From the NCBI RefSeq assembly GCF_021390645.1, contig NZ_JAJEJT010000002.1, forward strand, positions 1,922,001-1,986,000: 64,000 nucleotides of DNA. Direction: 5' to 3'. Positions 1-64,000 of the stretch are shown here, piece after piece (position 1 is the stretch's first letter; each line of letters starts with the position of its first letter). This stretch comes from Paraburkholderia flagellata (GTDB lineage Bacteria; Pseudomonadota; Gammaproteobacteria; Burkholderiales; Burkholderiaceae). Position numbers and translations under genes: made by a program. The notes under the pieces are model-generated. The model had not been told where the DNA came from, did no database searches, and saw only the letters and a program-made list of their open reading frames with translations.

Positions 1-74
1 CCTCCGAGTGATCCGGTCAAGACAACGGCTTGTCTGCGTAGACATATCGTCGAAAAGTAAAATCTGCCAAGCCG

Positions 75-614
75 ATGACCGTTGCCGAATTGTCCGCGCT
101 CCTGCCACCCATGCTTCCACGATTGTGGGCATTTTCCCATCGCCTCTCTGGTGATCACCACGATGCCGAAGATCTCATGCAACGCGCATGCGTTCGAGCA
201 CTCGAGCGCGCGAATCGACTCGAGCCCGGAACGGCGCCACTAAGCTGGATGTTCTCCATCGTGCGATCCACGTGGTACAACGAACTACGCGCTCGGAACG
301 TGCGCAATCGAGCGGGCGTAGAGTGGGATAACGACTTCCTCGAAACGGTTGCCGGTCCTTCCGCCAAGACACCTGAAGAACAGGCGATGAATCGACAAAT
401 CATCCGAGCCGTACAGCAATTGCCAGAAGCACAGCGTGCCGTCATGCTGCTCGTCGTGGCAGAAGGATTAAGCTACAGCGAAGCCGCCGAGTCGCTGGAA
501 GTGCCGATTGGCACAATCATGAGCAGACTCTTCAGAGCACGCCAATCTATTGGTATGCGGTTCACCGATCGGCATAGCCGCCACGCTAGGATCAAGCCGC
601 GCCTCAGTGAATGA
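75..614 (+). CDS. ECF-type RNA polymerase sigma factor
   Basis: A 179-residue protein with the two domains of extracytoplasmic-function sigma factors. The region-2 helix (about residues 8-55) contains the HDAEDLMQRACVRALER motif. The region-4 helix-turn-helix (about 112-160) contains LPEAQRAVMLLVVAEGLSYSEAA followed by PIGTIMSRLFRAR. It would direct core RNA polymerase to a small regulon. Such genes are usually followed by an anti-sigma factor, but no convincing membrane anti-sigma gene follows here; the open frame overlapping its stop (611-946) has no recognisable features. Length and motifs fit the family well. The target promoters cannot be read from this window. Confidence 0.9.
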   Translation: MTVAELSALLPPMLPRLWAFSHRLSGDHHDAEDLMQRACVRALERANRLEPGTAPLSWMFSIVRSTWYNELRARNVRNRAGVEWDNDFLETVAGPSAKTPEEQAMNRQIIRAVQQLPEAQRAVMLLVVAEGLSYSEAAESLEVPIGTIMSRLFRARQSIGMRFTDRHSRHARIKPRLSE

Positions 615-967
615 GGAACTGCAAATCACCCCCTGCTAGCCGCGATATGGTCCGATATCACGCCCCCTCGCCGCGCTCGTACGCAGACTCTGCGACCGGG
701 CACCGTGGACTCCCGACCCTGCAACCGGATTTTAGCCGTTTACTGCCTAACATAACTGGCGCTTCCAGCATGCAAGTCTTCGAAGAGTCGCTCCTTATTT
801 TGCCCGCGCCAAGTGGCTATTTGAAAATCACTGAATTGCTTTGCGTCTTCCCCCCATGCACAGAAGGCGACGTGTTCCTCATTAAGCAAAGAACACGCCG
901 CCGCAACTACGCCGTACGCGACAACAATCCTGCTACAAATTTGTAGCTTTAACGATTTTGCCTGCGG
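615..967. other. Intergenic region with a 16-bp perfect palindrome
   Basis: I see no convincing gene here. A perfect palindrome GCTACAAATTTGTAGC occupies 932-947, about 20 bp beyond the stop of the minus-strand dehydrogenase. It could be an operator half-site pair or part of a transcription stop, but no T-run follows on either strand. Confidence 0.5.
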
Positions 968-1945
968 TCATTCGTCGTGCACCACCACCATCTTTCCGTT
1001 CGCTTCATGAGCCTCCATGACACGATGAGCTTCACGAATTTCATCAAATCGGAAAATGCGTGACGGCTTTGCCGAATAGTTCCCTGCAGCAATATCCGCA
1101 GCAATTTGCTGCAGAGGCACGTCGGAAAGGGGGAATTCAGGTGTACCGAAAACGAAGCTGCCAAAGAACGTGAAATCTACGCCACTCGGCATTTGCAGCA
1201 GCGGATTGAAATCAACGATCGGGTCAAGCCCACCGAGCCAACCGGCCAGACACACCTTACCGTCGCGACGCACCATCGACAGTGAATCCAGCAGCGTACT
1301 GTTACCGACCAAATCGAGTACCGCATCCAACTTCTTAGCTTCAGCGATATGCTTCGACAGGTCCGGACGCTCGATTTCAACGCGGCTAACGCCGAGCGCC
1401 TTCAGCTTTTCGAAGCGCGCCTCGCTGCGTGCGGTCGCGATAACCGTCAATCCCGCGTTAACAGCCAGGTTCACCGCTGCCAGACCGAATGACGATGTAG
1501 CGCCACGAATAAGGATAGTCTGACCGCGTTCAATCTTGAGGTTGCGGAACAGACACGTCCACGCCGTCGCATACGTTTCCGGAATCGCGGCCAGATCTGC
1601 CCACGGGAGATCCGACTCGATCACCGCGACATTTGTCGCAGGGACTCGAGTGTATTCGGCGTAGCTGCCGTTGATCGTACGACCCAACCCGCCCATCAAC
1701 GCCGCTACCTTCTGGCCCACTTTGAACTCGCCCCCGGGGCACGAATCAACCACACCGACGCACTCGATTCCACTCACAGGGGCCGCCTCGGCCCATTCCC
1801 CACGACGCATGTGCATCTCGGCATGGTTAATGCCAAATGCCTTGATTTTGATAACAACAGTCCCGATCTCGGGCTCAGGCTTCGGAATATCCCGGAACAC
1901 CAGCGCTTCGAGTCCACCAAATCCGTCAAGTACCACTGCTTTCAT
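968..1945 (-). CDS. Zinc-binding-family alcohol dehydrogenase / NADPH quinone oxidoreductase-like protein
   Basis: A 325-residue medium-chain dehydrogenase/reductase. The N-terminal GroES-like fold starts MKAVVLDGFGGLEALVFRDI and includes GINHAEMHMRRGEW. The Rossmann domain carries the nucleotide-binding turn RGATSSFGLAAVNLA (about residues 146-160). The catalytic-zinc Cys/His set of true alcohol dehydrogenases is absent, so it belongs with the zinc-independent quinone oxidoreductases that use NADPH to reduce quinones or enones. The length is normal. It is transcribed in the same direction as the hydrolase upstream (2133-3011) but 187 bp away. The substrate cannot be assigned. Confidence 0.88.
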   Translation of the reverse strand: MKAVVLDGFGGLEALVFRDIPKPEPEIGTVVIKIKAFGINHAEMHMRRGEWAEAAPVSGIECVGVVDSCPGGEFKVGQKVAALMGGLGRTINGSYAEYTRVPATNVAVIESDLPWADLAAIPETYATAWTCLFRNLKIERGQTILIRGATSSFGLAAVNLAVNAGLTVIATARSEARFEKLKALGVSRVEIERPDLSKHIAEAKKLDAVLDLVGNSTLLDSLSMVRRDGKVCLAGWLGGLDPIVDFNPLLQMPSGVDFTFFGSFVFGTPEFPLSDVPLQQIAADIAAGNYSAKPSRIFRFDEIREAHRVMEAHEANGKMVVVHDE

Positions 1946-2132
1946 GATGCTTCCTTTTACTCAGATAATTTAACTCTCGGTCGTCCATTACGACCCGTGA
2001 ATCTCCTTGGGAGATTCACATTTTCATGAATAAATTCGACAGTGGCGTTCGCGATCACTTCGGCGTGCATCCAATTTGCAAAATGGCTACCCCGTGGCTC
2101 GCGACTCCTATATCGAAATATTCCCAACTCCG

Positions 2133-3011
2133 TCAGTTCTTTCCCAAGAGCTCGAGAATTGCACTCGCAATCACGTCGACGTGCGTTTCCAACGCAAAAT
2201 GGCCGGTATCGAGCAAGGTCACCACAGCCTTCGCGTTGTCGCGCTTATACGCCTCCGCGCCAGGAGGCGTAAAGAACGGATCGTTCTTACCCCAAATCAC
2301 CAGCGTAGGGGGCAGCACATCACGGAAGAACTTCTGAAACGCAGGATAAAGCTTCAAGTTCGATTGATAATCCAAGAACAGGTCCAGTTGGATGTCCTTT
2401 TGACCTGGGCGCTCAAGCAGCGCTGCGTCTAGCGTATAGGATTCCGGAGCGATCGCATCGGGATTCGACACCCCATGCACGTACTGCCACTTTGTTCCCT
2501 CGAAATTCAGCACGGCATCGTGAACAGTCTTGCGGTTCTCCGCAGTCGGCTCAGCCCAATATTTTCTAATCGGATCCCATGCGTCTCCCAAGCCCTCTTC
2601 GTACGCATTCCCGTTCTGCGAGATCAGGCCACTCACTCGGTCCGGGTATTTCAAACACAAGCGGAGCCCAACCGGCGCACCGTAATCAAACACATACACC
2701 GCATACCGATTCAGTCCGAGCTTGTCCACAAACGCCGCGATAGTTTCCGCGAGTGCATCGAACGAATACTTGTAGTTGCGAGCATCGGGCACACGCGTGA
2801 AACCAAAACCCGGAAGATCCGGCGCAATAACCCGGTACTGCCCTGCAAGTCGAGGAATCAGATCACGATACATATGCGATGACGACGGATAACCATGGAG
2901 CAACAACACAACCGGAGCGTCGCTTGCCCCAGCCTCACGATAGAAAACGTCAACACCGTCCGCTTCGATCCGCTTGATAGAAACCGTCGGAACCACAGCA
3001 CTATTGGACAT
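2133..3011 (-). CDS. Alpha/beta hydrolase, haloalkane dehalogenase / epoxide hydrolase type
   Basis: A 292-residue cytoplasmic alpha/beta hydrolase. The oxyanion motif HGYP is at residues 39-42. The nucleophile elbow reads VFDYGAP with an aspartate (D109) where serine hydrolases have Ser; this is the hallmark of haloalkane dehalogenases and epoxide hydrolases. The likely base is H271 in DTGHFALE, and D244 in WGKNDPFF is a candidate acid. It is a close paralog of 14498-15478: long stretches such as SQNGNAYEEGL, KWQY.HGVSNPD.IAPE and WGKNDPFF are shared. This copy has no signal peptide, so the pair would act in different compartments. The actual substrate (halide, epoxide or ester) is inference only. 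Confidence 0.88.
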   Translation of the reverse strand: MSNSAVVPTVSIKRIEADGVDVFYREAGASDAPVVLLLHGYPSSSHMYRDLIPRLAGQYRVIAPDLPGFGFTRVPDARNYKYSFDALAETIAAFVDKLGLNRYAVYVFDYGAPVGLRLCLKYPDRVSGLISQNGNAYEEGLGDAWDPIRKYWAEPTAENRKTVHDAVLNFEGTKWQYVHGVSNPDAIAPESYTLDAALLERPGQKDIQLDLFLDYQSNLKLYPAFQKFFRDVLPPTLVIWGKNDPFFTPPGAEAYKRDNAKAVVTLLDTGHFALETHVDVIASAILELLGKN

Positions 3012-3621
3012 TGCAATCTCCGAAATTGAACAACCTGTGAATGAGCAAGCATCTCTTGCAGGTCGTATCCTAGCAGCGATGCGTAACTTGTCAAAGCACT
3101 TTTTAACGGTTACACGCTTCCTCCTCAGATGCTTCGCGCAGGCTCCCCTTTACGTGAACTGGTACTTGACCGTTCTGGCTTGCGAAAGCAAATTCGCCTC
3201 GATGACGTCAGAAATGATCGGATGAAATATCGTATGTCATTGTTTTATATGGATATTTTTAGATCGAACACTGCGGCCGCACGACCGCGCACAGGGGATG
3301 GTGGCGCTCGCGGCAGCTATGGCTGGGTCCGTATTCGTGAGCAGTGGCACGGAGTCAAGCAATCACTTGCTCGCTAGATGGAGTTAACCTTTCCAACTTT
3401 GAGTCAAGTGATTCGTTTGCAGTCGTTTGCGACTATCGACACACAGGCACTCGGACCCGTCTTTGAACTCTACTGAACCCGTTAGACGGGTCGCCCGGAA
3501 GCGCTTCGCGTCGAACGGATGATTGTCGAGCTGCAGGCGCCTACGTCAACCAATGAAGGTTTCCATTGGCGGTGTTTCGGCGCCGCTGTCATTCGCACGA
3601 TTGAATGTATTCCTCAAGTCA
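3012..3621. other. Intergenic region upstream of the hydrolase gene
   Basis: It holds the promoter region of the minus-strand hydrolase gene. An inverted pair of GTAAC/GTTAC half-sites (3083-3087 and 3109-3113) lies about 75-100 bp upstream of the ATG. A short inverted repeat ACCCGT-tag-ACGGGT lies near 3477-3491. I see no supported gene. Confidence 0.4.
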
Positions 3622-4404
3622 TCAGCGCAATGTCTGCGAGTTGTACCCAACAGTAACCAGCGCGCGAATCGCCCCAGTTGTTCTTCGCCGGGCGCGCCGC
3701 ACATTCGCTGTAGGCCTGGCACGAAGCTGACTAGCCAATACATCTCCAGTTCGCTCGCAGAAATCCTCACACGAAATTGCTTCTGCGCTCGCAATGAAGC
3801 CAGTTATCGTGTCGATCAAGAAGTCTGTTGCAACGCGATACGCACGCCCAGTCTTCTCGCTGGCCAGCCACCTCACTGTTTCGACGTCCAGCTTGTTCTG
3901 GATTCCCATGCCGATTGACATCTGTGAGTTCATGATAGCCCTCAGGCTAGCCAACGCAAGGTAGCGGATCGCGGTGATTAGTACCTTCACTTCGCGCCCG
4001 ACAAGTGATCGATTGCCACCAAAACGTTCCGCTTCGACGTCAGAAAGTATCAATACGCGCGGACTGTGCGGTCTCGCTTTGCTCCGATATGCTATGAGCT
4101 GAGCGTCGCAGTCCGTCCCGACGTTTCGCCTACAAACACCAACGGGCGTAGTCATAGCAGTTATGACATCTTCTTCATGGCCAGTGACCATTCTTTCTCC
4201 AATACTGCTTGTAGCATTAAATAACGTGTGTGCTACCACCCATGGATAACTCGAGAGACAGCTTTGATGTTGTAACGGAAGCAGTAAGGTGACCGATATC
4301 GAGCTTCTTAGCTCTAGCAGATGGCGATACAGTGCAATCTCAGAAAGAAGAGTCGATTTGTTTGTACTCGGATAAATCCTCTCGGGTATGTCAGAAGTGA
4401 CCAT
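3622..4404 (-). CDS. Hypothetical protein, doubtful
   Basis: An open frame of about 260 codons from an ATG at 4404, diverging from the SDR gene whose start is 34 bp away. The central part (about residues 135-200, including IRYLALASLRAIMNSQ and ETVRWLASEKTGRAYRV) looks like helical protein and faintly recalls FlhD-type regulators. The N-terminal 100 residues and the Arg-rich C-terminus do not look like a normal protein. No other strand or frame offers a better gene. It may be a divergent regulator or a decayed gene. I do not recognise a family with any confidence. Confidence 0.3.
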   Translation of the reverse strand: MVTSDIPERIYPSTNKSTLLSEIALYRHLLELRSSISVTLLLPLQHQSCLSSYPWVVAHTLFNATSSIGERMVTGHEEDVITAMTTPVGVCRRNVGTDCDAQLIAYRSKARPHSPRVLILSDVEAERFGGNRSLVGREVKVLITAIRYLALASLRAIMNSQMSIGMGIQNKLDVETVRWLASEKTGRAYRVATDFLIDTITGFIASAEAISCEDFCERTGDVLASQLRARPTANVRRARRRTTGAIRALVTVGYNSQTLR

Positions 4405-4437
4405 CGAGAATCGTATTTGGAAAATTGGAGTTTTGAA

Positions 4438-5208
4438 ATGACGAAGAAAATTGCAATCGTTACGGGTGCAAGTCGTGGCATCGGCCGTGCGACCGCATTG
4501 AGATTGGCGAAAGACTTTGCCGGCGTAGTGTTGGTGGCTCGGAGTGGCGAACTGCTCACCGAGACCGCTGCGCTCGCACAAAAGGAAGGAACGGAAGCGC
4601 TGGCAATTGATGCTGACCTCCGCGAACCTGAAGCAGCAAAGCATGTGGTCGATGGAACTTTGAAGGCATTCGGGCGAATCGATGCAGTCGTGAATATCGC
4701 CGGCGCTGTGCCTCAAATTGATATTCTAGAAATGACAGATGACCAATGGGATGACGGATTCGCGCTCAAGCTGCATGGGGCGAGGAGACTGGCAATTCAT
4801 GCATGGGAAGAACTAAAAAGGAGTAACGGTTCGGTAATCTTCACATCTGGGAATTCGGCAGAGGCTCCGAAGTCCGGATTTGGAGCAGTCGCGACCGTGA
4901 ATGCAGCGATAGTTGCAATGGCAAAGGCGTTCGCGGACCGTGGCATAACCGATGGTGTCCAGGTCAACAGCGTGCTGCCAGGACCGGTGTTAACCGATCG
5001 GCGACGTTCTTACATGGAAAAGTACGCCCGTGCGCACGTCATGACGGCTGAGGAGGCACTTGAAAAGTTCCCGTCTCAGGTGGGCATCACAAGGTACGGA
5101 CAGCCCGAAGACATCGCGGAACTAATGGCGTTCGTGTTGTCACCTGGAGGACGATGGTTGATTGGTGCGGCACTTCGTATGGACGGAGGCGAAATCAAAG
5201 GGCTGTGA
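4438..5208 (+). CDS. SDR-family protein lacking the canonical Tyr-Lys pair
   Basis: A 256-residue short-chain dehydrogenase/reductase fold. The cofactor motif TGASRGIG is at residues 9-16, followed by DADLREP and NIAGA (87-91), and the C-terminus ends in the usual DGG. The start is the ATG at 4438, preceded by TTGGAG at a suitable distance. The active site is unusual: Ser137 is present in FTSGNSAE, but where YxxxK is expected the sequence reads VATVNAAI, so Tyr is replaced by Val151 and Lys by Asn155. A VNAAI-type subfamily of SDRs is, as far as I recall, common in Burkholderiales, so this is more likely subfamily chemistry than decay. The reaction is unknown. Confidence 0.88.
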   Translation: MTKKIAIVTGASRGIGRATALRLAKDFAGVVLVARSGELLTETAALAQKEGTEALAIDADLREPEAAKHVVDGTLKAFGRIDAVVNIAGAVPQIDILEMTDDQWDDGFALKLHGARRLAIHAWEELKRSNGSVIFTSGNSAEAPKSGFGAVATVNAAIVAMAKAFADRGITDGVQVNSVLPGPVLTDRRRSYMEKYARAHVMTAEEALEKFPSQVGITRYGQPEDIAELMAFVLSPGGRWLIGAALRMDGGEIKGL

Positions 5209-5821
5209 GAAGGATACGTGCTCGGCGGCTGGACATAGCGTGGAGAGACTAAGTGTCCGGCCGCATTTAGTATTTCGCCGAGCCATAGCGGCGAGAGTGC
5301 AACGACTACGGAGTCGAGCACTGCCTCGCTAACCGACATGGAGCGTCAGCCGATGGGTCTAGCTGTGCAAAGGTCATCCTGCCGCTTCAGCGGCAAGGAT
5401 TAGGGTTGTGTGTATCTCTTGCGTCGGGGACGTTTGCTGCCGATGCTGTGGTTCTCAAGTCGTCCATAGCTAGGGTGTCGTGTCCTTTGCGCTCGTCGGT
5501 CACGCGTATGCGGCGCCGTAGTTCTGGTGCGGCTGCGGGCAGAAGTTTCCGCCCAGGATGTTGAGCACACCTAGTCAATTTCTGCACCCGACTTCGTCGC
5601 GGAGATTGTTTTCGACGCTACCAGGGCAGCAATGAAAGGCTCGGTTAGGCGCGCCGGGCCTCAACTTAGGCCGATAGGCCGATCGATGTGGGCCGAACCA
5701 AAGCTTTTGCCTTCGTAGCCGCACACCGCAGCTGCTCGCGCCCACGCGCCGCCTAAGCGTCACCCCCGGCCGTCTCCAAGCACAACACCCAGCCGGGATC
5801 TTCGTCTAAGTGCACTTCCCT
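5209..5821. other. Intergenic region, no gene recognised
   Basis: About 610 bp between the SDR gene and the secreted SnoaL-like gene, which converge on it. Frames on both strands are short and interrupted. Some minus-strand segments (near 5575-5760) look weakly coding but match nothing I know; they may be remnants of a lost gene. Confidence 0.4.
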
Positions 5822-6373
5822 CTACTGCTTAATAGCACCTAGTTGTTTCAACAGTGTAAGGTTGTCCTCAAGGTGCCAATTCTCAACAATCTTTCCATCC
5901 TTGACGCGATATAAATCGAACGCCTGAAAATCGATCTTCTGACCGCCCCCCTGAATATCCCTAAACTTTCCCGTGAAATGTCCTTGGAAATGCAAGTGCA
6001 ACAGCGCCTTGTCGCCTACCACCGTCATGTCGTCTATTTCAGCCGTCAAGTCAGGGACCGCTGCCCGAAAATTCTTCGACGCCGCTAACGCCCCCTCGAG
6101 CCCGGGCGCTCGCCCAATAGGTAAAGTGCGGTCGACGAAATCGTCACCCAGCGCAAGCTTCGCCAACGCCTCGTCGCCAGTGTTCCAGAATGCCGCATAC
6201 CGCAACGATGCCAGCTCCACCGATTTGACCATCATCTTATCGTTAGCCAGTTCGAGATGATGGGGTACCGGGAGTGATTCGTCGGCCGCCTGTGCCCAAA
6301 CAGACGCTCCACCCAATCCTGCTACTACCACCGCTAGCGTGCCCGCCATCACGCTAAAAGAAGAATTTTTCAT
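5822..6373 (-). CDS. Exported SnoaL-like / NTF2-fold protein
   Basis: A 183-residue protein with a Sec signal peptide (MKNSSFSVMAGTLAVVVAGLGGASVWAQA, cleavage likely after about residue 29). The mature part is an NTF2-like cone fold of the SnoaL / polyketide-cyclase-like group, with the segments YAAFWNTGDEALAKLALGDDFVDRT, HLHFQGHFTGKF and the ending DLYRVKDGKIVENWHLED. Members bind small molecules; some isomerise or hydrolyse them. The periplasmic location is implied by the signal peptide. No operon partner overlaps it. Family assignment is good, function open. Confidence 0.85.
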   Translation of the reverse strand: MKNSSFSVMAGTLAVVVAGLGGASVWAQAADESLPVPHHLELANDKMMVKSVELASLRYAAFWNTGDEALAKLALGDDFVDRTLPIGRAPGLEGALAASKNFRAAVPDLTAEIDDMTVVGDKALLHLHFQGHFTGKFRDIQGGGQKIDFQAFDLYRVKDGKIVENWHLEDNLTLLKQLGAIKQ

Positions 6374-6795
6374 ATCTCATACCCTCAAGGAAAATCGGCT
6401 GTTGAAGAGCTCCAACCTTGCTTCTCGCGCCAACGCTCTCAGTCGTCGCCGCTACTCAGCCGTGTGGCAAAGTGTCGTAAAAAGTTTTGGAGAGCGGAAT
6501 GAAGAAGCGTTCATATCTGCTATGAGGTCGTATCCTTCGGCATCTCGTCGCGGCACTGTACTCGGAGGGCGCATTCAACGGTTGCCCAGAGAGGCTCGCA
6601 CAGCCGCCTTAAAGGTCGAACTAGACAGCAATCGAAAGGAGTGCGCCAATCTTCCGGCGGCCCCGCCGAGCTCAGAAGCGCCCTCACCGATTGACCAGAG
6701 TCGCGTGCGACGTCTTCAAAAGATACCGGGTGTCGCAACCTCCTTTAAACGCGATGGTCAGATTTGCGGAGCTTGATTTCCTACGCGGAAACCGG
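6374..6795. other. Intergenic region, no gene recognised
   Basis: About 420 bp between two minus-strand genes. The open frame that crosses it on the plus strand (6339-6776) overlaps the exported-protein gene and has no recognisable feature. It presumably contains the promoter of the SnoaL-like gene. Confidence 0.4.
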
Positions 6796-8133
6796 CTAAC
6801 GTGATGCCGAAAAGATATTCTGCGGACGAGTGAGCCCAAGCTTTTCACGCAGCGTGCCTCCTTCATAACTGGACTGCACAAGCCCTCGCCGCTGAAGCTC
6901 CGGAACGACATGCTCCACGAAGTCAGCCATGTCTTCCTCGAGCAAGGGGAACATGAGGTTGAAGCCGTCGCATACGCCGGCTCTAAACCAGGACTCCATG
7001 AAATCGGCAATCTCCTCGGGCCCACCTGCAACTGTCATAGCAGCACCGGCGTTTGTCAGTTGCCTGGCCACCTGCCGAATTGTCATATTCTGCTCCCGGA
7101 AAGCCTTGAGTCGTGCCAAGTTACTGCGCTGACCGTCATAGCCAGCTTCGTCTGGCAATTCAGGCAGAGGACCGTCAAGAGGCAAACCCGAAAGGTCCAC
7201 ACGGCACCAACTCGAAACCAGGTCGACGCCGAGCCGCTCTGGCACGAGAGATTCAAGTAGTTCCTTCTTTTCTTTTGCCTCTGCAGCGGACGCCGCAAGA
7301 ACGGGCTGAATCCCCGGTAGCACCTTCAAGCTGTCTGATGACCGGCCGATGCGCACCAAGCGTTCGTTCAGGTCCCGGCGATACGCTACCCCCTCCTCGA
7401 CACTCCGACACATTGAGAAATGCAGGTCAGCATAGCGTGCTGCAAGGTTCTTTCCATCGTTTGACGAACCGGCTTGAACGATGATCGGGTGGCCCTGTGG
7501 AGGGCGCGGTACGTTGAGTGGCCCCCGCACCGAAAAATGTGCCCCTTTGTGCTCGATACGGTGCACCTTGGCTGGGTTGGCAAATAGCCCGGACTGTCGA
7601 TCAAGCAATACCGCCTCATCTTCCCAGCTGTCCCACAGCGCTTTGACGACCTCTACAAACTCCGTTGCACGCGCATATCGGTCTGCGTGTACGATCGATG
7701 CGTCACGGCCGAAGTTCAACGCTTCCTCGTTCATTCCGGACGTCACCACGTTCCATGCTGCTCTGCCATGACTGATATGGTCGAGCGAAGCAAACATACG
7801 GGCAACGTTGTATGGCTCGCTGAACGACGTAGACAACGTGCTGATCAATCCGAGATTGCTTGTATGGGAGGAAAGCGCTGAAAGCAACGTAACTGGCTCC
7901 AACCGTGCATTGGCATAGTGCGCTACGTTACTCTCAAACGTGTCCCAAATTGCCACGTGATCGGCAACGAAAAGCGCATCAAGACAAGCCGACTCAGCCA
8001 TCACAGCCAACCGACGATAGTAGTCAAGGCTAAATATCTCGCTCCCCGGCGCACGTGGATGTCGCCACGACAGGCGATGGTCACCCTGTGGATTGAAAAA
8101 AAAGGCGCCCAGTATCATCCGCTCCAGCTTCAT
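6796..8133 (-). CDS. FMN-dependent LLM-class monooxygenase (NtaA/SnaA/DszA family)
   Basis: A 445-residue bacterial luciferase-like monooxygenase of the nitrilotriacetate/dibenzothiophene-sulfone group. Typical segments are MILGAFFFNPQGDHRLSWRHP, LDALFVADHVAIWD, LSTLSTSFSEPYNVARMFASLDHISHGRAAWNVVTS and HPIIVQAGSSNDGKNLAARYAD. It needs FMNH2 supplied by a separate reductase, which is not seen nearby. The ATG at 8133 is chosen because GGAG lies six bases upstream and the family starts there; an ATG at 8163 is an alternative. It diverges from the ABC importer at 8991, so it may oxidise the substrate that importer brings in. That link is inference. Confidence 0.92.
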   Translation of the reverse strand: MKLERMILGAFFFNPQGDHRLSWRHPRAPGSEIFSLDYYRRLAVMAESACLDALFVADHVAIWDTFESNVAHYANARLEPVTLLSALSSHTSNLGLISTLSTSFSEPYNVARMFASLDHISHGRAAWNVVTSGMNEEALNFGRDASIVHADRYARATEFVEVVKALWDSWEDEAVLLDRQSGLFANPAKVHRIEHKGAHFSVRGPLNVPRPPQGHPIIVQAGSSNDGKNLAARYADLHFSMCRSVEEGVAYRRDLNERLVRIGRSSDSLKVLPGIQPVLAASAAEAKEKKELLESLVPERLGVDLVSSWCRVDLSGLPLDGPLPELPDEAGYDGQRSNLARLKAFREQNMTIRQVARQLTNAGAAMTVAGGPEEIADFMESWFRAGVCDGFNLMFPLLEEDMADFVEHVVPELQRRGLVQSSYEGGTLREKLGLTRPQNIFSASR

Positions 8134-8990
8134 CTTTGCTCCGTAATCTGTTGTGGTCGGCATTTTCCTTAGCAACACCAAGCGCCCGACAACGCTCGGT
8201 TCGTCCGCCTCGGCTGACCATGGTTTGAAACCCGTAACCGCCCCCCGTCTAACCGGCTAGTTGATGCCTGCAATTAGCAATTCACTCGGTGCCTACTGGG
8301 ATGGTTCCGTCACATAGACCCTGATCCTTTTGAAAAGAGGCTCTAATATGCTTAGGTTGACCGGCCTTCAAATGAACGCCGCGCCAGTTACATGATCGAC
8401 GAACGGCCACCGCAGGTGAGGGTACCCCTGCCCGATTCCATGATACATCCTGGCAATGTTGCATTTTACCGGTTACAATGAGGATATCATAAGCAAATGC
8501 CATATTGACGATTTGATGCCGCAGGCGCATCCGTTAGAGTTGACGTTTCACGAAACGGCGCTCGAAGCGTGGCTTCCAAGCTCCGTCCACGTTGGCACGA
8601 AACTATCCGTAGGAAGATAGTACGTCTTGCGGTTGTCCAGCTGTCTGCGAGGCCATTGGACAATCTTTCATTTGGCTTCACAACTCGACTCGATTCGTCG
8701 ATACGTTTCGTACTCGCTACCTGGGATGGAGTGATTGGCGTCCTGCGTCTTATTGGGGCAGCGTCCTCCGTGTTAGCGGGAGACGGCCCATATCGATGCA
8801 CACTGTGCGCGTCAGAGGAAGGCTGCCGATGCGAGAATGTGTGTTTCGCTAGAACAGCCGATTGCACTCGTAGGCGGCTGTATCATGATTGCCCCCTGAG
8901 AAGGTCGCCGAATCCGAGCGGAACGCCCAGAGGCAGCTTGTTCAACGAAGGGGTTTTGGTAGATATTCGCGGGCTGGTCCGCGCCGTCAA
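8134..8990. other. Divergent intergenic region between monooxygenase and ABC importer
   Basis: About 850 bp with no supported gene. It must contain the promoters of both the minus-strand monooxygenase and the plus-strand ABC operon. Opposed open frames at 8487-8867 (-) and 8569-8994 (+) are unlike any protein I recognise; a lost regulator gene is possible. Confidence 0.4.
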
Positions 8991-10076
8991 ATGATCGAAT
9001 TCGACCGAGTAAGTAAATACTATCAAGGCACGAAGCCTGTGGTAGATGACCTGAGTCTGACCGTGCCGAACGGAAAGATTACCGTTTTCGTCGGTCCTTC
9101 AGGCTGCGGAAAGACGACGTCCCTGCGCATGATCAACCGTCTCGTAGAACCCACTTCTGGCGAGATCCGGCTCAACGGGGTTCCGACGCATAAGATGGAC
9201 CCTGTCTCCTTGCGCAGGCGGATAGGCTATGTCATCCAGAATGCCGGCCTCTTCCCCAACAAGACTGTGCTGGGCAATGTCATGACGACGGCGATCCTAG
9301 CGGGTAAGTCGAAATCCGACGCCCGGAGAATTGCGTACGACATGTTGGAAAAGGTCAGCCTCTCTAGTGACCTCAGCGATCGCTATCCATGGCAACTGTC
9401 TGGCGGTCAGCAGCAACGTGTTGGTGTCGCCCGCGCCTTGGCCGCTAATCCCGAGTTCCTACTGATGGACGAACCATTTAGCGCGGTCGATCCGCTTGTT
9501 CGCGAGCAATTGCAGGACGAGTTCTTACGTCTGCAGAAAGACGTCGAAAAAACAATTGTCCTTGTGACACACGATATTGACGAGGCGGTGAAACTGGGAG
9601 ATCAGGTAGCAGTGCTGATGCCTGGTGGTCGCCTTGCGCAGATAGACAGCCCGCAGGCCCTTCTCAGCCACCCAGTCAGTGAGTTCGTTGCAACTTTCGT
9701 TGGCCGCGACCGTGGGTACCGCAAGCTTGCATTCCATAGCATTGACGAGCAATTGCGATTGGAGGCCGAGCCGTCAGTGGAAATCGGGGCGGCTGCCGAG
9801 GATGCGTCATCCGTTGCCACCAACAGATGGATTCTGGTGACGGACGAAGGCCGTGCCTTGGGATGGTTTGACACACAAAGTGGAGAAACCAACGTCAATG
9901 CAGCCTCGCTGAACCTGGGGGCCACGTTCGTACCGCAACCTGGAACGCTTCGCCAGCTTCTGGACTCCGCCCTTAGCGCCCCCAGTAAGCGGGCTGTCGT
10001 CGTTGACGGTGAGAAGAAGCCTATCGGGTCGGTCACCATCGACCGCATAGTCACCGCGCTGAAACAGGCTATCTGA
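8991..10076 (+). CDS. ABC importer ATP-binding protein, OpuCA/YehX-like
   Basis: A 361-residue ATPase. Walker A is GPSGCGKTT, the ABC signature is LSGGQQQRVGVARALA, Walker B is FLLMDEPFSAVDP and the switch histidine lies in LVTHDIDEA. The C-terminal 130 residues after the ATPase core form a CBS-like extension, as in the osmoprotectant (glycine betaine/carnitine/choline) importers. The ATG at 8991 begins the usual MIEFDRVSKYY; an in-frame start at 8889 would add 34 residues foreign to the family. It is the first gene of a four-gene operon with a gap of 11 bp to the first permease. Confidence 0.92.
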   Translation: MIEFDRVSKYYQGTKPVVDDLSLTVPNGKITVFVGPSGCGKTTSLRMINRLVEPTSGEIRLNGVPTHKMDPVSLRRRIGYVIQNAGLFPNKTVLGNVMTTAILAGKSKSDARRIAYDMLEKVSLSSDLSDRYPWQLSGGQQQRVGVARALAANPEFLLMDEPFSAVDPLVREQLQDEFLRLQKDVEKTIVLVTHDIDEAVKLGDQVAVLMPGGRLAQIDSPQALLSHPVSEFVATFVGRDRGYRKLAFHSIDEQLRLEAEPSVEIGAAAEDASSVATNRWILVTDEGRALGWFDTQSGETNVNAASLNLGATFVPQPGTLRQLLDSALSAPSKRAVVVDGEKKPIGSVTIDRIVTALKQAI

Positions 10077-10087
10077 CGGATCCGCCG

Positions 10088-10738
10088 ATGCATCTAGACT
10101 GGATACTTCAACAAAGTAATGCCATCGTCGGCTACCTGGTTCGGCACATCTGCCTCTCGGTTGCCCCCGTGCTCGTGGGGTTGCTGATCGCAATACCTTG
10201 CGCATGGCTGCTATCTCATACACCAAGATTCAAACTGCTGTTCCTAAACGCGTTCAGCCTCCTGTACACGATTCCCTCGCTGGCGCTGTTTATCATCGTG
10301 CCCGGGATTCTAGGAACAAGAATCCTCGATTCCTTGAACGTATACGTTGCGCTTAGTATCTATAGCTTCGCACTTCTAGTAAGGATCGTGTCCGATGGAC
10401 TGGAGTCCATTCCCGCAGATGTCACTGCTGCGGCGCTCGCGATTGGATATCGGCCGCTTCAAAAACTGCTTGCGGTCGATCTCCCGATTTGCGTCCCAGT
10501 GATAGGAGCCGGAACGCGTGTCGCAACTGCGGCGAGCGTCAGCGTGGTCTCGGTCGCTTCACTCGTTGGGATACCGCAACTCGGGACACTGTTTACGCAG
10601 GGTTTTCAGCTTGGTTTTCTCACGCCGGTTGTCGTTGGGATCGTCCTTAGCGTTGTACTGGCCATCGTTCTTGACACATTGATAGTCGTCATCATGCGCT
10701 CACTCTCTAAATGGAGGCCGGTGAAGACTCATGACTAG
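10088..10738 (+). CDS. ABC importer permease, OpuCB/YehW-like
   Basis: A 216-residue inner-membrane permease of the osmoprotectant type, with about six hydrophobic helices. It shows LSVAPVLVGLLIAIPCAWLLS near the start and the conserved ATPase-coupling loop around DVTAAALAIGYRPLQKLLAVDLPICVPVIGAGTRVATAASVS. Its stop overlaps the start of the second permease (10731) by 8 bp, so the two are translationally coupled and probably form a heterodimeric pore. Length is normal for the family. Confidence 0.92.
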   Translation: MHLDWILQQSNAIVGYLVRHICLSVAPVLVGLLIAIPCAWLLSHTPRFKLLFLNAFSLLYTIPSLALFIIVPGILGTRILDSLNVYVALSIYSFALLVRIVSDGLESIPADVTAAALAIGYRPLQKLLAVDLPICVPVIGAGTRVATAASVSVVSVASLVGIPQLGTLFTQGFQLGFLTPVVVGIVLSVVLAIVLDTLIVVIMRSLSKWRPVKTHD

Positions 10739-11447
10739 TCAATGGATCCTCCAAGCCGAAAACTGGTCCGGAGACACGGGAATATTCACGTTGTTGCTGC
10801 AACACATCGCGTACACCGCAGTTGCTCTGATCATCTCTGGACTGATTGGTTTTCCGATCGGCTGCTATACGGGCTACACAGGGAGAGGAGAAGCCACGCT
10901 GATCAGCGTGGCCAATGCCTTGCGGTCTCTCCCGTCGCTCGGACTGCTGGTGTTGTTGGTGATTGTGCTCTCGTCAGTGTTTAGTTCTGACATGGCGTTT
11001 TATTTGCCAAGCGCCATCGTCCTTGTTGTGTTGGCGTGCCCAGCCATTATTCTTGGGACGCACGCTGGGATTTCCACTATTGATCCAGCGGTCACCGACG
11101 CGGCGCGAGGGATGGGACTTAATGGCTACCAGTATCTGTTTGGCGTCGCGATTCCGTGCGCGATGCCCCTAATCCTTGCCGGCTTCAGAAGCGCATCGCT
11201 ACAGATCGTCTCGACCGCGACGATCATGGCATACGTCTCCTTGGGCGGGCTCGGGCGTTTAATCATCGATGGCCTATCTGTCGGCGACTATAGCAAGATG
11301 TTCGCTGGCGCCATTCTGGTTGCACTACTCGCCCTCCTCATCGACTTCTGTCATTTCCTCCTCGAACGGATCCTTGTCTCACCGGGCGTGGGGCGCAGAG
11401 ATACGCACTTCTTTTCTACCAAAGCTCAAAGGAGCAAGCTTAAATGA
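10731..11447 (+). CDS. ABC importer permease, OpuCD/YehY-like
   Basis: A 238-residue second permease of the same importer. The coupling loop is DAARGMGLNGYQYLFGVAIPCAMPLILAGFR, preceded by the hydrophobic stretch AFYLPSAIVLVVLACPAIILG. It overlaps the first permease by 8 bp and the binding-protein gene by 4 bp (ATGA). The last 25 residues are hydrophilic and longer than usual; this may only reflect the overlap with the next gene's ribosome-binding site (AAAGGAG before 11444). Confidence 0.92.
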   Translation: MTSQWILQAENWSGDTGIFTLLLQHIAYTAVALIISGLIGFPIGCYTGYTGRGEATLISVANALRSLPSLGLLVLLVIVLSSVFSSDMAFYLPSAIVLVVLACPAIILGTHAGISTIDPAVTDAARGMGLNGYQYLFGVAIPCAMPLILAGFRSASLQIVSTATIMAYVSLGGLGRLIIDGLSVGDYSKMFAGAILVALLALLIDFCHFLLERILVSPGVGRRDTHFFSTKAQRSKLK

Positions 11448-12328
11448 AGCGTTTTTCGAAATTTGGGGTTGCCGCGCTCGTTATCAGCTCGACTGCATCA
11501 CTAGCTACGGCAACGCATGCCGCAGAGTCCGTCACCATCGGCTCAGCAAATTTCCCGGAAAGCCAACTCCTCGCGTCGATATATGCGGACGCGCTGGAAG
11601 CAAAGGGCATTCACGTAGATAAGAAACTGAGCATTGGTAGTCGGGAAATTTATATGCCCGCTCTGATGGATGGATCGATTGATGTGATACCTGAGTATAC
11701 GGGATCGGTGGTGCTGTACTTCAACAAGGGCACCAAGGCACATTCGTCAGCCGAAGTTACGGCTGAGCTGCCAAAGGTCCTCCCGAACAAGATCGTCGCC
11801 CTTACACCGTCCTCAGCGGAAGATAAGGGGATATTGAGCGTAACAGAGGCGACGGCGAAGCAGTACCACATCGCGGACATCGCTGATCTCGTCCCACACG
11901 GCCAAGATTTCATACTCGGCGGCCCACCAGAAGCCAAGGACCGCCATGAAGGCGTTCCGGGACTTAACCAAGTCTACGGCCTGAAATTCAAGTCTTTCAG
12001 ACCCCTTGATCTGGGCGGCCCGCTCAGCTTGAATGCTCTTCTGCACAACCAGATTCAGGTTGCCGTGATGGACTCCACCCAGCCGGAACTCAAAACGAAG
12101 AACTTGGTTGCGCTGACGGATTCAAAAAATCTATACATGAGCCAGAACGTGTTCCCGCTCGTGGCGAAGTCAAAGCTCACGCCTACCGTGCAAACTGTTC
12201 TTGATTCCGTTTCTGCCCAACTGACCACGTCGGACCTAATCAGCATGAACCAGCAATTGGCGAACCTGGAGCCGATTGATGGCGTCGCCAAGGATTGGGT
12301 CAATGCTCACCACCTTGGCGGAAAATGA
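11444..12328 (+). CDS. Periplasmic substrate-binding protein, OpuAC/ProX-like
   Basis: A 294-residue exported solute-binding protein. The signal peptide is MKRFSKFGVAALVISSTASLATATHAAES with no lipobox, so it is a soluble periplasmic receptor. The mature part begins VTIGSANFPESQLLASIYADALEAKG, typical of the quaternary-amine binding fold. The segments DVIPEYTGSVV and AVMDSTQPELKTKNLVAL line up with ligand-site regions of that family. It completes the operon ATPase-permease-permease-receptor. The ligand is probably a betaine-like or other quaternary compound. The monooxygenase and hydrolase neighbours leave room for a different substrate. Confidence 0.92.
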   Translation: MKRFSKFGVAALVISSTASLATATHAAESVTIGSANFPESQLLASIYADALEAKGIHVDKKLSIGSREIYMPALMDGSIDVIPEYTGSVVLYFNKGTKAHSSAEVTAELPKVLPNKIVALTPSSAEDKGILSVTEATAKQYHIADIADLVPHGQDFILGGPPEAKDRHEGVPGLNQVYGLKFKSFRPLDLGGPLSLNALLHNQIQVAVMDSTQPELKTKNLVALTDSKNLYMSQNVFPLVAKSKLTPTVQTVLDSVSAQLTTSDLISMNQQLANLEPIDGVAKDWVNAHHLGGK

Positions 12329-12735
12329 GCACAACGTCGATTTTCTGATGCTTACATGGGCGACGAAGTTGACGTTACATTGATTGCGAACGCTGCCACG
12401 CGCTCCATACGCAACATGGCTGCAGGCGGTCGTGGTGGCATTCAGCAGCAAGGGGCTCGCGGCTTTCGCATCGGCCCCTATGGCGAAATAGCGAAGAAGG
12501 CTTTCCCGCGCCCGCCAGCTAGGATAGCCCGGCACCGCAAGCGCCACCGACCGAAACGCCCTGAGATCCTTGTATTCCGCCGGTCAGTAGACGCTGGACT
12601 AACTGATAGCCGCGAAGCCCGCCGTCAGCAATATACGAAACTCCGCCAAAAGGCACTCACGCCCGCTTCTGACTTCCGCTCGAACATTGAAGCCGATGCT
12701 GGGCGTCATTCGCACTCGCAGCCGCAAAGCGCTGG
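12329..12735. other. Intergenic region between convergent genes
   Basis: About 400 bp between the binding-protein gene and the minus-strand YkgJ-type gene. Frames present are unlike known proteins. No clear terminator hairpin with a T-run was seen. Confidence 0.4.
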
Positions 12736-13518
12736 TCACTCAGTCGGATGGAACGCAATATATTGCGTATTATGCGGCGATGCATCTGCGTTAATCACAC
12801 GCGCGCCGATCTCGTTGAGTACCGTCAACGTCCCAGAACGATTGGACACCAGCTGCCACTGGTTTGAGCGGGAGAGCACGGTCGGCTCGCGATCTGTCGA
12901 TATCGAGTCAACAAGTGCTTCGAGTACAAGCTCCCTGCGCGGCGCGTGAACTGCAAAACCCTCATTGGCCAGCGCTGCGATGTCGATCCCGAGAGTCGCG
13001 CAGACCCGCGCTTTAGCAGCGACGTCCAACCTGTCGGCTTCCCGTGATTGTTCGATGAAGTGGCGCAGATTCGAATCCACCACGACCTCACCATGCATCA
13101 GGACGGGCCCACCGGCCGACCATGCATCTGGCGGGCACTTTTTATTTTCTGGCGTCAGCTTGACGAAGGGATTGATCTCCGCCGGGTATATTCTGCACAC
13201 GCGAGGCCGTTTCGCGTAGACACCACACCGCATGTCCGGCTGCAGATGCCGGCACGGGCCATCGAACGATGCAACCAGGGTAACAGCCACACGCACCGGC
13301 AAAACGCCGCTCAATGCCGCAAATGACTTCCCCCTTTTGTACAGCGCCTCGAGATGTTCCGGCGGCGGATCGTTTGGCCAGGGGATCGCCTCACAAAACA
13401 ATTGAACGTCTCCACCGTCGCGAACCCACTCGATTGCCTCATCAACGCCGAGTGGCAAACGCAAGTCGTGGCAGCATTTGCCACACATGGTGCAGGAGAA
13501 CGGGATCGTTTGACTCAT
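12736..13518 (-). CDS. YkgJ-family cysteine-cluster protein
   Basis: A 260-residue protein starting MSQTIPFSCTMCGKCCHDL. The CxxCGxCC-type cluster at residues 9-16 and later cysteines (DMRCGVYAKRPRVCRIYPAE) are the signature of the YkgJ / Fe-S- or zinc-cluster proteins. These are widespread and of poorly known function; some are thought to act as metal-binding or oxidoreductase-like modules. The start at 13518 is preceded by AAGGGTG; a longer frame from 13641 adds 41 residues without family resemblance. It is alone on this strand, 222 bp downstream of the CGNR regulator gene. Confidence 0.85.
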   Translation of the reverse strand: MSQTIPFSCTMCGKCCHDLRLPLGVDEAIEWVRDGGDVQLFCEAIPWPNDPPPEHLEALYKRGKSFAALSGVLPVRVAVTLVASFDGPCRHLQPDMRCGVYAKRPRVCRIYPAEINPFVKLTPENKKCPPDAWSAGGPVLMHGEVVVDSNLRHFIEQSREADRLDVAAKARVCATLGIDIAALANEGFAVHAPRRELVLEALVDSISTDREPTVLSRSNQWQLVSNRSGTLTVLNEIGARVINADASPHNTQYIAFHPTE

Positions 13519-13740
13519 GACAGCAACACCCTTCGAATGTCGGCAACGCCGTGGTGCCGTTAGTTCGACTTTCGGCGGCTCGTGGTTACAGCGAGCGCAT
13601 AAATCCCTGTCGTCCATCCCGAAAAGCACATATCCGCGCAAAGCAGGGATACGATTCCTGCGAGCTTTTCAATCGCCTGCAACTGTGGCTTCGCTTCGTC
13701 TCGCATCCGTACGACTAACGCGTTTCCCAGTGCGATGCGT

Positions 13741-14325
13741 TTAGCCACTATGCCGCGCGCGATAGGCCGCAACTTTCGTACGGTTTCCACACATCGCCAT
13801 ACTGCACCAGCGGCGGCTGCGTGATTTCGTGTGATCACAGAACAACAGCGTGCGTTCATCACTCCCACATTTGCGCACGCGCCCGAAATCCGCCTCCGCC
13901 AGCAACCTTGCCAGCGCCTCGGCGACCGGGAGCAGAACAATCGCCGGATGCCTGTTCGCCTGCCGGGCAACGACCAATGGTTCCCCGCCATTCTCCCACT
14001 GCAACTCTATATGATGGCTACCGAGCCCAAGTATCCGATTCACTAGTGCCGGACTCCCCCACTTGCCCGCCTGCCGCTGTTCGACCAGTTGCCGCGCGGC
14101 ATCCCGCAGTTCACGGGCCATCTCCAACAAGCCTTCGTGTGCTGCCTGACCATGCTCATCGCGAAGTACGCCCGCTCGCTCCAGCCAGTCGACGACGCTC
14201 GCGTCGCTGACGAAGTGATCGTGCCACTCCTCTCCGACACCATAGGCTGTATTGATGAAGTCCAGCGCGACATCGTCGCCGACAAACAGCACTGGCGCGT
14301 CGCCCAGTTTGGTTTCGGTCTTCAC
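13741..14325 (-). CDS. CGNR zinc-finger (ABATE-domain) regulator
   Basis: A 194-residue protein from a GTG at 14325, with AGGAGGG eight bases upstream. The N-terminal ABATE domain includes DVALDFINTAYGVGEEWHD. The C-terminal CGNR zinc finger reads FGRVRKCGSD...RRWCSMAMCGNRTKVAAYR. The finger normally has a CxxxxC first pair; here the second Cys position reads R (CGSDER), although a nearby Cys in LLFCD may substitute. These proteins are thought to be stress-related DNA-binding regulators. It diverges from the exported hydrolase at 14498 across 172 bp that contain several GTAAC half-sites, so it probably regulates that gene. Confidence 0.88.
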   Translation of the reverse strand: MKTETKLGDAPVLFVGDDVALDFINTAYGVGEEWHDHFVSDASVVDWLERAGVLRDEHGQAAHEGLLEMARELRDAARQLVEQRQAGKWGSPALVNRILGLGSHHIELQWENGGEPLVVARQANRHPAIVLLPVAEALARLLAEADFGRVRKCGSDERTLLFCDHTKSRSRRWCSMAMCGNRTKVAAYRARHSG

Positions 14326-14361
14326 GAGACAACCCTCCTGCGTGGAAAACAAGCCCCCATT

Positions 14362-14433
14362 GTAACCTATAAAACCTATATTGACGGTTACATAATCGTG
14401 CTGTAACCTCTGTTTTTAATTAAACAGAGTTAC
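14362..14433. promoter_or_regulatory. Cluster of GTAAC half-sites between CGNR regulator and hydrolase
   Basis: The divergent promoter region has a direct GTAACC at 14362-14367. An inverted pair follows: GGTTAC at 14386-14391 and GTAACC at 14403-14408. A longer imperfect palindrome spans 14403-14433, with left arm GTAACCTCTGTTT and right arm TAAACAGAGTTAC. Such an array is what a dimeric regulator would bind. Assignment to the adjacent CGNR protein is inference. Confidence 0.55.
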
Positions 14434-14497
14434 GTTTCATATCGGTGCCACAACGGCAATTCACGATTTGACCTTTTAAAAAGTCGGAGGAATCACC

Positions 14498-15478
14498 TTG
14501 AAGTTCAATAGTTTGCTCATGGGCGTACTCGTAACTGTTGGCCTCGTCGGCGGCCAAGCGGCGGTGGCTGCGCAAGCAACTACTGCGCGCAAGTCATCGG
14601 CTGCGTTGGCACCGCAGACTAGCTTTCACTACGTGCAGGTGGACGATGTGAAAGTCTTTTATCGAGAGGCCGGTGACCCTTCGGCGCCGACCATCGTGCT
14701 GCTTCATGGCTTTCCGACGTCGTCATTCATGTACCGAAATCTGATCCCGATGCTGGCTGACCGCTATCACGTGATTGCTCCGGATCTGCCTGGCTTTGGC
14801 TTCAGTGAAAGCCCTGATCGCACTCAATACACGTACACGTTTGATCATCTCGCGCAGACGATGGATCACTTCACCGAGACGCTGCACCTCGACAAGTACG
14901 CGCTGGAGGTATTCGATTATGGTGCGCCCGTCGGCTGGCGCCTTGCAGCGGAACACCCGGAGCGAATCACTGCGATCATCTCCCAGAACGGTAATGCCTA
15001 TGAAGAAGGCCTGAGCGACGGCTGGAATCCAATCCAGAAGTACTGGAAGGACCCAAGCGAGGAAAATCGCAACGCTTTGCGTCCGCTTCTAAAGGTGGAC
15101 TCGATCAAGTGGCAGTACACACATGGTGTGTCCAACCCTGACAAGATCGCGCCGGAGACGTACACGCTCGACGCAGCGTTGGTGTCCCGTCCAGGCAACG
15201 ACGAAATCCAGTTGGACCTGTTCCGAGACTATGCGACGAACGTGGCTCGCTATCCGGAGTTCCAGGCATATTTTCGCAAGTACCATCCGCCTCTTCTCGC
15301 CGTATGGGGCAAGAACGATCCGTTTTTCCTGCCTGCGGGAGCTGAGGCGTTTAAGCGTGACGACCCGAAGGCGGAGGTGCGACTCTATGACACCGGCCAT
15401 TTTGCTCTAGAGACGAACGTGAAGGAAATCGGCCAAACAATTCACGAGTTCCTTGATCGCAACGTCGCACGTCATTGA
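14498..15478 (+). CDS. Exported alpha/beta hydrolase, Asp-nucleophile type
   Basis: A 326-residue paralog of the protein at 2133-3011, but with a signal peptide (MKFNSLLMGVLVTVGLVGGQAAVAAQA). The start is a TTG at 14498 preceded by GTCGGAGGAATCAC. HGFP is at 70-73, the nucleophile D140 sits in VFDYGAP, D274 in WGKNDPFF and H301 in DTGHFALE. An Asp nucleophile indicates a dehalogenase or epoxide-hydrolase mechanism rather than an esterase. It would work in the periplasm. It is divergent from, and probably controlled by, the CGNR regulator. Confidence 0.9.
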   Translation: MKFNSLLMGVLVTVGLVGGQAAVAAQATTARKSSAALAPQTSFHYVQVDDVKVFYREAGDPSAPTIVLLHGFPTSSFMYRNLIPMLADRYHVIAPDLPGFGFSESPDRTQYTYTFDHLAQTMDHFTETLHLDKYALEVFDYGAPVGWRLAAEHPERITAIISQNGNAYEEGLSDGWNPIQKYWKDPSEENRNALRPLLKVDSIKWQYTHGVSNPDKIAPETYTLDAALVSRPGNDEIQLDLFRDYATNVARYPEFQAYFRKYHPPLLAVWGKNDPFFLPAGAEAFKRDDPKAEVRLYDTGHFALETNVKEIGQTIHEFLDRNVARH

Positions 15479-15898
15479 GCCGGTTCACGAACAGCTCATT
15501 TTCAAGGTTAGGCCGTTTTAACTGGTCGCATTTCGGCACTCTAGCCTAGGGCCAGTGATGCACGGATGCTGAATGTCGAAGTGAACATGCAGCATCCGTG
15601 ACGCAACAGAGAACCGAACACGAGCGACGCCGCGCGAATTTGATTGAAACGACATCGCACCAGCTGGGAACAGGGTCCGTGGACGACGTCTTGGGCAAGC
15701 AGTTGACCGCAGACGGCGGTGTGCTCAACCCGAACCTCGATAGGCCTCTACCGTGACGTGGCTTTCCGCCAATGGAGAGTGAGAAGCTCATCGCTCTGGT
15801 GCGAATCTTCATTGCGTACGCAAGAGCACGCAGCCATCATGCGCGACTCGCTAGTGAAATTCGCGCTGACCATCTAGCCACTAAACGGAGAAGCAAAG
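15479..15898. other. Intergenic region, no gene recognised
   Basis: About 420 bp between the exported hydrolase and the cupin gene. A short plus-strand frame (about 15600-15755) and an opposing minus-strand frame (15546-15812) show no known family. The cupin gene has its own ribosome-binding site (CGGAGAAGCAAAG) just before 15899. Confidence 0.4.
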
Positions 15899-16447
15899 AT
15901 GCCTAAATCCATGCAACGAATCGTGACAGGCCATGATAGCGAGGGCAAGTCTGTGGTAACGCACGAAGGAATGCCTCCGACGGTAGTCGAGTTGCAGCAC
16001 GCTCCCGGGACTGTCTTCTACGAGCTTTGGAACACTCAGTCGACGCCGGCCAGTGTAGACAACGGCGATGACCCTACCCGCACCCCGTTAATGCTCCCGC
16101 CGCCGAAGAATGGCACTCGAGTGCGTGTCGTGGAAATTCCGCCTGACACGGAGGAGCTTCTGAAGCACGGTGCAGCCCGCATCAAAGAAGCGTTCAAAGA
16201 AGTCGGCGATGCTCACGCATCAACGGTGACGGATGAATCGCCGCATCCGCTCATGCACCGCACCGAGTCCATTGACTTTGGGTTCGTCCTCGAGGGGGAA
16301 ATTGTTCTTGTGTTGGACCGCGAGGAGCGACTGCTTAAACAGGGCGATGTCGTCATTCAGCGGGGTACGAATCACGCATGGGCTAATCGAAGTACGAAGC
16401 CGTGCCGCATGGCGTTTATTCTGGTCGACGGTGAGTTTGCAAAGTAA
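15899..16447 (+). CDS. Cupin-domain protein
   Basis: A 182-residue single-domain cupin. The C-terminal half has the barrel motifs: HRTESIDFGFVLEGEIVLVLD (with E and G of motif 1) and QGDVVIQRGTNHAWANRS (motif 2, with one His). The metal set is incomplete compared with dioxygenase cupins: motif 1 lacks the HxH pair, reading TESIDFG. It may therefore be a binding or weakly catalytic protein. It resembles the small cupins often found with short-chain dehydrogenases and hydrolases in degradation clusters. Confidence 0.85.
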   Translation: MPKSMQRIVTGHDSEGKSVVTHEGMPPTVVELQHAPGTVFYELWNTQSTPASVDNGDDPTRTPLMLPPPKNGTRVRVVEIPPDTEELLKHGAARIKEAFKEVGDAHASTVTDESPHPLMHRTESIDFGFVLEGEIVLVLDREERLLKQGDVVIQRGTNHAWANRSTKPCRMAFILVDGEFAK

Positions 16448-16595
16448 TTGGAGTTGCCTCGTCCGAAGCATCGAGCGCGAAAGTTTCATTAGGCAAAGTC
16501 ATCGCGTGGCCCCGGGTGATACATGTGCAGCGCAAGGCCGTGGCGTGCTCGCTGCTGCACAATTGATTTCAGTTCCCTCGTGACCGCCAATTTTG

Positions 16596-16994
16596 CTAGG
16601 TTGCATCAGGCGAATCTTTTGACGACTCCGACGCGTCGTCGCTCCCTTCCTCATCGCGAACGGCCGGCTCCGGTGTGCGCCAATCCGGTACCAGCTCGGG
16701 GGTAACATTGGTCCATCCCGAAATTTTGCGCGCAGCAACCAGCCAATTCCAGACGTATTCGGCGTCGGAGTCGTAACCACCGCTACCGAGCAACCAATAG
16801 CGGCGGCCACTTTCGGTGAGGCCTGTGCGGCGCTTCGGATCGAACTCCACGATCTTCGTACTCACACGACCATCGCCCGACTGGACGCTGAATCCGACGA
16901 AGTGGACAGCCCCTTCGTCAGTCCGCCGTAGCGACCAGCACTCAAGAAAAATCTCCGGCTCGTCTTCAACCGGAGCCCCAATATATATAGTCAT
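16596..16994 (-). CDS. Hypothetical protein of the TniQ operon
   Basis: A 132-residue protein from an ATG at 16994 with CGGAG upstream (an in-frame start at 17078 is possible). The conserved-looking core is PEIFLECWSLRRTDEGAVHFVGF, RVSTKIVEFDPKRRTGLTESGRRY and GGYDSDAEYVWNW. The last 30 residues are acidic and low-complexity. I do not recognise the family. A truncated relative lies at 49051-49330, so it is a repeated component of this genome. It is the last gene of the minus-strand run phosphoesterase - TniQ - small HTH protein - this gene, which ties it to the transposition island. Confidence 0.7.
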   Translation of the reverse strand: MTIYIGAPVEDEPEIFLECWSLRRTDEGAVHFVGFSVQSGDGRVSTKIVEFDPKRRTGLTESGRRYWLLGSGGYDSDAEYVWNWLVAARKISGWTNVTPELVPDWRTPEPAVRDEEGSDDASESSKDSPDAT

Positions 16995-17100
16995 ACTAAG
17001 TACTCCGAAGACATAATTATCGGCGGCAAATAGCAGTCGTTCCGCTCCCTGAATCTGACTTTTCCTGCTCTTCGCCACAGCTAGCGGTCCATCGTGTCGA

Positions 17101-17391
17101 CTATGGATACTCTATTCCAGCATCAGCCAATGCCATCGCCAAAGTCTCCTCCTCCACTGCTTGGATGAAGTTGAGCGCCAGCTCCGAGAGCGCGGTCCAA
17201 AACTCACCGCGCAACTGGAGCACCTCATCGAGCGAAATCAACACCTCGCCGTCTGGCCCCGTGCACACTGGCATGTGCCGCTCAAGCATGTCTCGAACAA
17301 CGTTCGAGTTCCTTCCCAGCAGGCGCGCGGCCAATTCTAGGTCTATAGTTTCCGGCGGACCAGCTTTCTTCCTTGATTTGCGTCTTCCCAT
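17101..17391 (-). CDS. Small HTH/excisionase-like protein
   Basis: A 96-residue protein. Residues 15-60 (TIDLELAARLLGRNSNVVRDMLERHMPVCTGPDGEVLISLDEVLQLR) have the layout of an excisionase/MerR-like winged helix: recognition helix, short wing, then a second helix. The remainder (FWTALSELALNFIQAVEEETLAMALADAGIEYP) is helical. It starts 3 bp after the stop of the TniQ gene, so the two are co-translated. Similar domains occur in antitoxins and recombination directionality factors. Here it may bind DNA for the transposon, which is inference. Confidence 0.65.
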   Translation of the reverse strand: MGRRKSRKKAGPPETIDLELAARLLGRNSNVVRDMLERHMPVCTGPDGEVLISLDEVLQLRGEFWTALSELALNFIQAVEEETLAMALADAGIEYP

Positions 17392-17393
17392 TT

Positions 17394-18713
17394 TCAGCTC
17401 CTGCTGCGCTCACGAAACGCCTTAAACCCAGCCGCGAAGGTCTCCGCGAGGACCTCGCTAACGGTGGTACGCTTCCACTCGTTGATGCCGCATCCGGCGT
17501 CGTCGAGCTCCTGCTTGATGTCTTCAGCAGTGGCGACGATGCCGGCGGCCTTGTATCTCTTCGCGATGGACCTCACTCGCTCAATGAAGTCCTCTTTCTT
17601 CCGTGCGGAGCGTTGCGCAACGAAACTTGCATGCCTCACGGCGAGTTGCCGGGCGAGTTCGCCACTCTTTCTCCATACCGTGGGCGGGTCAAGATTAAGA
17701 GAGCAAGCGACTACATTGACGGATAACTCTCCGCTACCGGCTAACGCCTGCCGAAGGGCTTCGTCGACGCGCGCTTCGTCGTAACCAGGTTCCCTCTTTC
17801 CCCTACGAAGAGCAAAGTCGGCGTCCCGGTGCGCCAAACCGACCGAATCGAACTGTTGGCTTACCAGAATCTGGTGGATCGACGCGCCCGTGACATAACT
17901 TGCCCGTAGAAAGACGTGCAACGGAGTCGGCTGCGAACCAACTCCATACGCATTAAGTTGAGCGGGCAATTCCCCCAGACGACGTGCCATCGCGCTTCCG
18001 TTGCCAGCGAAGAACACATCTCGAAGCCCGCAAAGTGCGTCACTCGAACTGACTAGCTGCTCTCCGAGCGCAAGCTGCTGCGGCAGCGCCAGCATCTCTT
18101 CACACGCCAGAGCGCAGAACCGCTCAAATTCTGAGATCGTTGCGTCGCCGGAACCAGTCCGCCTCCCAAGCCACTGGCCACAAAAGCGGCAACACCCAAC
18201 GCGCGCGTTCGCCACAAGCGCTGTCTGACCAGCCTTCTTACAGGTGTGGCAGGTATCGGTTAGGCGGCAATCATGATGAGGACACACGTGCACCTCTCCC
18301 AACCTCCAAACGAGGGGCTCCCAGACACGGCGTTCATCAGCCATATCCTCGAGACAAAGCTCGCACCACCGCCGCGTGTTCGTAACCAACCTGCGCGCTG
18401 CTACGGTGCCCTGAAATGGGAGCATCGAGCAACACCCAAGCCTCGCAGTTTGGCTGATTGTTGTGAGTGCCCGGGTCCATTCGACTGCGGTACGCCCGAC
18501 ATTTTCGATGACCAGCCTGGACGGAATAGATGTTCGCTTTTGCTCTCGCCCCTCGCGCCCGAGGTTCGGATAGATTCCGCCCCGATACAAACTAATGAAA
18601 GGCACGCACAGCGCCTCCGCCATTCGGATTGCAAAACTCGACAACTGCTCGACCCTTCCGGTTCCCGCTCCGGAAATTGGCAGTCGAATGATGGAAGCTT
18701 GATCGCCATCCAT
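17394..18713 (-). CDS. tniQ: TniQ/TnsD-family target-selection protein (copy 1)
   Basis: A 439-residue TniQ-family protein. The N-terminal region has LSSFAIRMAEALCVPFISLY. The zinc-ribbon cluster follows: C117/C120 in WCELCLED, then VCPHHDCRL, C155/C158 in CHTCKK and C174-C178 in GCCRFCGQWLG. The C-terminal 250 residues are helical with possible HTH segments. TniQ/TnsD proteins bridge the target site and the TnsC ATPase. This copy is longer than the second TniQ (21906-23000) and sits in a separate operon, so it may be the sequence-specific TnsD-like selector. SD GGAG is eight bases upstream of 18713; the upstream phosphoesterase gene ends 14 bp away. Confidence 0.88.
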   Translation of the reverse strand: MDGDQASIIRLPISGAGTGRVEQLSSFAIRMAEALCVPFISLYRGGIYPNLGREGREQKRTSIPSRLVIENVGRTAVEWTRALTTISQTARLGCCSMLPFQGTVAARRLVTNTRRWCELCLEDMADERRVWEPLVWRLGEVHVCPHHDCRLTDTCHTCKKAGQTALVANARVGCCRFCGQWLGRRTGSGDATISEFERFCALACEEMLALPQQLALGEQLVSSSDALCGLRDVFFAGNGSAMARRLGELPAQLNAYGVGSQPTPLHVFLRASYVTGASIHQILVSQQFDSVGLAHRDADFALRRGKREPGYDEARVDEALRQALAGSGELSVNVVACSLNLDPPTVWRKSGELARQLAVRHASFVAQRSARKKEDFIERVRSIAKRYKAAGIVATAEDIKQELDDAGCGINEWKRTTVSEVLAETFAAGFKAFRERSRS

Positions 18714-18727
18714 AGGAGTAGCTCCGC

Positions 18728-19474
18728 TTAGACTTCGACAACGAAGTCCGGTATGTAGTACGCGTTAGGGCGTTTGGTCGAACCAGCTGCGTTGCAAACT
18801 ACACGGCAGCCCTTCTCCTTGTAGTCTGCAAACACGTGCGTGTGGCCATGTATCCAGAGCTCAGCCATTCTCAGCAATCGAGAGAGATCGGTTGCGAAGG
18901 CGCAGCTTGACCAGTCGACGCCATAGTTCGGATCGAGAGAACGGCGATGCGGAGCGTGATGAGAAACGACGATAGTGGAGCCGTCGAAAGGCTCTCTCAG
19001 GACGCGCTCAAGCCACCTTACCGAAAGGAGATGTTCGGCACGGAGATCCCACGGCGTGATCATCTTTCCATCTGTACGTCGCAGGCATCGAAAATCGGCT
19101 CCAACGACGTGAGTCAATTGAACGACATCCTCCAACGACCCGACCAGTTCGAAATCCGTCCAGAGGCAGCACCCGATAACGCGGATGCGATGATAGTTCA
19201 CGATAGAGTGCTCAAGCATGCGCACCCGTCCGGTTGACATCGCGGTCGCCGCTCTCCCGATTGCCGTCTCGTAGGGGCGAAAGAACACATCGTGATTGCC
19301 ACGGACATAGAGAACGTCGTACGGCCAACTGCTAAAGCGCGCCTGAATTCTCTCGACGTAGTCGATGTCGCCCGCCAGAACCATCACATCTGCGTCCGCT
19401 GCTCGGACGCGAGAATCACAAGCAATCTCGCGCTCCTCGTGAAGATGCAGATCAGACAGGACATGGAAGCGCAC
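18728..19474 (-). CDS. Calcineurin-like metallophosphoesterase
   Basis: A 248-residue phosphoesterase from a GTG at 19474, with AAGGAGG six bases upstream. All metal motifs are visible: SDLHLHEE (DxH), LAGDIDY (GDxx), VRGNHDVFF (GNHD), VVSHHAPHR and WIHGHTHVF. Members cleave phosphoesters in nucleotides, nucleic acids or proteins; SbcD/Mre11-type nucleases share the fold. It is the first gene of the operon that carries TniQ copy 1, an unusual partner for a transposition gene. It may be cargo or an accessory nuclease; the sequence does not decide. Confidence 0.92.
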   Translation of the reverse strand: MRFHVLSDLHLHEEREIACDSRVRAADADVMVLAGDIDYVERIQARFSSWPYDVLYVRGNHDVFFRPYETAIGRAATAMSTGRVRMLEHSIVNYHRIRVIGCCLWTDFELVGSLEDVVQLTHVVGADFRCLRRTDGKMITPWDLRAEHLLSVRWLERVLREPFDGSTIVVSHHAPHRRSLDPNYGVDWSSCAFATDLSRLLRMAELWIHGHTHVFADYKEKGCRVVCNAAGSTKRPNAYYIPDFVVEV

Positions 19475-19543
19475 GAGAAACCTCCTTCGACGGTACTCGA
19501 GCCTCGCTTGGTCACCTAACCAACGCGATAAATCTGCGTTAAC

Positions 19544-19639
19544 ATTACTACAAAGCACTCTTGTTAAAACCAGGGTTTACGCCTTCATTTCTCGGCACAT
19601 TTACTATAGATCTTATTTTAGAATTACTACAAAGCACTC
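19544..19639. repeat. Direct 17-bp repeat upstream of the phosphoesterase operon
   Basis: The identical sequence ATTACTACAAAGCACTC occurs at 19544-19560 and 19623-19639, 79 bp apart, in AT-rich DNA just upstream of the phosphoesterase start. It may be an operator pair or two copies of a transposase/TniQ-related binding site. Confidence 0.6.
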
Positions 19640-19839
19640 CTTTAACTGGTGTATCCAAGACATCCTCAAGAACGTTTTATAACCTCGAATTTGCAAACGT
19701 TAGCGAACGGTGAATGCCTGCCGAATCGACACTGGAGATAGAGATATGCCCGCTCCATTCTGGGATGCACAAATCTGCTCACGCAGTTTGTCTTCGCATG
19801 GAAAACGGTCGTCTCAAGGGGTGCGTCACAAGCGCAATC

Positions 19840-20420
19840 TCCCTGTGGTGCCTTTCACACTCCGGCGCGGTGAACCTTGCCGCGTGGTGGCCACTCGTGA
19901 GTCTCCAGTGAGACTTGCTGGTTGCTCGAGAACGTGATCACCGCCCCGCAGCGGAACACGGACAACCGAACCGACGCTAGGCAACGGTTCACTCATCTTC
20001 TGCCGGCGACCGACGCTCACGCTCGCCGCCGCAGCAGCATGCACATTCCGGCCTGGTCGCGATGCGTACTTCACAGCGCCGATGGTCGACGTACAGACCC
20101 GCTCAATCGCGGCCTGTTCGATACATGCACGGAAGCTTTTGGCCTCGAGTAGTCGACGGTATTACGCCCGGGACAACCGGGGGGCATCTGGACTCCTTTT
20201 GAACTGAGCCGAGCCATGGACTTCCTCTTCGTCGTGAAGTCCAGTTCCTCGGCGACGACCGGCTTACCGGCCTCCTTCGCCCATCGAGCTGCCTCGATTC
20301 CCGCAACTGGCAGCACCGCGTCGCGCTTACGCGAACTCCCGTCTCCGCGTAAGCAATAGAGGCTCGCGCCTCGTGCGCAACAGGTTGCCGAGTGCGTCAG
20401 TCTGGCTTGCCGCCATCCCA
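19840..20420 (-). pseudogene. Decayed TnpB / IS605 OrfB gene
   Basis: Two adjacent minus-strand frames encode fragments of the TnpB (IS200/IS605 OrfB) C-terminal half. The upstream frame (about 20230-20400) has AARWAKEAGKPVVAEELDFT, matching the GxPIVxExLDF RuvC motif. The downstream frame (about 19880-20160) has EAKSFRACIEQAAIERVC, TSTIGAVKYASRPGRNVH and VRVPLRGGDHV, matching the AYTS..G..NYA and later motifs. A frameshift, missing central residues and loss of the N-terminus make it non-functional. No intact TnpA or end structure was seen. It lies between the two transposition operons. Confidence 0.7.
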
Positions 20421-21000
20421 CGCTCTTGGCGCTGGCATCGGCGAGCAGCTGAGGACCAGACAGCCATCGAGGGTTCAGCAGTACGGCGTGATGTCACGCC
20501 ACGTCCGCCGACGCTGACCTCGAGCAAGGCTTAACGACATGAATTGATAACTTTAACTAGACACGGAGAGCGAATTGCAAATACGCAGCCGCTCACGATA
20601 TCCCGGTGTTTTCGATTGCCCCGGTCACGCCCCAAAAAGAACCCGGTCTCCCGTCCTGAATTTTCAAATTTACAGCGTGACGGTGCGACGCCATTGTTTT
20701 CAAACACCAACTGACCACGCAGCCACCCACAACGCCCCAACCAGCATGGGTTTTCAATAAATTGAAATTTTTACAAGATATAGGTTGTTCGACGATGTTT
20801 TATTTATGTATTGTGTGAATTTACTAAATGGGGTCGCAGTATTTTTAGAAATATGACCCCTTGTTCTCTTCCCTCTCAGCTTTTGAGAAACGCTCTTTAG
20901 TCTGCTACTCTGTCGTTATCAATTCCCTATCGAAATTGATTTGGGCTGCATCTAAGTTGACACCATTAGCTCATCTGCGCTAGACGGAGAATCACGCGAA
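20421..21000. other. Intergenic region with an imperfect hairpin
   Basis: No gene was recognised. An inverted repeat GGGGTC (20830-20835) / GACCCC (20855-20860) encloses a nearly palindromic AT-rich core. It may be an operator or stem-loop ahead of the small gene at 21001. The TnpB remnant may extend into the first 100 bp. Confidence 0.45.
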
Positions 21001-21390
21001 ATGGATCACTACTCACAAGCCAAAGCAATCCTTAAAGCGGAAATGGTGCGCAATGGCATTTCGACGGCAGAGCTCGCAGCTCGTTTGCAAACGCTTGGTA
21101 CGCCTGAAGCTGTTGGGTCGCTAAAGACGAAAATCTCACGCGGTCGATTCCAGGTGGCATTCCTTCTGCACTGCCTGGCGGCAATGGGCGTTCGCGAGTT
21201 GCATATCAGCGTACCGAGTGCACAGGACGTTATCGCTGCGGGGTTCGATCAATATAACCGGCGACCGGGCCCGACTGCGAAGAAAGAAGCGAGGGAGCGC
21301 GCAGCGCAGATGCGCAAAGCAGGCAAGATCATCGAGCCCCGGAGCACAACCCGAAGCAAGAAGGAAGTGCCAACCTCCGAAACTGCCTGA
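21001..21390 (+). CDS. Small DUF6471-like regulatory protein
   Basis: A 129-residue protein. Its first 75 residues (AKAILKAEMVRNGISTAELAARLQTLGTP followed by VGSLKTKISRGRFQVAFLLHCLAAMG) match what I recall of the DUF6471 family: a compact helical, probably HTH DNA-binding domain in which residues ISRGRFQ precede the last helix. The C-terminal 50 residues are basic (KKEARERAAQMRKAGK), consistent with nucleic-acid contact. It converges on the second TniQ gene and is the only plus-strand gene in the island. It may repress transposition genes; that is inference. Confidence 0.7.
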   Translation: MDHYSQAKAILKAEMVRNGISTAELAARLQTLGTPEAVGSLKTKISRGRFQVAFLLHCLAAMGVRELHISVPSAQDVIAAGFDQYNRRPGPTAKKEARERAAQMRKAGKIIEPRSTTRSKKEVPTSETA

Positions 21391-21905
21391 CTGCTCGTCA
21401 AACTCACGCCCCGTCCACCCGCATGTGTCGATACGGGTGGACAATGCTTGGGTCTGCTTCGACGCCCGTCGCTCCGTGCACATCGCGAACGTACCTCGCC
21501 TTCACCCTGTGCCACTCGCAAAAACAGCCACAGCGTTCGGCGGCTCAGATACCCAACGTCGGGCGCCTAACGGCCGTCCATGCCCCAACCGGAGTTGCGC
21601 CCTCAGACACACGCGAGTAGCACGCTTAGTGCTTACCCTTACAGACCCAAATGGCTATTCAGCTAGCATCGACGTGAAGCCCAACTTCTGACGTTGGGCG
21701 CGGTTGCAAAAGCTACCTTCAGAGACCCCTCAAGCAGCAAGCAAATTAGTTCTCTCGGCGTGCGCAGCCACAGCGGCGCTTTTCAAATGACTCTCGCGCT
21801 GGGTCTTGCTACTCACCCGACCGATACAGCTCGTCTGTCGAAACTCGTGCGAACTGTCGGCAGCAACACAGTCAACCGCGCACGGCGTCGTCACTTCTGG
21901 ATTGA
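21391..21905. other. Intergenic region between the small regulator and TniQ copy 2
   Basis: About 515 bp between convergent genes. Plus-strand frames are short and lack family features. No transposon end repeats were identified by eye. Confidence 0.4.
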
Positions 21906-23000
21906 TTACTTGCCCGCTTTTTGCTTTTCATTTTTTCGGTGTTCGTTGTAGCGCCTTGCCACAGCACGCGCGAGCTCCGGGTATTTCCTGAAAACGCTAG
22001 ATGTTGTGAGCGAAGTGCTTACCCTCGACACCACGTCGCGCGGCTTGCTGGGAGGAACCTCGTTCAAGGCATTCCGAAGCACGTCTTCGATACGCAACCA
22101 CGCTTCCCTATGGTCAAGTGTTCTTCTTCCACGAAGCCGAGTGTAGTCAAGAAAGGCAGGGTTCTTACCAAGTGACGCTGGAATAGGTCTCCTCGGCAGC
22201 AAATCTAGAAGCCCATCGGGATAAATCTCACAAAATGCCATCCAGTTATCCAACGTTGGTTGAATCAGGGCCGGCCCTAAGGCAAATGGCGTAGCCCTCA
22301 TCGCACGCCTAAGCATCCCTCGGTTCTCGTTGAGCTGTTCGACGCACAAATCACTCAAGAATGTTTCGGCGTTCACCCGTTCCGCACGCTCCAGGCCACT
22401 GACGGCAACTAGCTCAGCTGCACAGACGCTCCGCTCAAGTTGCGCAGGTCGCCCAGCCTCTAATGCAGAGGTACCTCCCCCAAGCCACCGCCTACATCTC
22501 GAGCAACACCCGTTTCGGCCGCCCGCGAAGAAGACTCGAAGTTTGCCCAGACCACAATGAGGGCACTCAGTCGCCATTAACGTCCGATGCTTTATGCAAA
22601 CCTCGTAAAATCTCAGCCGCCATATTAGCGGGTAATAGGCCGTGCGAAAGCAATCGACACCCTCATCCAGACACATAGGACAGAATGCTACATGCCGACG
22701 GTGCCCACCAAGGATCACACAGAGACGCGCGAAGCTCCCTAGCGTCGTCTCTTCCAGACCGTCGATACCAGTTGCGGAGGCAAGTGCTTCGACACAAATC
22801 TGGGAAAATCCACACCCGAAATCGATCGAACGCCAACCCGCATATTCCCGTTGGCTGTCTTGAGAACTTCCACAAATGATCTGCATGAGAGCGCCAACGT
22901 TGACACAGTGAGCCTCCGCCAATCGGTGAACGTAGCTACTCAGACATTCTCGCTCCCATGAGCCGAGCATCAGTGGTTCAAGCGCCCTGATATGCATCAT
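21906..23000 (-). CDS. tniQ: TniQ-family transposition protein (copy 2)
   Basis: A 364-residue TniQ. It starts with LSSYVHRLAEAHCVNVGALM, the usual TniQ N-terminal helix. The zinc-binding set is FCPMCLDE (C107/C110), VCIKHRTL (C135/H138), ECPHCG (C146/C149) and GCCSRCRRWLGGG (C165-C169). The C-terminal tail KYPELARAVARRYNEHRKNEK is also conserved in spirit in copy 1. It follows the ATPase gene (gap 97 bp) and completes the order transposase - ATPase - TniQ expected for Tn5053/Tn7-like elements. It probably recruits the ATPase to target DNA. Confidence 0.92.
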   Translation of the reverse strand: MMHIRALEPLMLGSWERECLSSYVHRLAEAHCVNVGALMQIICGSSQDSQREYAGWRSIDFGCGFSQICVEALASATGIDGLEETTLGSFARLCVILGGHRRHVAFCPMCLDEGVDCFRTAYYPLIWRLRFYEVCIKHRTLMATECPHCGLGKLRVFFAGGRNGCCSRCRRWLGGGTSALEAGRPAQLERSVCAAELVAVSGLERAERVNAETFLSDLCVEQLNENRGMLRRAMRATPFALGPALIQPTLDNWMAFCEIYPDGLLDLLPRRPIPASLGKNPAFLDYTRLRGRRTLDHREAWLRIEDVLRNALNEVPPSKPRDVVSRVSTSLTTSSVFRKYPELARAVARRYNEHRKNEKQKAGK

Positions 23001-23097
23001 GGTTCTCCAGGTTGCTGCAGCGTCTCACATCGGAGATAGACAGCCGAACACGAAGTTTCACCTTCACCGCCGATGAGAACGCCTTTCGTGTCGACGC

Positions 23098-24384
23098 TTA
23101 TCTCGCAGCCCCCTCTCCCGGGAGGTTCTTGGAAAGGGGGCGCTCAGGAACAGCCGGCCTTGCCATCCCCTTCCTCCGTCCGGCCTTAGGTCTATCGTTG
23201 GATTTACCCTTTCCTCCCTTATTTGCCAGCTTTTCAAAGTCGACATCAGGAGCATCAACAATCCCAGGCTCTTTCCCTTTATAAAAATTCTCAGGCGTCA
23301 TGTTCACGTACGCGGCTTGCGCCCAATACTCGGATCGACGATCTTCATCCTGCGCGGCATAAAACATCGCCATCTCGATTTTCACCAGTGTACGCATCCC
23401 AACGTGAGCCTCATCGATCATTCTCTTCAGATATCCCCACTCAAGAACCTCACTGTGGCGCAAAGACTCCGTGATTGCGCGCAATGTAATCTTTGTGCCG
23501 AGACCAAGAATCCCCCAAAGCTGACGCATCATATAATGACAGTTGCCAATCGTTAGCACGTCCTCTCTTATGTAATCATTTCCTAATTCCTTTGAGATAT
23601 CCCGCAGCACACTTGCATATTGAATGGCATCCTCTTTAATCTGAGGATTGAATGGCGCAACCCAAACCGGCCGAAGCCGCGCTTTAAGTTGCGCGTTCAT
23701 CCATAGCAGCGGAGCGATTTCAGGACCGCCCGCGAGAACGGCAGGTTTCTTTACCAGATCCGCCACCTCCTTGATCGACATGGCAGCTTGCATCGGAGCG
23801 CGGTTCTTTAGTAAAAGAGGAATCTCTCCCGCTTCGTCCAGAAAAACAGCCCCATGCTCGCCGGCGTTGATGCCCTTCACCAATCTCCTCAATATCGCTG
23901 AATGCGTCGGCTTACGCTTAGCGCCTTTGACCTGTTTTTTATCTACCGCACCTGCTCGAGGATCATCGTTGTACTCCACTGTATCTTCGATGAGTGGCTC
24001 CTCAATTCCCTCTAGCAGTCGCCAGCAAGTCTCTATGTGGTCGAACTTTCCTGCGTTTGGAGATGGAATCCGCGCATATGCGGATCCATACGCTGGCAGT
24101 CCTCCTTGTCGCGCCTTCTCGGCAAGAACATCCGCCGAGTATTTGAGCAATTTGCTCTTACCTACGTGCGTCGGTCCAATAGCGACGAGTAGCAGCCCCG
24201 GCTCCTCCCCTGATATGTAATCCATTACCTCATCGTAGCGATTCAAAAAATACTCATACTGAATCGTCAGGACGTCGCGCACATAGTGAATGTGCGCCTT
24301 TTGTTCGTCAGAAAGCAGGTTCGTACTTCGGGCATGCTCGCTTATGTCCACTTTTATCCTCCTTCCCCAGTTTTGACTGACCAC
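23098..24384 (-). CDS. tnsC: TnsC/TniB-like AAA+ transposition ATPase
   Basis: A 428-residue AAA+ ATPase. Walker A is GPTHVGKSK (residues 70-78) and Walker B is AVFLDEAGE (DE at 183-184). The N-terminal helix HYVRDVLTIQYEYFLNRYDEVMDYI and the sensor-like GGPEIAPLL fit TnsC/TniB regulators, which polymerise on target DNA and activate the transposase. The basic, Pro-rich C-terminal 60 residues could serve as transposase- or TniQ-contact tail. It is 49 bp downstream of the transposase gene, in the same operon. TniB is usually near 300 residues; this length is closer to Tn7 TnsC (about 550). Confidence 0.92.
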   Translation of the reverse strand: MVSQNWGRRIKVDISEHARSTNLLSDEQKAHIHYVRDVLTIQYEYFLNRYDEVMDYISGEEPGLLLVAIGPTHVGKSKLLKYSADVLAEKARQGGLPAYGSAYARIPSPNAGKFDHIETCWRLLEGIEEPLIEDTVEYNDDPRAGAVDKKQVKGAKRKPTHSAILRRLVKGINAGEHGAVFLDEAGEIPLLLKNRAPMQAAMSIKEVADLVKKPAVLAGGPEIAPLLWMNAQLKARLRPVWVAPFNPQIKEDAIQYASVLRDISKELGNDYIREDVLTIGNCHYMMRQLWGILGLGTKITLRAITESLRHSEVLEWGYLKRMIDEAHVGMRTLVKIEMAMFYAAQDEDRRSEYWAQAAYVNMTPENFYKGKEPGIVDAPDVDFEKLANKGGKGKSNDRPKAGRRKGMARPAVPERPLSKNLPGEGAAR

Positions 24385-24433
24385 GCACGGTTCGCACTAA
24401 AGCTCCCACTCAGGTGAATCGGCGGAGATATGA

Positions 24434-27184
24434 TCACGAAGCGCTGTAGCTCCTGATCTCGTCTTCAGAGATGGTCCATTCTGGTTTATCCAGGTCGACT
24501 GCCTCAACCGCTTTCTCTGGCACCGGCTCACGCTTTTCCTTCCCTGAATTTGGCCGGTCAGGGTCGTCCGTGTCTCCAACAGAAGTCTTCCCCTGATTCT
24601 CAAGCGCCATTCCCATGATCAGTTTTCCTTCGGCCGTCTCGCGCATCTTCAAAATCCCAGCAGCGAAATCGCGTGCGCGTTCGCGCCTGAGGGTTGCCAT
24701 TGCCTGCCCCTCCGTGCGCAAGTACTCTTGATACGCAAGCCGTTCCATGTGTGTGAGCTGCGACAGCAGTTCATAGTAGTCAGAGAAGCACTCTTCCCAC
24801 CGGCCTGCTACCCAAACGATGACGCGTCCAATGGAATCAGGATCGTATCGAATGAGAACCCATTGCCCAACCACGTCTGGCTCACGAAGCCTGGGATGAA
24901 AATACTCCAGATTTAAGGCCCGAATCGATCCTCTACGCGTGACCTTTCTATAGCCGCCTCTAATCGCGGGCATACATAAAAATACGAATTCCTCGTTGTT
25001 CTCCACAACTGGAATGTGCGAGGTCCCGACCTCACTCAATATGCGATTTTCGAATTCAACAATCGTCTCTGCGCGCGTTCTCGATGATGGATTTCTTGGC
25101 GCCCTCTCATAATATTTTTCATCGAACGCATTACGAATTTCCGTCATTGTATGAAGAGCCGTCTTCTTGGGGTCAAATTCGTCAAGCAAAGCGCGGTAGT
25201 CGACGTCGGGCTTCCGGTAGCCGGAGATGTTCATTGTCGTCTCCGCATCGTCCGCGCGAAAACTCGACTCAACCGGCTGTCCGTCGCGTGGACTCCTCGA
25301 TCGACGATTCAGCTTGATTACACCATACCTCGCGATAGTGTCCTCAAACTGCTTGGCCTTGAATTCGAGCGCTCTGTCACACACAATAATCTGAGGCAAT
25401 CGATCATTGTTTCTTCTTACACATTCGATTAGCAATCGATACAAGGTCTCATATCCCGGAGGGCCGTAGTGCATGACATGCGCGAGCACCCTGCCGCTGC
25501 AAGCGTCGACCATTTTAGAGCGCCACACTTCTCTTTTGGCTACGGCCCCAGTGATTGCGCAGACTGGATTCACTGGTAGAGGGGTATGGTCGATATGGGC
25601 CACTTCCATCGGAATTTTCCCTTTCACCAAACGGTTGACTTTTCCATGTGGAACATAGTCACCGTACGGATAGGCAGCAAATTTCCCGTCCTGCTCCCGA
25701 ACAATCATGCAGAAATCGAGTGCCTTGATTCTCTTACGAATGGTCTCCCTGCTCACTGGCCGAACACCGGCCTGCCTGCAACGTTCAGTGTAGATTCCTG
25801 TAATCGTTGCCGGCGATGGTGCCGTATCGGTCAAGAAGTCTTCATCGAGACACGTGCGCCAAATCTCGTATTCTCCGTCTGTTCGACTAATGTGTGATCC
25901 ACAGTTGTCGTACGATGTTAGAAGAGCCTCCACGGGCGACGTCCCCTGAACCTGAGCCAGTCGCACTCTTCGGATTTTTTCCTCGCGCGTTCTAGCGCGT
26001 ATTGGCTTACCAGCACGCTTCCCGTACGGCCAAATCCATTGATCGATTGGTCGATTGATTAGTTCGAATATCGCAAACGCTTCGCTTCTCCTCTTTTCGG
26101 AGACACGCATAATCCGTGGCACCTCCGGTACGTCGTAGTTCCAGGCATTTCTGGCGCAGTAGTCCCTCACTTGCGCGATGTCCAGCTCGAGAACACGCGT
26201 GTCCTGTCTGAGCGAATAGGACGTTCTCCCCGCATTGAGGACATGCCACGATTTCCCATCCCACTGAAATTCTTGACCATCCACTGGAAGCGGGCGAATG
26301 GAGCGGGGAGCCAGTGCACCTTGTGCGGCACGTTCGAGCTTGTGCGCCAGGAAAGCTTGATGATCCCGATAGACAAATACAATCTCTGTCTCGCGAAGAT
26401 CCCGCTCAGTGATGGGGAAATATACAAGCCCGTGCGCGATGGCAAACTTGATCGCCTCCGGCGAGTGGCCGCTCTGAATAAGCTTCCGACGTGACGTCAC
26501 GATCTCGTTGCGCACATCTCTACAAACCCGCTCAACCTCCTCCTCCTGGGGACGCCGATAGTCGATGTCATAGCATCTAGCCAAATAGGCACAGTTTCCA
26601 GCGAGGTATCCGCCGAGTTGCCTTTCACTAAGCACCACGTGGCCAATCCCGTAGCGGACCAATGCCGCGTCGATGGAAGGCGAGTACCACGACTGATCAT
26701 CGCGCTTTGCATATAGTGAGTTATCGTTGAGTTTTTCCTCCTGCCGAACTTCAAAAAAGTAGACTCGCGCAGTTTCGATAACCAGGGCGTGAAATAGATG
26801 ACTTGTTGTGCCAGTTCGCCGCCCCGCTGAATCAACCGTATCGATACCGCGCAGTCGGACTCGATTCCAAAACTCCAGTACATCTGGCGAACAAAGATGG
26901 TTGTCAGCGTAGAGCAGAGCAGTCAACTCCAGACTGACGCTGCCAAACGTCATCACACGCCCCATTTTCGTAGAGGGGTATCGGCCAGTAACGTTACCCA
27001 CCTCTCTATCTCCGCGAGGGGTGCTGTCGGGTTGTCCGAGGCGAATCTGGCGGACCAGCGCCTGCCCGAGGCTCGTCACCCGGGCGTGCTCTAGAACCTC
27101 ACTCAACCGTTGATCACTTAATGGAAAACCTGGCTTTGCCCATTCCTGTATCTCAGTTCTGTCGGCACTCTCTCTTGCATTCAT
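24434..27184 (-). CDS. Fused TnsA-like/TnsB-like DDE transposase
   Basis: A 916-residue transposase from the ATG at 27184 (GGAG eight bases upstream; an in-frame start at 27214 adds ten residues). Residues 430-660 form the rve/Mu DDE core with D532 (HIDHTPLP), D603 (VCDRALEF, normally DNGxEF) and E639 (QPVESSF). A Mu-type beta-barrel and a helical tail follow. Residues 60-200 look like a TnsA endonuclease domain: YPSTKMGR, VSLELTALL and FFEVR. The expected PDF aspartate reads in SHLFHALV and the ExK reads EVR, so the nuclease site seems degenerate. A TnsAB fusion of this size fits a Tn7-like element; loss of 5'-cleavage would favour replicative transposition. Confidence 0.88.
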   Translation of the reverse strand: MNARESADRTEIQEWAKPGFPLSDQRLSEVLEHARVTSLGQALVRQIRLGQPDSTPRGDREVGNVTGRYPSTKMGRVMTFGSVSLELTALLYADNHLCSPDVLEFWNRVRLRGIDTVDSAGRRTGTTSHLFHALVIETARVYFFEVRQEEKLNDNSLYAKRDDQSWYSPSIDAALVRYGIGHVVLSERQLGGYLAGNCAYLARCYDIDYRRPQEEEVERVCRDVRNEIVTSRRKLIQSGHSPEAIKFAIAHGLVYFPITERDLRETEIVFVYRDHQAFLAHKLERAAQGALAPRSIRPLPVDGQEFQWDGKSWHVLNAGRTSYSLRQDTRVLELDIAQVRDYCARNAWNYDVPEVPRIMRVSEKRRSEAFAIFELINRPIDQWIWPYGKRAGKPIRARTREEKIRRVRLAQVQGTSPVEALLTSYDNCGSHISRTDGEYEIWRTCLDEDFLTDTAPSPATITGIYTERCRQAGVRPVSRETIRKRIKALDFCMIVREQDGKFAAYPYGDYVPHGKVNRLVKGKIPMEVAHIDHTPLPVNPVCAITGAVAKREVWRSKMVDACSGRVLAHVMHYGPPGYETLYRLLIECVRRNNDRLPQIIVCDRALEFKAKQFEDTIARYGVIKLNRRSRSPRDGQPVESSFRADDAETTMNISGYRKPDVDYRALLDEFDPKKTALHTMTEIRNAFDEKYYERAPRNPSSRTRAETIVEFENRILSEVGTSHIPVVENNEEFVFLCMPAIRGGYRKVTRRGSIRALNLEYFHPRLREPDVVGQWVLIRYDPDSIGRVIVWVAGRWEECFSDYYELLSQLTHMERLAYQEYLRTEGQAMATLRRERARDFAAGILKMRETAEGKLIMGMALENQGKTSVGDTDDPDRPNSGKEKREPVPEKAVEAVDLDKPEWTISEDEIRSYSAS

Positions 27185-29113
27185 TTCCTCTGCTCCATTC
27201 ACCAAATAACACATCGTCCCGACGGGTCACCGCGACGGCTCACGCTCACATTCGAGCGCCACTAAGTCGCAGTGCCTCTCACAGGTCAGCAGAGTTTTGA
27301 TTTAGAGCGAGGACGACCAAAGACGAACGGCTGATGATTCGACTCTCATCGCGGCACCGCCCAAGAGGTCGTCAAAGGGAAACGACTCAGCCGCGTTGAA
27401 CGCGGAACCCACATACATTCGAGTGCCTGTTCCGCCGTAACGTGAACACTCTCGCTATCTAACGTGTCCAGACGACCACTCGGCTCGGCGGCGCATGTTG
27501 CTCGGCTACGTGCAGCACTACATATGCAAGCTGCCCCAAGTGACTCCGGTTGGCAACGTGCCTCGACATCTTGTGCACGTAAAGTTGAGCTCGTGGGGTC
27601 TTGGTTGCCGATGCGCGTTGCCAATGTCGCGATCAACGCAAGCGTGCTTGCCAGGACGCTTGCGCTAGCGAACGAAGCTGTCCGCGTTGTCACTACGTCG
27701 GTTCTTGGCGTACGAACTCCGCCCCGGGCCGTAACGAGCGCGTCAATGGCTTCGTGCTTTGAAGCGTCCAGATTGACGCTCGACGTGATATCGATTTCCT
27801 GTCGCCGGTACATTCCCTTTGCTCCGGATACTGGTGCCAACATTGCCTGAACTTGGGTCCGTTGGGCAAGAAAGCGTACACGCCGCTCCCGTAGCCCATA
27901 CCCACGTAGATTCCGAGGCAAGGTACGCTCAGTGTCCGGCAGTCCACCGCCGCGTAAATTGGAAATCGATGTTCATCTCTGTATGGAAAGGTGTCTTCTA
28001 CCGCTACGTTATTCGCACATGATGCGCGGCCTCAAATCGGGCCTGTGAGGAAGTTTGAACTCAATTCAACGACTGCGTTCGGGCTCTATCGGAGATCGGT
28101 TGGACTGCCCTGGAGACAGCCCAACAAGTCCGTAAACAGTCTCGCCGAGCGCCATAGAGAAGGCGCTTGCAGGCGCACTACTACGGAGTTGCTGTCCAGA
28201 TTCGAATGGAGTCAGTCAGTGTTTGCATCGCAACCTCCGCTGATTTCTGCAACCACTTTGTTTAGCGCTTCCGACTGCGAGCGACCGTACTTCCGGCCAA
28301 ATAGCCAAGCACGCCGACCCGTGACGATCTCGATGCCGCCGGCGTGAGTCTGGCCGAATGCATCGTGTTCCGGCAGCGTACTTCATTGGATGCCTGTCGC
28401 TGTGTACGACGATGCCAGCAATCCCCGCCTACTCCAGTCCAATCTCGGTAGGACCGAAAGTTGCCAATCCGTACTCCCATACATCCTCCACATTCAGGTA
28501 CTCAACAAACGCCGCGAATCTACAAGCGGCTACCTACGGGTTAATGCAATACAACCATGGGCAAAGTGGCTGGGGTACTGCCCCTACTGTGCCTCGATCG
28601 AGCAAGACTCACAGCACTCGTTCGACAGCCTGCTCTCGTCGACATACAGCTCCCTTGCCTCGTCTCGGACTGCTACCGAGCCGGCGACTTCAACGTGCAC
28701 GTTTGCCGCGTTTTGGTACGGTTTCCTTTATATCCTGTCGGGGAATTCATTTTTAGTCTACGCGCAACAAGATGGCAAGAAGTTTCGCTCTCGAAACGAC
28801 GCCATGTTTTTCGGCATTTCCATTGATATCAAACGTATATGACCAATTCACAATTTGAACCGGAATCCATTTCCCGACTCAGGCGGCGACTTTAAAGTTA
28901 ACCCTGGTTGCATTCTTCTTGAATTCTTTCCGAAGAGACGTACTATTCGGTATCTCAAACATTCAAGATCAAGAGAATCGACGACAAGACGGATAGCAAA
29001 CGTGTACGAGATAGCAGCCTACCTGACTAACTTCACCCCACTTTCCCTGTACTCGCGAGCCATCTTCATCCTGCATGAATCTCTCTTATTAACTAGTTAC
29101 TTAGGATACCGAC
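27185..29113. other. Long region without intact genes
   Basis: About 1.9 kb beyond the transposase start, where the adjacent Tn7-like end would be expected. I could not identify repeated transposase-binding sites or a terminal TGT/ACA pair by eye. Frames at 27346-27921 (-), 27464-27850 (+) and 28390-28842 (+) lack family features. A disrupted coding stretch is listed separately at 28212-28540. Confidence 0.45.
28212..28540 (-). pseudogene. Disrupted coding remnant of unknown family
   Basis: On the minus strand one frame reads FAAFVEYLNVEDVWEY, then GLATFGPTEIGLE, an internal TAG, then AGIAGIVVHSDRHPMKYAAG. After a one-base shift near 28370 another frame continues AFGQTHAGGIEIVTGRRA, WLFGRKYGRSQSEALNKVV, to a TGA at 28214. 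The two halves join smoothly in composition and look like real protein. I do not recognise the family. Confidence 0.4.
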
Positions 29114-29701
29114 ATGAATACTCACACTTCGTCCAACTCTTCGAGTTCGCCACGTTCTCTATCCATGGCCGGGCTAACAATGTGCCGATCGATTTACGAC
29201 GCGCAGGGCCTTTGTGATTGTGTCGAGTTGGATGTGGGGGCACGAGAACAAACTCAGCCTCGAATCTCGAACCACTCCATCGAAAACTCGTCCGATTTAG
29301 TCAGCGAGAGTGAATCCGACCATGAAACCTACGTGTTCCGGTTTGCGACTGCCCCTCGCGTAGACAGGCAAGCGATCGACCCATGCAATGCCCAATCGGT
29401 GCTCACGTACCCTATGGATAGGCACATGCAGAAGCTCATAAGAAATCTCCGAATATTGCATACCTTGTGTGGTGATACTGAAGAGGTTCCAGATACAACC
29501 AGACCTGAAAGGCGTGCGGAATTCGACCGGGCCGTCTGCAAATGGAATATGAAGAGGAGAACGCTCGAGATGACGGCGACAACGAGGTCGCGTGCAGGCG
29601 AAGGTCGCGAAAAGGTTGAGCCGCTAAGCGGAACCGGAAATGTGTGGCCGCAGTGGCAGCCGCCGCTGCAACGCCGCACCCGTTCTTCCAGAGAAATCTG
29701 A
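29114..29701 (+). CDS. Hypothetical protein, first gene of an unknown cluster
   Basis: A 195-residue protein with a Ser/Thr-rich N-terminus (MNTHTSSNSSSSPRSLSMAG) and a basic C-terminal half (MDRHMQKLIRNLRILHTLCGDTEEV, RAVCKWNMKRRTLEMTATTRSR). No domain is recognised. The start has AGGAT upstream and the stop is 12 bp before the next gene, which supports co-transcription. It could also begin at a downstream Met (the MAGL at about residue 18). Confidence 0.45.
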   Translation: MNTHTSSNSSSSPRSLSMAGLTMCRSIYDAQGLCDCVELDVGAREQTQPRISNHSIENSSDLVSESESDHETYVFRFATAPRVDRQAIDPCNAQSVLTYPMDRHMQKLIRNLRILHTLCGDTEEVPDTTRPERRAEFDRAVCKWNMKRRTLEMTATTRSRAGEGREKVEPLSGTGNVWPQWQPPLQRRTRSSREI

Positions 29702-29713
29702 GAGGCATGCACC

Positions 29714-30904
29714 ATGGCACGCAAGGAAAGTATTCAGAGACTGATAGCAGCAGGCTGTACAACGACTGAGTTTGGCGAACGCATGTTTGGATTCCAGATG
29801 CCGAATGTATGCGTTATTCGCGGACCAATTATCGATGGTCGCTTGCCGGAGCCCATGCCAGAGGACATTGACCTCTACATAGTAACCGGCCCGCTGACCC
29901 CTCTTGTAGCGGGTACGCTCGCGCTCGCGAGACTCGATGCGCCTGTACTTCTTTGCCCTGACGACGGACTGGCCGAGAATGATCCAGAATTCCCGGCGAC
30001 CACCGAACTCCTTCGATCATCGGAAGTCTTTGCCTCCAATTCGATCGGATGTCTCGAGGTCTGTGGCATTCAGTTTCATGCCGCACAGAGCGATAAGAGT
30101 GCCAACTTGAGTCACCCGGCCAACGACGTAGCTGCAAGCTCCCGCGCCTCAAGCACGCGTCGCACGCGGAGACACTCGACCGCCATCATCGAGCAAGAGG
30201 TCTCGCCGTGGCTACCGCATGCCGTACTTTCACGAAAGCCCTTGGACAAGACTGAGGCAGATCCAGTTCAAAGAGTGAAGGACCGCCTGCTGGCCATCGG
30301 GTCCGCGCTACGGCACCCGGGAACCGAGGCACCGAAGGAGGACCCCCTGCCCTGGATTTGCATCCACGATTGCGGTGGCGACGTGATATCGACATGCGCA
30401 AATCCATTGTCGGGCGCCACGGAGATGAGCCTGTTTGAACACAAATTGCGGCCTCTACCGAATGCACTACAGACGGCAACTGCAGCTACCGTCTCGCTAT
30501 TTGATCCGCTGTTTTCCATCGCGTCCGAACATACCCTGTTCCCCCACCGTCACATACAACCAGACGTTCCGTACCTCAGCAAAGAGTTCGCTCTTTGGTG
30601 CGCCGGTGTCGTGGCGGGAGGTGACGTATTGACCCAGACCGGTAGACGCTATGCCATCGAGGCATTCCCGCTGGATAGACTCACAGGGCGTAGCAGAATC
30701 TACATTGGACTAATGGTAGAGGGCTTGCTGAGCACTGAGATTCCCGAGCTGAAGAAAAAGCTCGCAGCGCGCTTTCGCGATCCGAACGCATCGGCAATTG
30801 TGTTCGATCTCATTCCCGTAAATGACCTTGAAGGCGCGAAGGAGCTCGTGCCGCATCTCTCGAGAGATGCAATGGACCTCGCGTTCGAGGCAACGAGGCA
30901 CTAA
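29714..30904 (+). CDS. Hypothetical protein of unknown cluster, 396 residues
   Basis: The largest protein of the plus-strand cluster. The N-terminal 110 residues alternate hydrophobic strands and turns (VCVIRGPIIDGRLPEPMPED, DLYIVTGPLTPLVAGTLALA, APVLLCPDDGL), suggesting an alpha/beta fold. A Ser/Arg-rich linker follows (about 140-160). The C-terminal 200 residues include PWICIHDCGGDVISTCANP, LSKEFALWCAGVVAGGD and ASAIVFDLIPVNDLEGAKELVPHLS. The two-domain layout and mid-protein linker suggest a structural or adaptor protein. I do not recognise the family. GAGAGG precedes the ATG; the next gene follows after 35 bp. Confidence 0.65.
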   Translation: MARKESIQRLIAAGCTTTEFGERMFGFQMPNVCVIRGPIIDGRLPEPMPEDIDLYIVTGPLTPLVAGTLALARLDAPVLLCPDDGLAENDPEFPATTELLRSSEVFASNSIGCLEVCGIQFHAAQSDKSANLSHPANDVAASSRASSTRRTRRHSTAIIEQEVSPWLPHAVLSRKPLDKTEADPVQRVKDRLLAIGSALRHPGTEAPKEDPLPWICIHDCGGDVISTCANPLSGATEMSLFEHKLRPLPNALQTATAATVSLFDPLFSIASEHTLFPHRHIQPDVPYLSKEFALWCAGVVAGGDVLTQTGRRYAIEAFPLDRLTGRSRIYIGLMVEGLLSTEIPELKKKLAARFRDPNASAIVFDLIPVNDLEGAKELVPHLSRDAMDLAFEATRH

Positions 30905-30939
30905 CCGGATATCTGTCCCATGCGGTTCGAGGTGTCGTA

Positions 30940-31458
30940 ATGGCTAAATCATCGAAACTTGCAGATTTCAGCATCAATTTGGCCGACGCGGTTGGTCAAC
31001 AGTACCTCAAGGAGGAAGCAACCGTCTGGTTCGTTGGTGAAGATTCGCTTGTTCGCCCATTCGCGCGGCAAGGACGATTGAGGTTTGTTGTACAAATTCC
31101 GAGTCGAGTTTGTGTTTATGTCCATTTCGAGAACTGCACCAACCCCTTGTGGCTCGTCGAAGATGTCCATCCACTGTCTCTCGTCTACTCGCCAACGCTC
31201 CTCATAACAGCCTCCGATAGGCTGCATCCGTTTCTCATGTATATAGGTCCGACGATATATACGCCGTCAATCGACCACCTCGCGGAGCTTATTGATGTTA
31301 CGTCGATTAACACGTTCCTCGACGACATCGAATCGCTCTCGTCATCGAGATATCCGTGTTGCGCGGACAGTTCATCGGCATTGAATGCGCTATTCCAGGA
31401 TTGGCGAACAACCTACAACCAAACGCTGCGCAGGGAGGCAACATGGCAAGTGCACTGA
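30940..31458 (+). CDS. Hypothetical protein of unknown cluster, 172 residues
   Basis: A compact, mostly beta-rich protein (LRFVVQIPSRVCVYVHFENC, PLWLVEDVHPLSLVYSPTLL, YIGPTIYTPSIDHLAELIDV). No membrane segments or signal. Its last 16 bp overlap the next gene's start (31443), so the pair is translationally coupled. No family recognised. Both the overlap and the shared strand with 29714-30904 indicate one functional unit. Confidence 0.6.
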   Translation: MAKSSKLADFSINLADAVGQQYLKEEATVWFVGEDSLVRPFARQGRLRFVVQIPSRVCVYVHFENCTNPLWLVEDVHPLSLVYSPTLLITASDRLHPFLMYIGPTIYTPSIDHLAELIDVTSINTFLDDIESLSSSRYPCCADSSSALNALFQDWRTTYNQTLRREATWQVH

Positions 31459-32102
31459 ATCGATCAAGCGGCCCCGAGCGAAATCCATTCATCGTTACAG
31501 AAGCAGGGCTGACCCCAGATAGGAAGCCGGGCCTCTTTCGCGAAGTGCCTCTTCCTATGTCCGTCGCAATCGACACGAGTCCCTTGCAGTGTGCGCCCGA
31601 GCGCTTTATTCCCCGTGGCCTTCGGTTCGCCTCCGAAAAAGCACGTGCGCTGACGTACCTGCAACCATCGATTTCCATCGACCTCGCACACGCGCTCACC
31701 GCGATGGTGTATGGATTCAGCGACTGGCTGGCGCTCGAAGCAGCTTACGATCAGGCACGCCCGCTCGGTCGATATGTCTCGCCCGTTGACGAAGACATAG
31801 ATCGCGAACGTCAGCGTCTGCGGCGCCAATGGCAAGTACGCGTCCTGCAAGTCGCCGCTGGCCTATCTCGAACGGCCGCAGTTGGACTGCAGCTCGACTG
31901 GAAGCCAACGTCCCGACAATTCGATTATACGCAGCCACTGAGGCCAATTTCCGTCTCAATTGACACACGAATATGCCGCTTCAGCGGAACGATCACTTTG
32001 GCATCTGTTGCACGCAGGGGTAACAAAAAGCTAAAGGCTCAGCGTCGGTCTCGTTCGAAGGGCTCCGACATAGATACCCCAAGTGCTGCATCTGGCCGCT
32101 GA
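31443..32102 (+). CDS. Hypothetical protein of unknown cluster with HxxAL...GFxDWxxL-type helix pair
   Basis: A 219-residue protein from the ATG at 31443, preceded by GGGAGG inside the previous gene. Residues 75-105 read ISIDLAHALTAMVYGFSDWLALEAAYD. This resembles a short helical module I associate with small plasmid and island proteins (H..AL....GF.DW..L). The flanks are a Pro-rich N-terminus and a strongly basic C-terminus (RGNKKLKAQRRSRSKG), suggesting nucleic-acid or membrane-surface contact. The family is not recognised with confidence. Confidence 0.6.
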   Translation: MASALNRSSGPERNPFIVTEAGLTPDRKPGLFREVPLPMSVAIDTSPLQCAPERFIPRGLRFASEKARALTYLQPSISIDLAHALTAMVYGFSDWLALEAAYDQARPLGRYVSPVDEDIDRERQRLRRQWQVRVLQVAAGLSRTAAVGLQLDWKPTSRQFDYTQPLRPISVSIDTRICRFSGTITLASVARRGNKKLKAQRRSRSKGSDIDTPSAASGR

Positions 32103-32175
32103 CATCTATCTTTCCAAACGTTGACGCTGGGAGTTTCACTCGAGTCATTGACTCGATCAATCAATGGAGGCTCTG

Positions 32176-32640
32176 ATGAGCTCAATTCCGAAAATTTCAG
32201 ACGATGAGTACGAGTGCTTTACCTGCGGAAGGATTTTTACCACACGCGTGTTCGAGATTACTCGTGAGTGGGACCGCGTTCACTACTGCACGATATTACC
32301 CGAGGTCGAGGTCGAAGAGGCCTACGGTCTGGAGTGCTACTGCTCACAGGCTTGTTTGGTTGCCCGCAGAGCCAACGTTATGGCGAACGAGAGCGTGCCG
32401 ATTCGACCTGCCGGTCTTGAGCCAATCGAGACTTGTGCGAGATGCGCTGGGCCCGTGGATATGTCGGAGTTTCATCTCGCCTATGTCGAATCCGAAACGA
32501 TGATGAATGGCTTCGTCGGGATAACGCTAGATTGCGAATACCTCGCGGTAGTTTGCAACCGCTGTCTGCCTCGTACGCTAGGCTGCGAAGAAGTCGTCTC
32601 CACGCCGGAAGCGCTAGCGCTGATAGTGGCGAGTACCTGA
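32176..32640 (+). CDS. Small protein with zinc-ribbon-like cysteine pairs
   Basis: A 154-residue protein with four Cys pairs: YECFTCGRIF, LECYCSQACL, ETCARCAGPV and VVCNRCLPRT. Paired CxxC knuckles of this kind usually bind zinc. The ATG at 32176 is chosen because GGAGG lies seven bases upstream; another in-frame ATG is at 32164. The gene ends the plus-strand cluster and converges on the protease operon, 131 bp apart. The role may be DNA- or protein-binding; not recognised further. Confidence 0.6.
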   Translation: MSSIPKISDDEYECFTCGRIFTTRVFEITREWDRVHYCTILPEVEVEEAYGLECYCSQACLVARRANVMANESVPIRPAGLEPIETCARCAGPVDMSEFHLAYVESETMMNGFVGITLDCEYLAVVCNRCLPRTLGCEEVVSTPEALALIVAST

Positions 32641-32771
32641 CTTGCGACCTTTCGCGGGCCGTGACTGTATGTCCGGACGGCAAAGAAGAGCTAAGGGAAC
32701 CGCCGCGTTAGCGGAAGTCGATACGTCGCGGCGGCCCGGATGTTTAGCCAAGAGACTGCGTAACTTCAGGC

Positions 32772-33365
32772 TCATTGGGACGGTTTCAACCTGCGAAGAT
32801 ATTGCGCAAAAGCAGTTTCGTCTTTTAGGTTACGCCGTCGATTTCGCGTTGCAAGCGGCGCACTGACCACAAGGAATAGATTCTCGTTCGCCTCTGCGCC
32901 GTGACGCGTTAGCCAGATTGCTGTAACTAGCCGCTCCGGGACGTGAAGCAGCCTGACTTGAAAAGGCGCCTCTTCATCCTTCACGTTACGGTCGAGCCAA
33001 AGCGCCGCCTTATGTATCGCCCCGGTGATTTGTGACTCCAGAAGCCCACCGACCTCGGGGGCGGATTGCGGTCGCCCCTCGGAGTACCTAGAGATCGCGT
33101 AGTAGGCTGGTTTGTCACCGCGATAGATTTGATGGTGAAGAATGTCGGACTCTTTGCAAGTCTGTGGAAGTTCTTCAACGACGCTACCGGCATCGGGTTG
33201 ATCGAACTCCGCAGGAAGAGTGAGTATCCAGACGCGGTAAGTCTCGCCCAGTCGATGTATTGGATCTCGCCTGGGTTCGTAACGTGGATGCCGACGTAAC
33301 CATCTCCCCAGTTGGCGGGCGAGGTGTTGCGCGTGGTCATCTTTAAGAGGATAAGCGCTAGCCAT
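32772..33365 (-). CDS. Hypothetical partner of the papain-like protease operon
   Basis: A 197-residue protein without signal peptide or membrane segments. It starts with MASAYPLKDDHAQHLARQLGR and includes RVWILTLPAEFDQPDAG, GGLLESQITGAIHKAALWLDR and VRLLHVPERLVTAIWLTRHG. No family recognised. The start overlaps the end of the protease gene by 8 bp, so the two are made in step. An inhibitor, immunity or chaperone role for the protease would fit the layout but is inference. Confidence 0.6.
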   Translation of the reverse strand: MASAYPLKDDHAQHLARQLGRWLRRHPRYEPRRDPIHRLGETYRVWILTLPAEFDQPDAGSVVEELPQTCKESDILHHQIYRGDKPAYYAISRYSEGRPQSAPEVGGLLESQITGAIHKAALWLDRNVKDEEAPFQVRLLHVPERLVTAIWLTRHGAEANENLFLVVSAPLATRNRRRNLKDETAFAQYLRRLKPSQ

Positions 33366-33969
33366 TTTGTTGAGCCCTGAATCCGTACCATGAGTACGTC
33401 CAACTGCCGGTCCCCCAATATCCACCTGCAAGCAGGTTGAAGCTTAGCGGCCCCTCCCCATAAATCGGATCCATAATGTACACGTCTCTGTCGTCTTCGA
33501 AATATCCGACGATTAGTGCTGTGTGAGCAGTCTGGCCCCACGCAATTCGATATTGAACGGGCCCGTTCCCACTGGTAAGCAAGTTAATTACGTCATCTAT
33601 ATTCAGAGGCCCTGCCGACACCGTACTATCAGTTGGCGACTGAGAGAAGCTGATATGCAATGCCCCATAGGCGACCGCTGGATCGCAGACGCTGTCACAA
33701 ACTGCAGCACTTGCGCATCCAGGCATAACCTCGCCAACAATTACGTCAAGAGTTTGCGAGGTGCTGGTCAGAATCTGCTGGACCATCTGGGCGCAGCATG
33801 CCCAGCACAGATTCGCGTAGTGTCCACTGGTTGAATACCATTGCGAACCGAATTTCGCTGAGGGTATCGTTTGCGCGTTACCGCTCTCAGTTCCGTCGAA
33901 CGGGACACTAGGCGAGGGATAAAGGGCAGAATCAGATATCGGTTGCCCTTGTTCGGAGAATATGGTCAT
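33358..33969 (-). CDS. Papain-like cysteine protease
   Basis: A 203-residue protein with the papain-like cysteine peptidase core. The catalytic Cys55 is in NLCWACCAQMV, preceded by Gln43 (GSQWY), a candidate oxyanion residue. His149 is in AHTALIVGYFED and Asp167 in VYIMDPIYGEG. This order (Q, C, H, D) matches the C70/AvrRpt2-type and related small bacterial peptidases. No signal peptide is present at the ATG (33969), which overlaps the stop of the upstream lipoprotein gene as ATGA. Tight coupling to a lipoprotein and an unknown partner suggests a three-part effector or signalling unit. Confidence 0.8.
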   Translation of the reverse strand: MTIFSEQGQPISDSALYPSPSVPFDGTESGNAQTIPSAKFGSQWYSTSGHYANLCWACCAQMVQQILTSTSQTLDVIVGEVMPGCASAAVCDSVCDPAVAYGALHISFSQSPTDSTVSAGPLNIDDVINLLTSGNGPVQYRIAWGQTAHTALIVGYFEDDRDVYIMDPIYGEGPLSFNLLAGGYWGTGSWTYSWYGFRAQQNG

Positions 33970-34895
33970 TTCGGCGCTCCACCGCTGCCGGAAACGTTCG
34001 ACACTTGTGTGCCGGTGCATTGGGGAATCTGACCATAGTGCTGTCCGTCGGTCATCGGGCCAAATGGCTGTGCGACGCAAAGTCCCAAAAAGCTGTTCGA
34101 GCTATCGTCGAAGGCGTATAGCCCCGGCAGAAGTATCTGGGGTGGAGCGTAAGCGCCGCCTGCGGCATGTCCGCCGCCGCCACCGGTAGTACCGCCGCCG
34201 CCACCGACGCCCTTGATCGATCCAATTATGCTCGCGACGCTAGCAAGCGTTTCCGCGACCTTGTTGTCGGAGCTGCCATTCAGGCTCGTGAGCATCCAGC
34301 CATTCTGAAAACCCAACTGAATGCTAGATGTCCCTATCAGTCCGCTATGCACGCTGACAGCCATCGGGTGGCTATAGTCCGGCAGGTAGATGAGTTTTAT
34401 AACGTAATTCGAGTTGGAACTGGCAACGTAAAACGAGGTATCGCCGGTCGACGCCGTGTTCGCGTCGCTCGTCCCACTCGGCGCCCCGCCTTTCCCGGTA
34501 GTATCGGATGCGGGAGCCGCTGCGCCTGCCGCATGAGTTCTCGCGGGTGGTTGCCCCCCGTGCTTCGCATGTTGCGCCGGTTGAACCGGCTGGGCCGGCT
34601 GAGGATTAATTGCGCCGATAACCGGCGGTGCACCGCCACCTGCAGCAGCTGGAGGTGCACCTCCAGGAGATGCTGGATTTGCGGGTGCAGGCTGAATTGG
34701 ATTCTGCGCCGTATCCGTGCCGTCCGTTGTAGCTGCCGGCATCTCGACAACAAGAAGGTATGGTTTCGGTACATAGTATCGAAAGCCCTCTTGCTGCCCT
34801 GTAGGTGCACCATCCTTGGTAAGTGGAATCGCGCTAATGCCGGCGCAGCCGGAAACACCAGCTACAACGATGACCATTGCCATCCGCTTCGACAT
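33966..34895 (-). CDS. Pro/Ala/Gly-rich lipoprotein of the protease operon
   Basis: A 309-residue lipoprotein from the ATG at 34895, with AGGAGGGGACAA just upstream. The signal MSKRMAMVIVVAGVSGC ends in a lipobox (VSGC, Cys17). Residues 55-165 are Pro/Ala/Gly-rich, including GGAPPAAAGGG and repeats of QPAQP. A folded part follows: STGDTSFYVASSNSNYVIKL and PMAVSVHSGLIGTSSIQLGF. A glycine-rich run then leads to LLPGLYAFDDSSNSFLGLCV. The layout resembles a surface or periplasmic tether spanning the peptidoglycan. It is co-translated with the protease, which it may anchor, activate or receive. Confidence 0.75.
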   Translation of the reverse strand: MSKRMAMVIVVAGVSGCAGISAIPLTKDGAPTGQQEGFRYYVPKPYLLVVEMPAATTDGTDTAQNPIQPAPANPASPGGAPPAAAGGGAPPVIGAINPQPAQPVQPAQHAKHGGQPPARTHAAGAAAPASDTTGKGGAPSGTSDANTASTGDTSFYVASSNSNYVIKLIYLPDYSHPMAVSVHSGLIGTSSIQLGFQNGWMLTSLNGSSDNKVAETLASVASIIGSIKGVGGGGGTTGGGGGHAAGGAYAPPQILLPGLYAFDDSSNSFLGLCVAQPFGPMTDGQHYGQIPQCTGTQVSNVSGSGGAPK

Positions 34896-35050
34896 TTGTC
34901 CCCTCCTGCAAGTGTTCTTCGGCCGTCTGATTTTTACCGACGTCAGCCAAGCTTTTTCAAGAGGGTATGCGGTCAGTTTGACTGCGCAACCAACCAATGC
35001 TGCTCGATGTGCGCTTCCGCACAAACACTAGTTTGAAAAGTAAGCCGCAA

Positions 35051-35075
35051 ACAATGCGTATTGCGTACGCATTGT
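35051..35075. promoter_or_regulatory. Long perfect palindrome upstream of the lipoprotein-protease operon
   Basis: Arms ACAATGCGTA (35051-35060) and TACGCATTGT (35066-35075) are perfect inverted repeats around a five-base centre. It lies about 155 bp upstream of the lipoprotein start. The symmetry and spacing fit a dimeric repressor operator. Confidence 0.55.
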
Positions 35076-35243
35076 ACGGACGAGCACAAGTAGAGGCCGA
35101 TCCCGGGGTGTCGAAGCGCTTTATTTGACTTCGGAATGTAATGCTTACGTTAGCAATATGAAGCCAGAGCCTCAAGTTTGCCGTTGACTTGCAAGAAGCG
35201 TGTGAATTCGCCCTTGTGCAGATCGTTGACTGCCAGGGCTCAA

Positions 35244-35267
35244 GGGCGCACGCTTATCCGTGCGCCC
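35244..35267. repeat. GC-rich perfect hairpin
   Basis: Arms GGGCGCACG (35244-35252) and CGTGCGCCC (35259-35267) with a six-base loop. No T-run follows on either strand, so an intrinsic terminator is not supported; it may be an end structure of the lost transposable element nearby. Confidence 0.5.
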
Positions 35268-35566
35268 GCTCAGGGCGAAACCACACTTCAGGCGACGTGA
35301 GACGGCCAAATCAGCATGGATCGCGCGGGTCACCCCTATGCGATCCGGTTAGCGCCGGCTCGACAATGTGTCGCTAGCTCATGCCACTGTCCGAGCGACG
35401 CAGGCGCGCTCAGCGGCTCACGCTTAGCAGGCTTTTGAAATACACCTCGCCGATGCGCGGCAGGTCTTTCCAAAGAGTCGCCGTGTCGGTTTGGTCCGTG
35501 TCGATTTGACGCCGAGCGCCCTCAATTCAGGTGGAACAAATGCCGTCTCCTCGCCGATTTACGCTT

Positions 35567-35755
35567 CTACGTCGCTCTGCCCGCGAGCGTACGCATACGC
35601 GTGAGGTTGTAGGCCGCCTGAGTGAGCAGGAACATCTGCTCGACTCGGTCCCGGCCGCGACGCTTTTGCCCACCTTTCGCCGAGAACTGGCCTAGCGCAC
35701 CCGCAGCAATATTGTCGACCACTGGAAAACGCTTCGCCTGCACTATCTTCCCGAA
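35567..35755 (-). pseudogene. C-terminal fragment of an IS5/IS1182-type transposase
   Basis: The minus strand reads GKIVQAKRFPVVDNIAAGAL, then QFSAKGGQKRRGRDRVEQMF, then LLTQAAYNLTRMRTLAGRAT and a TAG. The RVEQMFLLTQAAYNLTRMR ending is typical of DDE transposases of the IS5/IS1182 type. Everything upstream of it is missing or unreadable, so this is a dead remnant. Confidence 0.7.
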
Positions 35756-36184
35756 CTAGCACGTGACCTTCCGTCGAAACCTCATAGCCAGTACCTTTGG
35801 ACGCGTACAGACCACGTCGGGGCTCGGCGCGCAGGGGGACAATGCGTAACCCTCCCTCGCCGATAAGCTGAGGCGACGGGTAGCCATGAGCGGATGGTCG
35901 TCATCCGTCTCATGGATAGCGTCTCGCCCCTGAATGAGAATGCCGATCGCATGACCTGTCAAATTCGGGTAACGCGGAAAAAGGCAACCGACGCACGCTG
36001 CTTCGAACGGACATCATGTCGCCAACCACTACGTGGGTGGCCACCTCCTTTTGTAAGTATCCTAGAATACGCTCGGACTAGAAACGCCATGGGCAACCGA
36101 AGCCTGCCAGCCACATGCGACAACAGAGGCAGCACCACAACTCGGCGCGGCTAACGTTATCAAAGAGACAAAGTCGGGGAAAGA

Positions 36185-37183
36185 ATGGCCACAGCAACGC
36201 TATGCAATTATGACCAAAGGGAAATCACCATCGAGGAGGCGATTCGGCTGAGGCAGACGGCTCGTGCGAATGAGCTCCCAACGCTGACCTTCGCCTGTAC
36301 AGAATGCGGTCGCCCGGTTCGTCCGCATCAAGGCGGTGGCCATACTCCCGCTCATTTTGAGCATTTGCGGCGCAATAGGAATTGCTCGTTAAGCCACAAG
36401 CCGACGGACCGGACGCATCGTGCACCCAAACACGCTGGATCGGTCGACACTGCGGAGCTAGCGCGCTTAACCGCTGGAGGCGACGACTACATCCGCACCA
36501 AAGATGGGGAGGTCAAAGGACTTGCCCTGCGTCTAGATTTGAATGAAGGGGCTCCTGATGTCATCGTTGTCGGGAAAGGACCGCGCATCGAACATCGCGC
36601 GATGCTCTTGCGCGATACGCCGCATGGTGTTCCGACCTATGTTAAGCGGGGCACGAATTCATGGGAGTATCTCGGCGAATACAAGGCGACTGCCTACCGC
36701 ATCGACGCACCGACGATTAAGCAGTACCGTGGCGAGCGCCCAGCCAGCGACATTGCAGGTATCTTATTTCTCGAATCCGTTGAAGCCGTTTCTGTAACCG
36801 TGCGCGGTGGTGGGTTTGCTGACCCGCAAACCAGACGGGAAATCGAAGAGGCCGCAATCAACTTCGTTAAGCAGGAGCTACGGGCCCAAGGATTTGCTGT
36901 CGAGGATCGCCAGCGTGAAAACTGCGGTTACGATCTCCTTGCCCGACGCGGACAGGAAGAAATTCTTTATGAAGTAAAGGGCGCAGACGCTGTCGTGCCG
37001 CGCTTTTTCATCTCGCGAAACGAACGCAGGTGCTCGATGCTGAATGAGAATTGGCGTCTAGCGGTCGTGACGTCTGCCCGTACAACTCCGAGGCTACACG
37101 TTCTGACGCCAGCGGAAATGGAAGAACGCTTCACGTTTGAATGCCTCGCATGGGAGTGCACGATAACAAATCCAGCAGACTGA
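36185..37183 (+). CDS. CoiA-like zinc / DUF3883-like nuclease-fold protein
   Basis: A 332-residue protein in three parts. The N-terminal 70 residues have a CoiA-like zinc motif (FACTECGRPV with C38/C41, then HTPAHFEHLRRNRNC with H57/H60/C67). A middle part (about 150-180) contains GTNSWEYLGEYKATAYRID, recalling small ligand- or base-sensing modules. Residues 222-300 match the DUF3883 pattern: INFVKQELRAQGFAVED, NCGYDLLARRG (D250) and EILYEVKGAD (E263, K265), a PD-(D/E)xK-like site. DUF3883 often occurs in defence and restriction proteins. SD GGGGAAAG precedes the ATG. It stands alone, next to transposase debris. Confidence 0.75.
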   Translation: MATATLCNYDQREITIEEAIRLRQTARANELPTLTFACTECGRPVRPHQGGGHTPAHFEHLRRNRNCSLSHKPTDRTHRAPKHAGSVDTAELARLTAGGDDYIRTKDGEVKGLALRLDLNEGAPDVIVVGKGPRIEHRAMLLRDTPHGVPTYVKRGTNSWEYLGEYKATAYRIDAPTIKQYRGERPASDIAGILFLESVEAVSVTVRGGGFADPQTRREIEEAAINFVKQELRAQGFAVEDRQRENCGYDLLARRGQEEILYEVKGADAVVPRFFISRNERRCSMLNENWRLAVVTSARTTPRLHVLTPAEMEERFTFECLAWECTITNPAD

Positions 37184-37226
37184 ACCGTGTTCGTTCTCGC
37201 CGCGCGGAAGATGTGGGCAGTGCGAA

Positions 37227-38141
37227 TCAGGCTTCCTGCAGCGCCAACTCGATGTGCTTCAAACGCCTCGCCATACGGTCGAGAAACTCGATGGTAACGT
37301 GTGGCAACGCGCGCTGACTCGGCGCAATGATTCCGACGGTCAGCGCGTTGACGTTCTCGTCGTCGAGGGGGCGCCACACAACCTCACCGCGAGCAAGTTC
37401 GTCGACGAAAGCCAATTTAGAAAAAAATGAAATGCCTCTCCCGGACGCAATCAGCCGCTTGAGCAGTGTCGTCGAGTTACAGGTCAAGCTTGGTTGCAGC
37501 GACTCCCAGAACTCGGGGAAATCTGCCGTTACGACACCCTGAATCGGCGAGCGGCCCTCGAGCCGTAAGAACGCTTGCGAGCGGCAGTCGTCGAAGTTGA
37601 TCCTTTCCCGCTTCGCGAGTGGATGCGACGCGGCCATCACCACGCCCGGAGGCAAAGACACTTCCACCATGATGTCGAGCCCCGCAGGCAGCTTCGTGAT
37701 GTATGAGATGCCGAGGTCGTACTCACCGCTGACGAGTCGGGCAGGCACGTCGTGCGGCGGCACTGCGGCGATCGAGTACGTCACCGCTGGGTAGACCTCG
37801 GAGAACTCCTCGACCGTCGCGGGCAAAAAATCCACAAAAAGCGAGTCCATTGCGGCGACCGAGACGTGGCCGTTACGATCGCCTTTCAGGTCGTCTAGTT
37901 CGCTGCGCATCAGATGGAAATCGTTCAACGTCGCACGGATGTGCTGCAAAACGCGCTCGCCTGCGGCATTGAGCCGGATGCCGTTCGGAAGCCGGTCGAA
38001 CAACTCAGTTCCCATCTCGGCTTCCAGTTTCAGGATTTGCCGGTTGACGGCGCTCGACGCAACGAAGAGATTCTGGGCTGCCTTGCGGATGGAACTGCAC
38101 CGTGCTACCTCAACAAAATACTTCAGAACGTTCGCATGCAT
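37227..38141 (-). CDS. LysR-family transcriptional regulator
   Basis: A 304-residue LTTR. The N-terminal winged helix is MHANVLKYFVEVARCSSIRK followed by AAQNLFVASSAVNRQILKLE, and the C-terminal part is a periplasmic-binding-like effector domain (VAAMDSLFVDFLPATVEEFS onward). It starts 9 bp after the ferredoxin stop and reads in the same direction, so it is the last gene of the catabolic operon. That position is unusual because LTTRs are more often divergent. It probably controls the operon in response to the imported substrate or its CoA ester. Confidence 0.93.
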   Translation of the reverse strand: MHANVLKYFVEVARCSSIRKAAQNLFVASSAVNRQILKLEAEMGTELFDRLPNGIRLNAAGERVLQHIRATLNDFHLMRSELDDLKGDRNGHVSVAAMDSLFVDFLPATVEEFSEVYPAVTYSIAAVPPHDVPARLVSGEYDLGISYITKLPAGLDIMVEVSLPPGVVMAASHPLAKRERINFDDCRSQAFLRLEGRSPIQGVVTADFPEFWESLQPSLTCNSTTLLKRLIASGRGISFFSKLAFVDELARGEVVWRPLDDENVNALTVGIIAPSQRALPHVTIEFLDRMARRLKHIELALQEA

Positions 38142-38150
38142 CGAGTTTTC

Positions 38151-38486
38151 TCAAGAGATGGCTTTCGGCGGTCGGGCAACTACCAGGGGATGATCGCACG
38201 CCGATTTACCCACGTCACCTGCACCGCCTGGCGACCCGAGCGCACTTACGCCCGTGTCGAAAAACTCCCGGTTCACGGCTGCAAACAATACTTCCGCCTC
38301 TGGGAGTTCCTCCTCATGAAAGATCGCCTCGGTCGGGCACACCGACACACAAATCCCACAATTGATACATTCGTCCGGGTGGATGTAGAGTGTGCGCTCA
38401 CCCTCGTAAATGCAGTCGACCGGACAGCATTTCACGCATGCACCGTCCTTCACGTCGATGCAGGGCGAGGCGATAACGTAGGCCAT
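38151..38486 (-). CDS. fdxA: 7Fe (3Fe-4S/4Fe-4S) ferredoxin, FdxA-like
   Basis: A 111-residue ferredoxin starting [20 protein letters not shown]. The Cys pattern C9-x7-C17-x3-C21-x3-C25 and C40-x2-C43-x2-C46-x3-C50 matches the FdxA/7Fe group, which carries one [3Fe-4S] and one [4Fe-4S] cluster. The start overlaps the stop of the enoyl-CoA hydratase gene as TGATG. It may pass electrons to or from the FAD oxidoreductase of the same operon. The C-terminal tail is longer and basic compared with most FdxA. Confidence 0.9.
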
Positions 38487-39259
38487 CAGCGCCCGCTCCA
38501 GCGGGGTTTTCGCTTCTCTTGGAATGCCCGCACGCCTTCGTACGCATCTTCGGATTGCAGCGCTTCTACGAGCGCCGGCAGCCGCAGTCCCTGTGCTTCG
38601 ACCGGTGAAAGCGTGGACGTGCGTCTCACGACCTGCTTGATCGCTTGTAGTGACAGCGGCGCGCAAGCAAGCACCGCGTCGACCCAGCGGTTGACGGCTG
38701 CATCCAGTTCAGCGCGCTGCACAACTTCGTTTACGAGGCCCATCTCGACGCCCTCACGCGCTGACACGCGACGGCCCGTAAGTAGCATCGCCATTGCTTG
38801 ACGGTAGGGAATCTGGCGCTGCAGGAGCGTCATGCCGCCGTCAAGCGGCATACGCCCGACGAGCGCCTCAGGCAAGCCGAAGCTAGCCTCCTCGCATGCA
38901 ATGACCAGGTCGCAACCCAGCACCATTTCGAAGCCACCGCCGAGCGCGTAGCCGTTGACTCGTGCGATCACGGGCACGTTCAGCGTCTCCCGTAGCGCAA
39001 TGCCACCGAATCCGCCGGGTCGTGGCGCGGCCCAATATTCAAGGCCGCTCATCGACGGATTTTTCAGGTCGGCGCCGACACAAAACGCTCGTTCGCCCTC
39101 GCCGGTCAGGACAACAACCCGCACGTCTCTGTTGCGCTCAAGTTCCGTCCAGATCCGCTGCAATTCGCTTTCGGTCTCGAAATCGACAGCGTTTAGCGCC
39201 TCCGGCCGTGCGAGCGTCACCCTGGCGACGTGCTGATCGATTGAAAGTCGAACCGTCAT
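38486..39259 (-). CDS. Enoyl-CoA hydratase/isomerase
   Basis: A 257-residue crotonase-fold protein. The oxyanion region [11 protein letters not shown] and the second motif [20 protein letters not shown] are present; the catalytic-loop region reads [20 protein letters not shown]. The first catalytic Glu is retained in GFEMVLG; the second is in the usual PE of LPEALVG. It could hydrate an unsaturated CoA thioester made by the CoA transferase next door. Overlap with the ferredoxin gene (1 bp) and with the CoA-transferase gene (4 bp) shows tight co-translation. Confidence 0.92.
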
Positions 39260-40437
39260 AGAGCCTCCGTGGCAACGCCGTTCGCAAGGTCGCGAAGGAC
39301 TTCCTCGGTATGCTGTCCAAGTCGCGGTGGCGCGCGCCGCAAGCCGACCGGCGCGCGCGACAGTTGAATCGGGCTGCCGATGAGGCGCAAGGTTTGACCT
39401 TCACCCTCGGCCTCCATGATCAGCTGGTTATGGAGCGTTTGCGGGTCAACGAGCGCTTCACGCAGATCTCGCACGGGCGCGCACAGCAGATCCTGTTCTT
39501 CGAGCCTCGCGAGCCAGAACTCACGCGAGTTGCTGGCGAAGCGTTCGCGAAAGATGCGATGCAACTCGCTTTTATGACGAAATTGCTCGTTCAAGCTGGC
39601 AAAACGCGGATCCTTCGAAAGGTCCTCGATCTGCAGCGCGGCGCAGATATCGCGCAGCGGATTTGGCTTGAACGCGCCGACGAGCACCAGCGGGCCGTCT
39701 TTCGTTTCAAATACACCAGAAAGTGGCATCGCAGCCCAGTTCACTTCGGAGTCCTGCATCATGATCATCGCGGCTTCCTGCATCTGCATCGCGAGCATCG
39801 AGTTATACAGCGACACGTTCACTTTCTGCCCCTCGCCGGTTCGCTCGCGATGCAGCAGCGCAAGCAGGATGCCCTGCATGAGGTGCATACCGGCCGAATA
39901 GTCAGCCAGAGCAGTTGGATAAACCGAGATTGGCAGCGACTCGTCAGCGCGGCGAGCCATCACACCGCTCATCGCCTGAGCGAGCACGTCTTGGCCACCC
40001 TTGTGCGCATACGGCCCGGTTTCGCCGAAGCCCGTCCCAAGTGCGTAGATGATGCGCGGATTGAGGCCAAGGCACGCTTCGTAGCCAAGGCCCATGCGCT
40101 CCATCACGCCCGCGCGGAAGTTGCTGACCAAGACATCCGCATCCGCGATCAGCGTCTTCAATGCCGCCATCTGCTGCGCGTCGCGCAGGTCAAGGGATAC
40201 GCTCCGCTTGTTGCGATTCAGGCTACAAAAAATCGGGTTGTCAGTGCCCGCCACGGGCTCGAAGGTCGACCGGCTTAGATCGCCGGCTCCCTTGCGCTCG
40301 ATCTTGATCACGTCAGCGCCGTAGTCGGCGAGCATCTGTGTGCAAACCGGGCCCATCATGACCTGCGTAAGATCAATTACGCGTACGCCCGAGAGTGGCA
40401 ATTCACACGCATCGACTGTCTTATGTGCACTTGTCAT
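39256..40437 (-). CDS. CaiB/BaiF-type (family III) CoA transferase
   Basis: A 393-residue family III CoA transferase. Typical segments are GVRVIDLTQVMMGPVCTQML, NRNKRSVSLDLRDAQ, ALADYSAGMHLMQGILLALL (with the candidate catalytic Asp in ADYSAG) and APVRDLREALVDPQ. These enzymes move CoA between carboxylic acids without free thioester intermediates. Its position between an FAD oxidoreductase and an enoyl-CoA hydratase suggests activation of an imported acid before beta-oxidation-like steps. The ATGA overlap with the FAD oxidoreductase gene supports one pathway. Confidence 0.93.
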   Translation of the reverse strand: MTSAHKTVDACELPLSGVRVIDLTQVMMGPVCTQMLADYGADVIKIERKGAGDLSRSTFEPVAGTDNPIFCSLNRNKRSVSLDLRDAQQMAALKTLIADADVLVSNFRAGVMERMGLGYEACLGLNPRIIYALGTGFGETGPYAHKGGQDVLAQAMSGVMARRADESLPISVYPTALADYSAGMHLMQGILLALLHRERTGEGQKVNVSLYNSMLAMQMQEAAMIMMQDSEVNWAAMPLSGVFETKDGPLVLVGAFKPNPLRDICAALQIEDLSKDPRFASLNEQFRHKSELHRIFRERFASNSREFWLARLEEQDLLCAPVRDLREALVDPQTLHNQLIMEAEGEGQTLRLIGSPIQLSRAPVGLRRAPPRLGQHTEEVLRDLANGVATEAL

Positions 40438-41819
40438 GCTGCCTCCCGTGCCTCGATATGCACCGCAAGCGGTGGAATGTCCGCATTGGGACCCGCTTGG
40501 TCACCCGGATCCGCTCCCTGTGCACGCAATGTCTTCTGCAACGCGCGTACATCGACGTTGCGCACCGATGTGCTCGCGCTAAGCGCTAGGGTAGCCGCGA
40601 CACCAGCGGCTTCGCCCATTGCCATGCACGGGGGAATTTCCCGCGACATCTTCTGCGCCTGTGACGTCGCCGAATAGTGACGCCCCGCGACGAGCAGGTT
40701 GTCCACTTGCTTCGGTAGCAGCACACGATACGGCATGTAGTAGTCGCGACCGCGCGCTACACTGTCTTCGAAGCGGGTACGTTGCGCGAGGTCTTCCTTT
40801 GTCATCACGTATTCGCCCTCGAGCAGGCGCGTCTGGCGTACGCCCGTTTGCGGCGCGACATCGATCACGTAGCAGTTCTCGAAGCCGGGCAGACTCTCGC
40901 GCACGAAATCGACAGCTGCGTGGATATGCTTGCGCCCCTTCGTTTCCGCGCGCGTAAGATCTTCAGGCTTGAGGCCGTCGAGGCCCGCCATATGCGGGCA
41001 GTTGCACCAGACGACGCCGGGTAGCGGCGTCTTGAGCCACCAGTAGCCCCAGGACCCACCGAGAATGCGCTTGATCTGACGGTCGAGCACCGCGTACGCT
41101 TCGGGCTCTTCGGCCTCAAAGCGTTCGGCTGCGTCGGTGTCCACGCCGCCCAGGCGAAACACCGTCGTCGTGATGTAGCTACCGCCGACATGGGGCACAC
41201 CGGCCGACGCCGCCACATCGAGGTCGCCGGTAGCATCGATCACGACGTCGGCGAGAATTGCTTCACGGCCGTTCTTCGTATCGCAAATTACGCCCTTGAC
41301 CTGGCCGTCCTCAACCAGCGTCCGCGAAAACCACGAGTGCAGCCGCAACTCGATGCCAAGCTCTTCGACCATCTCGAGCGCCACGCGCTTCATCGCATCG
41401 GGATCGAACGCCGCCGCGAAGCAGACAGGATGCGGCGTCTTCTGGCTGTGGAAGTCGAAGGTACCCCAGCGGCCCCACTGCCGATAGCTATCGGGATCCT
41501 CGCCCCATTCCTGCGCGCGCGGGAATACCGCGAGCTTGCGCGCGGCCATGCGCTCGATGAACGTCATGCAAGTGCCGCGTACCGATATCTCGCGCAAATG
41601 GTTGTCCCACATGTCGTCGAGCACAAGCACCATACCGCCCGAGGCGAGGCCGCCAAGGTGGTTATAGCGCTCGAGCAGGATCACGCGTGCACCGTTGCGC
41701 GCCGCGCCGATCGCAGCAGACAGTCCTGCTGGGCCCCCGCCGACCACAACTACATCCGCCTTCGCGGCCACGCGCACGTCGCGCGCGGGCTCCTGCAACC
41801 AGTCACTGACTGCGTTCAT
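40434..41819 (-). CDS. FAD-dependent oxidoreductase
   Basis: A 461-residue flavoprotein. The dinucleotide fold is VVVVGGGPAGLSAAIGAARNGARVILLERY. The segment LGGLASGGMVLVLDDMW and the ending DNLLVAGRHYSATSQAQKMSREIPP match the FAD-dependent oxidoreductase family of PF12831 type. It may act on the imported substrate before CoA transfer, with the ferredoxin as electron carrier. The gap to the upstream permease gene is 34 bp. The substrate remains unknown. Confidence 0.9.
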   Translation of the reverse strand: MNAVSDWLQEPARDVRVAAKADVVVVGGGPAGLSAAIGAARNGARVILLERYNHLGGLASGGMVLVLDDMWDNHLREISVRGTCMTFIERMAARKLAVFPRAQEWGEDPDSYRQWGRWGTFDFHSQKTPHPVCFAAAFDPDAMKRVALEMVEELGIELRLHSWFSRTLVEDGQVKGVICDTKNGREAILADVVIDATGDLDVAASAGVPHVGGSYITTTVFRLGGVDTDAAERFEAEEPEAYAVLDRQIKRILGGSWGYWWLKTPLPGVVWCNCPHMAGLDGLKPEDLTRAETKGRKHIHAAVDFVRESLPGFENCYVIDVAPQTGVRQTRLLEGEYVMTKEDLAQRTRFEDSVARGRDYYMPYRVLLPKQVDNLLVAGRHYSATSQAQKMSREIPPCMAMGEAAGVAATLALSASTSVRNVDVRALQKTLRAQGADPGDQAGPNADIPPLAVHIEAREAA

Positions 41820-41853
41820 TTCGTCTCCTGTCAGAAGTGGGTTTTGCTCGGGC

Positions 41854-42693
41854 TCAATGCGCGCTTTCAGGCTGCCATTTGACGAGCCAGCGTTCGAGCA
41901 CCGCGATCACGAGAAAGAACAGGCCCGACAGAACGGCGCTCATGATGATTGCCGTATAGAGCAGAGCCGAATCGAAGTTGTAGGTCGCCTGGATGATCAT
42001 CGCGCCGATGCCTTGCGTCGCGCCGATCCATTCGCCAACCACGGCGCCGATCACCGACATCGATGCGGCGATGCGTAGCGCCGAAAACAGATATGGGAGC
42101 GAAGCGTAGAGGCGCAGTTTGAAGAAAATTTCCCACTTACTCGCCGAAAGGATCTGCATGAGCTCCATCGCCTGCGGATTGGCCGCCTCGAGCCCCCGCA
42201 CCATGTTCACGAGCGTCGGGAAGAAACAGACAATCGCCGCGATCGTGATTTTCGGCTCAAGGCCATTGCCCATGATCAGCACCAGAATCGGTGCCTTTGC
42301 GACCACGGGAATCGAGTTGATCATCACAGCCACCGGATAGAAGATCTCGCGCAACGTCTTGTTGTGGACAAACAGTGTCGCCAACAGGATCGCCACCGCG
42401 TTGCCGAGCAGGAAGCCCCCGACCGCCTCAATGGTGGTCGGCAACATGTTCTGCAACAGCACGTCATGCTTGCTGAACAGCGTTTGCAGGACGAGCCATG
42501 GCGACGGCGCGATAAAGGGCTTCACATGAAACCCGGCTACCACGGCCCACCAGGCAAACAGCAGGCCCGCGACGCCCAGAGCGGGCAGACTGCGCGAGTG
42601 CCATATCCGCCGGCGGCGCTGGGCAAGGAATGCCTGCGCTTCGTGGTCCGCGTCCTGGGACGACAGATTCAGCTGGATCTCGGACGTAGCCAT
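41854..42693 (-). CDS. ABC importer permease (SsuC/TauC-like)
   Basis: A 279-residue inner-membrane permease of the nitrate/sulfonate/taurine type. It has about six hydrophobic helices, including ALGVAGLLFAWWAVVAGFHV, and a coupling loop around LMQILSASKWEIFFKLRLYASLPYLFSALRIAASMSVIGAVVGE. Its start overlaps the stop of the ATPase gene by one base (TAATG). Confidence 0.93.
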   Translation of the reverse strand: MATSEIQLNLSSQDADHEAQAFLAQRRRRIWHSRSLPALGVAGLLFAWWAVVAGFHVKPFIAPSPWLVLQTLFSKHDVLLQNMLPTTIEAVGGFLLGNAVAILLATLFVHNKTLREIFYPVAVMINSIPVVAKAPILVLIMGNGLEPKITIAAIVCFFPTLVNMVRGLEAANPQAMELMQILSASKWEIFFKLRLYASLPYLFSALRIAASMSVIGAVVGEWIGATQGIGAMIIQATYNFDSALLYTAIIMSAVLSGLFFLVIAVLERWLVKWQPESAH

Positions 42694-43526
42694 TAGCAGG
42701 TCTCCAGTACACGCCGCAAATGGGCAGCGAGTTCAACGAACTCAGGGGTTTCGCGGATTTCGAGCGTACGGTCTTCCGGCAACGTCACCGGCACGATCTC
42801 CCTCACACGGCCGGGGTTGGCCGCGAGCATCAGCACGCGTTGACCGAGAAAGGCCGCTTCATAGATGCTGTGCGTAACGAACAGCGTAGTCAGGTTCAAC
42901 TCCTTCCAGACCCGGCGCAGTTCCTCGTTGAGGCGGTCGCGGGTAATCTCGTCGAGCGCACCGAACGGCTCGTCCATCAGCAGCACCTTCGGGTCGCTGA
43001 CGAGCGCGCGCGCGATCGCGACCCGCTGGCGCATCCCACCGGACATCTCATGCGGGTACGCGTCTTCGCGCCCCTTCAGGCCGACTAGTTCGAGCAACTC
43101 GCGTGGCGTCGCGCGACCGGCTCGCGACTTGCCGCCTCCGATTTCCAACGGCAACTCAACATTCTGAAGAGCCGTTCGCCAAGGTAGTAGCGCGGCGTCC
43201 TGAAACACGAAGCCAATGTCGCGGCGCCCGCGCGCGACCTGGGGCGCCGCGCCGAGCACGCAGATGTCGCCACGGCTCGGCTTGATGAGGTCCGCGACGA
43301 CCCGCAACAGCGTCGACTTCCCGCAGCCAGAAGGTCCAAGCAGGGTGAGAAATTCGCCCGCTCCGACGTCCAGACTCAAGCCCTCGATTGCAGTGACACT
43401 GTGGCGATCCGTGAAGAAGCGCACGCTGATATTGCGGCAGCTGATCGATGAATCAGCGAATTGAGGCTCCGCTAAGGACGAGCCGGTTTGTTCCGCTCGA
43501 GGCGGATTGAGAGTGGCAGCATTCAT
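42693..43526 (-). CDS. ABC importer ATPase (SsuB/TauB-like)
   Basis: A 277-residue ATPase. Walker A is GPSGCGKST, the signature is MSGGMRQRVAIARAL, Walker B is VLLMDEPFGALDE and the switch is FVTHSIYEAAFLGQRV. It belongs to the nitrate/sulfonate/taurine class. It follows the binding-protein gene by 3 bp and overlaps the permease gene by one base. Confidence 0.94.
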   Translation of the reverse strand: MNAATLNPPRAEQTGSSLAEPQFADSSISCRNISVRFFTDRHSVTAIEGLSLDVGAGEFLTLLGPSGCGKSTLLRVVADLIKPSRGDICVLGAAPQVARGRRDIGFVFQDAALLPWRTALQNVELPLEIGGGKSRAGRATPRELLELVGLKGREDAYPHEMSGGMRQRVAIARALVSDPKVLLMDEPFGALDEITRDRLNEELRRVWKELNLTTLFVTHSIYEAAFLGQRVLMLAANPGRVREIVPVTLPEDRTLEIRETPEFVELAAHLRRVLETC

Positions 43527-43529
43527 GAA

Positions 43530-44561
43530 TTACACCAGGAGTCGAGATGGCCGGGTAGCGTCCAGAACGTCCAGTGTCATGACGTCCTCGACCTTGGGCT
43601 GTTGCGCCACAAACTGACCGAGTTGGCCATACATCGAGATCTGCTCTTCCCAGACCTTCGCGTCCATCGCGCCCCATCCATGTGCCTGCGTGGTCTGGTT
43701 GAACGCATAGCCCATGAGCGAATCGACGGAAACCCGCTCATCGACGTAGTTCAAGTTCGGATATTCCTCGACGAGCAGGCGGACCGCTTCGTCACGATGA
43801 GCGTTCGCGTAAATCCAACCGCGTGCGGTCGCCCTCAGGAAGCGTGTGACGGTGTCGGGATGCTCCCTGAGTGTCACGCTCGTCGTGTAGTACGGCAGTG
43901 CGTAGAGGTGCACTCCAGCGTCCCACAGTCGCAGGTCGACGCGTTCGGTGCCGAGCGGCTTGAGTGCCGAGGTATTCGTTTGCCAGCCCGTCACCGCATC
44001 GACCTGTCCGCTCAACAGCGGCATCATGTCGGCTCCAATTGGCACAATGTCGACCTGGCTCTCTGGAATGCTGTTTTTGGCAAGTAGCGCCTTAAGCAAG
44101 ACCATGCCAGTTGCCTGGATGCCGATGCGCTTGCCGATCATGTCGTGCGGCGTGCGGATTGGCTTCCTCTTAAGAGAAAAGAACGTGTAAGGATGTTGCT
44201 GGAGTCCGACGGCGATGCACTTTATCGGCAGGCCTTGAGAGACGGCCAGCATGATGGACGGACTCGATGAAATCTCGCCTGCCTCGAAGCGCCCGGACGC
44301 AACGATGGCCACGCCATCAATGTTCGGGCCACCCGGTTGAATGTGAAAATCGATGCCTTCCTGCTCGTAGTACCCGAGTCGCTTCGCCGTAACCTCGGCG
44401 ATCTGATTGCCGCCTGGGATCCATCCGAGCTGCATATTGACCGTTACTCTGCTACCAGCGAAAGCGCGTACCGAAAGCAGCGCACCTGCTGCGACGACAC
44501 CACCAGCTGCGACGGTCATACGTAGCAAACGACGGCGCTCGGTATTTTCAATTGCTGACAT
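43530..44561 (-). CDS. ABC importer substrate-binding protein (NMT1/SsuA-like), Tat-type signal
   Basis: A 343-residue binding protein from the ATG at 44561 (GGAG six bases upstream; an ATG at 44567 is possible). The N-terminus ENTERRRLLRMTVAAGGVVA looks like a twin-arginine signal. The mature part begins VTVNMQLGWIPGGNQIAEVT and has the NMT1/THI5-like fold with KRIGIQATGMVLLKALLAKN. This family takes up sulfonates, pyrimidine precursors or aromatic acids; the downstream CoA genes favour a carboxylic acid. It is the first gene of the operon and diverges from the porin gene. Confidence 0.9.
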   Translation of the reverse strand: MSAIENTERRRLLRMTVAAGGVVAAGALLSVRAFAGSRVTVNMQLGWIPGGNQIAEVTAKRLGYYEQEGIDFHIQPGGPNIDGVAIVASGRFEAGEISSSPSIMLAVSQGLPIKCIAVGLQQHPYTFFSLKRKPIRTPHDMIGKRIGIQATGMVLLKALLAKNSIPESQVDIVPIGADMMPLLSGQVDAVTGWQTNTSALKPLGTERVDLRLWDAGVHLYALPYYTTSVTLREHPDTVTRFLRATARGWIYANAHRDEAVRLLVEEYPNLNYVDERVSVDSLMGYAFNQTTQAHGWGAMDAKVWEEQISMYGQLGQFVAQQPKVEDVMTLDVLDATRPSRLLV

Positions 44562-45102
44562 CTCCATCTCCGGTGATCCTTCGGGGGTTCAGGACGCCGG
44601 TCTTGTCTTTTGTCCGAGTGCTGCCGGCGGAATGAATTCTCGATAGCCAAAAGTGTCCCCGCAAGCATCAATTTTTGCGACGCGTGATGCCAGAATTCGC
44701 TCACTCAAGATTCTGAAGGGAATCTGAAATTCGAGATGCACCGTGCGCAAATCGCGCACCAAAGGAAGGACACCACTCGAAAATTTCGCTCGCTGGTAGC
44801 CAAAATCAATGCTAGACCGCGAGAATTTTGATCCGCAAGAATCAGTTCGCCGACGGGGTTGGCCGTGCAAGCGCCCGGTGTATTCAAATACCGAGCGACG
44901 AAGTATTTATCACGAACAGCTCTCACGCCGACCGGCGTGACTTGCCTCACATCGCGTTGGACTCGCGTTCGGTCACTAACTGGCAAACCGGCGGGCGACC
45001 TCGACGCAACAAGCTTTCGCTTCATCAGACGTTCGATTCGCAGTCCTTCCGATATGCGAGCGAATCATTCATCCCGATGCAAAATAACTACTCAATGGAA
45101 TC
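44562..45102. other. Divergent promoter region of the catabolic operon and porin
   Basis: About 540 bp between the operon's first gene and the porin gene. It must hold both promoters and the binding site of the operon's LysR regulator. No gene is supported. Confidence 0.5.
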
Positions 45103-46230
45103 ATGAATCGCCGTCTCTTCCTTCTTGCCGCGACCGCCTTCGCCTGCCAGGCCGCCTCTGCCCAATCCAGCGTGACCCTCTACGGACTGATTTCGACCGG
45201 CATCGTCTACACGAACAACCAGGTCGGCTCCGACCACCATGGCCACTCAACGTGGCAATTCGCGAGCGGACCCATGCAAACGCCACGCTGGGGCATGAAA
45301 GGGGTCGAGGACCTCGGCGGTGGTCTAAAGGCCATCTTCATACTGGAGAACGGGTACAGCATCGCCAACGGAACGCTTTCGCAAGGCGGGCGCATGTTCG
45401 GACGGCAGGCGTTCGTCGGCGTGTCGTCGAATTCATACGGTACTTTGACGCTCGGGCGTCAATACGATGAAGCGGTAACACTCTGTATCTTTGAATCGGC
45501 ATGCCAGTTTGCGGCATACGGCGCACATATCGGGGACAGCGACAACGTGTTCGACACATTCCGCATAAACAACGCGGTCCAGTACAAAAGCATTAACTAC
45601 CGGGGACTTCAGGTTGAAGGACTTTACGGCTTTTCTAACAAGGCAGGAGGCTTCTCGGATAACAATGCCTATAGCGCCGCAGCACAGTATGCGAACGGGG
45701 CGCTAACACTTGGGGCAGCCTATCTGCAGGTCAACAATCCCAATGACTCGAACAATACCAACGGAGCAGTTGTCAACGACTATGGATTCTCGTCCCCGTT
45801 CATCACCAATCCCGCAACAGGATCCGGCGTGAGCAAGCAACGGATGTTTGGCGCAGGTGGCGCCTACGCGTTCGGTACTGCGAGTGTCTCGCTGCTCTAT
45901 ACGAACGTCATGTTCCAATACCTCGACACTTCTCGGCTGTCACTGCAAAACGGCGAAATTTCCTTGACCGATTTTGTGCGCCCAAACGTCTTGCTCGGCG
46001 CAGCCTACATCTTTACGACGGGCTCGTACCATCCGCAAAACGACGATCCGAAATGGCATCAGGTGAACGCCGGTGTCGACTATCTTGTCAGCAAGAGGAC
46101 CGACCTCTTCCTCGTCGGGATCTATCAGAAGGCAGCAGGCGACGCACGATTCGCACAGATTTATTCGCTTTCTCCGTCGAGCACGAAGACACAAGTCTCG
46201 GCCGTCATTGGCATGCGACACAAGTGGTAG
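45103..46230 (+). CDS. Gram-negative trimeric porin, Burkholderiales type
   Basis: A 375-residue porin. The signal peptide is MNRRLFLLAATAFACQAASAQ. The mature protein begins SSVTLYGLISTGIVYTNNQV, the hallmark of the beta-proteobacterial OmpC-like porins, and shows RWGMKGVEDLGGGLKAIFIL and GRQAFVGVSSNSYGTLTLGR (L3-type constriction region). It ends with a C-terminal aromatic residue, KTQVSAVIGMRHKW, as needed for barrel assembly. Divergent from the importer operon, it probably brings the same substrate across the outer membrane. Confidence 0.95.
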   Translation: MNRRLFLLAATAFACQAASAQSSVTLYGLISTGIVYTNNQVGSDHHGHSTWQFASGPMQTPRWGMKGVEDLGGGLKAIFILENGYSIANGTLSQGGRMFGRQAFVGVSSNSYGTLTLGRQYDEAVTLCIFESACQFAAYGAHIGDSDNVFDTFRINNAVQYKSINYRGLQVEGLYGFSNKAGGFSDNNAYSAAAQYANGALTLGAAYLQVNNPNDSNNTNGAVVNDYGFSSPFITNPATGSGVSKQRMFGAGGAYAFGTASVSLLYTNVMFQYLDTSRLSLQNGEISLTDFVRPNVLLGAAYIFTTGSYHPQNDDPKWHQVNAGVDYLVSKRTDLFLVGIYQKAAGDARFAQIYSLSPSSTKTQVSAVIGMRHKW

Positions 46231-46305
46231 GGCTGTTAGGTTTAAAAAACCGTGACCCGACCAGTCTGCCGTGACCGTTGGTTTGAAGGTACAAATTGCC
46301 CGTGC

Positions 46306-46333
46306 AGACCGTTCTCGTGGATGCGAACGGTCT
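46306..46333. terminator. Hairpin between convergent genes
   Basis: Arms AGACCGTTC (46306-46314) and GAACGGTCT (46325-46333) pair perfectly around a 10-base loop, 76 bp after the porin stop and 85 bp before the end of the opposite gene. No T-run follows, so it is a probable rather than certain bidirectional stop. Confidence 0.5.
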
Positions 46334-46417
46334 CACCATCAGCCTCCGTCTGCCGTGCAACGCTTGGTAAGGCTGAGGAGTCCTGCCGCTAAACGGCGAA
46401 GTCCCACCACGAGAACG

Positions 46418-47647
46418 TTATCGGCCGCTAGATTCCAGATCGACGATCCTCAACTCACCCTTCGAGGAGTTCACACATCCAGTCGTGTTGATCATTGCGG
46501 GCTGCCCCTCACTGTGACGCGCCCAGCCGCGTGGGAAATCGAGTTTGTTGGGGCAAACGAATCTAACTTCGCCGAACTGGAAGGCGATCGATGCACTAAC
46601 AAGATTATCTTGCTTATCAGAATGCGGCCTATAGAGAAGCATCTTGTACATCTGAACCTCGTCAGGCTTCGTGATCTCGTATGTTCGAAGATTGGGGTCG
46701 ACGATGCCCATGGCCCTCATGGTGCCAACGTTCAGCCCCTGAACCAAAAATCCACTGACCGTCATGGCGGCTAGAACGAAGCCTACCGCGATTCCCGCGT
46801 GCTTGAACGCCCTCGTACCCGCAGCCCCGGAAGCGCGATTTCTTAAATAGACGAGCCCGGGAAGAATACCCACAAGCACGACACAAAGCGCAAGGGCTGC
46901 GGCTCCCCAGCCCTTTTCTGGAAGGGCGTAAGCATCCGCCAACGCATAGACGGTCCAGATTGGAAAAAGCGAGTAGAGGCCAGCTACCACGGTACCCGCC
47001 GCGACGGCAAGGCTTTTCCCTATTCGACGGCGTCGCAAGAACTTCCAGAGCGGCACGATATCCGGGCAGTCCAGCCACTTGGGCACTACGGTGGTGTGTG
47101 CGTGTCCCGGCATCCGCAACGAATGGTTAAGCACTCGGAGCCAGCTCGGGCTCCACAGCGCCATCGCAAACGATGCGATACCAGATGCCGCAAGCACACA
47201 CCAAAACATCAACCAAAGCCCAGGAATGCCTCCACTGAAGCCAAAGAAGCCCAGACACGCGCTGTAGAAAATTGCCCACACGAAGGACGTCAATCCAGCA
47301 AGCTTCCATAGTCCGCCGCCTTCCCCGTCCGATTTTGAATCGGTGAAGAAGCATGTTAAGAGCACTGACGGTGCAACGGTACAAATGATGAACGCTCCCC
47401 ACGTGAGGAGCGTCGCCTGAAGCAGCGCCGACAAGCCAGCAGCGGAAAGCGCAGCCGATGCGAATAGTTCGGTATGTCCGATCAAGCGCAAATACGCATA
47501 TACCTGGAGCGCTGAGACCGGGAGCAAGACAACGCTCGTCTTAATTACGGCATCCAGCACGTCTCTGTAGTAGTTTAAGAGGTCTCTAAACTCCGCCTTT
47601 TTTCTCTCCGGCTTCCGGAGACGCCCCGAACCCTTAAGATGCTTCAT
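46418..47647 (-). CDS. Polytopic membrane protein of unknown function
   Basis: A 409-residue protein with about eight to ten hydrophobic segments (for example TSVVLLPVSALQVYAYLRLI, LLTWGAFIICTVAPSVLLTC, LAVAAGTVVAGLYSLFPIWT, AGIAVGFVLAAMTVSGFLVQ) and a soluble C-terminal domain of about 110 residues (DPNLRTYEITKPDEVQMYKM, FQFGEVRFVCPNKLDFPRGW). The N-terminal 30 residues are basic and presumably cytoplasmic. No family recognised. The start has only a weak SD. It is separated from the H-NS-like gene upstream by an intrinsic terminator. Confidence 0.75.
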   Translation of the reverse strand: MKHLKGSGRLRKPERKKAEFRDLLNYYRDVLDAVIKTSVVLLPVSALQVYAYLRLIGHTELFASAALSAAGLSALLQATLLTWGAFIICTVAPSVLLTCFFTDSKSDGEGGGLWKLAGLTSFVWAIFYSACLGFFGFSGGIPGLWLMFWCVLAASGIASFAMALWSPSWLRVLNHSLRMPGHAHTTVVPKWLDCPDIVPLWKFLRRRRIGKSLAVAAGTVVAGLYSLFPIWTVYALADAYALPEKGWGAAALALCVVLVGILPGLVYLRNRASGAAGTRAFKHAGIAVGFVLAAMTVSGFLVQGLNVGTMRAMGIVDPNLRTYEITKPDEVQMYKMLLYRPHSDKQDNLVSASIAFQFGEVRFVCPNKLDFPRGWARHSEGQPAMINTTGCVNSSKGELRIVDLESSGR

Positions 47648-47952
47648 ATAGCTTTTCGATAGTTATAACGATTCCTGCGGGCGAGTTCATACCGGCACCA
47701 CGCCCAAAGGCGTTAAATTATCATACGAATAAAACTCACAGGAAGCAAAGCAGCAGAGTCGAGACCACATCAGGTCTCACAACTGGTGACGGTGGACGAG
47801 CTACGGGCTTTGGGAAGAGCCGGATAGTTGTATGACCCCAGCCATTTGAGAAGGCGAGTTGTTTGCGTAGAAGAGGCTTCGATGCCAGATCGCCAGCGCT
47901 CCGAGGCGGCTAGAGCTGTTGATTCTCCCCCACGGCTCCCGGCCTTAAAGCA

Positions 47953-48007
47953 CAAAAAAGCCGCTGCGCCAAAAGCTCACTCAGGAGCCTTTCAGCGCGG
48001 CGGCCTT
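47953..48007 (-). terminator. Intrinsic terminator of the H-NS-like gene
   Basis: On the minus strand GCCGCCGCGC (48004-47995) pairs with GCGCAGCGGC (47969-47960) with one mismatch. A smaller stem lies between them, and a TTTTTT run follows the second arm at once. It lies about 45 bp after the H-NS-like stop. Confidence 0.75.
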
Positions 48008-48049
48008 TATACTTCCGCGTCGCAAATTCTTGCTCACGGGTAGTTACTG

Positions 48050-48886
48050 CTAGAGCGATCCCATCGACGCAGCGCTCGATTGTTCCACTGCCGCTACCGG
48101 CGCGACCGCTTCCGCCGCTACCTTCTTTGCCCGCGCCTTCCTAGCTGGTGCCTTCCGGGCTGCAGCTTTCTTCGCCGTGGACTTCTTTGCCGCCGCCTTC
48201 TCGACGACGAGAACTTGCGCCTCAACTTTAGCGCCGGGAGTCTTGGCACGAACGACCTTTCTCGCCACCGCGCCACGCTTGGCGGCCGCCTTCTTCGCAG
48301 CGCCCCGCTTCACTGCGGGCTTTTTCACTCCGGCCTTTTTGGCTGGTTCTGCTTTAGCGCCTCTTGAACCGGTTGCCGTCGTTGCCGCTTCTTCCCCAAT
48401 CAAAAATTTTGTGCGGTCCTTTGCATCCGCAAGCCATGCCGGAGCCCGGCCTCGCCCGCTCCACGTTGCGCCGGTCTTCGGGTCGCGATACATCGCGGGT
48501 TGCGGGCCACGCGGATAATTTCCGGGCCTTGCCCCAACCTTGACTTCAGATTGAGCTACCGACTTCCCACTTTCGACCAGAAACTTCGTCCGATCCTTTG
48601 CTCCAGCAATCCACGCAGGCGCTCGCCCACGCCCCGACCACGATGCTCCGGTTTTCGGGTCAACATACTTTGCAGCGACCGCACCTCGTTTATCGACCGC
48701 CTTGGCCACTGACTTGCGACCGCGTCGGCCACCGATATGCGCATCGATGTCAGCGGTACTGATTCCGTGCTTATTCATTAAATCACGGATCTTCTCGAGA
48801 ACACTGGAACTCTGCTTCGCCACTACCGCCGCAGCTTGTGCCTGGAGCTTCGCGATTCTTGCCTGAATTTGTTCGAGAGTCGCCAT
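48050..48886 (-). CDS. H-NS-family protein with two DNA-binding cores and an H1-like tail
   Basis: A 278-residue nucleoid protein. Residues 1-50 form the helical oligomerisation region. Two copies of the H-NS DNA-binding core follow: YVDPKTGASWSGRGRAPAWI (74-93) and YRDPKTGATWSGRGRAPAWL (133-152), each ending in AKDRTKFL. Residues 170-265 are a Lys/Ala/Pro-rich tail (many AAKK and ARK steps) like histone H1. H-NS proteins silence AT-rich acquired DNA. Doubled cores in one chain are, to my knowledge, a known variant in Burkholderiales; the H1-like tail adds a second DNA-contact mode. It lies inside accessory DNA, so it may silence this island. Confidence 0.9.
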   Translation of the reverse strand: MATLEQIQARIAKLQAQAAAVVAKQSSSVLEKIRDLMNKHGISTADIDAHIGGRRGRKSVAKAVDKRGAVAAKYVDPKTGASWSGRGRAPAWIAGAKDRTKFLVESGKSVAQSEVKVGARPGNYPRGPQPAMYRDPKTGATWSGRGRAPAWLADAKDRTKFLIGEEAATTATGSRGAKAEPAKKAGVKKPAVKRGAAKKAAAKRGAVARKVVRAKTPGAKVEAQVLVVEKAAAKKSTAKKAAARKAPARKARAKKVAAEAVAPVAAVEQSSAASMGSL

Positions 48887-49542
48887 AGTAATCTCATGTT
48901 GGAACGATTTCCGGAACTATGCCACAGTCAGTCGCTCGTATGCTAGTTCCGTGTCCTATTTAATGTCTTTATCTAGCAAAAAAGCGCAGCGCAAGTGACT
49001 ACACATTCTTTCGAGAGCTGGTCCAGTCTCGAAAATCGCCGAGTCTCCATTCACGGCCTCTCGGCATCAAATTCGCCTGGGCTCCGTCGCTGACATATCG
49101 CACCGGAGTCGCGTCGGCGGACGCTCCACACGTATTCGGCGTCGGAATCATAGCCGCCCGGACCGAGGAGATGGTAACGACGCCCGCTTTCCGTCACGCC
49201 TGTACAGCGTTGAGCGTCGAGTTCGATAACCTTCGTGCTCACTCGCCCGTAACCGGACCATGTGTCAAATCCGACGAAATGACCGTCCCCAGCGTCGGTC
49301 CGACGAAGGGACCAGCGCTCGAGGAAGACCTCAGGAAGAGACTAGTGCATGGAAAACGGCCACCGCCCAAGCCCCGTCCGTGGATGTACTCGAGCATTTT
49401 GACATGCGCTATGAAGGCGAAGCGCCACTCTCTTTCCAGAAAGCTCTTACGTCTCCATAAGCGAAGCCATCTGCAATCGCATTGACGTCGACGATAAAAC
49501 CATTGGCTACACCTCATACACCCAATAGCTTCCTACTCACAC
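48887..49542. other. Region with a truncated gene copy
   Basis: It holds the H-NS-like gene's promoter on the left and a decayed relative of the hypothetical protein at 16596-16994 (49051-49330, minus strand). No intact gene is supported. Confidence 0.55.
49051..49330 (-). pseudogene. Truncated relative of the TniQ-operon hypothetical gene
   Basis: The minus strand reads VFLERWSLRRTDAGDGHFVG, then FDTWSGYGRVSTKVIELDAQ, RCTGVTESGRRYHLLGPG and GYDSDAEYVW. These align closely with the protein at 16596-16994. A TAG lies about 8 codons upstream of the VFLE segment in frame, and no start is available. The last 15 residues diverge after YVW, suggesting a frameshift. A second copy so far away implies that a similar island once inserted here. 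Confidence 0.75.
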
Positions 49543-49956
49543 ATGCCTAAAATAAAACTAGAAAAGCCCGGCTTCTTCGAAATCGTTTGGGAATTCGACA
49601 AGCTTATCGATAGCTTGCTCAAGCAATTCGACTATATCGACATCGACAACAACGAGCTTGCCCAAAGAGCGATTGAGCTAGCCCCGCGATATAAATCCGT
49701 GATGAACGATGACAACATATTCGGGCATTTGATGGACTATAAAACCCGCGACAACGAGCACATTAGGAATTGTGCACACTGCCACCTATTACAGGAAGCG
49801 GAGCAACTCGTCGTCTATATCAGGCGCAGGCGCGCGGACGCGTGGAAAAGAGTGTCAGCACTGGATGAGCTTTGGAACGGCCCTCGGAAACGGCCTAGCC
49901 CAAGTTACGACTACTCCGACGAAGTTGGCATCCTGACAGAAAGCAGCTTCATATAG
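49543..49956 (+). CDS. Hypothetical protein
   Basis: A 137-residue, mostly helical soluble protein (MPKIKLEKPGFFEIVWEFDK, DIDNNELAQRAIELAPRYKS). It contains one CxxC (RNCAHCHLLQEAEQLVVYI) that may bind a metal or form a disulfide. The C-terminus is basic then acidic. The family is not recognised. A clear SD is lacking, so the start is uncertain. It stands alone between the truncated gene copy and the amidohydrolase. Confidence 0.55.
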   Translation: MPKIKLEKPGFFEIVWEFDKLIDSLLKQFDYIDIDNNELAQRAIELAPRYKSVMNDDNIFGHLMDYKTRDNEHIRNCAHCHLLQEAEQLVVYIRRRRADAWKRVSALDELWNGPRKRPSPSYDYSDEVGILTESSFI

Positions 49957-50267
49957 TCTAGCTGGAGTACTCAATGTTTTCTCAAGACAGCTCAGATGAT
50001 TTTCTGTTTTAGTGTAAGCGGTTCGAGTATTCGGGCGAGTGAGTTCGCTCCATCCGAATCATTGCGGGAGGTAGCATTCGTTCACACCTATTGCCCAGAG
50101 TGGCGCGTCGGTCTTTCGTACCCTGCCTGACTGCCCTCCTTCGAACTCCGATAAAGCGCTTCGATGCCCCGGTATGGGGCCTTTCGTCTGTTCGCTTTCA
50201 CACATTCAAAGCATGCCAGCCCACGCATACTGAAACCAAGACAGAGAGTCGATGAATTGAGGGGAAA
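49957..50267. other. Promoter region of the amidohydrolase gene
   Basis: About 310 bp with no gene. Base composition is near average and no strong repeat was seen. The amidohydrolase ATG is preceded by TTGAGGGGAAA. Confidence 0.45.
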
Positions 50268-52109
50268 ATGAAAGCATACATACGAAAGGCGACAGATCGA
50301 CTATCCATACATCCTCGAAGCATATCTAACGCCTCCTTTTCGCTTGCGGGAAGACGCCAAGCACTTCGAATAATCGCGGGCTTGGCGTTGCCGAGTGTCT
50401 CGACCGTAGCTTTCGCCACGCTCGGCGGTGCAAGCGCATCCTCAGCCCCGCCTCCTCCGACCGAACAGAAGATCCACCCCATCCTCAAACCGCTGAAGAT
50501 CAACCGAGGCGGCAAGCCCACAGGGTTTTGCATCGACGTCCACGCACATATCTTCAACGCGAGTGACATAGACGTCGTCGGTTTCATCAGAAAGGATGTT
50601 GGACATAAATTTGTCGGCGATATTGAGCGCTTTATTGATGGCATGGCGTTGGTCGCCGGAGAACTCCAGAACATAGAAATCTCTGCTGCGAAAGAGCTGG
50701 GCTTTTTGCGTGAGATTGCCGAAAAAATGAGAGGAATGAGCGATGTAAATATCGCCAAGGAGATGGACGGGTTCGCAAGTGGTAAACGCGACTCTATTGC
50801 CCGAGATATCGCGCAGGCAATGACCAAACATGACGGCCTTATAGATCTATACAAGAAGCTCAAACGCGAATTCTACGAACAGTCGCAAAAGGCAGAGTCA
50901 AAACGCGAACCGCCCAAGCAGGCCACGCCCATCCCGGGACCAACGACTTTCGATGAAAAGACTGTATTGAATGCGATAGATCCCGCGAGAAGGATCAGGG
51001 AATATGACCGATTCACTGCCGGCATCCCCGGGGTCATTCCGCGCTTCGATCCCGATGGCACATTCGAACTCGTCGGCCACATGCTGTCCTACCGCTGGAT
51101 GAATCTGAGGGATTACGCGCGCTTCTACACAGAGAACAATAACGCGTTCGGCATCGATGCGATGTTTGCCTCATTTGTCAACTTCGACCGCTGGCTCAAC
51201 ATTGCGGGCACGTCGTCTCAGGCCGAGCAGATGGAGCTACACGCCCTTCTTTCCAAACTCAGTGGCGGCTATATGCTGCCCATTGTGGCCTACAACCCAT
51301 GGACCGACATCGCAGAGAAGGATGCGTCATTCAAGTTGGTGCAAGACGCGGTGCTGAATCACGGGTTCATCGGCGTAAAGATTTATCCACCAACTGGATT
51401 TTTTCCCTACGGCAATGGCTCGTTGCATTACCCAACTAGCGAACGCCATCCCCCATTGGATGCGCTAGATGAGAAGTTGTTGCAGATGTTCTCGTGGTGC
51501 GCGAAAAACAATGTTCCTGTGATGGCACATTCGGCAGAATCCAACGGGCGAGATGCCGGCAGCGACACGTTTGGTGGTCCGGACGGCTGGAAGGCGCTAC
51601 TCAACAGGATCGGCACGACACCACCAGTCATAGGCTCGCTTGCGCATTTTGGCGGAGGCGAAAGCGCGTCAATGACTGCACCGAACAATTGGCCGGAGCG
51701 GTTCGCGGTAATGATGGCGTCGCCCCAAGGTAAACGGCTTTTCGGCGATCTCGCGTTTTGGGACCAGATGTTGGACTGTAGCCTCCCGCACGATAAATGC
51801 GACGTCGCGAAAGAACGCCTTAGGACCGCGTTTTCGAAGAATGTTGACCTCTCCAAGAGACTGATGTTTGGAACCGACTGGGACATGCTGTCTCAGGTTC
51901 CGCGATGGGACCGCTATCCGACCATCTTAGTCAGAAATCTACGCGGGATCGTTCTTGATCTGAACGCGTTTCTTTACGAGAACGCAATGAGATGCTTTGG
52001 CTTAGAAAATGGCGGGGCGCAGCGAAGCCGCGTTCTTAACGAATTGAGTAAGGTCGAGGGCCACCTGCCGGAGTGGCTTCAGTTCGCGCCATCCGTTGAT
52101 GGAACTTAG
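50268..52109 (+). CDS. Exported amidohydrolase (metal-dependent hydrolase, TIM-barrel)
   Basis: A 613-residue protein of the amidohydrolase superfamily. The N-terminus has a twin-arginine-like signal (SLAGRRQALRIIAGLALPSV). The first metal motif is GFCIDVHAHIFNASD (HxH); later metal-site candidates are VPVMAHSAES and FGTDWDML, the usual His and final Asp. A long helical insertion (about residues 140-230, with KRDSIARDIAQAMTKHDGLI) separates the first strand from the rest, which is unusual. Substrates of this superfamily vary widely. The next gene is 90 bp downstream on the same strand and may be co-transcribed. Confidence 0.85.
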   Translation: MKAYIRKATDRLSIHPRSISNASFSLAGRRQALRIIAGLALPSVSTVAFATLGGASASSAPPPPTEQKIHPILKPLKINRGGKPTGFCIDVHAHIFNASDIDVVGFIRKDVGHKFVGDIERFIDGMALVAGELQNIEISAAKELGFLREIAEKMRGMSDVNIAKEMDGFASGKRDSIARDIAQAMTKHDGLIDLYKKLKREFYEQSQKAESKREPPKQATPIPGPTTFDEKTVLNAIDPARRIREYDRFTAGIPGVIPRFDPDGTFELVGHMLSYRWMNLRDYARFYTENNNAFGIDAMFASFVNFDRWLNIAGTSSQAEQMELHALLSKLSGGYMLPIVAYNPWTDIAEKDASFKLVQDAVLNHGFIGVKIYPPTGFFPYGNGSLHYPTSERHPPLDALDEKLLQMFSWCAKNNVPVMAHSAESNGRDAGSDTFGGPDGWKALLNRIGTTPPVIGSLAHFGGGESASMTAPNNWPERFAVMMASPQGKRLFGDLAFWDQMLDCSLPHDKCDVAKERLRTAFSKNVDLSKRLMFGTDWDMLSQVPRWDRYPTILVRNLRGIVLDLNAFLYENAMRCFGLENGGAQRSRVLNELSKVEGHLPEWLQFAPSVDGT

Positions 52110-52199
52110 GCGAGTGACAGGCGATGTACTATCTTCTAGAACTACGTATCGCTTGGATCTGATTTCACCGAGAAACCAACTCAAATATGAGGAGTGGAA

Positions 52200-53498
52200 A
52201 TGGTCCTTCACGATTCAATGACCAGAGTCTACCTCGAGTCTCCCGGCGTTCTCACGGCTCGGGAGTCGACACCGAATCCCGAGCTCGCACTGCGCCTCGT
52301 CGAATCGACATCGCAGATTGTACTGGCTGTCGTGGTCATAGTCATCGCGGTCATGGTTGCCCTCGCAGTCCGCAGGGGCCGCAACTTCTTCTACCGCATG
52401 AAGGATGAACAGCATATGTTCGAAAGGGAGCGTATGAGTGAAATTCATTCACTGCTTGAGATATCCCGGCGGCAACAGGCTGAATTCGCCAAACTGCTCG
52501 AGTTTATGAGCATACAAAACACCACAAACCTCGCAGCCACTGAAGGATCTGAAGGCATCTGGCGAGACCAGAGCGAACAAGCGCTCTATGCGATGTACGA
52601 CTCGCTCTCTCCAACCGAGATAGCAATTGCAGTCTTCACGTCACCGGCGAGCTTCCCTTCCATGGATCGCGGTCCGATTGGTTCGAGGTTCGTCACTGCC
52701 ACCGCAAAAGAGACTTATCTATGGGCGGGCGCCGTGGCCTATGTCATGGAGAATCGCCCCGAAACTTCGGATCGCCAGATTCTTGAGGCCCTGAATCGCT
52801 CGTTGCGAAGGACTGTGCAGCAGAATTTATCTTCGTTTTCTGGCTGGTCCGTTTCACCACTCCCGTTCGAAGCCCAAGCTCGCTTGATTGAGGACTTCGT
52901 GCTTGAGGCGGGATTGGATGTCTCTTTCCGCGAGATTGAAGCACGCACGAACGCAGCATACGAGATGCTGTTGTGGCGCGGCTTGATCGAAGACCCGCTA
53001 TGGAAAGGCGTGTCGGGCGTGGCACTCGCCGTCGCGCTGATCGTGCCGGTGCAGTGGTCGAGCACGCAGAGCGGGTTTTCGGTCAACGCCCTTGGCTGGC
53101 GTTATACGCAGCTAGGGGAAGGAAATAATACCGAGCGGTCGTTCAAGCTTCGCGTCAAGGAGGTTTCGAAGGCGGTAATTGATGAAATGGTTCCCGGCGT
53201 TTTGAAGATCGTTGGCGAGCTGAGTGAATCACCGAACCGTGTACAGGAAGACTCTGCTAGAGGCACAGGGCAGCCGTTCGGAAAGGCGAACCCGACGCAG
53301 CAAATGCAGGAGGCTCTCCGTCGAGCTGGCTTCGACCCGGGACCGGTAGATGGATTCTTCGGCCCCCTTACCCGAGGTGCTCTGATGGAATTTCAGCGCG
53401 CTTGGGGCTTGCCGGCGACAGGCAAGCCCGATGCGCAATCGATACAAATGCTTCAGCTCAAAAAGCCTGACCTATCCACACGAGGATCCGGTTTCTGA
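52200..53498 (+). CDS. Membrane-anchored protein with C-terminal peptidoglycan-binding domain
   Basis: A 432-residue protein from the ATG at 52200 (GAGGAG five bases upstream). One transmembrane helix (SQIVLAVVVIVIAVMVALAV, about residues 41-60) is followed by a helical region (SEIHSLLEISRRQQAEFAKL). An uncharacterised middle domain comes next, containing WVxP-like hydrophobic segments. The C-terminus is a PG_binding_1 repeat: QQMQEALRRAGFDPGPVDGF, FGPLTRGALMEFQRAWGLPA, TGKPDAQSIQML. Such proteins sit in the cell wall. Coupled with the exported amidohydrolase it could be an envelope-targeted pair. Confidence 0.75.
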   Translation: MVLHDSMTRVYLESPGVLTARESTPNPELALRLVESTSQIVLAVVVIVIAVMVALAVRRGRNFFYRMKDEQHMFERERMSEIHSLLEISRRQQAEFAKLLEFMSIQNTTNLAATEGSEGIWRDQSEQALYAMYDSLSPTEIAIAVFTSPASFPSMDRGPIGSRFVTATAKETYLWAGAVAYVMENRPETSDRQILEALNRSLRRTVQQNLSSFSGWSVSPLPFEAQARLIEDFVLEAGLDVSFREIEARTNAAYEMLLWRGLIEDPLWKGVSGVALAVALIVPVQWSSTQSGFSVNALGWRYTQLGEGNNTERSFKLRVKEVSKAVIDEMVPGVLKIVGELSESPNRVQEDSARGTGQPFGKANPTQQMQEALRRAGFDPGPVDGFFGPLTRGALMEFQRAWGLPATGKPDAQSIQMLQLKKPDLSTRGSGF

Positions 53499-53587
53499 AA
53501 CGTGCAGAACGCAATCAAACTTCGTCGTGCTCACGCCGCCGATGCCATTAGGCTGCATTCGGCCAGCGCGGCTGAGCTTATAACAGG

Positions 53588-54412
53588 TCAATTGCGGTTG
53601 TATCCGAAGGGGCGCGTCATAAGAATCTCCTTCCAATGGTTTTCCCGTTTGGCGATGTCGTCCTTCATCGTGTGCAGGTCGGCAATTTCCAGTATCGAGA
53701 ATCTGAGATCGGCAGCCCGGTCAGGGCCCGCCTCGATGCCGAATTCCCTTTTTAGGGCAACGTTGTGGCCATGCGTCGTCGCCGCGTAAATACACCACCG
53801 CCCCCAAATACCCTCTTCGCCGTCCGCCTTCCCGACGTATAGCTTGCCGGTCTTGGCGTCGGTAATGAGATAGATGCCCTTCACACTAGAAAGTGCCGCC
53901 TTCCACGATTCGACATTTTGCCGCACGACGATATCTAGTTGCCTTTTTGTCAACTGCACATTTTTGTAGCCTGGAAACAAGCTGATGCTCAGGCGTTCGC
54001 GAAGCAGCTCGGAAATGAGTAGATCATCGGCGAGAGTTTCACCGCGCGGGTACGAATTTCGCTGCTTATACTCGCTGGCGAGGTATAGACGTCCCACAAA
54101 TTCTTCGGCAGCCTCGACACGGGTCATGTTATATACGTAGTGGGGTTGTGCGTCCTCTACACGCTCTTCGCAACCATGGACTTGGAACAAGCCGACGAAA
54201 AGCCAACGCGTCGGGCTGTTTGCCTGAACCAAAGAAACAACGTACTCGCGTCCAAAATTTCGATTTCGCTGCCAGTTTTGCCATTCATCGAAATTACCCT
54301 CGAGAAAGACGTCGAGGGGGTGTTCGTGTTGGTTAAATCTTGCCAAGTGCACCTTAGACTTCGCGACGGAAAAATTAGCCTCACAAGTACGCAACAAATC
54401 GAACAACACCAA
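53588..54412 (-). CDS. GIY-YIG domain protein
   Basis: A 274-residue protein from a TTG at 54412 with GGAGG five bases upstream (a GTG at 54409 is an alternative). The C-terminal 100 residues are a GIY-YIG nuclease domain: KGIYLITDAKTGKLYVGKAD with GIY at 179-181 and YVG at 192-194, then RWCIYA (R205) and RENHWKEIL (E257), the metal-binding Glu. The N-terminal 170 residues are unlike known families (GNFDEWQNWQRNRNFGREYV). GIY-YIG domains cut DNA in restriction enzymes, homing endonucleases and anti-phage proteins. The gene lies just downstream of the PLC-KAP fusion, on the same strand with a 108-bp gap. Confidence 0.85.
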   Translation of the reverse strand: MVLFDLLRTCEANFSVAKSKVHLARFNQHEHPLDVFLEGNFDEWQNWQRNRNFGREYVVSLVQANSPTRWLFVGLFQVHGCEERVEDAQPHYVYNMTRVEAAEEFVGRLYLASEYKQRNSYPRGETLADDLLISELLRERLSISLFPGYKNVQLTKRQLDIVVRQNVESWKAALSSVKGIYLITDAKTGKLYVGKADGEEGIWGRWCIYAATTHGHNVALKREFGIEAGPDRAADLRFSILEIADLHTMKDDIAKRENHWKEILMTRPFGYNRN

Positions 54413-54520
54413 TTTTGCCTCCGGCGTTTGTAGTTTCGTGGGAGATCACTGCGAAGCGAGAGCGGTCTGGAGCCAATAATACCGGAGGACACGAGCCACA
54501 TGTCATGGCGGCAGGCACAC

Positions 54521-57500
54521 TCAACGAGACTTCGCTTCGAGGGAATACGTTCTGATTCGATTTGGATTGCAGAAGGAAAATCGGGCAACAAATGGCGCGT
54601 ACAAAGCCATTCTTACCAACGTAGAACTACTGTCGTGTTCCGGAACAAGGAGCTTAAGACCACGACTGAAATCCGTTGCACCGGGACTCCCCTGAAATAG
54701 CCCCTTTTCGAGTCGCTCTATTAGAGAGAGTATTCCGAGATCTTCTTCTGAAGCAATTGCCTGTTCAACTGCATATTGCTCAAACGATGCGGCGTATCCA
54801 GTGACGAACGCCAATTGAAGCAGAACTGCCTTGTAGTGCGGTGCCGGACCGCCAGGCTGCGCAGCGGACAACCAGTCGCTTGGCGTGGAATTCCAGAGAG
54901 TTGCCTTAATTACCCTATAACTATTGGCGAACCGTTTCAATCGACGGGGCGTGTTGCCAGCTATAAACGCGACTTCTTTCATGAAGTCTATTTCGCTGCG
55001 TTGCAAGACCACCCGTTCCTCAATTCGCATTGTTGGAACGTCGTTACCACTTAGCGTGCTTGCGACGCTTTCATCGCGTGCACTTCCAGGGCGAGGGCTG
55101 GGACCTTGTGATTCGATTTTAGGCTGAGGACCAAAGCCGGTGGGTTGCGCCGGAACTGGCTCATCGGGAGGTAACTCAGGGAGAGGGGCGTCGCCTGAAC
55201 CGATACCGGAACCAGATTGGGTGGAACCTTTTGATAGCGACGGGGCCGACGGTTCCGTTGGAATGTCGTCCCTGGTGTAGGCTTCGAGGAGTGCTGCTCC
55301 AGCGAGGTTGTCGACGGGCCTCACCCAGTAGGGAATTTGAAAAATCTTCTCAATGTAATCGTCGGGCTCAGCGACGATATCTCGGCGGCGGATATACCCA
55401 CCAGAATCTTCATTGTTCTGGCTAGTGAACGGCTCGGTAGCCAATTGCCCCCTATAGTAAGCTCGAAGGGCGCTAGACACCCAGCGGTAATCCACCGCGA
55501 CCACGACCACGAATAACGGAAATGCCAGCAGAAGGTGAATCGCTTGGAGAACCTCTGCAACTTTGTCAGGCCTGCACCGGTCGAGGTCATCAATGTAAAG
55601 GATAATCCTGTCAAAGTACCGAAGTTCTCCAGTAGGTGCGGATTCTTCCAGTCGCAGACCCTCGCGTTCTAACACGTCGCTATATCGCGCGATGGTTTCC
55701 TTCTCATAGTGGTCCAACGGCACAGTTTGCACGTCAGAACGGCACATAATTTGACTTAGCTGATCGAAGTCTCTTCGTATCGTGGCAACCAACCCTAGGT
55801 ACCGTGAGTAATCTTCGCCGCTCGCTTTCTCGCAAATGAATTCGTTAAGAAGCGCATGCGGGGACGTACGCTGGAAATCTTGTTTTGCGATCAAAAGCGC
55901 TTCCTCGGCGGATGCGACCACTCGTTCTGCTACAGCTACCCTCTCTCGTCTTGCCGCTCCGTCCTCCGCCGTATCCGAAGCTATCTCGCGTTGTATTCGC
56001 TTTGCTACTTCTCCTAACTTCGCAGTGGCCTCCGCTGTTTTTTTCGCTATCGAGTTGAGTGCAGTAAAAAAACCAAGTGCAGTCGCAATCATCCCCCCGA
56101 CTACGTTTGCAGCTTTTTTCGCGAGTTGCCAATCCAATATTCTTACCAACTCTCCGGCGGCCCAAGATCCCAAGATCATGAAGCCAAGGACGACTGCTGC
56201 CCAGACAAGGATTTGACGAGGGCCTAGCCGGAGCTTAGCTATCGACTTGAGAACGAGCACGTTGCGGCTGAGCAACGTGCGTGTTCTCTGCGCCTCCGTC
56301 ATCAACTGCCTGACCGATGCAATATCGGCTGGTAGCCCCAGGTCGTCCGCTGCCTGTAGCAGCTCATTTTGCTGTTCTGGCGTCATACCCCTTGCAAGCG
56401 CGTCGACGGCGACACCAGCAAGTTTTCCTGCGCTGATGCCTCGACTTCCAGCGCCACCCTCGGCCTCCGTCTCGTGACGAACTTCTTTGAGACTTGCTTG
56501 CGCGCGCTCGAGCTGTATGCGGGCCTCATTCACGCGCTCGATGCTCTCCATTCTGAGTCGCTGCGGTGTCGCGAGTTTACTAAATAACTTCTTTGCTCGG
56601 ATGTCTCCGTTTTCCTTTTTTCGCAAATGATCCTCAAGATTGTTAAAAATATGAGTCGCAAGGCTCGCCCACAAATTTGTCTCGACGTAATGCCAAGCAT
56701 TGAATTTTATTTGAACCGCCTCATTGGTGTATGCGTCACCCTTCAGCAACTTCAGCAAGTCGATTTGTGTCTCCATTCTCTCCATGAAGGACGATTTTCC
56801 CGCACCCCAGTCTCCGAATATTCCGATAGCAAAAGGCGCGATTGTTTTCTTGTCGATTGCAATCCGGGCGAAGGCCTCCGCGTCGGTTTGCGTCCCAAGT
56901 GCATCTCCAATGATCGTTGTCCGATCGTTGTCTAGAACGGCGCGACGCCTAGCCTCCAGCGGGTTGTCGAGGAGACCCGCCGTATGCTCGGATTGTGTCC
57001 CCGGTACATCGCCGATGGCGGCTGTCTGCTCGTAGTCTCGCGGGTCTGGGCTCCTGCCCCCTAGCAGGTTGTTGAGGAAATCCACCGCATGCTGGCGTGT
57101 GTGCATCGCGCCGAGCGTGGCCGCCGGGTCGAGCCCCGAGCGCCGTGCCGTGCCGCTCACGAGACTCTTCTGGAGGTCGTTCAGCGGGCGGCCGAGACTA
57201 GTCGCAATGAAGCCGGAGGCAGGCGGCGCTGAGATTGTCGGCAGGTCAGTACGCGGCGTGTCGAGCGTTAGCACCTGGGCGAGCGTGGGCGCCGCCTCAA
57301 CGCGCCTGCTTGCGAGCATGGCGGCAGGCGCGATGTCGAGCCAGTCGCGCAGCGTGGCGAGAATCGACGTGTGGTCGTAGGGCGTGGCGTTGGGCGAGCG
57401 GAACACGGTACCCGGTGCGATGTAAGGCGAAACCACGACCGCTGGCACGCGCACGCCAAAGCTGTCAAAGCTGAAGTCTTCGTCGCCAGGGTAGCTCGCG

Positions 57501-58432
57501 GCATCGGGCGGCACGGCGTTGGCGGGCGGCAGCACGTGGTCGTAGGTGCCGCCGTGCCCGTCGTAGGTGATAACGAGCAACGTTTCGGGCCACGCGGGCG
57601 ACGTGCTCACCGCCTCCCAGATGTCGTAGAGAAAGCGCTCGCCCGCATAAATGTCGTGTGGGGGATGCTGATCGTTCGGATCGAGCAAAAAGCGCGGCTC
57701 GATGAACGAATACTGCGGCAGCGTGTTGTTCTGGCAGTGTGAGACGAAATCGCTGAAGCGCTGGAAGTTCGGCTTGTATTTAGCATCCCATAACGTTGGG
57801 AACATCGTGAGCGTGAGAGACGGCGCAACGAGCTCGTCGCTGTAAACTGCCCAACTCACGCCCGTGTCGCCCAGTACGTTGAAAATCGTACGTACCTGCC
57901 AGTTGAACGGGTCGGGCGGTGAGCCATTGTCGACATGCCCGTTAGACGTTCCCGCGTGGGCGAACGCGCGGTTGGGCCAGGTCTGGCTCGGCACGCTCGC
58001 GAACCAGGCGTCCGAGACAGCGTATTCGCGCGCGAGCGTGGAAAGCACCTTCAACTGATCCGGGCTGTGGCACTGCATGACCTGGCTCGCGTCCGTCGTC
58101 GAGGTCGTCTCGTAGTTCTGCACGAAGCCGGACATGGGCGCGGCACCTGCCGCGTCGCCGAGTAGTTGAGCGCGCACGTTTACGAACGTATCTTGCGGAT
58201 CAGGGTCCGGCAGCGTCGCGGTGTAGGCCGGCGTGGTCGCGAGTATGGTGCCGCCCTCCCTCGTCGGATTGCCGAGACCTGCCTTGAGACCGTCGAATGG
58301 ATGCTCTGCGCTGGAGTTGGGCAAGAAATGCATGTGGCTGCCGCCGCTCGCGTACAGGCCGCCGAGCATCGTATCAAACGAGCGGTTTTCGAGCATCACG
58401 ACGACTATATGCTTGATGTTCAGGATGGACAT
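54521..58432 (-). CDS. Phospholipase C / KAP-NTPase fusion
   Basis: A 1303-residue protein with two halves. Residues 1-400 are a PLC/AcpA-type phosphoesterase: HIVVVMLENRSFDTMLGG (ENRSFD at 15-20), HDIYAGERF (H259), TYDGHGGTYDHV (D291, H293, D298, H299) and YDHTSIL (D353, H354). Residues 500-1300 are a KAP P-loop NTPase: Walker A IFGDWGAGKS (538-547), two membrane helices (741-760 and 776-795) and Walker B RIILYIDDLDRC (942-953). No signal peptide is seen. The N-terminal half is clearly richer in GC than the NTPase half, with a change near 57060. I know of no such fusion. SD GGAGAG precedes the ATG. Confidence 0.9.
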   Translation of the reverse strand: MSILNIKHIVVVMLENRSFDTMLGGLYASGGSHMHFLPNSSAEHPFDGLKAGLGNPTREGGTILATTPAYTATLPDPDPQDTFVNVRAQLLGDAAGAAPMSGFVQNYETTSTTDASQVMQCHSPDQLKVLSTLAREYAVSDAWFASVPSQTWPNRAFAHAGTSNGHVDNGSPPDPFNWQVRTIFNVLGDTGVSWAVYSDELVAPSLTLTMFPTLWDAKYKPNFQRFSDFVSHCQNNTLPQYSFIEPRFLLDPNDQHPPHDIYAGERFLYDIWEAVSTSPAWPETLLVITYDGHGGTYDHVLPPANAVPPDAASYPGDEDFSFDSFGVRVPAVVVSPYIAPGTVFRSPNATPYDHTSILATLRDWLDIAPAAMLASRRVEAAPTLAQVLTLDTPRTDLPTISAPPASGFIATSLGRPLNDLQKSLVSGTARRSGLDPAATLGAMHTRQHAVDFLNNLLGGRSPDPRDYEQTAAIGDVPGTQSEHTAGLLDNPLEARRRAVLDNDRTTIIGDALGTQTDAEAFARIAIDKKTIAPFAIGIFGDWGAGKSSFMERMETQIDLLKLLKGDAYTNEAVQIKFNAWHYVETNLWASLATHIFNNLEDHLRKKENGDIRAKKLFSKLATPQRLRMESIERVNEARIQLERAQASLKEVRHETEAEGGAGSRGISAGKLAGVAVDALARGMTPEQQNELLQAADDLGLPADIASVRQLMTEAQRTRTLLSRNVLVLKSIAKLRLGPRQILVWAAVVLGFMILGSWAAGELVRILDWQLAKKAANVVGGMIATALGFFTALNSIAKKTAEATAKLGEVAKRIQREIASDTAEDGAARRERVAVAERVVASAEEALLIAKQDFQRTSPHALLNEFICEKASGEDYSRYLGLVATIRRDFDQLSQIMCRSDVQTVPLDHYEKETIARYSDVLEREGLRLEESAPTGELRYFDRIILYIDDLDRCRPDKVAEVLQAIHLLLAFPLFVVVVAVDYRWVSSALRAYYRGQLATEPFTSQNNEDSGGYIRRRDIVAEPDDYIEKIFQIPYWVRPVDNLAGAALLEAYTRDDIPTEPSAPSLSKGSTQSGSGIGSGDAPLPELPPDEPVPAQPTGFGPQPKIESQGPSPRPGSARDESVASTLSGNDVPTMRIEERVVLQRSEIDFMKEVAFIAGNTPRRLKRFANSYRVIKATLWNSTPSDWLSAAQPGGPAPHYKAVLLQLAFVTGYAASFEQYAVEQAIASEEDLGILSLIERLEKGLFQGSPGATDFSRGLKLLVPEHDSSSTLVRMALYAPFVARFSFCNPNRIRTYSLEAKSR

Positions 58433-59167
58433 GGCTCTCTCCGTCGCGCGTTAGCAGGGCGAGGTTGACGCAGAGTATTGGTACAGGGGCCGGCATTCCG
58501 CAAGGTTAGGGAACCCTAAGGCTTCGCCGGCGCTTCGTATGTGCTCTTCGATTGTGACCCGAGGCATGGCCCCCTCACCGGGCTGTCTTTTTCGCAGCGA
58601 TTTTGGTACTGCTGCTGACCGTCGAGCATTGGACCGATACCCTTTCGCCGGGTCCGACGCCTATTCGAGGTGACACCAGAAGCGCCCTCCAACCAAGCAG
58701 GTCGCTGCGGCCCTCATCTGCCGAGATACGCCCGCGCGGACGCCCCTACAGAGCGGCCTGCCTGAATCAGGATGTGTGCCAGTGCTCATTCCCCAAACAC
58801 CAGCTGCATTTGGAAAGTTCGCGGAAACTTTCCGTGGTGCCCCTCTCCCCTCAAACCCACTATCATGCGGAAGACTGCAAATTTCGCGGTAACTTAACGT
58901 GGACGCGAAGTAAAACTTAAGTTGTCAGAGCAGCTGATCCAGCCGCTGCGAGCCCTGCCGATCTCAGCCGTACGTGCGCCATCGCACATTCCTGCGCCTC
59001 GCAATCCGAGGTGCAGAGGCTATATTTGTAGATCTAAGGTTCAGCACGCGCATCGCACGCGATTTCGCATTTGCGGAGGCAGCACCCGACACGTTACTCA
59101 GGATTGCGAACAAGTGTGACGTCGATTCGCAGCGTGTGGCGGTTCAATTGCGTGTAAGGAGCTAGCG
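58433..59167. other. Divergent promoter region with repeated motif
   Basis: About 735 bp between the PLC-KAP gene and the DUF2235 gene. It must contain both promoters. A perfect palindrome and a partial direct copy of it lie at 58812-58902 (listed separately). No gene is supported. Confidence 0.5.
58812..58902. repeat. Palindrome plus degenerate direct repeat
   Basis: Perfect arms GGAAAGTT (58812-58819) and AACTTTCC (58826-58833) surround CGCGGA. The sequence TTCGCGGNAACTTNNCGTGG is found at 58818-58837 and again at 58883-58902. The layout resembles paired recombinase or regulator sites. Confidence 0.6.
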
Positions 59168-60355
59168 ATGTCCAAAACGATAGTCTTTTGCGCAGACGGT
59201 ACGTGGAACGGACCCGAAGATCCGGCAGGAAAAGGCGACGGAGTCGCTCCCGAAGCTGAGGCGGGATGTCAGCCCGAACTGACCAACGTATGCAAGCTTT
59301 TCGCGTGGCTCGATGGAACCATGCTGCCCGAAGGAACCGACTGGGGTGGCATCGAGATGGAAAAGGCCCTTTCGGACGCAGACGGCAACCCCGTACAAAT
59401 CGCGAAATATATTCACGGGGTCGGAAATTCCCAGCAACTGATCGATAAAGTCGCGGGCGGCGCGTTTGGCGTCGGTGTCGTCGCCCGCATCGCGCGCGGG
59501 TATACCTACATTTCGCGCAACTTCGAGGCGGGCGACAGCATTGTGATCGTCGGATTCAGCCGCGGAGCGTACACCGCGCGAGCCCTCGCGGGACTGATTG
59601 CGGGACAGGGTCTGCTTCGGCCCGATCTCGCTGCCATCGACGATCAGAATCGTTATGACACCGCGGTGGCGGCCTGGTATCGATGGAGGCACGGCCAGGA
59701 TACGACATTCCAGAAGATAGCGGACGGAGTGCTGGAGTTTTTGACGATCCACACCGCCTTCTCCAACCCGAAGCCTTTGGACGCCAATTCCTTTGTAGAC
59801 GCAAAAATCGCCGCCGTGGCGGTTTGGGATACGGTGGGTTCGCTCGGCATCCCAATCTACTATCAAGGTTCCGCCATCGATCTGTTCCGGTTCTGCGATC
59901 TCACTCTCAGCCCGAAAATTGGATTAGGCGTGCACGCGGTCTCGCTCGACGAGCAACGCAGGCCGTTCGAACCGACTTTGTGGAATCCCAACCCGAACGT
60001 GACACAAGCGCTTTTTCCCGGCGGTCATTGCGATGTCGGCGGCGGCTATCCCGATCACGGCCTCTCCGACGGCCCCCTGCTCTGGGTCGCGGACAGGTTG
60101 CAGCATACGGACGTGGGATTGCACTTGGCGCTGCGTCCTCCCGTTGCCGTCCAATCCGATCCATTGGGCCCGCGACACCGGGAATGGGTAGAGGATCGTG
60201 TCTGGCTGGCCGCCGGTGTGGCGCCGCGAGCCTTCCCGGCAGGCATGGTTGTCAACGACAACATACGGCAGCGCATGAACGGCCAACCTGAGGATCTTTT
60301 TGGGGCTGCCGGTCAGCAGCCGACTTATTCGCCGGGTAACTTGCCCCCGCGCTGA
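59168..60355 (+). CDS. DUF2235-family (Tle1-like) alpha/beta hydrolase
   Basis: A 395-residue DUF2235 protein. It starts SKTIVFCADGTWNGPED, the family hallmark. The nucleophile elbow is VGFSRGAYTARALA (S131 in GFSRG), with a candidate Asp221 in VAVWDTVGSLG and His287 in FPGGHCDVGGGY. The known relative Tle1 is a phospholipase effector of type VI secretion. No Vgr, PAAR or immunity gene is visible, so delivery is not shown. SD AAGGAG precedes the ATG. It diverges from the PLC-KAP fusion across 735 bp, which puts two lipid-hydrolase families side by side. Confidence 0.9.
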   Translation: MSKTIVFCADGTWNGPEDPAGKGDGVAPEAEAGCQPELTNVCKLFAWLDGTMLPEGTDWGGIEMEKALSDADGNPVQIAKYIHGVGNSQQLIDKVAGGAFGVGVVARIARGYTYISRNFEAGDSIVIVGFSRGAYTARALAGLIAGQGLLRPDLAAIDDQNRYDTAVAAWYRWRHGQDTTFQKIADGVLEFLTIHTAFSNPKPLDANSFVDAKIAAVAVWDTVGSLGIPIYYQGSAIDLFRFCDLTLSPKIGLGVHAVSLDEQRRPFEPTLWNPNPNVTQALFPGGHCDVGGGYPDHGLSDGPLLWVADRLQHTDVGLHLALRPPVAVQSDPLGPRHREWVEDRVWLAAGVAPRAFPAGMVVNDNIRQRMNGQPEDLFGAAGQQPTYSPGNLPPR

Positions 60356-60394
60356 GCGCAATTTCCGCCGCAGCGCAACCGATCGAAGCGCGCC

Positions 60395-61126
60395 CTACAC
60401 TTCCAGCCATTCCTGGCGGACGCGCGCATCGGCTTTCAGCTGCTGCGGCGTCCCCTCGAACACGATCTGGCCATGCCCCATGACGTAGACGCGCTGCGAG
60501 ATATCGAGCGCAATGGCCTGCTTCTGCTCGACGAGCAGCACCGAAATGCCGCGCGCCTTCAGCGTCTTCAGGTACTCGCCCACCTGCGCGACGACGAGCG
60601 GTGCGAGCCCTTCAGTCGGCTCGTCGATGATGATGAGGTCGGGGTCGCCCATGAGCGTGCGGCACAGCGTCAGCATCTGCTGCTCGCCGCCGGAGAGCAG
60701 GCCCGCAGGCGTGTCCTCGCGCTCCTTCAGGCGCGGGAACATCCGGTACATCTCGTCGAACTGCCAGCGCGGCTTCTGGCGCCGCTTCTGGCCCGATCGG
60801 CTGCGCTTTTCGCCCAGCATCAGGTTCTGCCGCACGGTGAGCGTCGGGAAGATATCGCGGTTTTCCGGCACATAGCCTATGCCCCGGTGCGCAACCTCGA
60901 ATGTGCGTAGCCCACGCACCTCCTCGCCGCGCAGCAGAATCTGCCCTTCGCAGCGCACGAGCCCCATGATGGCTTTGGCCAATGTCGAGCGGCCCACGCC
61001 GTTGCGTCCAAGCAAGGCGACGATCTCGCCCTCGCCCACCTGCATCTCGACACCGTGCAGGATATGGCTCTTGCCATAGTACGCATGCAGGCCGCGCACT
61101 TCGAGCATGGAATTGGCGGCCGCCAT
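60395..61126 (-). CDS. livF: Branched-chain amino-acid ABC ATPase LivF
   Basis: A 243-residue ATPase of the LIV type. It starts MAAANSMLEVRGLHAYYGKS. Walker A is LGRNGVGRST (Arg in place of the usual Lys), the signature is LSGGEQQMLTLCRTLMGDPD and Walker B is IIIDEPTEGLAP. The ATG at 61126 overlaps the LivG stop as TGATG. The replaced Walker A Lys is worth noting but the signature is intact. Last gene of the LIV operon seen here. Confidence 0.92.
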   Translation of the reverse strand: MAAANSMLEVRGLHAYYGKSHILHGVEMQVGEGEIVALLGRNGVGRSTLAKAIMGLVRCEGQILLRGEEVRGLRTFEVAHRGIGYVPENRDIFPTLTVRQNLMLGEKRSRSGQKRRQKPRWQFDEMYRMFPRLKEREDTPAGLLSGGEQQMLTLCRTLMGDPDLIIIDEPTEGLAPLVVAQVGEYLKTLKARGISVLLVEQKQAIALDISQRVYVMGHGQIVFEGTPQQLKADARVRQEWLEV

Positions 61127-61893
61127 CAATGTGCACCTTCGGGTTCGTCCAGCGTGGTGCCCAGATAGGCTTCCTTCACGCGGCGGTTGTTACGGATGGC
61201 TTGCGGCGTGTCCGTGGCGATCACCTCGCCGTACACGAGCACCGATATGCGGTCGGCGAGGCCAAAGACGACGCTCATGTCGTGCTCGACCATCACCAGC
61301 GTCTTGCCGATGGTGACCCGGCGAATCAGTTCCACCGCGTGATCCGACTCGGAGCGGCTCATGCCCGCCGTGGGTTCGTCGAGCAGGATCACTTCGGCGC
61401 CGCCCGCAATCGTGATGCCGATTTCGAGCGCGCGCTGCTCCGCGTACGTGAGCAGCCCGGCAAGCGTGTCATGCCGCCCCTGCAGGCCGATCAGTTCGAG
61501 CACTTCTTCGGCGCGCTCACGCGCGTCGCGCAATTGCTCGAGGCGATGCCAGAACGAATACCGGTAGCCGAGCGACCACAGCACGGAACAACGCAAATTC
61601 TCGAACACCGAAAGGCGATGAAAAATGTTCGTCACCTGAAAGCTGCGCGAGAGCCCCATGCGGTTGATCTTGTATGGCGGCAGCCCGCCGATATCGACGC
61701 CGTTGAGTTTTACCGTGCCGGAACTCGGCGCCATGCGCCCCGAAATCAGGTTGAACGTCGTCGACTTGCCCGCGCCGTTGGGGCCGATCAGCGCATGCCG
61801 TTCGCCCTTCGCGATATTCAGGTCCACGCCGCGAATGATCTCCGTGCGCCCGAAATTCTTGCGGACTTCGCGCAACTCCAGTGCGGCCGTCAT
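61126..61893 (-). CDS. livG: Branched-chain amino-acid ABC ATPase LivG
   Basis: A 255-residue ATPase starting MTAALELREVRKNFGRTEII. Walker A is IGPNGAGKST, the ATP-binding partner signature region includes LTYAEQRALEIGITIAGGAE, and Walker B is VILLDEPTAGMSRSE. The ATG at 61893 overlaps the end of the LivM gene by 4 bp (ATGA). Longer in-frame starts would add a Gly/Arg-rich stretch foreign to the family. Confidence 0.93.
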   Translation of the reverse strand: MTAALELREVRKNFGRTEIIRGVDLNIAKGERHALIGPNGAGKSTTFNLISGRMAPSSGTVKLNGVDIGGLPPYKINRMGLSRSFQVTNIFHRLSVFENLRCSVLWSLGYRYSFWHRLEQLRDARERAEEVLELIGLQGRHDTLAGLLTYAEQRALEIGITIAGGAEVILLDEPTAGMSRSESDHAVELIRRVTIGKTLVMVEHDMSVVFGLADRISVLVYGEVIATDTPQAIRNNRRVKEAYLGTTLDEPEGAH

Positions 61894-63197
61894 ACGTTGC
61901 TCCCTGCGATTTCCCGTTGCACGCCATCCCACGCGTCGCGCACCCGCGCGGCCGCGAGGCGTCCCGCCTGCGCGCCCAACGCCCACAGCACCGCCGCGAC
62001 GGCCCATGGCTTCCACGACGCGGCATCGAAGTTCAGGCCGAAGAACGCCATTGCCGTACCGTTGTCACTATCGATCTGAACCTTGTAGACGAGTTCGACC
62101 GTCAGCACGAGCGCGCCAAGCAGGATCAGCGCCGCGCCCAGCCCAGACGCATAGGAAGGCATCATGCGGTGCAGCTTGCGCGCCGCAATGAGAGGAACCT
62201 GCTTCATCAGCAGGCTCGACACGCCGCCCGGCACATACATCACCACCAGCACGAAGAAAAGGCCGAGGTACAGCAACCATGCCGGCGTGAGATTGGACAA
62301 CGCCACCGCAAACAGCACGAACAGAATGGAGCCGATGATCGGCCCGAAGAAAAACGCCCCGCCGCCGATGAACGTCGCCAGCAGCACGCCACCCGACTGC
62401 GCAGCGCCGACGTTCTCCGCCGTTACGATCTCGAAGTCGATCACCGAGAGGCCGCCCGCAATGCCCGCGAAGAACGCCGAAAGGACCATCACGAAAAAGC
62501 GCACGCGCTGCGTGTTGTAGCCGACGAATTCCGCACGCTCGGGATTGTCGCGCACGGCGTTGGCAATGCGGCCGAGCGGCGTCTGCGTCCATGCGTACAT
62601 GGCGATCATCGACACGAGGCACCACGCCGCGATCAGGTAGTACACCTGGATCGCCGGTCCATAAGTGATGCCGAGCACCGCATGGCCAACCGTGCGATTG
62701 GTCGGCACCCCGCCTTCGCCGCCGAAGAACCCTGGAAACATGAGCGAACTCGCCGCCACCATCTCGCCGATGCCAAGCGTGATCATCGCGAAGGTAGTGC
62801 CCGACTTGCGCGTGGTCACATAGCCGAACAGCACGCCGAACAGCATGCCTCCGAAGCCGCCCACCAGCGGCAGCAGCGAAACGGGCAACGGGAAATGGCT
62901 CGCGCCAATCTGGTTGAGCACATGCGCCGCCACGAATGCGCCGAGCCCGGAGTACACCGCGTGCCCGAACGAGAGCATGCCGGTCTGTCCGAGCAGCATG
63001 TTGTACGAGAGCGCGAAGATAATCATGATGCCCATCTGCGAAAGCAGCGCGATGGCAAAGCCACTGGAAAACACGAGCGGCAGCACCAGCATCACGAACA
63101 CCGTGGCGCCCCAAATGATCCAGCGCAGCGAATGCGCGGTTCGCAGTCCGTGGCGTTGCATGGCCGAACCGGCGCTGGCCTGAATGAGCGGTTTCAT
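61890..63197 (-). CDS. livM: Branched-chain amino-acid ABC permease LivM
   Basis: A 435-residue permease with multiple hydrophobic helices (WIIWGATVFVMLVLPLVFSS, LLSQMGIMIIFALSYNMLLG) and the LivM coupling region around NPERAEFVGYNTQRVRFFVM. It is longer than the roughly 320-residue minimum because of a C-terminal extension (residues 345-435) with one more hydrophobic segment. It overlaps LivG by 4 bp and follows LivH by 3 bp. Confidence 0.93.
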   Translation of the reverse strand: MKPLIQASAGSAMQRHGLRTAHSLRWIIWGATVFVMLVLPLVFSSGFAIALLSQMGIMIIFALSYNMLLGQTGMLSFGHAVYSGLGAFVAAHVLNQIGASHFPLPVSLLPLVGGFGGMLFGVLFGYVTTRKSGTTFAMITLGIGEMVAASSLMFPGFFGGEGGVPTNRTVGHAVLGITYGPAIQVYYLIAAWCLVSMIAMYAWTQTPLGRIANAVRDNPERAEFVGYNTQRVRFFVMVLSAFFAGIAGGLSVIDFEIVTAENVGAAQSGGVLLATFIGGGAFFFGPIIGSILFVLFAVALSNLTPAWLLYLGLFFVLVVMYVPGGVSSLLMKQVPLIAARKLHRMMPSYASGLGAALILLGALVLTVELVYKVQIDSDNGTAMAFFGLNFDAASWKPWAVAAVLWALGAQAGRLAAARVRDAWDGVQREIAGSNV

Positions 63198-63200
63198 CGT

Positions 63201-64000
63201 TCAGCCCTCCCGCTTGCCGAGCAACCCGCGCGGTCGCAGGATCATCATGAGCACCATCAGCAGGTAAGGCAGAATCGGTGCGACCTGCGATACCGGCATG
63301 CGCCACAGCGACGAGAGCGCCGTGCTGTCCGTCACCGTCACGCCGGCAAGCGAGAGCAGATCGGAGAGCGAAGCATCGATCGTGACGGCGAAGGTCTGCA
63401 TGATGCCGATCAGCAGCGACGCGATGAACGCGCCCGGCAGCGAGCCCATGCCGCCCACCACGGCGATCACGAATACGATGGTCCCCACCGACTCGGCCAT
63501 CGAAGGCGACGTGACGAACGCGTTGCCGCCGATCACGCCGGCTAAGCCCGCCAGCGCGGCGCCGCCGCCGAACACCAGCATGAACACGCGCTGCACGTTG
63601 TGGCCGAGCGCCTCGACCATTTCCGGGTGCGTGAGCGACGCCTGAATGACGAGGCCGATGCGCGTGCGCGTCAACACGAGATACAGCGCCGCGAGCATCG
63701 CGATCGAGATCAGCATCATGAAAGCGCGATACTTCGGAAATTCCGACGTGTACACCTTGAACAGCGCCCCGTTCAGTTCGGGCGGAATGGCGTACGGCAC
63801 CGCGGCGAGTCCCCAGACCAGCTTGACGCCCTCCACGATCAGATACGACAGGCCGAAGGTGAACAGCAATTCCGCTACGTGCCCGTACTTGTGCACGGCA
63901 CGCAAGCCGAAACGCTCGACGAGCGCGCCGACACAGGCAACGAGCACGGGCGCCACTACCAGGGCAGGCCAGAAGCCCATCTTGCTGGCAATGGTGTAGG
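63201..64000 (-). CDS. livH: Branched-chain amino-acid ABC permease LivH, truncated by the window
   Basis: At least 266 codons of a LivH permease; the frame continues past the window end (YTIASKMGFWPALVVAPVLV) so the true start is outside. Typical regions are GALVERFGLRAVHKYGHVAE, ALGHNVQRVFMLVFGGGAAL and FVIAVVGGMGSLPGAFIASL. It is the first gene of the LIV operon visible here; a LivK-type binding protein may lie outside the window. Confidence 0.93.
   Translation of the reverse strand, partial: YTIASKMGFWPALVVAPVLVACVGALVERFGLRAVHKYGHVAELLFTFGLSYLIVEGVKLVWGLAAVPYAIPPELNGALFKVYTSEFPKYRAFMMLISIAMLAALYLVLTRTRIGLVIQASLTHPEMVEALGHNVQRVFMLVFGGGAALAGLAGVIGGNAFVTSPSMAESVGTIVFVIAVVGGMGSLPGAFIASLLIGIMQTFAVTIDASLSDLLSLAGVTVTDSTALSSLWRMPVSQVAPILPYLLMVLMMILRPRGLLGKREG

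What the first reader, a model, noticed from the sequence alone, without database searches (positions are those of the whole stretch)
54521..58432. Phospholipase C fused to a membrane-spanning KAP NTPase
One 1303-residue reading frame joins a complete PLC/AcpA-type phosphoesterase (motifs ENRSFD, TYDGHGGTYDHV, YDHTS) to a complete KAP P-loop NTPase with two membrane helices and intact Walker motifs. KAP NTPases are recurrent in bacterial defence, and phospholipases are common cell-killing effectors, so a sensor-ATPase driving a membrane-lipid-cutting effector is a natural hypothesis. The base composition changes at the join (about 57060), and a short motif is repeated near it (IGDVPGTQ at about 473-480 and IGDALGTQ at 508-515). 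Both suggest a recent fusion event. I know of no described system with this architecture.
Basis: partly seen in the sequence, partly recalled or inferred. Interest (0 to 1): 0.88.

Follow-up and report, generated by a model that had tools for sequence, protein, structure and literature searches.

The report
Broken phospholipase domain on membrane ATPase
A bacterium has joined a copy of a lipid-cutting enzyme with a broken active site to a membrane ATPase, and among the cases examined similar joins arose several times, each with the active site broken, which suggests that the dead enzyme works as a sensor or bait rather than as a weapon.

Summary
The 1303-residue fusion is real: it lies on the minus strand and joins a PLC/NPC-type phosphoesterase (PF04185) to a KAP NTPase. 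It is no unique accident: 28 other database proteins carry both Pfam domains. The phosphoesterase half lacks the equivalent of Glu300 of NPC4, whose alanine mutant loses activity, while 22 of 22 stand-alone genus orthologs aligned, one from the same genome, keep it. Among PLC domains fused to KAP, nSTAND or NACHT NTPases, 0 of 38 keep all six scored catalytic residues, against 316 of 323 other PLC proteins. On a sampled tree with Pfam-defined labels, 8 of 8 independent fusions carry the loss (p 0.008; 9 of 9 with a Shedu fusion); the least favourable counting gives p 0.06. Walker motifs are kept in most, and the KAP model best matches RADAR RdrA. Best reading: a pseudo-PLC recognition module, sensor or bait, on a membrane ATPase of a probable defence system. 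Ligand, effector and defence role are inferred.

The parts
54521..58432 (-). Fused gene, 1303 aa: pseudo-PLC domain, linker, KAP NTPase
   Evidence: ATG start preceded by GGAGAG
57063..58517 (-). Segment 85% identical in DNA to the stand-alone PLC locus of the same genome (contig C4), including 85 bases upstream of the start; its 3' end marks the fusion joint
   Evidence: blastn against L104, L129, L130
57344..58417 (-). PF04185 phosphoesterase domain, residues 6-363
   Evidence: Pfam; phmmer to NPC4 8hav E 7.4e-59; model of residues 1-500 pTM 0.85
57557..57559 (-). Codon 292 (Gly), equivalent of catalytic Glu300 of NPC4
   Evidence: alignments; NPC4 residue roles
56933..57061 (-). Linker, residues 458-500, between the PLC-derived segment and the KAP part
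   Evidence: 11 of 19 stand-alone orthologs listed are 462 residues long, the rest 461-491
54524..56932 (-). KAP NTPase half, residues 501-1303; among 144 genus genomes found only in this one
   Evidence: model pTM 0.66, best matches RdrA
56792..56815 (-). Walker A, GDWGAGKS, residues 540-547
55577..55600 (-). Walker B, LYIDDLDR, residues 945-952
56171..56227 (-). Strongest candidate membrane helix, residues 736-754, within the KAP insert
   Evidence: hydropathy
58437..58442 (-). Shine-Dalgarno-like GGAGAG
   Evidence: sequence
53588..54412 (-). Downstream neighbour matching the PADLOC defence protein UzuA over nearly its full length; functional link to the fusion not shown
   Evidence: PADLOC E 3.4e-64; in 4 of 141 genus genomes

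Best explanation
The protein is a membrane-tethered KAP ATPase carrying a copy of a phospholipase-C-type enzyme with a broken active site as its recognition domain. SHOWN: fusion of a PLC copy to a KAP part of foreign composition; intact Walker motifs in the window; loss of a catalytic Glu while the domain stays under purifying selection; the same coupling of fusion and active-site loss in several independent cases. INFERRED: the domain is inactive, and its pocket or surface still binds what the active enzyme binds (a phospholipid head group or other phosphodiester, or a phage or competitor protein that engages PLC) without cutting it. Binding would release or assemble the KAP part into a ring that hydrolyses NTP at the membrane and disturbs the cell through the membrane insert or a partner, as an abortive or defensive response. 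In this view the PLC half is sensor or bait, not weapon.
Confidence: 0.5

Rival explanations
1. The pseudo-PLC half is a regulator of the active stand-alone PLC: it pairs with, or competes with, the cell's own enzyme, and the KAP ATPase controls that at the membrane.
For: An 86.5% identical paralog with all six residues lies in the same genome. Kaur et al. [quoted passage not shown]
Against: The PLC half is not closest to its own paralog (87.7% to the copy of another genome, G045). The paralog lies on another contig (C4), and the fusion is the only KAP match in this genome, so the two are not a unit. Whether hosts of the other fusions carry an active copy was not testable.
Confidence: 0.18
2. 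The PLC-like half is a passive lipid- or membrane-binding anchor or scaffold, without sensing.
For: The domain is modelled well (pTM 0.85) while its active site is broken; a membrane helix candidate lies in the KAP insert.
Against: A related module sits at the C-terminus of STAND proteins, the sensor position in characterised antiviral STAND proteins (PMC10907252, passage). Anchoring alone does not explain repeated loss of catalytic residues.
Confidence: 0.14
3. One reading: an active or conditionally active phospholipase effector driven by the KAP ATPase.
For: Five of six catalytic residues remain in the window; some KAP proteins carry a lipase with GHSLG or TIR domains.
Against: E300A dramatically reduced or abolished NPC4 activity; 0 of 38 NTPase-fused domains are intact; P0002 has lost three of the six.
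Confidence: 0.12
4. A chance fusion decaying without function, or two proteins made from one frame (an internal GTG start for the KAP part).
For: A database record from a contig of the same length as this one begins at residue 450 (P0003, 854 aa).
Against: P0002 keeps the fusion; dN/dS 0.155; a Shine-Dalgarno-like GGAGAG precedes the ATG; the architecture recurs.
Confidence: 0.06

Closest known systems
NPC4-type non-specific phospholipase C / AcpA-type phosphoesterases (PF04185)
   Same: Pfam family and most active-site motifs; phmmer E 7.4e-59 to NPC4
   Different: Catalytic Glu300 replaced by Gly; fused to an NTPase; by eye no signal peptide (no predictor was run)
KAP P-loop NTPases, including QatA of QatABCD
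   Same: KAP Pfam match and Walker motifs; weak QatA match over the P-loop stretches (64.6 bits). QatA is a predicted KAP-family NTPase; mass photometry suggests heptamers or octamers, and it binds DNA (PMC13279940, passages)
   Different: Far below the QatA equivalog cut-off of 600 bits; no Qat partner among the four flanking proteins tested; carries a hydrophobic insert and a PLC domain
RADAR RdrA
   Different: Only 12-17% identity; no adenosine-deaminase match among the four flanking proteins tested
Conflict systems with inactive enzyme modules (Kaur et al. 2020, PMC7159879)
   Different: In the passages shown, the search words phospholipase and KAP occur only in the reference list; of three places with phosphoesterase I saw one, on calcineurin-type enzymes
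STAND defence proteins and Shedu (SduA)
   Same: Related degraded PLC domains occur at the C-terminus of nSTAND1 or NACHT proteins, some with TIR or SEFIR, and at the N-terminus of a SduA protein
   Different: The window protein has neither a STAND nor a SduA domain

Membership tests
Catalytic PLC (PF04185, NPC4 mechanism) | PF04185 domain | tested here: met
   234 bits against cut-off 23
Catalytic PLC (PF04185, NPC4 mechanism) | E23, N24, T158, H264, D299, E300 (NPC4 numbering) | tested here: not met
   E300 is Gly; the other five present
Catalytic PLC (PF04185, NPC4 mechanism) | Phospholipid hydrolysis | not testable with these tools
   needs an assay
KAP NTPase | KAP_NTPase Pfam domain with Walker A and B | tested here: met
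   83 bits against cut-off 20; motifs
KAP NTPase | Membrane helices inserted in the P-loop domain (recalled definition) | tested here: inconclusive
   one segment above cutoff, a second just below
QatABCD | QatA equivalog score | tested here: not met
   64.6 bits against 600
QatABCD | qatB, qatC, qatD neighbours | tested here: not met
   none among the four flanking proteins scanned
RADAR | RdrA-like ring ATPase fold | tested here: inconclusive
RADAR | RdrB adenosine deaminase neighbour | tested here: not met
   not among the four flanking proteins scanned
STAND (nSTAND/NACHT) defence proteins | nSTAND or NACHT domain in the window protein | tested here: not met
   only PF04185 and PF07693 reported
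Shedu | SduA_C (PF14082) in the window protein | tested here: not met
   not reported; present in relative P0136
Anti-phage defence system | Protection against phage | not testable with these tools
   needs a challenge assay

The most novel reading that the evidence does not exclude
Bacteria have repeatedly turned a phospholipase C into a dead bait and spliced it onto unrelated immune switches (KAP ATPases, STAND receptors with TIR or SEFIR, a Shedu nuclease). This would be a bacterial counterpart of the integrated decoys of plant immune receptors (recalled concept): the bait domain is renewed from locally available active PLC copies, while the switch half comes from elsewhere.
Probability: 0.33. 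Interest if true: 0.88.

Novelty: new variant of a known kind. Interest (0 to 1): 0.72.

Why it matters
It turns an apparent enzyme-effector fusion into a candidate for a general, testable rule: when a phospholipase C joins an immune-type NTPase or nuclease, its active site is lost. If true, it gives bacterial immunity a new class of bait or sensor domain, points to phospholipid metabolism or PLC itself as something attackers act on, and warns against calling such proteins phospholipases: where the listings give a jgi name for a PLC-KAP fusion, it is phospholipase C, except for one hypothetical protein (P0044).

Tried and rejected
Rejected: fusion as sequencing error (P0002 shows it too). Rejected: the short repeat as a duplication scar. 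Rejected: active-site loss as a mere result of carrying extra domains (61 of 106 intact proteins have 200 or more extra residues). H79 of NPC4 was left out of the score because stand-alone relatives, the genus orthologs included, also lack it.

Bias found and removed: in the trees I had labelled degraded proteins with non-NTPase partners as fused (five: P0004, P0129, P0136, P0161, P0164; with P0329 six), which is circular; these gave 5 of 5 (p 0.0625) and 9 of 9 (p 0.0039). I repeated the test with labels set only by Pfam NTPase domains: 6 of 6 pairs, p 0.031 (95 rows, the six left out), and 8 of 8, p 0.0078 (93 rows, six PLCs of IMG/VR contigs added, the five non-Shedu proteins left out, some long-branch and near-identical rows dropped, among them P0150 and P0151). 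With P0136 added by its SduA domain: 7 of 7, p 0.016 and 9 of 9, p 0.0039. With the other five counted as free: 5.5 of 7 the same way, 1.6 not differing, p 0.06. In one search I wrote the residue label of the IMG/VR rows from motifs; one search confirmed it for all seven full-length ones. Trees are quick searches of samples (101, 101, 85, 66 and 94 rows); one search is a careful one of 25. In the residue counts duplicates were not removed, P0044 is a fragment scored on three positions, and P0218, scored as not intact, is an alignment gap: its ENR motif is present by eye. Eleven further PLC genes of the order are intact too and were not counted (L133 in two pieces).

Led nowhere: the term sets Shedu/SduA/phosphoesterase/N-terminal domain, KAP NTPase plus phospholipase C, and PF04185 plus PF07693 gave no paper. 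No fusion was seen in plasmids (0 of 24 matching records cover 80% of the query), in the 80 best genome-contig loci kept out of 569, or in other sampled order genomes (own only, among 250). IMG/VR contigs hold 7 full-length stand-alone PLC with all six residues, but 0 of 6 proteins of L137 match PHROGs, so their viral nature is not supported. The PLC model could not be searched against structures.
Full report
WHAT IS THERE. The frame at 54521-58432 is real, lies on the minus strand and encodes 1303 residues. Residues 6-363 match PF04185 (E 2.9e-69); PF07693 (KAP NTPase) matches in two stretches. The start ATG follows GGAGAG. The gene is a chimera: GC3 is 0.805 for residues 1-457 and 0.532 for 501-1303. 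The DNA from 57063 to 58517, which includes 85 bases upstream of the start, is 85% identical to the locus of a stand-alone PLC gene on another contig (C4) of the same genome; the similarity stops at the joint. A database record from a contig of the same length as this one starts only at residue 450 (P0003), so that gene call misses the fusion.

WHERE IT SITS. The fusion is the only KAP match in its genome. In the genus the KAP half is found in 1 of 144 genomes (this one), and in 2 of 299 family genomes drawn evenly, the second at 31-38% identity. Synteny with the near relative G041 runs from 58971 rightwards at 92%. The nearest matching part of the other side of that site maps about 134 kb away in this genome (C2:1846847), so the gene lies near one end of a large variable region, which also holds two TniQ-like genes and a weak TnsB-like match. 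The next gene downstream matches UzuA over nearly its full length (PADLOC E 3.4e-64) and occurs in 4 of 141 genus genomes. The named relatives of the stand-alone PLC suggest a Paraburkholderia-like host, but no tool named the genus.

NOT AN ACCIDENT. The database holds the same pair of Pfam domains in P0002 (73% identity, whole length) and in P0007-P0026, P0032, P0044, P0122-P0124, P0299 and P0330: 29 proteins with the window. Beyond KAP, a related PLC domain sits at the C-terminus of eight nSTAND1 proteins and one NACHT protein (P0125-P0128, P0130-P0132, P0151; P0150); P0126 and P0127 begin with TIR and P0150 with SEFIR/TIR. In P0136 it sits at the N-terminus of a Shedu-type protein (SduA_C E 3.4e-27; PADLOC SduA E 2.8e-63).

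THE KEY RESULT: THE ACTIVE SITE IS BROKEN. In Arabidopsis NPC4, alanine at E23, N24, H79, T158, H264, D299 or E300 dramatically reduced or abolished activity, and E23, N24, T158, D299 and E300 bind the metal seen in the crystal, which the authors think is not needed for activity (PMC9837106, passages read). H79 is not conserved even in stand-alone bacterial relatives, so I scored the other six. The window protein has E, N, T, H and D but Gly at E300. The 22 stand-alone genus orthologs that I aligned, 56-88% identical and one of them from the same genome, all keep the six. Of 170 positions invariant in those 22, the window breaks three (P33H, E292G, F453L), P0002 breaks ten, among them three catalytic ones, and P0004, which carries a different C-terminal part, breaks six, three of them catalytic.

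THE RULE. Over the proteins and loci collected, 0 of 36 NTPase-fused PLC domains keep all six residues, against 200 of 206 others. The 119 further proteins add 0 of 2 and 116 of 117. Totals: 0 of 38 and 316 of 323. The seven others not scored intact are P0218 (alignment gap; motif present by eye), P0004, P0129 (WD40 repeats before PLC), P0136 (Shedu), P0161 and P0164 (about 300 residues of unknown kind before PLC), and P0329 (PLC followed, by eye, by hydrophobic segments). Relatedness inflates a simple test (Fisher p 5e-37), so I used trees. With labels given only by Pfam NTPase domains, 8 of 8 independent pairs on well-supported branches show fusion and loss together (two-sided p 0.0078); with the Shedu fusion 9 of 9 (p 0.0039). 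A comparison on another sample gave 6 of 6 and 7 of 7. The least favourable counting, with five degraded non-NTPase proteins as free, gives p 0.06. Extra domains by themselves do not break the site: 61 of 106 intact database proteins have 200 or more residues outside the PLC domain.

DIFFERENT ROUTES. KAP fusions mostly lose E23, N24 and E300 and keep D299 (27 of 29). STAND fusions keep E23 and N24 (8 of 9 each) and have lost both D299 and E300 (kept in 0 of 9). H264 remains in 35 of 38. Intact stand-alone PLCs of IMG/VR contigs nest among the KAP-fused ones, which points to more than one loss inside that clade. The KAP half was also joined on separate occasions: in the KAP tree the PLC carriers need at least four changes on starred branches, and P0001 and P0002 together are sister to two Burkholderia KAP proteins without PLC. 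P0007 and P0299 share 74% in the PLC half but only 32% over 129 residues in the KAP half, while the KAP half of P0007 is 68% identical to P0081, which carries a class-3 lipase instead. So the parts have been assembled repeatedly.

STILL A DOMAIN, NOT A RUIN. dN/dS of the window PLC against its paralog is 0.155 (median of 136 stand-alone pairs 0.133). The window branch is longer than those of its relatives (0.14 against 0.012-0.07 in the nearest clade). AlphaFold2 gives pTM 0.85 and mean pLDDT 77 for residues 1-500. The data do not reject P0001 and P0002 as one clade (p-AU 0.32), so one fusion may underlie both.

HOW IT MOST LIKELY WORKS. I read the PLC half as a recognition module that binds without cutting, held on a membrane-tethered ATPase that assembles when the ligand is met. 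In the eight nSTAND1 proteins one predicted membrane segment lies between NTPase and PLC, which would place PLC on the far side; in KAP proteins the PLC would stay on the side of the NTPase. So the ligand need not be met in the same compartment, a point that my model does not resolve. Kaur et al. [quoted passage not shown] this protein fits that theme with a module that I did not see named in the passages shown. Defence is inferred from company (UzuA, RdrA-like fold, TIR, SEFIR, Shedu) and was not tested.

LIMITS. Hit lists are capped at 120 of 429, 2000 and 4581 hits; most relatives come from unnamed metagenomes, so their neighbourhoods could not be read; residue loss is evidence of, not proof of, inactivity, and the window has lost only one of six. 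A lipase with GHSLG and TIR domains in the same N-terminal slot of other KAP proteins speak for an effector slot and against my reading.

Noticed in passing
window 17394-27214, minus strand: Two TniQ-like genes (17394-18713, 21906-23000) and a 926-residue protein with a weak TnsB match (24434-27214): a possible Tn7-like element in the variable region.
   Followed up: no
window 59168-60355: DUF2235/Tle1-like phospholipase gene (PF09994) beside the fusion; it lies in the part syntenic with G041 (92% protein identity), so it seems to belong to the backbone, not to the insert.
   Followed up: partly
window 50268-53498: Amidohydrolase-like gene followed by a gene with a peptidoglycan-binding domain and, by eye, an N-terminal hydrophobic segment; function unknown.
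   Followed up: no
window 36185-37183: Protein with a NO VEIN C-terminal domain, weakly matching the ends of several defence proteins.
   Followed up: no
window 8889-10076: Match to mad3 of the MADS defence system (PADLOC E 1.6e-27), with partial mad8 similarity.
   Followed up: no
P0136 (669 aa, database protein): PLC domain with broken active site fused to a Shedu (SduA) nuclease-type domain; its nearest stand-alone relatives (76% identity) are intact.
   Followed up: partly
L136-L141 (IMG/VR contigs): Stand-alone PLC genes with all six residues that nest in the tree among PLC-KAP fusions; no PHROG match among 6 proteins of L137, so viral origin is doubtful.
   Followed up: partly
P0081 (1091 aa, database protein): Class-3 lipase with GHSLG fused to a KAP NTPase whose KAP half is 68% identical to that of PLC fusion P0007; a possible active-lipase counterpart.
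   Followed up: partly
P0005, P0006 (Burkholderia KAP proteins): Nearest KAP relatives of the window outside the PLC fusions, with an N-terminal part of about 280 residues and no Pfam match there.
   Followed up: no
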